Shown here one piece after another: positions 1 to 21,734 of a stretch of 21,734 nucleotides of DNA (within the stretch, counting starts at the first letter, position 1; each line of letters begins with the position of its first letter). Below the pieces are notes generated by a model. The model was not told the DNA's origin, searched no databases, and saw only the letters and a list, made by a program, of their open reading frames with translations. The stretch is from a virus, in the IMG/VR virus record IMGVR_UViG_3300043568_000634, positions 1 to 21,734 of that record. One strand, written 5' to 3'. A program made the position numbers and the translations under genes.

Positions 1-79
1 ACTCGGGCATTGGTGTTAGACTGAGCACTAATACCCACATTAAAAATCCTATTGCAAATCCCACTAGATATTTTATCAT
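1..79 (-). CDS. Small membrane protein, N-terminal part only
   Basis: An ATG at 79-77 opens a frame that stays open to the left edge of the window, so only about the first 26 residues are visible. They begin MIKYLVGFAIGFL and form one strongly hydrophobic stretch, most simply a membrane anchor or signal-anchor helix. The start is supported by a 4-nt ATGA overlap with the stop of the preceding gene (76-270), the same junction type seen elsewhere in the window. Nothing more can be said about function because the rest lies outside. Confidence 0.55.
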   Translation of the reverse strand, partial: MIKYLVGFAIGFLMWVLVLSLTPMPE

Positions 80-270
80 AGTCTATCACTGAGTAGTATT
101 GCACACATGAGTTTATCTTCTGCTGATTTAAAAAAGAATTTCATATAGTCTACAGAAACTTCTGTGGTGTATCTATGCCCCGGCAATCCAAAATGTTCTA
201 TTATCAAGGCACAACTTTCATTCCACCATTTGTTTTCCTGTGAGTTCCAGGTCAAATTAACGACGTTCAT
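76..270 (-). CDS. Hypothetical phage protein, 64 aa
   Basis: I do not recognise this protein. It is a short soluble-looking chain with an aromatic N-terminal region (MNVVNLTWNSQENKWW) and no membrane segment or metal motif. Its ATG lies 14 nt inside the end of the preceding gene (257-478), and its TGA overlaps the next ATG as ATGA. That tight spacing is the main reason to accept it as a gene. It belongs to the run of small genes at the left end. Confidence 0.6.
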   Translation of the reverse strand: MNVVNLTWNSQENKWWNESCALIIEHFGLPGHRYTTEVSVDYMKFFFKSAEDKLMCAILLSDRL

Positions 271-478
271 CGATTAATACTTTTCTAAATCTATGAATAA
301 AACTTTCTTTTAAGCACGAGTATTCGAGATAGTCTTTAAGACGCATATAGTGTACCCAAATTTGATCCCCCAAATTAACTACATCAATTACTCGAAAATA
401 TTCTCGAGCACCCGCTTCCCATATTTCGCCAGTACTAATTTCTTGCATTTTTAGCCCTTTCAGATAGATATGTTTCAT
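257..478 (-). CDS. Hypothetical phage protein, 73 aa
   Basis: A small protein of unknown function. The pattern GEIWEAGAREYFRVIDV, then alternating hydrophobic and polar stretches, suggests a compact beta-rich fold, but no family is recognised. Two starts are possible. The ATG at 478 has AGGTGG about 8 nt upstream; the internal ATG at 448 has AAGGG about 7 nt upstream and reduces the overlap with the cupin gene from 44 to 14 nt. I kept the longer form; the shorter is nearly as likely. The C-terminus is basic. Confidence 0.6.
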   Translation of the reverse strand: MKHIYLKGLKMQEISTGEIWEAGAREYFRVIDVVNLGDQIWVHYMRLKDYLEYSCLKESFIHRFRKVLIDERR

Positions 479-902
479 TATGAATCCACCTGTTATTTAC
501 TAAAAATCCCCATTCACGTTTCTGAGGACCGGGCATAAACAATGTCCATGCAGTTACGCTAGGATCAAGCTCAATACGATGATAGCTGTTAGCCCTACAT
601 ATACGAAAATGGCCGGGTCCTCGCCATTTACATATCTCATTAAATTTACAACCCTGTTTGTCAAATTGAGGAGTCCATTCATAATATCCACCTTTAAGAA
701 TTAGTGTTGCATAGGGCCAAGGATGATCGTGTACGTCATCCGGATCTGATTTAAGAAATTTATGAATAAAAACATTAAACGGAAACCAATCTCTATCTTT
801 TAGAAAAACGTAATACCTTTCAAGATATGGTTGATCGTTTACACGATCCATTATAATTCTTTTACGTTCTAATCTTTCTAAAAAATCAAGAAACCATTTC
901 AT
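435..902 (-). CDS. Cupin-fold metalloprotein, putative
   Basis: A 155-residue protein with a cupin-like metal site. The motif HDHPWPY (near residues 58-64, counting from the chosen start) is followed by a Gly-Gly-Tyr-Tyr-Glu turn and by a later His-Arg (near 108). This His-x-His ... Glu ... His arrangement is how small cupins hold one metal ion. Similar proteins are common in T4-like marine phages; substrate and reaction are unknown. I chose the ATG at 902 over the one at 908. The 902 start makes an ATGA overlap with the preceding gene and lies 7 nt from AGGA, whereas the 908 start has too short a spacing. It could be a non-enzymatic sugar- or nucleotide-binding cupin. Confidence 0.65.
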   Translation of the reverse strand: MKWFLDFLERLERKRIIMDRVNDQPYLERYYVFLKDRDWFPFNVFIHKFLKSDPDDVHDHPWPYATLILKGGYYEWTPQFDKQGCKFNEICKWRGPGHFRICRANSYHRIELDPSVTAWTLFMPGPQKREWGFLVNNRWIHNETYLSERAKNARN

Positions 903-1114
903 TTGCATGTTCCTAAGAAATCATCTAATCTTTTTGCAGCCTCGTCGAAGTCTACAGCCCAAACTTTTGCTTCAATTTGGTTATCAATAATACTCATATC
1001 AAAAGGAACAACGCCATTAAACCTAAAGTTATCTGGGACCTCAGTAGTAACAGTAAACTCGTGCAGGTTCTTTGCCCTAAAAATAAGATTATTTGCCATA
1101 TCTACTGAGTTCAT
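899..1114 (-). CDS. Hypothetical phage protein, 71 aa
   Basis: A small acidic protein of unknown function, with no membrane helix or recognisable motif. The C-terminal half (VWAVDFDEAAKRLDDFLG) reads as an amphipathic helix. The ATG at 1114 follows AAAGGA at good spacing; a second ATG at 1099 is possible but has no better ribosome site. The stop overlaps the cupin start as ATGA, so the two are probably translationally coupled. Confidence 0.65.
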   Translation of the reverse strand: MNSVDMANNLIFRAKNLHEFTVTTEVPDNFRFNGVVPFDMSIIDNQIEAKVWAVDFDEAAKRLDDFLGTCK

Positions 1115-1130
1115 AGTAATCCTTTAGTTA

Positions 1131-1352
1131 TTACACAAAATCGTATGTTCGTTCAAAAATAGGACCGTCGCAGATATAAAGTTCACCGTCGATGCCCTTC
1201 ATAAGATAGTCGCCGGGATTACCTTGTTTGTAATTACCTTCTAGAGTATTGACTCGAAATTCCTCATCAATCTTTTTAGCATGTACTACAATGGGTCGCT
1301 TTACACAAGCACCCATGTCTTCTACTTGTTCAAATGTATCAAATGTTTTCAT
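1131..1352 (-). CDS. Conserved small phage protein, 73 aa
   Basis: The C-terminal half (PGDYLMKGIDGELYICDG, then FERTYDFV) matches a pattern I know from small phage and prophage proteins: a Gly-Asp-Tyr-Leu turn, a Gly-Glu-Leu-Tyr strand and a closing F-x-x-TY. The function of that family is not established. The start overlaps the stop of the 38-residue ORF upstream as ATGA and has AAGGA just before it. The length fits the family as I remember it. Confidence 0.7.
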   Translation of the reverse strand: MKTFDTFEQVEDMGACVKRPIVVHAKKIDEEFRVNTLEGNYKQGNPGDYLMKGIDGELYICDGPIFERTYDFV

Positions 1353-1465
1353 ACTAGTTCCTTAATAAAGTATTTTGATGCAGGATATTTTGCCTGCAAC
1401 CACTCTAATAGGCCCTCTTCAACTGGCAAGCGAACGCTATCAAATTTGTTGGTAATATATTTCAT
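1349..1465 (-). CDS. Very small ORF, 38 aa
   Basis: The sequence opens MKYITNKFDSVRLPVEEG and ends with FIKELV. Two features support it as a real gene. A strong ribosome site (AGGAG, then TTAAAGA, then ATG) precedes the start, and the stop overlaps the ATG of the next gene as ATGA. It fills an otherwise empty 120-nt gap between 1352 and 1476. Function is unknown; it could act only as a coupling peptide. Confidence 0.6.
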   Translation of the reverse strand: MKYITNKFDSVRLPVEEGLLEWLQAKYPASKYFIKELV

Positions 1466-1475
1466 TCTTTAACTC

Positions 1476-2024
1476 CTAGTGTATTTCTATATTGCCGGCC
1501 AATACAATTCGCTCGTCTTGGGACATGCACTCGGGCACCCCGTGATCTATCCACCCTGGGAATATGATCAGCATACCTTCTGTAGGAGTAATATTGTGAT
1601 CAATTGATTTAAACTGCAAAGGGGTAGGTGGCTCATCCATCTTTAAATAATAACAAAAACTAAATGCCGAAGCAAAGTGATTATGCGGGTTAGCATAATC
1701 ACCGGTGTGATAGATAGCACCCCATAACGAACTAATTGAATACGAATAGGGTGGCTGGCGACTGTAATCAATAGGTTTAAGTAACTGAGTGATACTGTCC
1801 ACTACGCCAACCCGCAGAAGATCAAAGAATTGGTTGTAGGGCGCCGCTTGATGATCAATAGGCAAGAGCCATTCGGTCATGTCTGCTTTAATATTAGTTT
1901 TCCTGCCCTGCTTATCGCCCTGGATTCGTATTAGATCAATCAGAGCAGCGTTAACTGTGTCAGCGTTTTCTAATGTGTACGTGTTGATTAGACGTGTGGT
2001 GTCAAACATCAGCTTATCGTTCAT
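1476..2024 (-). CDS. 2-oxoglutarate/Fe(II)-dependent oxygenase, putative
   Basis: A 182-residue protein of the double-stranded beta-helix oxygenase type, which couples oxidation of a substrate to decarboxylation of 2-oxoglutarate. Counting from the chosen start, NPHNH (about 112-116) supplies the first iron ligand, PGWIDHGV holds the distal His (about 161), and DERIVLAGN holds the Arg (about 172) expected to bind 2-oxoglutarate. I took the ATG at 2024, four codons inside the longest frame, because GGAG lies 6 nt upstream; the ATG at 2036 has no ribosome site. It lies directly after folE and is the first of two such oxygenases here. The substrate may be protein, nucleotide or DNA and is not shown by the sequence. 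Confidence 0.72.
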   Translation of the reverse strand: MNDKLMFDTTRLINTYTLENADTVNAALIDLIRIQGDKQGRKTNIKADMTEWLLPIDHQAAPYNQFFDLLRVGVVDSITQLLKPIDYSRQPPYSYSISSLWGAIYHTGDYANPHNHFASAFSFCYYLKMDEPPTPLQFKSIDHNITPTEGMLIIFPGWIDHGVPECMSQDERIVLAGNIEIH

Positions 2025-2037
2025 TCTTCGCTCCATT

Positions 2038-2781
2038 TTATCGCTTGTTAGATTCTTGAAGACTCAGTGTATCAAAAAACTCTTTCTTAGTGCCAGCATC
2101 GTTGGTGAACGCACCTTTAAGTACTGTAGTAGTTGTTGAACTATCGTGGGCCATTATTCCCCTGTTCTCACAGCACCCGTGAGTCATTCTTAAATAAACA
2201 CCTACGTTTTCTGAATCTGTTGCTTTTGAAATTTCACGAGCAATGTCGTTGCACAATTCTTCCTGTAGCGTACCACGACGAGAACACCACTGAGCAATAC
2301 GAGTGTACTTGCTAAGGCCAATGAGCTTTTGAGCGGCAATAATCCCGATATAAGCAACGCCACTGACAGGTTGGTGATGATGACTGCACATACTGCGAAG
2401 CTCACTACGTACCACAAGCATTCCTTCGTATCGGTCCTGCGAATCGTTCGGGAATGCTGTAGCGTCTGGTGCTGGTTCATATCTTCCTTCCATTATTTCG
2501 TTAAAATACATTTTAGCAAGGCGTCGTGCTGTACCCTTGCTGTTAGGATCGTTTTCGCGATCAATAAGTAATCGATCAAGTACTAGTTCAAATGCTTCTG
2601 CGGCTTCGTCGATGAGTTGCTCTTTGTTATGATCGTTAACATATTCACTAATGTTATCGCCTGCCCAGAAGCGTTTGTTGTCGCGTCTCATCTTTGCGCG
2701 AAGGTAGTTTCCTAGATACTTTTCTTCCTGGTATCCGCCATCGCCTGCCATTGCGTCCAGGCCTGTTTCTTTATTTGTCAA
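2038..2781 (-). CDS. folE: GTP cyclohydrolase I
   Basis: This enzyme converts GTP to dihydroneopterin triphosphate, the first step toward folate and, through QueD, toward 7-deazaguanines. The family motifs are clear. KGTARRLAKMYFNEIMEG lies near residues 82-99. MCSHHHQPVSG holds C132 and H134/H135, GLSKYTRI follows near 155, and HGCCENRG holds C203, the second zinc Cys. The start is TTG at 2781, chosen because GGAG lies 8 nt upstream; the first ATG, ten codons later, has no ribosome site. The chain is 247 residues, slightly longer than E. coli FolE because of its N-terminus. A sigma70-like promoter lies just upstream. With the QueD-like gene and dpdA in the same direction, the likeliest role is supplying precursor for DNA modification; support of host folate synthesis is the alternative. 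Confidence 0.95.
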   Translation of the reverse strand: MTNKETGLDAMAGDGGYQEEKYLGNYLRAKMRRDNKRFWAGDNISEYVNDHNKEQLIDEAAEAFELVLDRLLIDRENDPNSKGTARRLAKMYFNEIMEGRYEPAPDATAFPNDSQDRYEGMLVVRSELRSMCSHHHQPVSGVAYIGIIAAQKLIGLSKYTRIAQWCSRRGTLQEELCNDIAREISKATDSENVGVYLRMTHGCCENRGIMAHDSSTTTTVLKGAFTNDAGTKKEFFDTLSLQESNKR

Positions 2782-2821
2782 TTTATATTCTCCGAGTTAA
2801 TGACGTGGATGTCTTTGTACT

Positions 2822-2850
2822 ATAATATAGGTTTATTTAGGTTTTGTCAA
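2822..2850 (-). promoter_or_regulatory. sigma70-like promoter of folE
   Basis: On the minus strand TTGACA (2850-2845) and TATTAT (2827-2822) are separated by exactly 17 nt. Transcription should begin near 2815 and leave a leader of about 34 nt carrying the GGAG used by the TTG start of folE. The element sits in the 87-nt gap after the 2869-3489 gene. The near-consensus -35 suggests use by the unmodified host polymerase early in infection. Confidence 0.7.
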
Positions 2851-2868
2851 GTAGTTTAAGAAAATATT

Positions 2869-3489
2869 TCATTTTATTGACAATGATGCTTCTCGAAAGC
2901 CAAGATTTCCTTTAACGAACACGTTAAATGCAATAGAAATTCTATCATCCTTGGAATTGTTTATTTCCACTGAATGCATTAGATTTGAAGGAAATATAAT
3001 TATTTGATTTTCGATTGGAGCAATAGACCATGTATCACAATTAAAAATATTCCATTCTGCAAATCCTAATTGTAATGTAGGAGAAGAAATATTTAAATAT
3101 TTTTGATATTTATGAAATGTAATCCGCCCGGTATCTTCTGCTGCCTTTATATATAACACTCCTGAAAACAACGAATTGCTATGAGTATGTTCTTTTGCAA
3201 ACCCCTCCGGCAAAAATTTAACAGCCCACGAAGTTGTTATATAAAATTCTACTTCGGGTTTAAATTTTAAAAGATTATAAGCATAATCATCAAATGCGTT
3301 GAGAATTTTATTTCTAATTTCTAAACACCTAGGGTCATCTAATAATGTAACACTTTCAGTAATAAACCCGTTGTTATCAGACATCGGGTAAAACTCTAAA
3401 TCTAAAATGTAGTTAACACTTTTAGATGATAGTGGGGCTATATCAGATGTGTAAAGAGGAACACCAAATAAAGAGGAAGCTGAAGGCAT
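2869..3489 (-). CDS. 2-oxoglutarate/Fe(II)-dependent oxygenase, second copy
   Basis: A 206-residue protein resembling the small phage 2OG-Fe(II) oxygenases. KEHTHSNSLFSGVLYI places H101 and H103 followed by the Ser-Gly-Val-Leu-Tyr strand typical of the group. FPSNLMHSVE gives the distal His (H172), and DDRISIAFNVF gives the Arg (R183) for 2-oxoglutarate. It is only distantly similar to the other oxygenase (1476-2024), so this is not a recent duplication. The gene is visibly richer in A and T than its neighbours, which suggests later acquisition. The ribosome site before the ATG is weak. It lies between the glycosyltransferase and the folE promoter. The substrate is unknown. Confidence 0.75.
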   Translation of the reverse strand: MPSASSLFGVPLYTSDIAPLSSKSVNYILDLEFYPMSDNNGFITESVTLLDDPRCLEIRNKILNAFDDYAYNLLKFKPEVEFYITTSWAVKFLPEGFAKEHTHSNSLFSGVLYIKAAEDTGRITFHKYQKYLNISSPTLQLGFAEWNIFNCDTWSIAPIENQIIIFPSNLMHSVEINNSKDDRISIAFNVFVKGNLGFREASLSIK

Positions 3490-3505
3490 AGGTTATACTC
3501 TATAG

Positions 3506-4606
3506 TTATGTTAACATCTTTAATAGTTTATTACAACTAAAGAATTGTTTTGTTAATGTATCTACTTGTTTATTTAGGCTAGGTAAGAATTTTTCATAAT
3601 TATTCATATACTGAATAATCTTAGCACACACTTCTGGCCTATGTGCCTCGTATGCACCATAGCTTTCAGTCCATTCGCTAGGATACTTAAATGCATCAAA
3701 AGCCATTTCACTGTAACTTAGTCTATCTGGCACCATAGGAATAGCATTGACAATAGCACCTTCATACCAACTGATGCCTAGAGTTTCTTGTAAGTTAGCA
3801 CTGAACACTAGTTTAGCTTCACCTAACAAATTATGATATTCATTTTTAGTTAGTTGCTGATCTTGACAAACAACAAATTCATATTGCGGCAAGTGTTCTT
3901 TTAAGTCACGGAAGATTTCTACCTGCTTCTCAGGAGCAACACGATGAGGAAACAAGATAAGATCACGCTTGGGCATGTTTTTGTACATTGCCAGGGTGTC
4001 CTGCATATATTCCATGGGCCATCCTGTGCGAACAAACTTAGGATACTCTCCGCTTAGGATTTCTTCAAGTTCCTCCTCGTACCAAGGATTTTCTACACTA
4101 TGTCCATTATTTAATAGTTCCCTATGAAACATTTCTATATGAAAGTCAGTGGCAAAGTAATTGTGATCAAAGGCAGAAAAGAATGATTTTTCTGCATTAC
4201 GCACCCACGGCTTATTGCCAACGAGACGTCCGAGAAAGTCTTGAGGATCATAACTACCAGCATGCCATAGGCCGTGTGTGATTACTGGAATGCCCAGTAG
4301 CTCACTCATATACTTTAAGTTTATAATGCCTGGATGCCAAGCGTCAGTAAAAATAAAGTGGTCGCCGGGACAAACGGATCCGCTGCAAAATAACCGACCC
4401 ATCTGTTCAACCTGACTAGCCTTGTAGATATTAGTGCCGCCAAAATTAAGAAAGGCGCCAGGAGTAGTGGCACTAGGAATGTCCGTAGGACCAGAGATAA
4501 CTTGAACATTGTGTCCTGCTTTTTGTAAGAGAGTAGGTACATGAGTCTTCCATTGACCTGTGTACCTTGTCTCAACTGACTCTAAATCAACGAGAAAAAT
4601 TGTCAT
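3506..4606 (-). CDS. GT-B glycosyltransferase
   Basis: A 366-residue retaining-type glycosyltransferase with two Rossmann-like halves. The C-terminal half has HRVAPEKQVEIF (near 221-232), matching the R-x-x-x-EK phosphate-binding strand. It also has an E-x7-E pair in ETLGISWYEG (E274 and E282), the donor-sugar motif of GT4-like enzymes. Closely similar proteins beginning with the MTxxLVDLxSVETRYTGQW pattern are familiar from marine cyanophages. I set the start at the ATG at 4606, because the 43 extra upstream codons are the antisense-like tail of the overlapping gene and match nothing. This leaves a 20-nt overlap with 4587-4841. The acceptor is unknown; virion protein, lipopolysaccharide or modified DNA base are all possible. 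Confidence 0.8.
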   Translation of the reverse strand: MTIFLVDLESVETRYTGQWKTHVPTLLQKAGHNVQVISGPTDIPSATTPGAFLNFGGTNIYKASQVEQMGRLFCSGSVCPGDHFIFTDAWHPGIINLKYMSELLGIPVITHGLWHAGSYDPQDFLGRLVGNKPWVRNAEKSFFSAFDHNYFATDFHIEMFHRELLNNGHSVENPWYEEELEEILSGEYPKFVRTGWPMEYMQDTLAMYKNMPKRDLILFPHRVAPEKQVEIFRDLKEHLPQYEFVVCQDQQLTKNEYHNLLGEAKLVFSANLQETLGISWYEGAIVNAIPMVPDRLSYSEMAFDAFKYPSEWTESYGAYEAHRPEVCAKIIQYMNNYEKFLPSLNKQVDTLTKQFFSCNKLLKMLT

Positions 4607-4841
4607 TGCGCTGACGATAGTTGTTGTTGCCACTGCGATTGTATTCACCTCGTGGCTTACGTGGTCGTGTGCTGTAGTAGTAGTTGTTCCATACTTGGCT
4701 ATCTCTATTGTAGAGATTAGCCTCATTAAAGTCACACAGTTCGAATCGACAAAAATCGTGAAACTTTTCTAGATCATCAAAGATTTTAACAATCTCAGGT
4801 TTAGCTTCCCAATAGTTAACATCGCGATAGTTCTTAGCCAT
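4587..4841 (-). CDS. Conserved hypothetical protein with Arg/Asn/Tyr-rich tail
   Basis: The N-terminal 50 residues (MAKNYRDVNYWEAKPEIV, then FDDLEKFHDFCRFELCDFN) form a compact conserved segment I associate with small proteins of marine T4-like phages. The last 35 residues are low-complexity, rich in Arg, Asn, Tyr and Gly, and likely disordered; such tails often contact nucleic acid. AAGGA precedes the ATG. The 3' end overlaps the glycosyltransferase start by 20 nt. Function is unknown. Confidence 0.75.
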   Translation of the reverse strand: MAKNYRDVNYWEAKPEIVKIFDDLEKFHDFCRFELCDFNEANLYNRDSQVWNNYYYSTRPRKPRGEYNRSGNNNYRQRNDNFSR

Positions 4842-4852
4842 TATAGCTTTCC

Positions 4853-5242
4853 TTAATATTTAATAAATGAACCATTTTCTCCGTCTTCGGAGACCTCAAT
4901 CCAAACCTCACGGTTGGGATACTTTGCAGAGATAGCGTCAAACAAATCGCCTGACATCATCTCACAACTCTTAAAGTCTAAACTTAGTGTAGCATCTTTA
5001 TAAAGATTTAGCAACCATCGTTTGAACTGAATAAACTCAATATCACGATCATCGTGGGTAACACCAATCCACACTTTAAAGTGAAAGATGTGACGATGTG
5101 GATAGCCTAGAAAACTCACATCATACTCGTCACCTGTTGCTAGGTTAGGATCTGTAAGTGCGGCTGGATATTTGTGCATACCTTCTTTCTGGAAGGTAAC
5201 CCAAATCATTTTATTAGGACGAATGTCTTGTCGAATAATCAT
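4853..5242 (-). CDS. QueD / 6-pyruvoyl-tetrahydropterin synthase-like T-fold protein
   Basis: A 129-residue protein with the layout of QueD, which turns dihydroneopterin triphosphate into 6-carboxy-tetrahydropterin on the route to preQ0. A likely zinc triad is H23 (in GMHKYP) with H49 and H51 (in YPHRHIF, matching the family LHGH pair). DIEFIQFKRWL follows like the D-F-x-x-(L/F)K segment, and VWIEVSED places a Glu near 116 that would anchor the pterin ring. Two catalytic residues seem absent: no Cys precedes the HRH pair, and the family LDH is LDF here (89-90). It may therefore be a divergent enzyme or a binding protein. The ATG overlaps the preceding stop as ATGA. Family assignment is fairly sure, activity is not. 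Confidence 0.68.
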   Translation of the reverse strand: MIIRQDIRPNKMIWVTFQKEGMHKYPAALTDPNLATGDEYDVSFLGYPHRHIFHFKVWIGVTHDDRDIEFIQFKRWLLNLYKDATLSLDFKSCEMMSGDLFDAISAKYPNREVWIEVSEDGENGSFIKY

Positions 5243-5442
5243 TCTGTTAAAGCCTTTGAAACAGAGTTAATATCATTTTGATCCATAAAGAATTCATAGA
5301 TAGATTCGCTATCAATCTTACCTTCTTTGTCTTTAGTTGCCTGAATAAAATTCACAGCAAACAATCCTTTGGGACTTTGACATTCCCATTTTTTAACACG
5401 CAGTTGAAAACCTGCTGTGTCTTTAAGGATAACTTCTTTCAT
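5239..5442 (-). CDS. Hypothetical protein, 67 aa
   Basis: A short protein beginning MKEVILKDTAGFQLRVKKWE, with alternating hydrophobic residues suggesting a small beta sheet, then a helical acidic tail. No family is recognised. It is joined to both neighbours by 4-nt ATGA overlaps, immediately before the QueD-like gene, so it is likely translated with it. Confidence 0.7.
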   Translation of the reverse strand: MKEVILKDTAGFQLRVKKWECQSPKGLFAVNFIQATKDKEGKIDSESIYEFFMDQNDINSVSKALTE

Positions 5443-5843
5443 CTTAAACTCTCCATAGTGATAATTTTTGCTAGTTCTTCACCGAGATCTTTGTCGTCTG
5501 TGACCACGTGTAAGCTGTGTCTATGATCATCCTTTTGACGATCATATTTGGTAGTTTCAATAATAGTTCCACCGGCTGCACCGTATATGTTTAATCGAAA
5601 TCCCTGTGACTGAATATTTGGGCCGTCACTATCGACGCTGATAGCATTACCATACTCGAGTTCGTCAGTGTCGTCCATTAACCATTTACGAAGTTTTTGT
5701 TTAAATGTTAATTTCATAGGTTTTTCTTCTGTATACGGGTTTGATCTAATTCTTTGTTTAAGAACTGCTGAGGATTTATTCAACGCACGTTGTAATCGAT
5801 GGATAGACTTTGCAGTTGAGGCATATTGCCCAATATTACTCAT
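5439..5843 (-). CDS. Hypothetical protein, 134 aa
   Basis: The first 42 residues are basic and Ser/Gln-rich. The rest begins MKLTFKQKLRKWLMDD and continues with a beta-rich, glycine-containing domain ending near residue 130. I remember similar phage proteins starting at the MKLTFKQ position, so the ATG at 5717 is an alternative start. The 5843 start is favoured because it makes an ATGA overlap with the preceding gene. Function unknown. Confidence 0.68.
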   Translation of the reverse strand: MSNIGQYASTAKSIHRLQRALNKSSAVLKQRIRSNPYTEEKPMKLTFKQKLRKWLMDDTDELEYGNAISVDSDGPNIQSQGFRLNIYGAAGGTIIETTKYDRQKDDHRHSLHVVTDDKDLGEELAKIITMESLR

Positions 5844-6373
5844 TTTATAATCTCATCTTTGCCATATTGATCCCAACTAGTAAACTTATCTCTACCAAGT
5901 AGGTCGTGGAGGTTATGACACCACACTCCGGGATTAGTTGCTTTAAAATCTTTATCGTCTATCTTTATTGTAGCATTATATCCCAGCTGTTGTAAATAGG
6001 GCAGTTTAACCGAAATCTGCGGAATAAACTGACGCTTCTCTACAAGACCGCTTTCCAATAAGCCTTCAACTTGTGCTAGATCTAGATCCAGCGTACACCA
6101 AAAATCTTCGTCGGCATCTAGACAAACATAGATCATATCTTCCCATAGACGCCATTGTTCTGCATTGTTGATTTCTAATTTAGGAAAACTTTGATTAGCA
6201 CCAAAGTAGATATGAGTACATTTATGGTCACGAGCAAGTTCCATAATTACATAGGCATCGTGTACACCTGTTACAAACAGAGTTTTCATTCCATATGCAG
6301 GGGTCTTTTCGATCTCAATGCCTGTAAAAAATGTAATGCTATCTGCAACACCCGATTCGTAATTTCTTTTCAT
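5840..6373 (-). CDS. Conserved hypothetical protein in the dpdA-queD-like gene chain
   Basis: A 177-residue protein with a pattern I associate with T4-like cyanophages: MKRNYESG at the start, then TLFVTGVHDA, IYFGANQSF, a WEDMI helix, and NPGVWCHNLHDLL near the C-terminus. It looks like an alpha/beta domain with several short strands each followed by an acidic or polar loop, but I cannot name the fold. I considered QueE, which would fit the pathway, but there is no radical-SAM CxxxCxxC cluster motif, so I do not call it that. It is locked between neighbours by ATGA overlaps on both sides. Its position between dpdA and the queD-like gene may hint at a role in the same process. Confidence 0.75.
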   Translation of the reverse strand: MKRNYESGVADSITFFTGIEIEKTPAYGMKTLFVTGVHDAYVIMELARDHKCTHIYFGANQSFPKLEINNAEQWRLWEDMIYVCLDADEDFWCTLDLDLAQVEGLLESGLVEKRQFIPQISVKLPYLQQLGYNATIKIDDKDFKATNPGVWCHNLHDLLGRDKFTSWDQYGKDEIIK

Positions 6374-6777
6374 ACTGTTTGTTTTCTTTGTTGACGCTCT
6401 GCTTCGTGATGATCACACAGAGTTTTAATCCACCCACCATCTCTTCTTTTACCCGGCGAGCCACATTCTTCACAACTAGCATCTGCCCACGCTTCTGCCA
6501 TACGAACCATTCCATTAATATATTCGTCGCCGCCATCATAGTAGAAACGTAGTCCGCCAAACTTCTCTTTAATCTGTGCCACTGTTACCTGTGGCACTAC
6601 TTCTAACTGTTTGTTTTTCCAATCAATGTGATGCTGAATATTAGAGCACAGTTTTTCTAGAATAGGCCACCAACCTTCACCGCAGGCAAATCCGCCATAC
6701 TTGCCGCTAAACATCTTTGGAAAACGTTCTTCCATCTGTTTAGCAAATGCATTGTATTTTTCAAATTCGTCACTCAT
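6370..6777 (-). CDS. Conserved phage protein with zinc-ribbon-like cysteines
   Basis: A 135-residue protein. The middle (YGGFACGEGWWPIL, then VAQIKEKFGGLRFYYDGG) matches a widespread family of small phage and bacterial proteins. The end contains ASCEECGSPG and later TLCDHHEA, giving a C-x2-C ... C-x2-H set suited to bind one zinc ion. Its function is not known to me; zinc-ribbon nucleic-acid binding is a plausible inference only. Both ends overlap neighbouring genes (TAATG at the start, ATGA at the stop). Confidence 0.78.
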   Translation of the reverse strand: MSDEFEKYNAFAKQMEERFPKMFSGKYGGFACGEGWWPILEKLCSNIQHHIDWKNKQLEVVPQVTVAQIKEKFGGLRFYYDGGDEYINGMVRMAEAWADASCEECGSPGKRRDGGWIKTLCDHHEAERQQRKQTV

Positions 6778-6965
6778 TACCAGTTACTCACGTCAGTATT
6801 GTCAACTTTAACTTCCTTGCCCAATAGTTCAAATTGAACTGTTGTGGTAGGCCCAATGCCGCTAGAGTGTTCCTCAACAATTTCAAATTGAGGAATCTCC
6901 GGAAAACGATTAGCAATATCTGCCAATGTTTTAATCTGTGTCTGTGTTAGTATATATTTTTTCAT
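6777..6965 (-). CDS. Conserved small phage protein, 62 aa
   Basis: The protein starts MKKYILTQTQIKTLADIA, a short helix, followed by a strand pair around EHSSGIGPTTTVQF and a C-terminal DVSNW. The SGIGPTTTV pattern is one I know from small cyanophage proteins of unknown function. It overlaps the preceding gene by ATGA and the next by TAATG. Confidence 0.72.
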   Translation of the reverse strand: MKKYILTQTQIKTLADIANRFPEIPQFEIVEEHSSGIGPTTTVQFELLGKEVKVDNTDVSNW

Positions 6966-7171
6966 CGTTCGTCATCAAAATCGACAGTTTCGTGATCGTG
7001 TTCCCATTGCTTACGTCTTAGTATAGCAAGTTCATCTCTTAAAAGCAACCTCTGTTTCTTCAATTCTTGCATTTTCATATCTTCAAACAGTCCATTCTTT
7101 TCTAGTGTATCGATTTTTTGGTCCAATACTCTATGAGATTCCTCTAAATGTTTAATTCTGTTTTCGTACAT
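6962..7171 (-). CDS. Small coiled-coil protein, DUF465/YdcH-like
   Basis: A 69-residue, almost fully helical and highly charged protein. The core HRVLDQKIDTLEK followed by ELKKQRLLLRDELAIL resembles the DUF465 (YdcH) pattern of two antiparallel helices, with an LD motif in the first and LKK...LKDE-like spacing in the second. The role of DUF465 proteins is not established. AGGAG stands 6 nt before the ATG. It is the first small gene after dpdA and leads the chain of overlapping genes down to 4853. Confidence 0.72.
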   Translation of the reverse strand: MYENRIKHLEESHRVLDQKIDTLEKNGLFEDMKMQELKKQRLLLRDELAILRRKQWEHDHETVDFDDER

Positions 7172-7180
7172 AGTTACTCC

Positions 7181-8716
7181 TTATTCCGCTACAAGTTTAT
7201 CCAATTCACCATCTTCACGATCGTCGTTCCAGGAATCTTTATCTTCACTACCTTCTTCATAGAACAGGTCGTTTGAAATATTTGTAACACCACCACGTAG
7301 GCGTGAGCCTTCCAAATTCTGCATAAAGCCTCTGGTTTCTGCATCAGCAATCATAGCAAATGCAGATTCTTTGTCTGGACAATTAAACAGTTCTTCAACA
7401 AAGCGATCAAAATACAAGATATTACGAGGAACCCAATCGCTATACTCATCGCTCATATCACGATCTTTGTTCTTCTTCCACATTCTCCAATCTGGACGAA
7501 TCTTAGCTTGTTCAATATCTGCCAAATTGTTAGCACGTTGTACAGCTACAATGTGTTGATAGACATTATGTCCCATCATTAGTGCATAACCAAAACTGTC
7601 CCAAGATGTTTTGCCTTCTTTGCCGATCTTGTTTAACATTCCCGGCTTGTAATGACAAACGTCTGCTACATTAAGTCTACGGCCGATCTCGCTTTCGAAC
7701 GGAAACGGAATGTCTGGACGTGATGCAAGTGCTTTATTATCCGGAGCCTTGTCCATAATAACACTCCAACGCTTGGCTGTGTGCTGACTATTGGTATAAA
7801 CCAGTCCGTGTGCAGTTGCAATGAATGGCGAAGCACAGTCAAAGCTGATTGTAAAGTTAGGATTAACGTGTTTACGGATCTGACGTTGAATACTAGTTAG
7901 GTAGCATGACCAATCTAACTGTGCAGTACCCAAGAAGTGCATCCAATCCTTGCCTTCTAACATACCGTCAAAGCGCATAGTGATCAATCGACGCAGAGTA
8001 ATATGCATCTTGCACATATTAGCACCACCCATCGCCCAACCCTCAGCGGCTTTATCGCCCCAAACTTTCTTATCACTGAATTCTTTAACGCCTTCGTACC
8101 ACGCTTCCGCAGTATCCCAGTTACTACCCTGTAGAACATTCAAGAACTTGGTAGCACCTAAACGATTTTCTAAGAAGTACTTGTTATTGTGGCGAGTCTT
8201 TTCTAGACAGTCTTCAAACGATTTTAATCCAGTCTTCGGACTGTGAATATGATCACAAGCCCAAGTAGGAACGTCAAGCATCATTGACCAATCAGCAGTT
8301 AGTTCAAGCCAGTTAAGGATATCGTCTCGAGTTTTATTAGCTGCTTTACCTTCGAAGTCTAACCAATCAAACTTAAGAATGCCTTTACCAATCTGGTAAC
8401 CACCAGAGTCTCCTAAGATCATTGTCTTACTACGATCACGTTGTTGAATCATTGAATCGTGATCCATTGTTTTAGTAAGATCTAACTGTGCATGACCTGC
8501 TGAATACAAACCATACTTGTAATAAAAGTAGCCTTGTTCGGGATTTAAAAAATTCATACCTTCAATACCACGATCGAATCCTGCTGGAATACGATCTTTA
8601 GGTACAAACTCTTCCTTACGTTGTTTTGCAATGTAAGTGCTGTAAAAACTACTAATCGCAGGCAAATAGACTGCGTAGTCTTTCTGTAGGGGTGTTAAAT
8701 CAACTGGTTGTTTCAT
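7181..8716 (-). CDS. dpdA: DpdA-type DNA guanine transglycosylase
   Basis: A 511-residue member of the tRNA-guanine transglycosylase superfamily of the phage type that exchanges guanine in DNA for a 7-deazaguanine such as preQ0. The TGT landmarks appear in order. LGDSGGYQ carries the general acid/base Asp (D103), and MLDVPTW lies near 147-152. VLQGSN is near 194-199 and corresponds to the TGT VQGG loop, with AMGG near 228-231. HFLGTAQLDW is near 260-269, and ISFDCASPF carries the predicted nucleophile D293. I see no C-x-C-x2-C zinc motif near the C-terminus, unlike bacterial TGT. The protein is longer than a bacterial TGT (about 370-380), with a C-terminal extension and acidic tail. The stretch IGKG after DSGGYQ and the phage setting point to DpdA rather than a tRNA enzyme. 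Confidence 0.85.
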   Translation of the reverse strand: MKQPVDLTPLQKDYAVYLPAISSFYSTYIAKQRKEEFVPKDRIPAGFDRGIEGMNFLNPEQGYFYYKYGLYSAGHAQLDLTKTMDHDSMIQQRDRSKTMILGDSGGYQIGKGILKFDWLDFEGKAANKTRDDILNWLELTADWSMMLDVPTWACDHIHSPKTGLKSFEDCLEKTRHNNKYFLENRLGATKFLNVLQGSNWDTAEAWYEGVKEFSDKKVWGDKAAEGWAMGGANMCKMHITLRRLITMRFDGMLEGKDWMHFLGTAQLDWSCYLTSIQRQIRKHVNPNFTISFDCASPFIATAHGLVYTNSQHTAKRWSVIMDKAPDNKALASRPDIPFPFESEIGRRLNVADVCHYKPGMLNKIGKEGKTSWDSFGYALMMGHNVYQHIVAVQRANNLADIEQAKIRPDWRMWKKNKDRDMSDEYSDWVPRNILYFDRFVEELFNCPDKESAFAMIADAETRGFMQNLEGSRLRGGVTNISNDLFYEEGSEDKDSWNDDREDGELDKLVAE

Positions 8717-9065
8717 GTTCTCTCGATAAAATTGCTGTAAGTTCTAATCTTGTTTTTGCCTGTTCTAACTGTTCTAATGCTATACGAACAGCTTCGTTAG
8801 TTGTTGCTAACTTGTACCACGCATTTTCTTCATCTCGCTTCTTACGTGCCCATTGAACTATGTCTAGTACATCTTGATCTAGGCCTACAGTTGCATAACT
8901 GGTAGATAGCATTTGCCAATTGCTACCGTTAAACACTTCTATGTCTGTGTTGTGTATGCGTAGCATACCAGTCATTGGATTGCTAGAGTTTGGGCCAACA
9001 TACGGTAAGGAAGTATTACCTGCACTAACTGTTACACCCGATATGCCTTGTAGACCTTTGATCAT
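8700..9065 (-). CDS. Conserved phage protein, possibly virion-associated
   Basis: A 121-residue protein. The first 60 residues are rich in Gly, Ser, Asn and Thr, with GVTVSAGNTSLPYVGP then MTGMLRIHN and IEVFNGSNWQML. This resembles beta-structured N-terminal pieces I know from marine phage proteins. The remainder is helical and charged, with LEQLEQAKTRLEL as a likely coiled coil. The ATG lies three nucleotides after the clamp stop and has no clear ribosome site, so it may rely on coupled translation. The stop overlaps the start of dpdA by 17 nt. Despite the structural look it sits among early genes. Confidence 0.68.
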   Translation of the reverse strand: MIKGLQGISGVTVSAGNTSLPYVGPNSSNPMTGMLRIHNTDIEVFNGSNWQMLSTSYATVGLDQDVLDIVQWARKKRDEENAWYKLATTNEAVRIALEQLEQAKTRLELTAILSREHETTS

Positions 9066-9067
9066 AT

Positions 9068-9805
9068 TTAGGCAGCTTGAGCTGGAATAATATATTTGTA
9101 AGTAGCAAGTCCACTATCTAGTGTAATCTGAATAGCACCTTCATTTGACAACGACATCTTGGTGTTGTTGACATCTGCAATTTTAAGAATACTCAAGATC
9201 GGCAACACCGGCCAAGTCCAACCGCGATCAAGTTTACCAGTTACACCCATTGCAAAAATAAATTCGCCACCGTGTGTACTAGCATCACCGAATATGAATT
9301 TTAATTTATCACCATCAGTCTTTGCCAAGAATGTTGGATGTTCGTTGTTAGCACCTGCCTGAAAGTTAAAACGTTGCACAGCACTAACTGTTGGCTCAAT
9401 CTCTACGTCCCACTTAACGCCACGGAACTTGACAGTTTTCATCTTTTCGTTGATGATTTCTGTATTCATGAAACGATAGTCGTTCTTGAAGTCACCGTCT
9501 TTGTTTTCAAAGTGTAAGCCTGTCGGAATCGTTTCGCCATTGCGATCTGCAGTAGTAATACTAATCTTGGCATTTTCTTTGTACTCAGCACCGTCTAACA
9601 AATATTTCAATTTGTTTAGTTGCGGCATACCAAACACACCTATCATATCTGGATATGGTGCATTGGTTTCAGCCTCCATAATCACTGAACGGTCTTCAGC
9701 CATTGAATTGATCAAAGTTTTATTTTGATCACCGGTGACTTTAACTGTGGTCAAGAAGCCTAGGTTCTGTGTGTGTGACACGATGTCTTGTAGTATATCT
9801 TTCAT
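9068..9805 (-). CDS. DNA polymerase sliding clamp, gp45-like
   Basis: A 245-residue, beta-strand-rich protein immediately downstream of the DNA polymerase. Two similar-sized halves can be made out. The first contains RSVIMEAETNAPYPDMIGVFGM, which lines up by eye with the T4 gp45 segment ending in its IYDL strand. The second contains LKFIFGDASTHGGEFIFAMG. The C-terminus ends in a YKYIIPAQ strand. T4 gp45 (228 residues) forms a ring of three that holds the polymerase on DNA and also activates late transcription; I infer the same here. A good AGGAG precedes the ATG, and a sigma70-like promoter is in the gap upstream. Identity to gp45 is too low to judge by eye, so position counts heavily in this call. 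Confidence 0.75.
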   Translation of the reverse strand: MKDILQDIVSHTQNLGFLTTVKVTGDQNKTLINSMAEDRSVIMEAETNAPYPDMIGVFGMPQLNKLKYLLDGAEYKENAKISITTADRNGETIPTGLHFENKDGDFKNDYRFMNTEIINEKMKTVKFRGVKWDVEIEPTVSAVQRFNFQAGANNEHPTFLAKTDGDKLKFIFGDASTHGGEFIFAMGVTGKLDRGWTWPVLPILSILKIADVNNTKMSLSNEGAIQITLDSGLATYKYIIPAQAA

Positions 9806-9828
9806 TTAGAATTCTCCTGTATATTAAG

Positions 9829-9857
9829 ATTATATTTAGATCTAGAGTAAAAAGCAA
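9829..9857 (-). promoter_or_regulatory. sigma70-like promoter of the sliding clamp gene
   Basis: On the minus strand TTGCTT (9857-9852) is followed after 17 nt by a perfect TATAAT (9834-9829), about 25 nt before the clamp ATG. The ribosome site AGGAG falls inside the short leader. The TTGCTT resembles the core of the T4 MotA box, but its distance from the -10 is too long for that arrangement, so I call it a plain -35. It lets the clamp be made apart from the polymerase. Confidence 0.6.
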
Positions 9858-9864
9858 CCGCAAT

Positions 9865-12534
9865 TTACTCAAAGTCAAAAAGTTTTGCGAATGTGTTGTC
9901 ACTGCGAGTTGAACTGATGTCCCATTCCAAGACTCCAATCAAATTTTCTAATTTTTCATCGATGACTGCATTTTCCATTTCAGCATCGTTAAAAGGCAAG
10001 TCTTTGAACCATTGAGGCAATCTCAGTTCATCCACCGGGTAGGCAACTGATGTATAGCCCATAGGATTATCTTTGACCTTACAGACAATAACTTTTGCAC
10101 CGTCTGTAATAGCTACTGAGTATTTGTCATCCATCATACGCTTCAAAGTGTTCCAGTTAAGACTTGCACGAACGTGTCCGGGCATATTAGCCTTGCCAGC
10201 TTTCTTTTCTTTGTCTCGATATTCACTAATGTTGTTAGCACGTTTTGGGCTACCCTTCTCCCAACCTGGTCTAGTTTTAAACTCAGTACGGAAGTTAGTG
10301 ATGTATTCTAATACTTCTTCTTTTCCTGCACCGTTGAGAACTCTGGTAAGCACTTCGCTGAGAAAATCTTGAATTACCACGGGAGTATCGGATCTTTTTA
10401 AATCAAGTCCCATTGCTTTGATTTTGCCAGGAGTACCCCCAATGTCTGCTCGCTTGCCTTCTTTGTCATAGTAAAGGACTGCATATCGCTTCTTGGTGAT
10501 GAATAGTCCTTTGGAAGCAACAATCTCGCGACCTGCTTTGATGACCTCTCCTCGAGACTTTGGGCAGTGAAATGCATCTTGCATAAACTTTGGGAAGGTT
10601 CCATTAACAGTTTCTCCTATTGTATCGTAAAGTTCAACAACTGATTCCTTGCTCCAAGGAATAGCCCCTTTCTCAATGTCCTTCTTTAACGTAGCATACG
10701 CTGAGAAGTAACAAGAGTCTGTGTCACCGTAGATGATCGCTTTGCCAATATGATCATTATCTCCGGTTATAATTTCGTTTACTTTACCTGCCATGTGACG
10801 AGCAATAGCACGACCTGTAAGTGTAGTCGATTGTCCAATACGATTGTCAAAGAATCTACAACCAGGATTAAGAATAGCACCATACAGGCTGTTCAAATTA
10901 ATCTTCTTAACCAACTGTCGCTTGTCCCAGTATTCTTCTTCAATTTTATTACCGGCTGCAATACAATCCTTTAGTTTGGCCTGCATTTCTTTACGTTCAG
11001 CATACCAACGTTTTAACAAGCCGGGAATGATACCTTCTTTCTCATAGGTAAAGATTGTGCCGTTAGCACTAAGCATCCAAGGCTGATTGCTTTCAAAGAT
11101 TAGATCGTAGGCTTGAGCAGCACTTAGCGTATCAACACCGCCGTCTTCCCAGTCGATAGTAATTTCACGCCCGACATTTCTTTCTAGTACGGCTGCGTAT
11201 TCTAGTGATCCAAACACACCTTCCCATGCTGATGCAAATGATTTACCTTTGGCAATTTCAGCAGCAATATAATCTTTAGTGCCGTCTTGACGCAACTGAC
11301 CAACAATAGTTTCCGGACCCATGTTCAACGCTCTAATAGCTGACGGATACAGCGAGTTAATATCTAACGAACCAATCCATTCGTGAATGCCTTTCTTGGG
11401 ATAGGCCACATAAGCACCAGCGGCTTGATTACTAAAGCCTTCTTCACGACTTATTCTATTAGGAACAATCATTCCACGCTTGTGAGCTTCGTTGATAATG
11501 GCCTGCTCAGTTACAGCTACAGCACCCATTGTGGTCTGTAGTAGCACAGTACATTCGTGTGCCAGTGTGTTAGCAAGAGCCAGAAACTTTAATTTCTTAT
11601 CTAACTTTTCTAACAACATACAGTCTTGTCTATTGTATTCAATAAATCTACGGAAGTCATTGTTATACAGTTGATCCAACGTGCCTTCGTAGACAGTTTT
11701 GTTCTCACCGATCTCTGCTTCACCGATAGCATCTAGTCTATAGGTATGACGTTCTTCATATGTGTACTTGCGATACAGTTCAAGACTGTCTAGGTGTACA
11801 CGACCAATAAGATCGTATGTGACAGCGGCCTTACCGTATTTTTCGTACTCACGCTTCTTGGGAAACTGATTCCACAAACAAAAACGTCTTGTATCTTCTT
11901 TACTTAGAACTTTGGCCACACGATTAACTGTGTAAGGAATATCAAAGCCTTCTGAGTTCCAACCACTTAGTACATCTGCATCTTGTATTAGATCCAAGAA
12001 CATGTCTAACATATCTGCTTCGTTATCAAACAAATACGTGTTAGGAAATTCTTCAACTTGCTTTTTAGCCTCTTCCATACTTAATGTCTTGGGAGGAATG
12101 GCCAAACAGACCATAGTCTGCATCCATTGTAGGTAGACAGCAATAGCAGTAATTGGCATAAACGCATCTTCAGGTGATGCATAGCCACGTTCTGGATCAA
12201 AGTCTACTTCAATGTCGAACCATGCTACATTTAGTTTAGGTGCATCAACATTTAGATAGTTGTCTTCTAGACAGCGATAAATGGGATTGATATCGCTTTC
12301 AAAAAGTTTTTTGTTTGAATGAATTGCAAGTTCTTTGCGATGTTCTTTGACGTTTTTTGAACTTACTCGTGAAAGAGGTTGTCCAAAAATACTTGTGAAT
12401 TTACCCTTGGCATCTGGGTAATAAAATATATGACGGGCAGGGTATTCTTTATAATGTCGTTCGCCTTTATCATTGCGTTCAACAACATTGATCATATCCT
12501 GCTCTCTATTATAGAAAGCGTCTACGTAACTCAA
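9865..12534 (-). CDS. 43: DNA polymerase, family B, T4 gp43 type
   Basis: This is the replicative polymerase with proofreading 3'-5' exonuclease, 889 residues, close to T4 gp43 (898). Exonuclease motifs: WFDIEVDF (D107, E109), SGWNSEGFDIP (D198) and EYNRQDCMLL (D304). Polymerase motifs: SLDINSLYPS (D391), KKINLNSLYG (543-552) and YGDTDS (D604, D606), then KKRY at 681. All catalytic acids are present. The last residues, LFDFE, resemble the short C-terminal peptide by which T4 gp43 binds its clamp, fitting the clamp gene next door. The start is TTG at 12534 with AGGAG 7 nt upstream; the first ATG, 13 codons in, would cut into the N-terminal strand. Confidence 0.97.
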   Translation of the reverse strand: MSYVDAFYNREQDMINVVERNDKGERHYKEYPARHIFYYPDAKGKFTSIFGQPLSRVSSKNVKEHRKELAIHSNKKLFESDINPIYRCLEDNYLNVDAPKLNVAWFDIEVDFDPERGYASPEDAFMPITAIAVYLQWMQTMVCLAIPPKTLSMEEAKKQVEEFPNTYLFDNEADMLDMFLDLIQDADVLSGWNSEGFDIPYTVNRVAKVLSKEDTRRFCLWNQFPKKREYEKYGKAAVTYDLIGRVHLDSLELYRKYTYEERHTYRLDAIGEAEIGENKTVYEGTLDQLYNNDFRRFIEYNRQDCMLLEKLDKKLKFLALANTLAHECTVLLQTTMGAVAVTEQAIINEAHKRGMIVPNRISREEGFSNQAAGAYVAYPKKGIHEWIGSLDINSLYPSAIRALNMGPETIVGQLRQDGTKDYIAAEIAKGKSFASAWEGVFGSLEYAAVLERNVGREITIDWEDGGVDTLSAAQAYDLIFESNQPWMLSANGTIFTYEKEGIIPGLLKRWYAERKEMQAKLKDCIAAGNKIEEEYWDKRQLVKKINLNSLYGAILNPGCRFFDNRIGQSTTLTGRAIARHMAGKVNEIITGDNDHIGKAIIYGDTDSCYFSAYATLKKDIEKGAIPWSKESVVELYDTIGETVNGTFPKFMQDAFHCPKSRGEVIKAGREIVASKGLFITKKRYAVLYYDKEGKRADIGGTPGKIKAMGLDLKRSDTPVVIQDFLSEVLTRVLNGAGKEEVLEYITNFRTEFKTRPGWEKGSPKRANNISEYRDKEKKAGKANMPGHVRASLNWNTLKRMMDDKYSVAITDGAKVIVCKVKDNPMGYTSVAYPVDELRLPQWFKDLPFNDAEMENAVIDEKLENLIGVLEWDISSTRSDNTFAKLFDFE

Positions 12535-12611
12535 ATTTTTCTCCTATGTCTTTTGTGGCAGACAAATACCGAATGTGCGGTTTATGGCCCAGCTTACCAT
12601 CTATTGTATAT

Positions 12612-12905
12612 TTAATTAATTATCATTCTAACGAGGCCAACAGTATCAATTGCGGTTAGCAAACAATAGTTAGCCAGCATACCAAAAGATTTCCTAGTCC
12701 AAGCAGCCCAACCGTACATAGCACAACCAAGAATCCAAATGGGATAAAGAGTAAGAAGCGGCGGAGTGGGGACTGTGACTGCCATAGTAATACTGCAACC
12801 AATACTAATAGCCCAAGCAAACAGCTCAACAACAAAACGAATTGGGTTAGACTTAAAGTCATCTTTAATCCATTGTATTGTTGGTCCGAATATGGTATTG
12901 ATCAT
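12612..12905 (-). CDS. Small multi-span membrane protein
   Basis: A 97-residue protein with about three hydrophobic segments: FVVELFAWAISIGCSITMAV, PLLTLYPIWILGCAMYGWAA and a last one around MLANYCLLTAIDTVGLV. Similar proteins with the GCSITMA and LLTAIDTVGL patterns occur in marine T4-like phages without known function. The N-terminal 20 residues are polar. The ATG overlaps the dsbA-like stop as ATGA. The 77-nt gap between its stop and the polymerase start contains only the AGGAG of the polymerase and a weak 4-bp hairpin. Confidence 0.78.
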   Translation of the reverse strand: MINTIFGPTIQWIKDDFKSNPIRFVVELFAWAISIGCSITMAVTVPTPPLLTLYPIWILGCAMYGWAAWTRKSFGMLANYCLLTAIDTVGLVRMIIN

Positions 12906-13165
12906 TCTGGTAGACGTTTAGTAACACCGAGAATCATCTCAATGTCGTTCCATTCTTGCTCGTGATCTTTCCAATTGTCTTTGTGTGCAATCTTAATTGC
13001 TTTGTTAATAACTGACGGTTTGATTTGTAGTTCTTCTGCAACTGCTTTTACAGTTTCTTTTAGGCCTTCTGATAGGTCTTCAATTTCACGAAGCACATTT
13101 CCGCCTTCGTTAATTAATCTTTCTAGTTTTGCTTTTTCTTCGGGACCGTACATTCTTGTAGACAT
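12902..13165 (-). CDS. dsbA: Double-stranded DNA-binding protein, DsbA-like
   Basis: An 87-residue helical protein beginning MSTRMYGPEEKAKLERLI and containing a helix-turn-helix-like stretch around AEELQIKPSVINKAIKIAHKDNW. This matches the phage DsbA family: the T4 member (about 89 residues) also ends in a KDELGV...LLALYHKDN-type segment and binds DNA near late promoters, stimulating late transcription. AGGAG lies 7 nt before the ATG, and a sigma70-like promoter overlaps the terminator just upstream. It is not related to the disulfide enzyme of the same name. Confidence 0.8.
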   Translation of the reverse strand: MSTRMYGPEEKAKLERLINEGGNVLREIEDLSEGLKETVKAVAEELQIKPSVINKAIKIAHKDNWKDHEQEWNDIEMILGVTKRLPE

Positions 13166-13184
13166 AATTCTCTCCTATAGAACT

Positions 13185-13213
13185 ATTATATAGTCAAAGA
13201 AAAAGCCGGTCAA
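13185..13213 (-). promoter_or_regulatory. sigma70-like promoter overlapping a terminator
   Basis: On the minus strand TTGACC (13213-13208) and TATAAT (13190-13185) are spaced by 17 nt, placing the transcription start near 13178 and leaving a short leader with the AGGAG of the dsbA-like gene. The -35 element lies within the loop and the promoter-proximal arm of the terminator hairpin at 13201-13229. Confidence 0.68.
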
Positions 13214-13229
13214 CTAATTGCCGGCTTTT
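13201..13229 (-). terminator. Factor-independent terminator after the late block
   Basis: AAAAGCCGG (13201-13209) and CCGGCTTTT (13221-13229) form a 9-bp stem around an 11-nt loop. In the minus-strand transcript the stem is followed by a U-rich run (GGCTTTTTCTTT), as expected for intrinsic termination. It lies 19 nt after the stop of the 13248-14219 gene. The A-tract on the other arm would allow weaker termination in the opposite direction too. Confidence 0.85.
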
Positions 13230-13247
13230 AGATACTTATTGGAAGTA

Positions 13248-14219
13248 TTATCTACGTTGTTCGCTGAGTACATCGTACATTTCAAATGCACCACCCATAC
13301 GCTCATAGACCATGCCAGCATAAACATCAGCTTTCATGCCTTCTCCAATTTTTGTTCTAGCAACACGTTGAGCCCAGGCCCACAGTTGATTGTCAACTGG
13401 ATCAATTTGTTGTTGACCACCACTTTCAACAACCAGTGCCATCATTTCTTTAAATGATAAATTTGTTTCTATACTTTCTTTTACTGCTTGCTTTTTGCCT
13501 TTAGGCATCATTTTACCTTCGGTCTTCTTGGCAATGGCTTTTTGTAGACCGGGAGGAAGTTTTTTCTGCTTGTCTGAAAGACCTTTTTTATCTGCAGTTT
13601 TGTCATCACCACCTTTTTCGCCAGCAGCCTTTTTCATTGGCTCTTTCTTGTCACCGTCTTTATCAAGATCTAAAAAGTCTGGCTTTGCACCTTCGTCCAT
13701 TTTCTTTTTCTTATCAGCTTTCTTTTTGTCAGCCTCTTCTTTCTTGGCTTCTACCATCTTCATGAACTTGCTTTTGAATTCTGGCTCAATGCTTTCTACT
13801 TTCTTGCCATCTTTAACACGAGTTACTGAACCTTTGCCGTGTGCTTTTTCATAGTCCTTGCTGTCTTTGGCATGGGCTTTGGCTGCGGCCTTGTCGTCGG
13901 CCTTGTCTGCTGCACTTTGTGATTTAGCCTTGCTGGCAGGTTCCGAATGCGGTTCATCACTGAAACGATTGGGATTTTGTGTATGTTTGGTTACGCCTTT
14001 CTTCGAACGATCAATAGTTCCGCCGGTGGACGATTTTTCTTCTTTAACTTCTTCGTCTTTCTTCTTCTTGGCTTCTGCAACATAAGTTGTTTGTCCAGCT
14101 AGAACACGAAGTTGTGCATCTTCGTTGAGTTGCACAGCTTTGTCTAACACAGGGGCTGCAGGAGTTGTCGGCGGTGCTTCCATTCCGTCAAGTTTGCTTA
14201 GTATTGCTTTAAAGTCCAT
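13248..14219 (-). CDS. Charged scaffold-like internal head protein, putative
   Basis: A 323-residue protein dominated by Lys, Asp, Glu and Ala between residues 50 and 245, probably helical or disordered. It contains DLDKDGDKKE (184-193), a calcium-binding-like loop, and LSDKQKKLPPGLQKAI near 214-229, a short module I know from other marine phage proteins. The C-terminus is folded-looking and aromatic (QLWAWAQRVA, then YERMGGAFEMYDVL). Sites of the form hydrophobic-x-Glu|Ala/Gly occur at about residues 14, 49, 157, 176 and 293, as in T4 core proteins cut by gp21. The N-terminus MDFKAILSKLDGME is helix-like. I infer a scaffold or internal head protein; it is the last gene before the terminator. 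AAGGA precedes the ATG. Confidence 0.6.
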   Translation of the reverse strand: MDFKAILSKLDGMEAPPTTPAAPVLDKAVQLNEDAQLRVLAGQTTYVAEAKKKKDEEVKEEKSSTGGTIDRSKKGVTKHTQNPNRFSDEPHSEPASKAKSQSAADKADDKAAAKAHAKDSKDYEKAHGKGSVTRVKDGKKVESIEPEFKSKFMKMVEAKKEEADKKKADKKKKMDEGAKPDFLDLDKDGDKKEPMKKAAGEKGGDDKTADKKGLSDKQKKLPPGLQKAIAKKTEGKMMPKGKKQAVKESIETNLSFKEMMALVVESGGQQQIDPVDNQLWAWAQRVARTKIGEGMKADVYAGMVYERMGGAFEMYDVLSEQRR

Positions 14220-14220
14220 T

Positions 14221-14532
14221 TTAGTTTCCTTGATTTTTTCTGTTCAGCCACTGTTCTTTGAGGCTTTGTTTAACTTCGTTTTGTAGAGATTCTTCAAAAT
14301 CTCTAGGTCCCGATTCGACTTGACTAGCTGCCATTTTTTCATATTCCATATAATGATATACAGAGCTGATATAATCAGCAGCTTTGGTAATTTTTGATTG
14401 AACCCAGCCATCTAATTCATCGTTTTCTCCGATCAGTTTAAACAATTTGGCAGAATACTGATTGAGCTTGTAAAGCTCAGCTCTGGCCATTTTGGCTTCG
14501 TGATCGTCGACTGGTTGTTTTTCTAGGTCCAT
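14221..14532 (-). CDS. Conserved marine-phage protein, 103 aa
   Basis: A helical protein with a stretch very typical of T4-like marine phages: DDHEAKMARAELYKLNQYS, then ELDGWVQSKITKAADYISSVYHYM. I know this pattern only as a conserved protein of unknown role found near late genes. The rest is acidic and ends in a basic tail. No ribosome site is evident before the ATG; instead a NATAAATA box stands 5 nt upstream, overlapping the end of the preceding gene. Confidence 0.78.
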   Translation of the reverse strand: MDLEKQPVDDHEAKMARAELYKLNQYSAKLFKLIGENDELDGWVQSKITKAADYISSVYHYMEYEKMAASQVESGPRDFEESLQNEVKQSLKEQWLNRKNQGN

Positions 14533-14537
14533 AAGTA

Positions 14538-14545
14538 TATTTATC
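14538..14545 (-). promoter_or_regulatory. NATAAATA box, possible late promoter
   Basis: GATAAATA on the minus strand, 5 nt before the ATG at 14532 and overlapping the stop codon of 14541-14723. It resembles the T4 late promoter TATAAATA. If it were a promoter for 14221-14532 the transcript would start at or inside the gene, so it may be chance or may serve genes further on. Confidence 0.3.
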
Positions 14546-14723
14546 TTCTTATAATAGATTCACCGGAAGTCTTAGACTTCTTTTTAGTGGTTTTATTCTG
14601 TTTAAAACTGCCGCCAAATAGTGTACCTACATTAGAGCCGGTGCCCCCTTTAATCAAAGTAGCCCCCATACCGGCACTTGTAGCACCTGCTGTAGCTGTT
14701 TCTAAAAGTTCTTTGATTTTCAT
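14541..14723 (-). CDS. Small Gly/Thr-rich phage protein, 60 aa
   Basis: The protein begins MKIKELLETATAGATSAGMG, followed by a glycine-rich stretch and a basic KTTKKKSKTSGES tail ending IIRR. The N-terminus is of the MKxxELL(x)E type shared by several late genes here and resembles a capsid-targeting peptide; the ATSAG segment is familiar from similar small marine phage proteins. I chose the ATG at 14723. The frame also has an ATG at 14747, but that would add eight unmatched residues overlapping the upstream gene. Confidence 0.68.
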   Translation of the reverse strand: MKIKELLETATAGATSAGMGATLIKGGTGSNVGTLFGGSFKQNKTTKKKSKTSGESIIRR

Positions 14724-14727
14724 ACAC

Positions 14728-15786
14728 TTATTTATTTTTTTTAGCACGGCCTGCTTTCATATTAGCTAGCCAGTGTGCTAGTTGTCCTTTGCGTCCGCCC
14801 TGTTTAGCAGTTTTACGTAGACTACTTACACTGGCTTTGGTGTTAATACCGTGCCTCTTACTGTCGCCTTTATCTTGTGGATTGCGTCCGTCGGCAAAGT
14901 TTTCCGATACATCTTGAGCAACTGCCACATAAGCAGGGCCTGTATATCCATCAGGATACTTAACAAAATGTTGTATAGTTCTATGCCATCCTTCTAAAAG
15001 TTCATATCCATTGGCTGTTTTTATTAGTAGCACAGGTTCTTTACGCACACCACCTTGTTGTTGTGCTAATGCCGCTTGAGTAGCGTGTCTTTCTTTGTCT
15101 TTTGGAATACCCATACCTAAATCACTACTTCCACCGGCACGGCCTATTAATAGTTGTTTTGTTTTTGGGTCAAACATATCCATTGTAAACTTCATATTAG
15201 GAACAAGTTGCCATTTGGAACTAGGAGTAAGTCCTACACCTTGTACTTTTTCCATTATGCCGTTTTTAATTGCGTCCGTAGGCAAATTACTAAAGTCACC
15301 TTTGTTTGGAACTAACCAATCTTTAAGAACATACTCCGGCCAAGTAGGAAGTAAACTCTTGACATACTGAAGCAATCTATCTCTATATTCAGTAATCTGC
15401 TCTAATCCTTCCGATACATCTTTCTCCACAGTTTCTTTGTACGGGCGTACCCAGGTAAATCTAGTACTTGCCGGAACCCATTTAAGTCCAAGACCCTTGT
15501 TGCCTTTGGCAGGATCAGTATCGATCAGCAGCCAGTTCTTTTCATCGCTGAATGGTACAGTGTGTTGTTTTTTAAGTATGCGAACAATTTTTCCGTCGTT
15601 CTCAATCTTAGCCATCATGGCATCTTCATTCTCAATGCTTTCACCGCCTCCGCCTTCACCACCGCCGCTATCTCCGCTATATCCAGCATAATAACCATAG
15701 CCGCCGTAAGGTCCGGGACCGTAAGCAGCCCAGCGAGGTTTACGCTTACGTTTCTTTCTTTCAACTATAAATTCTACAGCTCTCAT
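14728..15786 (-). CDS. ParB/sulfiredoxin-like protein with Gly/Tyr-rich head, putative internal head protein
   Basis: A 352-residue multi-part protein. Residues 1-9 (MRAVEFIVE) resemble the T4 capsid-targeting peptide. Residues 10-18 are strongly basic, and 20-50 are a Gly/Tyr/Pro-rich low-complexity stretch. Residues 85-240 are unrecognised and aromatic-rich. Around 249-270, [20 protein letters not shown] matches the ParB/sulfiredoxin pattern of a P-(V/I) strand, a Gly-Tyr-x-Leu strand and a G-x-H-R turn. The end (about 299-345), [16 protein letters not shown] followed by [12 protein letters not shown], is a short module common at the ends of marine phage proteins. A gp21-like site VSE|G lies near 124-127. 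Function is unknown; the ParB-like part may bind or cut nucleic acid or be an enzyme relic. It overlaps the Fe-S gene by ATGA. Confidence 0.65.
14729..14736 (-). promoter_or_regulatory. NATAAATA box, possible late promoter
   Basis: AATAAATA on the minus strand, 5 nt before the ATG at 14723 and overlapping the final codons and stop of 14728-15786. It is the same box and spacing as at 14538-14545. The lysine/asparagine codons at this gene end make chance likely, so confidence is low. Confidence 0.27.
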
Positions 15787-16142
15787 TCGTGAAATTGATA
15801 ATCGTCTTGATAATTGTCTGCTACACTAAAACTTGAGCCGCAACCGCAGGTTGTTTCTGCATTGGGATTTGTTATCACAAACTGACTGCCTGATAGGTCT
15901 TCTTTGTAATCGATGCCAGCACCCTGTAGGTACTGCATGCTCATGGCATCAATCAACACTATGAAGTTGCCTACAGGAATTTCAAAGTCGTCAGCATTTT
16001 GTTCTTCGTCAAGAGTAAATCCGTAGCTCATACCACTACACCCACCACCTTGAACAAACGTACGAAGTTTGAGATTTGGGTTGTTTTCTTCACTAAGAAG
16101 ATCTGTAATTTTAAATTGAGCACTTTCTGTAATTGTAATCAT
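15783..16142 (-). CDS. Iron-sulfur cluster carrier, IscA/ErpA family
   Basis: A 119-residue A-type Fe-S carrier, close to the usual length of 105-120. The three family cysteines are present: C35 in [11 protein letters not shown] and C99 and C101 in TTCGCGSSF. Such proteins receive clusters from a scaffold and pass them to apo-enzymes. The C-terminal extension after CGCG is short and acidic. Phages of several aquatic groups carry this gene, presumably to keep Fe-S enzymes charged during infection. It is embedded between two putative head-protein genes, joined to both neighbours by ATGA overlaps, and CAGGAG precedes its ATG. IscA and ErpA cannot be told apart from this sequence. Confidence 0.93.
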
Positions 16143-16339
16143 AATGGTTTTTCTCCTGTTAGGTACGGTAAACTAAACCATAATTGAAACCATTCTGGCG
16201 TGCCTGGTTTGATATTGTGTTTTTTCATCAGTTCACCTTTTTCATTGCCTGTAATACTTATATTGCTGCCGTCGTAGAGTTGATAGCCTTTGAATTCATT
16301 AATGCCTGCTAATCTTTTGATCTGTTCCAGCTCATCCAT
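16139..16339 (-). CDS. Hypothetical protein, 66 aa
   Basis: A small protein beginning [16 protein letters not shown]. The IKRLAGI element recurs near the N-termini of many marine phage late proteins, as far as I recall. The middle contains [18 protein letters not shown] and a polar-aromatic end ([13 protein letters not shown]). Function is unknown. It follows the stop of the large 16341-18218 gene by one nucleotide and overlaps the Fe-S gene by ATGA. Confidence 0.65.
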
Positions 16340-16340
16340 A

Positions 16341-18218
16341 TTACATTCCGCCGCCTACAAGGTCTCCTGGTCTAGCTGGTTTGTTTTTCTTAGCACCATC
16401 ATTGCGCCACTGACCTGCTGGGCCTTCCTTGTGTCCAACCTTAGCGCCAGCAAACATAGAACCCTCACCAACCTTTTTGTCCATTTGTTTTAATAGTTCT
16501 TGTGCTTTTTCAACACTAATCATATATCTACCAAACCGATTAGGATCGGCTGCCTTTTGTAGATATTCTTTGTTGTAGCCTTTTGGTGCTTCTGCTGCCG
16601 GCTTATTGTCAGATGGTGCAGTTACCGTTGAAGTTGCTGTTGGTTTAAATCCCCCAGTGTAGCCTCCTTGCCCATCGGGAGTAACTCTAGCATTAGCACC
16701 ACCTGCACCGAATGCCATAGCCCCTGCAAGACCTAGACCTGCAAGTTTAGAACCAAATCCTTCTGCTGCACCTTGGCTTTTTTGTGCTTTTTCTGCTGCA
16801 GAAATAGTACGCCATAGGTTATTCATTGGGCCTTCCATACTACGAGCTTCGCGTTCGCGATCTGTTAGATTTTGTTCACGATCAGCATATTGCCAATTGC
16901 TTCCACCTAGTGACTTGTACTCCGCCTTCATGCGTTCATAATCTGCTTTTAATTCTGGCAGCTTGGCAATGTTATCTGCCATCTGCTTGTCAGCAGCAGT
17001 CTTACGTGCAACTTCATCACGAGCCTTTAAACGATTTAGACCTCGTTCTCTTTTATTGAAAGTGGCTAGTGCATCGGGATCGTTAAACATTGCACCCATT
17101 TGACTCTGCGCTTTTTGCTTTAGTGCTTTTTCTCGATAGTCACCTAGACTTGCTTCATCTACACTCTTCTTGACTTTGTTCCATGATAGTTTTCTACCGT
17201 CTGGCAAAATTGCCTGTATCGGGCCATCAATCATTTTGGCCTGTATGAGTTTTGCATCTGGAAATTTAGCTTTAACTAAACGCATCCATTCTTGTTGTGT
17301 GCGACCTTTATCATCAACTGCTCGTCCTACGCTTTCTGCAGTAGGGGCAGCAGCAGGCGCATACTTATTCTTGGCCTTGGCATTTCTAGCATCATCGGCG
17401 GCTAGGATCTGTTCTGCAGATGATCCTGCTGGTAATCCCAGCGTTGGAGCAATAACATCTAGCATGGCCTGATTCTTGCCAATTGTGGGTTGAGCCAACA
17501 TAATAGCTATGGGACTCTTACCAGCTTTGGCTGCTGCCTGTCCGCCTTCTGCATCTGGGTTTGGTGCACCGCCGGGCTGTCCGGGTTTTGGTGCTAGTTT
17601 TACAGGAGCATTGTCGGCTTGTGCGCCACCAGCATCAATATTGGCCATGTTCTTTTTGTATTGTGCGGCAGCTGCTGGGTCATTCTTGTCCAAGTAAGCC
17701 TGTTGTGCGGCCTGTACATCGTCTGCACTAGATCCCGGAGGTAATCCAAAACGCTTGCCCATACGGTCCAATATACGCTGTTCCATATCATCTGTTGCCT
17801 GCACTATTGGTTCTTTGGCTGCAGGAGCAGCCGCAGGTTTTGCTACAGGTTGTGGGTTACCAGCAGCCGCAGGAGGTGCCGCAGTTGCACCTGGTTTAAA
17901 TTGAGGCGGTGGAGGAGTAACTGGTTGAGTCGTAGGAGCAGCCGCAGGTTTTGCTACAGGTTGTGGAGACACTTTTTTACTTAGATCAAGTGTGCCACCT
18001 TTTTTCACTGCGCCTGGTGCAGCTCGAGCAGCGCCCGCTTCCGCTACAACTTTCGCATCGTTGGCAAATTGTTTCTTATGCTTAACATCACCTTGCTTCT
18101 CGGCCTTCTTTTTATCTTTGTGTTGTCCAGCTTTGCCAGCCAGCGAAGCATTTTTAGCCACAAAGTTTCTAGGTGTTGATTGTTTTTTAAGTTCTATAAT
18201 AAATTCTTTAGCTTTCAT
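16341..18218 (-). CDS. Large Ala/Pro-rich modular protein, putative internal head protein
   Basis: A 625-residue protein made of pieces. Residues 1-9 (MKAKEFIIE) resemble the T4 capsid-targeting peptide, followed by a basic region (10-50) and a Pro/Ala linker (84-140) with QPVAKPAAAP twice. Two copies of a small helical module carrying GLPPGSSA (158-165) and GLPAGSSA (261-268) follow, then a compact domain near 300-350. A helical, charged part (356-475) precedes a hydrophobic Gly/Ala stretch (487-510), and the C-terminus is Gly/Lys-rich. Candidate gp21-like sites are VAE|A (58-61), VDE|A (353-356), AAE|G (484-487) and VGE|G (583-586), falling between the pieces. I infer a processed internal or ejected protein. 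No enzyme motif is seen. AAAGGA precedes the ATG. Confidence 0.6.
   Translation of the reverse strand: MKAKEFIIELKKQSTPRNFVAKNASLAGKAGQHKDKKKAEKQGDVKHKKQFANDAKVVAEAGAARAAPGAVKKGGTLDLSKKVSPQPVAKPAAAPTTQPVTPPPPQFKPGATAAPPAAAGNPQPVAKPAAAPAAKEPIVQATDDMEQRILDRMGKRFGLPPGSSADDVQAAQQAYLDKNDPAAAAQYKKNMANIDAGGAQADNAPVKLAPKPGQPGGAPNPDAEGGQAAAKAGKSPIAIMLAQPTIGKNQAMLDVIAPTLGLPAGSSAEQILAADDARNAKAKNKYAPAAAPTAESVGRAVDDKGRTQQEWMRLVKAKFPDAKLIQAKMIDGPIQAILPDGRKLSWNKVKKSVDEASLGDYREKALKQKAQSQMGAMFNDPDALATFNKRERGLNRLKARDEVARKTAADKQMADNIAKLPELKADYERMKAEYKSLGGSNWQYADREQNLTDREREARSMEGPMNNLWRTISAAEKAQKSQGAAEGFGSKLAGLGLAGAMAFGAGGANARVTPDGQGGYTGGFKPTATSTVTAPSDNKPAAEAPKGYNKEYLQKAADPNRFGRYMISVEKAQELLKQMDKKVGEGSMFAGAKVGHKEGPAGQWRNDGAKKNKPARPGDLVGGGM
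17823..17966 (-). repeat. Pair of 33-nt direct repeats in the Ala/Pro linker
   Basis: The 33 nt at 17823-17855 recur at 17934-17966, 111 nt (37 codons) apart. Both copies code for the same QPVAKPAAAP peptide in the linker of the 16341-18218 protein. The identity at DNA level, not just at protein level, points to a recent in-frame duplication or to recombination between copies. Confidence 0.85.
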
Positions 18219-18228
18219 ACTTGATCCT

Positions 18229-19689
18229 TTAGTCTAACCCAAATCCATCACGAATCTCGTTCATTAGTTCGCTTATGCTGGCTTCTGTATTAGGTAGTCG
18301 TCCTTTAAACGCATCGTCGATATGCGGATCACCTTCTTCTACTGTACCTAATGCATATGTAAAGAAACCTTCCCCAGCATTATCTATGATAGCAATGTAC
18401 CACTGATCCTCAACTTCTGCACCTCTAGTGGTAAACATAAATGCATCATCGTTCATACGTTTGCTTTTCCATCCGGTGGCCTTCATTGCGCTGTTAACTT
18501 TGTTAACAACTTCCGGCCACGGCAATACATTGCCTAAAGATGCTTCAGCTACACCTTTTGTCTTAGCAATGCTGGTAATTTGAGTTAGGTCTTCAATTTG
18601 ATTTATATTATCGGGTGGTCCCATACCTTGCCACACATCTGTTGTGTATCCTGGCAATCCTGTAGACTGTAAACTACGGTTTATGTTGTTGAAAAATTTA
18701 TTAATTTCATTAACAGTTCTAACAATGTTTGCTGCAAGACGACTCTGATTGTTTGATGTATATTCTCTGCTGGTGTCAAAGAACATTTCTGTATAGCCTT
18801 GACCTTGCCCAGGATCAATAGAGTCCCATCCATATTTTTCACCAATGGACATTAGTTCTTGTTCAATTTGATCAGGGGTAAACTCTATTTTACCACCAAG
18901 AAATTCTTCAGGATCGTCAATAACGTCTGGCATTGGCTTGCCATTATGTTTAACGCCTTTAATTTTCTTTGATCTCCCCTCACTGGCAAAACTCAATGCT
19001 ACATATCCTGACATTGGTGTAGGAGTAGATTTCTGTATTTTACCCATCATCCTTTGAAAACGTGAGTCATCTGTTGGACCTTCTGTCACACCTTGTTCAA
19101 GCCACGGCTCAAGTCCTTGACGAACAGCAGAAAATACTTCTTTGGCGTCGCCTTGTAGTCCTGCCGGCAATCCTGTTTTGAATGATTCAAAGTCATTAGC
19201 AATGGCAGCAGCTCGCATTTTGCTTGCGCTCATGCCTTCTGCACCTTCTGCATCAGGATCTCTAGCACCGCTTGATACAATCTTAATCGATTTGAGATCG
19301 TAATCAATTCCGTTTTGTTTATTAAACAATTCTGTAAATGCCGGCACACGATCTGAGCCGCATACAAAGACAACATTCTCAAAGCCTTGTTTTTCTAAAC
19401 TTTGAAGAATCCCAATAGCAGTACCTACTGAAGTATCTCCAATATCAATATTGGGAAATGCCTGTTGGATAAATCCCAACTTAACATCAAATGGTAATGG
19501 ATTTTCCAATCTTGTTTTGTTCTTGCCGGTTGGTTTATGAGTTTGGGACACAAACAAGAAATGAGCATCGGCTTTTTGTTTCAAAATAGCATCAACTACC
19601 TTTTGATGGCCAATTGTGGGAGGATTCATTCTACCGAATGCAACGGCAGCAGTCTTACCCGATTGCTCAAATAGTTCTAACAGTCTCAT
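18229..19689 (-). CDS. Nucleotidyltransferase fused to unknown domains, possibly packaged in the head
   Basis: A 486-residue fusion. Residues 10-165 are a cytidylyltransferase-like nucleotidyltransferase: AFGRMNPPTIGH (17-28) contains the T-x-G-H nucleotide motif, and MSASKMR (153-159) matches the I-S-x-T/S-x-x-R loop that holds the phosphates. NMN and pantetheine-phosphate adenylyltransferases share this fold, so the substrate is open. Residues 205-375 and 384-486 are two unrecognised domains. The joints carry VTE|G (201-204) and VAE|A (380-383), both of the T4 gp21 type, and the N-terminus MRLLELFEQ resembles the other late N-termini. I infer that the protein may enter the prohead and be cut into three parts. 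The ATG overlaps the preceding stop by ATGA. Confidence 0.72.
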   Translation of the reverse strand: MRLLELFEQSGKTAAVAFGRMNPPTIGHQKVVDAILKQKADAHFLFVSQTHKPTGKNKTRLENPLPFDVKLGFIQQAFPNIDIGDTSVGTAIGILQSLEKQGFENVVFVCGSDRVPAFTELFNKQNGIDYDLKSIKIVSSGARDPDAEGAEGMSASKMRAAAIANDFESFKTGLPAGLQGDAKEVFSAVRQGLEPWLEQGVTEGPTDDSRFQRMMGKIQKSTPTPMSGYVALSFASEGRSKKIKGVKHNGKPMPDVIDDPEEFLGGKIEFTPDQIEQELMSIGEKYGWDSIDPGQGQGYTEMFFDTSREYTSNNQSRLAANIVRTVNEINKFFNNINRSLQSTGLPGYTTDVWQGMGPPDNINQIEDLTQITSIAKTKGVAEASLGNVLPWPEVVNKVNSAMKATGWKSKRMNDDAFMFTTRGAEVEDQWYIAIIDNAGEGFFTYALGTVEEGDPHIDDAFKGRLPNTEASISELMNEIRDGFGLD

Positions 19690-20024
19690 TGGTCGTAGTC
19701 GCCTCTTTCCATATGCTTTTCTTGTTCAGTGGCTATCATCTTGGCTAACTCTATCAGTTTTTCTTTGGGGAATTTGTCTTCAGAGCTTTCAATTTCAAAC
19801 TTTTCACAGTATGCTTCTTTACAAGATTCTAAAGGCCGCATATAAATTTTATACGCATCTGGATGGCCTCTATACTCTTTATGACGATCTACAGCCGGAA
19901 AGAAATAATTTTTTAACACAGCATCGTCATTATCGATAAAGAATTTCAAGTCGTTGGTCCAGTCTACATCATCTTGTTCTGAAGTAGGTGCCCCTATTGC
20001 ACTAAACATTTCTCTTAATAACAT
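19686..20024 (-). CDS. Conserved marine-phage protein, 112 aa
   Basis: A 112-residue acidic protein: MLLREMFSAIG at the start, then LKFFIDNDDAVL, HPDAYKIYMRPLESC near the middle, and FPKEKLIELAKMIATEQEKH near the end. This pattern is one I know from T4-like marine phages as a conserved protein of unknown role. The start is the ATG at 20024, not the longer frame to 20081, because it forms a TAATG overlap with the preceding stop and has AGGAG at good spacing. The next gene overlaps by ATGA. Confidence 0.75.
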   Translation of the reverse strand: MLLREMFSAIGAPTSEQDDVDWTNDLKFFIDNDDAVLKNYFFPAVDRHKEYRGHPDAYKIYMRPLESCKEAYCEKFEIESSEDKFPKEKLIELAKMIATEQEKHMERGDYDQ

Positions 20025-20764
20025 TACCAGCTCCTGCAACTCCAGTAACGGGCTTTGTGGCGCGGTCCTGGATTGGCACAATTGTGTCTAGCACGGAAAC
20101 TTTTTCTACGTGCCGGATTTGATTTCTTAATACGCATTTTTTTATCGCCGAAGTTTACTTTGACCACATTGCCCTGCGGATTCTTAACATATACTTTAGA
20201 TTTCTTTACATCACCAGCCATCTTCTTGCCCAACTGAACTTCTCGGCCTTGATACTTGGCTTCATCTACATCGGCATCTTCTTTATAGGCCTTGCTGTAT
20301 TTGTCTTTGAGTGCGCCAAGTTCTTTTTGGCTAGCACCATCACGAGCTGCTTGTGCGGCTTTGGTCATGTATTCTTTACCGTGTTTCTTAACTCCGGTAT
20401 AGTATTGAAGACCACTTTCTTCTACTTCGTCTTCTTTGATCTTTTCGCAGTTGTTAACACGCTTGCCGGCATTCTTACCTGTGCCAGCTTGTGTGCCAGT
20501 TTTTCTATAACCTTTCCAGCAGCTCTTAGGTCCAGCAACACCTTCTACAAGTTCACCTTCAAAAAATCGTACGCCTTCGTTGGTTAACATTTCTAAGGCA
20601 GTATCATCTAGTTCAACGACAATACCGTCTTCTAAAACTTCTACTACGTGGGTAGAAATCTCAAAATCAGGACTAAAACTGATACCGAACTCATCTCCAA
20701 TTTCCGGTGTATTAGATTCTTCTAAATTTTCTAATATAGTTAATTTGTCTAAAAGGTCTCTCAT
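20024..20764 (-). CDS. Multi-part late protein with conserved Cys-rich modules
   Basis: A 246-residue protein. Residues 1-75 form an acidic beta-rich part that starts with MRDLLDKLTILENLEES. A first Cys module, SCWKGYRKTGTQAG (81-94), ends with NNCEKI (104-109). A helical, charged middle is followed by a second basic module near 190-246 containing NPARRKSFRARHNC (216-229) and ARYWSC (238-243). Both modules recur in marine phage late proteins as far as I know. Candidate gp21-like sites are LVE|G (72-75) and VDE|A (166-169). The four Cys may bind zinc or form disulfides. Function is unknown. A possible late-type box lies 22 nt upstream. Confidence 0.68.
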   Translation of the reverse strand: MRDLLDKLTILENLEESNTPEIGDEFGISFSPDFEISTHVVEVLEDGIVVELDDTALEMLTNEGVRFFEGELVEGVAGPKSCWKGYRKTGTQAGTGKNAGKRVNNCEKIKEDEVEESGLQYYTGVKKHGKEYMTKAAQAARDGASQKELGALKDKYSKAYKEDADVDEAKYQGREVQLGKKMAGDVKKSKVYVKNPQGNVVKVNFGDKKMRIKKSNPARRKSFRARHNCANPGPRHKARYWSCRSW

Positions 20765-20786
20765 AGTATTCCTCGAGGTAATACTA

Positions 20787-20794
20787 TATTTATC
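20787..20794 (-). promoter_or_regulatory. NATAAATA box, possible late promoter
   Basis: GATAAATA on the minus strand in the 42-nt gap between two genes, 22 nt before the ATG at 20764. This is the best placed of the four boxes: it lies outside coding sequence, and the distance leaves room for a leader with a GAGGA ribosome site. It resembles the T4 late promoter TATAAATA recognised by the gp55 sigma factor. Confidence 0.5.
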
Positions 20795-20806
20795 GCTTTG
20801 GAAATT

Positions 20807-21184
20807 TTAGTAATTATAACGAACTTGCGTTATCGTGCCTTCGATTAGTCTATAACCAAGACGAATCCAAACAAAATTGCCGGTAAAGTTGCGTATTTCA
20901 TTGGTTGCAAGTGGGGTACTGTCTAGTGATTCTAGATTTTCTGCTGAATCGTCGTAGAGCACGTCTACCCAATCACTATCTCCGGGATAAAGTTCTAGAG
21001 AACCCTGTAGTTTAACTGATCCTTTGAAGTTGTTAAATTCAAACATCACAGTATGCAGTCCACCATTCTTTCGATGATAGCCTGCTCCTTTGAATTTATC
21101 AGTGAATACATAGGAAATTCCCGAAGTACCATCCCAGGTTTCGGTGCTTGTTGCGGATAATAGAATAGTGCTTTCAGTGGCCAT
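20807..21184 (-). CDS. Conserved marine-phage protein, probable virion component
   Basis: A 125-residue, beta-rich protein. The pattern FKGAGYHRKNGGLHTVMFE, then FKGSVKLQGSLELYPGDSDWV, NFTGNFVWIRLGYRL and a final GTITQVRYNY is well known to me from T4-like cyanophage genomes. Its fold looks like a jelly-roll or carbohydrate-binding sandwich; the exact role is not established, though the pattern and location suggest a particle protein. The ATG directly follows the stop of the upstream gene (TAG then ATG). Confidence 0.75.
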   Translation of the reverse strand: MATESTILLSATSTETWDGTSGISYVFTDKFKGAGYHRKNGGLHTVMFEFNNFKGSVKLQGSLELYPGDSDWVDVLYDDSAENLESLDSTPLATNEIRNFTGNFVWIRLGYRLIEGTITQVRYNY

Positions 21185-21734
21185 CTAGTATTTATCGACT
21201 ATGATGTATTCGTAGATCTTGCCCAGCACCTGTGAATCACGCATTTTCAACATCAGTAACGTGTTTGCATCTTCAACATACATATATCTTCGATCCCAAT
21301 ACCAATCAGTAGTTAAAAACCAAATTTTAACAGAATTAGAAATTAAAATTTTATCATTCTGGGTACCTAACCAATTTATATATCTAATTTTAGAATCCTT
21401 ATCTCCTTTAAGTTTGTGTGGAAGAAGATAAATTTTATATCTGTATTTGTCATGAGGCAATTTTTTTGTTAGAATAAAATCAGTATTTTCCAGCAGTTCT
21501 AAATTATTTCTTGTAGGTGCGTATCTATTTACAATAATAGATTCAAATTTTAATGATATTGTGTCAAATATATCTGCATCGTTTGCATACAAATCAATAG
21601 TATTAGCTTCAATGCGTTTGGCAAAGTCTTGCTGATTTAAACTTGATAAAAATGTAGTAAGCTCTAAAAAAGATATTTTATTTTTTAGAGCTTTGTGATG
21701 CGAAGAAAACACACTTTTAGTGTATGTTGCCGGA
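21185..21734 (-). CDS. Conserved hypothetical phage protein, 5' end cut by the window
   Basis: The frame is open from the right edge to the stop at 21185. A GTG at 21712 could start a 175-residue protein, but no stop precedes it and no ribosome site is seen, so the true start probably lies outside. The protein has a pattern I recall from marine phages: KLPHDKYRYKIYLLPHKLKGD, then SNSVKIWFLTTDWYWDRRYMYVED and a C-terminal YEYIIVDKY. The function of that family is unknown to me. The gene is clearly richer in A and T than the others, like the oxygenase at 2869-3489, suggesting a different history. Confidence 0.7.
   Translation of the reverse strand, partial: PATYTKSVFSSHHKALKNKISFLELTTFLSSLNQQDFAKRIEANTIDLYANDADIFDTISLKFESIIVNRYAPTRNNLELLENTDFILTKKLPHDKYRYKIYLLPHKLKGDKDSKIRYINWLGTQNDKILISNSVKIWFLTTDWYWDRRYMYVEDANTLLMLKMRDSQVLGKIYEYIIVDKY
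21189..21196 (-). promoter_or_regulatory. NATAAATA box, doubtful late promoter
   Basis: GATAAATA on the minus strand, 4 nt before the ATG at 21184, inside the last codons (Val-Asp-Lys-Tyr) of the upstream gene. The coding constraint and lack of room for a leader make chance a real possibility. Confidence 0.25.

Follow-up and report, generated by a model that had tools for sequence, protein, structure and literature searches.

The genes at 13,248 to 20,764 of the 21,734-nucleotide stretch of phage DNA analysed here (the window) most probably encode head-packaged cargo processed by a prohead protease, a modular version of the internal-protein system of T4; we put this reading at roughly three chances in four. 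A head-packaged, protease-processed set had been proposed in a first-pass annotation. That proposal gains support from the likeness of a shared N-terminal tag to T4 propeptides, its confinement to start codons, and the position of module boundaries at many of the predicted sites, and also from the alignment of gp61.1 with gp23, the presence of gp21 in most long relatives, and the listing of homologues among virion proteins. What the sequences themselves establish is that the tag exists, that it has spread over unrelated proteins, and that the boundary rule holds at many of the sites.

Table 1. Window genes and the parts recognized in them (a slash marks a predicted cut).
Position	Strand	Feature
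14541..14723	-	60 aa, MKIKELLE/TATAGATSAG...; short tag (14700-14723) and a peptide also present in relatives' gp23
14728..15786	-	Tag MRAVEFIVE (15760-15786), Gly/Tyr-rich stretch, ParB_N-like domain, C-terminal NFADG module
14731..14901	-	NFADG module, preceded by DVSE/
16341..18218	-	625 aa; tag MKAKEFIIE (18192-18218), DUF7230-like segment, Pro/Ala-rich middle
16341..18218	-	SVDE/ASLGDYR module, from 17153 downwards
18229..19689	-	486 aa; tag-like MRLLELFE (19666-19689), adenylyl/cytidylyltransferase domain
18229..19689	-	GVTE/GPTDD middle module from 19080 downwards; GVAE/ASLGN C-terminal module from 18543 downwards
20024..20764	-	246 aa; GELVE/GVAGPKSCWKG (E74), ADVDE/AKYQG (E168); start without tag
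13248..14219	-	323 aa, Lys-rich; boundary MDE/GAKPDFLDLDKDG at residue 176; start without tag

The N-terminal tag

All of the start peptides quoted in the first-pass annotation are present in the genes it named, with MKIKELLET starting at an inner ATG (14723). Two window proteins match the start pattern M[KR]..E[FL][ILVMF].E, compared with 0.0006 expected, and two or more matches occurred in 0 of 5000 shuffles. MKIKELLE and MRLLELFE are shorter forms, so that the window has two strict and two short tags. Two of the six named proteins have no tag. In fetched phage DNA, the start M[KR]AxEFIxE is found on 77 sequence families (271 distinct mature sequences), 49 of them singletons. Some of these families may be chance frames.

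In phage DNA retrieved independently of the tag, the pattern is nearly confined to start codons. With only distinct sequences counted, and homologues counted separately, matches with and without an initial Met numbered 26 and 3 in records L001-L042 (0.07 with Met expected) and 9 and 12 in records L118-L175 (0.24 expected). A DNA scan of the whole collection for the tag found at least 120 stretches in the ATG context and 30 with GAA replacing ATG. Six long relatives have 0, 1, 1, 2, 2, and 2 strict tags by a simple gene caller that overlooks some starts. The tagged start of 14728-15786 is one that it overlooked.

The comparison with T4 made in the first-pass annotation also holds, as the tag resembles the capsid-targeting propeptides of IPII, IPIII, gp24, and Alt. 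A loose form is found on 7 of 1578 T4 ATG frames of at least 40 aa, namely gp24, IPII, IPIII, Alt (two starts), an internal ATG of gp22, and gp61.1. Both the T4 sequences and the window tag start with Met and a basic residue, contain E-[FL]-[IL]-x-E, and occur on unrelated proteins; T4 gp21 sites and the window-type sites share P1 Glu and a hydrophobic P3. The window-type tag has 9 residues, however, while the T4 sequence has 10, and its third residue is Ala, in contrast to Tyr4 of IPIII. According to the available portion of the published work on IPIII, residues 8 (hydrophobic) and 10 (Glu) matter for cleavage and residues 4 and 7 for targeting. The equivalent of T4 residue 4 is Ala, not Tyr, in 61 of 77 tagged families, and that of residue 7 is Phe in 65 of 77, with F or L required by the search pattern itself. 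Residue 7 of the tag is Ile (59) or Leu (16) and residue 9 is Glu, a hydrophobic residue 7 and Glu9 likewise being required by the pattern. Melnitz EXVC044M, considered as an annotated relative and set aside, has one loose match (MSDELIRE) in 1539 frames and no window-type tag.

Pfam searches (E 0.01) with 79 tagged representatives matched GNAT, GH19, Kinase-PolyVal, zeta toxin, ADP-ribosyltransferases, and ParB_N, although some matches fall under Pfam's own cut-off. ADP-ribosyltransferases are in the cargo of both the T4 system and the tagged set, but the window-type system has far more cargo families and several internal sites per protein. Four further tagged proteins (in L156 and L228, and at L263:7239-7946 and L270:7733-8068) look ART- or kinase-like by eye and were set aside, as no Pfam family was obtained. 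A protein taken from the largest tagged family had no tblastn match among deposited phages.

Internal sites, module boundaries, and the gp23 arm

The first-pass annotation proposed counting [LIVM]xE[AG] sites against shuffled sequences. The pooled excess is present (14 sites in the five site-bearing window proteins, 4.9 expected), but singly only 13248-14219 falls under 0.05 (p 0.012), the other four lying at 0.12-0.19. All remaining window genes combined have 15 sites against 10.3 expected, and site counting alone is therefore weak.

The recurrence of modules is a stronger test. Modules recurring behind unrelated upstream sequence were compared, for sites lying at least 35 residues from the end. 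The motif is kept in 96 of 151 contexts for modules of the named proteins versus 11 of 39 in control proteins. By boundary, it is kept at VSE/NFADG (36/46) and VSE/G (1/1) of 14728-15786, VTE/G (5/5) and VAE/A (4/4) of 18229-19689, VDE/A (E355/A; 3/3) of 16341-18218, VDE/A (E168; 17/22) and LVE/G (E74; 3/5) of 20024-20764, and MDE/G (10/17) of 13248-14219. It is not kept at VGE/G (residue 585; 0/7) or VAE/A (0/1) of 16341-18218, nor at VAE/A (0/3) or MVE/A (0/12) of 13248-14219. Many of the sites described as lying between distinct segments are thus module boundaries, but VGE/G and two of the VAE/A sites are not. Among the contexts listed for 18229-19689, including the window's own, [VM]xE precedes the middle module in 8 of 8 and the last in 7 of 7. 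For a KQRLDP module the motif is found in 0 of 9 contexts at the exact register, and by eye 1-2 residues upstream in 7 of 9.

Modules in relatives can also sit directly on a tag. The GVAGP module of 20024-20764 is found as MKVNEFIIE/GVAGP and MRIHEFIIE/GVAGP, and in a homologue of 14728-15786 (L193) the tag adjoins the YRxRLLQY..ParB_N part. The ParB_N match there scores 26.1 bits against a cut-off of 26.3, and the model of the 14728-15786 protein (mean pLDDT 58.9) has a ParB as its best Foldseek match (E 0.015, not significant).

The 14541-14723 product aligns with the gp23 of a relative (BLASTP E=3e-5) with both Glu residues aligned. In relatives, the gp23 peptide lies behind the last hydrophobic-x-Glu of the gp23 N-terminal region or propeptide, and E/xATAGATSAGN is found in gp23, after tags, and after internal sites. 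T4 gp61.1 has the same design, aligning with gp23 across Glu65, Glu on Glu (E=6e-9). FLTE of T4 gp23 ends at residue 65, and the published propeptide is 65 residues long with Glu65 a known cut. In a gp23 multiple alignment, the relatives' site falls on T4 Glu53 in a gapped stretch and not on Glu65, and the gp23 bridge is therefore weaker for the relatives. The 14541-14723 product had no tblastn match among deposited phages at E 1.

The tag could be a true capsid-targeting propeptide while the internal hydrophobic-x-Glu stretches are flexible linkers in proteins that stay uncut, but this is unlikely. Cleavage at internal sites in these phages is predicted from sequence, the virion RNA polymerase of N4 is a packaged multidomain protein kept whole, and models give the junctions low confidence, as expected of any linker; for 18229-19689, pLDDT is below 50 at residues 1-8, 199-223, 235-269, 293-309, and 379-389. 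Against this reading, the same module follows either a tag or an internal site, and E/xATAGA occurs in all three settings. P1 is Glu in 15 of 15 contexts of a second module and in 42 of 42 nonredundant contexts of the NFADG module ([LIVMF]xE in 34 of 42), with flanking positions more variable in both. The 42 "internal" contexts include a variant of the tag, MRANEFVIDE, and one of the search peptides used, QDVSENFA, biases the residue preceding NFADG toward Glu.

gp21 and cyanophage virions

Processing of the tagged proteins would fall to a gp21-type protease. No gp21 family member was found in the 21.7 kb window, but the family is present in 15 of 18 records of at least 150 kb, 4 of 32 shorter records, and 0 of 5 GAA controls, in a survey of 55 records picked chiefly by length with only one GAA control of at least 150 kb. 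Three NFADG-carrying records (191-262 kb) were matched by neither the gp21 nor the gp23 profile.

The 18229-19689 protein matches the PHROG cytidyltransferase family (E=1.6e-49) and has a NadD/CoaD fold, while its sequence had no match in the PDB. Its homologues include the S-SCSM1 NMNAT (E 4e-40), starting MKSFLQFLKE/A, and the S-CREM2 cytidylyltransferase (E 2e-23); both have T4-type tags, and both are in published virion lists. In S-CREM2, a T4-type tag is present on 4 of 219 proteins, and each of the 4 belongs to the set of 52 found in virions (Fisher p 0.003), the pattern having been drawn up after the S-CREM2 N-termini had been inspected. Applied unaltered to S-SCSM1, it gave 2 matches, of which ORF30 is missing from the virion list. 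The authors of the cyanophage virion work concede possible co-purification. Three of the 4 tagged S-CREM2 virion proteins are annotated enzymes.

These cyanophages and the window have in common a homologous adenylyltransferase, a KPDFLDLDKDG module, an N-terminal tag, and adjoining virion genes. The KPDFLDLDKDG..EPMKKA sequence of 13248-14219 recurs in ORF92 of S-SCSM1, which carries the annotation "virion protein." The virion enzymes of S-CREM2 and S-SCSM1 are NMNAT/cytidylyltransferase, kinase, and SAM hydrolase. The cyanophage tag is of the 10-residue T4 type, unlike the window tag, which is on none of the S-CREM2 proteins; the portions available of the published virion accounts do not mention a tag. 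Classification of these genes as late is based on their position and on cyanophage synteny; TAAATA is not enriched (19, 24.5 expected). NATAAATA was considered as a late promoter and rejected, since the gene strand has just 5 copies (4 within 14.5-21.2 kb), too small a number to use.

It is very improbable that the shared start is a translation aid or a copy spread through recombination at short homologies and plays no part in assembling the head. Small tagged genes are often in tandem, as recombination would predict, and AGA, GAA, and TTT codons prevail in the tag; however, residues are kept in the tag and at P1 and P3 of junctions while codons vary, the motif terminates in Glu like known gp21 substrates, and homologues are in virion lists. 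Least credible is that the proteins are core or scaffold components like T4 gp67 and gp68, degraded in the head, for although several are Lys-rich or of low complexity (13248-14219, parts of 16341-18218), conflict-associated enzyme domains occur among the tagged families, and tblastn (E 1e-5) against 50,697 records of deposited phages matched neither 14728-15786 nor 16341-18218, a result more in keeping with accessory proteins than with core ones.

Proposed mechanism and related systems

For head-packaged, processed cargo, we infer packaging, docking, cleavage, and injection into the host by the window phage as follows. The start M[KR]AxEF[IL]xE, which at 8-9 residues is a shortened version of the capsid-targeting sequence of T4, would dock precursors in the prohead core, and a gp21-type protease would cut after the Glu of hydrophobic-x-Glu to release the mature protein from the tag. 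Long proteins would be cut further at the linkers that separate their modules, and a single tag may in this way import several small proteins as a polyprotein. The modules would then ride with the DNA into the host and be active there at once. Candidate modules in the window are NMN-adenylyltransferase-like and ParB-like, with small basic and membrane-like pieces by eye; those of relatives include ADP-ribosyltransferase, GNAT, kinase, and zeta-toxin-like domains. We lean slightly toward a broader proposal, that the effector modules of T4-like phages are interchangeable, each starting with a prohead-protease site, and are lined up behind one tag as polyproteins cut in the head, and that a conserved member of the set, T4 gp61.1 with its counterpart in these uncultured phages, is a tagged mimic of the mature gp23 arm in head maturation.

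If this is correct, then the T4-like phage of the window, which is uncultured, and many of its relatives would deliver a changeable toolkit to the host along with their DNA, and internal cutting would constitute a phage polyprotein system in which effectors are made by a structural protease. The tag offers a sequence rule for recognizing head-packed proteins when a genome is available from metagenomic data alone. It also singles out dozens of proteins, many otherwise unannotated, as candidates for an early anti-host or anti-defence function. T4 gene 61.1, so far annotated as hypothetical, gains a concrete candidate role.

Parts of this design are known elsewhere, as judged from the portions of the sources available. 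The first 30 residues of P1 DarB suffice to carry a reporter into the head (PMC9024508), an N-terminal head signal like that proposed here, with no cargo family sharing the start mentioned in those portions. Propeptides of head proteins in the giant phage SPN3US are cut several times at the motif A-x-E (PMC5694885, PMC10052503). The kind of protease, cutting after Glu, and multiple cuts per protein would be common to both systems, but the extra SPN3US cuts lie in discarded propeptides while window-type sites lie between recurring modules. Polyvalent proteins of phages and plasmids are processed, in the part of the account available, by built-in zincin-like metallopeptidases (Iyer et al. 2017, PMC5512222). 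These are multidomain, injected or packaged, and have ART, kinase, and ParB-like domains, as may also be the case for the tagged set; in the tagged set, processing is ascribed instead to the prohead protease acting at linkers. No Pfam peptidase family was found in 10 window proteins or among the 25 of 26 Pfam families listed for the tagged representatives. The zincin-like metallopeptidase is not known to be universal in polyvalent proteins. PolyVal Pfam models matched 0 of the 10 scanned window proteins and gave 3 member matches among the 79 tagged representatives.

Occurrence and form of the N-terminal tag

The window is a 21,734-base fragment of a T4-like phage, catalogued as a virus record, with almost all of its probable genes on the minus strand and a putative cargo cluster adjoining the DNA polymerase gene. 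The pattern ^M[KR]..E[FL][ILVMF].E opens two window proteins against 0.0006 by shuffling, which bears out the first-pass annotation in its claim of a shared N-terminus; MKIKELLE and MRLLELFE are shorter forms. The form ^M[KR]..E[FL]..E opens 71 of 1466 distinct called proteins in 114 records (the window and L001-L113), a set obtained partly by a tagged query. Among loci retrieved with only the 18229 gene, occurrences of the motif with Met at position 1 number 26 against 3 without it (0.07 with Met expected), and in stretches of long relatives 9 against 12 (0.24 expected), homologues being counted separately in both.

Features discussed; a slash marks a candidate cut behind Glu, and proteins are called by start coordinate in the text
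Record	Position	Strand	Feature
Window	2038-2781		GTP cyclohydrolase I-like gene, judged by eye
Window	7181-8716		tRNA-guanine transglycosylase-like gene (DSGGYQ), judged by eye
Window	13248-14219	-	KPDFLDLDKDG module
Window	14541-14723	-	60-aa protein
Window	14728-15786	-	C-terminal NFADG module
Window	15783-16142		iron-sulphur cluster biosynthesis protein (Pfam E=3.4e-18), in putative cargo cluster, no tag
Window	16139-16339		small protein, RLAG[IL] motif at start
Window	16341-18218	-	
Window	18229-19689	-	
Window	20024-20764	-	
L135, relative	4363-5460		gp22-like scaffold, C-terminal end ...DIRRLAGLKV
L409, T4	18966-19130		gp61.1, annotated hypothetical: capsid-targeting-like tag plus copy of mature gp23 arm
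L415, S-CREM2	7704-10313		gp12, Cas9-like nuclease
L420, S-SCSM1	44215-44535		ORF30, MKTFKQFMSE/S

DNA encoding MRAxEFIxE was found in at least 120 stretches (at least 146 instances) in a scan of viral contigs, and a control pattern with GAA replacing ATG in 30 across the entire collection; among the matches listed, 61 of 146 instances have a Shine-Dalgarno-like stretch. The tag codons are variable, which points to selection on the protein. Reading the fetched DNA in six frames yielded 357 tag places, whose 271 distinct mature sequences form 77 families, 49 of them single. Taking one per family, position 2 is R in 64 and K in 13, position 3 A in 61, position 6 F in 65 and L in 12, position 7 I in 59 and L in 16, and positions 4, 8 and 10-12 are mixed; M, K/R, E5, F/L, a hydrophobic residue at 7 and E9 were demanded by the search pattern, and the DNA scan further imposed A3, F6 and I7. 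Strict tags are few in each long relative (0-2 in six records), as in T4. Record L266 has at least four MRAxEFIxE genes inside about 4 kb.

T4 IPII and IPIII start with MKTYQEFIAE, IPI with MKTFKEFTSTTTPVSTITE, gp24 with MAKINELLRE and Alt with MELITELFDE. Such propeptides are described as removed by gp21, the Alt cut being given as ITE-6. The loose tag form matches seven of 1578 T4 ATG frames (gp24, IPII, IPIII, two starts of Alt, an internal gp22 ATG and gp61.1); IPI is missed. In IPIII, residues 4 and 7 are reported to act in targeting, and 8 and 10 in processing; aligned on Glu, the window-type tag keeps the residues of 7, 8 and 10, but has Ala in place of Tyr4. The capsid-targeting sequence as a loader of varied proteins in T4-like phages is already published (PMC9026906, PMC3012670), and multiple cuts within one propeptide are described for giant phages. 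Two open-licence papers name gp61.1; the searches made of open-licence literature turned up no paper on this tag family or on cargo cutting between modules.

gp23, gp61.1 and gp21

T4 gp23 is reported to shed a 65-residue propeptide, and its FLTE ends at residue 65. T4 gp61.1 aligns with gp23 57-93, placing Glu10 on Glu65 (E=6e-9), which equates the tag end of gp61.1 with a proven gp21 site. Matches to 61.1 occur in 1343 of 50,697 phage records (E 1e-3); relatives occur in Straboviridae, and two carry the annotation 'major capsid protein.' The gp23-like arm lies behind a longer open frame in four of six 61.1 records inspected (Vibrio, Aeromonas, Acinetobacter, Citrobacter), and a gp23 search re-finds the 61.1 locus in three of five, at gp23 residues 61-117 or 62-100.

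In relatives G002, G006 and G017 of the window, gp23 has KYLAE, KYLSE or RHLAE/SATAGATSAGN, and the 60-aa protein starts MKIKELLE/TATAGATSAGM; BLASTP between them aligns the two Glu (E=3e-5). The E/SATAGATSAGN junction is predicted to be the maturation cut of the relatives' gp23; in a multiple alignment this site falls opposite T4 Glu53, where the alignment is gapped, rather than Glu65. ATAGATSAG-type peptides also follow internal sites in other records (YVLE/, IKE/, IAE/, VGE/).

A gp21 profile has no match in the 21.7-kb window. The homologue sought beyond it was found in most long relatives: among records of at least 150 kb that bear a tag or module, 15 of 18 have it (three lack it), as do 4 of 32 shorter records and none of five controls; in one comparison, the identical seven records have gp21 and gp23. 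The three long records without gp21 (L391, L394 and L401, 191-262 kb), fetched by the NFADG module, match neither the Peptidase_S77 nor the Gp23 profile and perhaps have other heads.

Module junctions

Counting the proposed gp21-like sites gives weak support: 14 occur against 4.9 in shuffles of the five site-bearing proteins, but only one protein singly falls below 0.05. Module recurrence is the stronger test. Behind unrelated sequence, [LIVMF]xE is kept in 96 of 151 recurrences of the downstream block for the named proteins; for eight control proteins such recurrences are rarer, with 11 of 39 keeping it. For blocks behind arbitrary [LIVMF]xK and xD places in the named proteins, the motif occurs in 1/65 and 1/65 cases. 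Many of the proposed sites behave as module boundaries; VGE/G and VAE/A of 16341 and VAE/A of 13248 do not.

In nonredundant contexts of the NFADG module, P1 is Glu in all 42, and 34 of the 42 carry the full motif, against 1.3 expected with upstream residues shuffled; one of the 42 (MRANEFVIDE) is itself a variant of the tag, and one peptide used for retrieval (QDVSENFA) biases towards Glu ahead of NFADG. Another module has P1 Glu in 15/15 and the full motif in 13/15, five further modules together score 19/19, and KQRLDP scores 0/9 in the same junction test, where exact register was required; by eye, seven of those nine have the site one or two residues further upstream. The middle (behind GVTE) and last (behind GVAE) modules of 18229 have eight and seven printed contexts, own included, all with V/M two before Glu, part of the upstream stretches being related. 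In structure models, pLDDT is below 50 at the tag, at the two junctions within 18229 and at the NFADG boundary, plus certain other stretches.

Putative cargo, virions and neighbouring genes

The N-terminal domain of 18229 has a NadD/CoaD-type nucleotidyltransferase fold, and 14728 has a ParB_N-like domain, its homologue L193 scoring just below the Pfam cut-off. Among 79 tagged representatives (Pfam E 0.01) are GNAT (5), GH19 (4), Kinase-PolyVal (2), zeta toxin, ADP-ribosyltransferases, ParB_N and nucleotidase. T4 Alt is described as a packaged, ejected ADP-ribosyltransferase, and IPIII as required on E. coli strain ECOR17.

S-CREM2 virions are reported to contain 52 proteins (PMC10665884). The T4-type tag, in a pattern composed after the S-CREM2 N-termini were known, is on 4 of 219 annotated proteins, all four on the virion list (p 0.003): a SAM hydrolase, a 78-aa protein, an APH-like kinase and a cytidylyltransferase. 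Unchanged, the pattern matches two of 4498 S-SCSM1 start positions. One is NMNAT (MKSFLQFLKE/A), a reported virion protein; the other, ORF30, is absent from the virion list, flanked by two virion genes and close to the terminase gene. The S-CREM2 cytidylyltransferase and S-SCSM1 NMNAT are both homologous to 18229. NMNAT-like proteins are reported in S-CBWM1, S-SZBM1 and S-SCSM1 virions, the authors allowing for co-purification. Several genes next to NMNAT in S-SCSM1 bear the label virion protein; the KPDFLDLDKDG module of 13248 recurs in one. S-CREM2 gp12, on the virion list, has a tag-like RFASFMAE/A near its start, preceded by a longer N-terminus.

The RLAG[IL] motif common to 16139 and the gp22-like scaffold of relatives may be another head signal. 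By eye, the GTP cyclohydrolase I-like and tRNA-guanine transglycosylase-like genes resemble those of 7-deazaguanine DNA modification.
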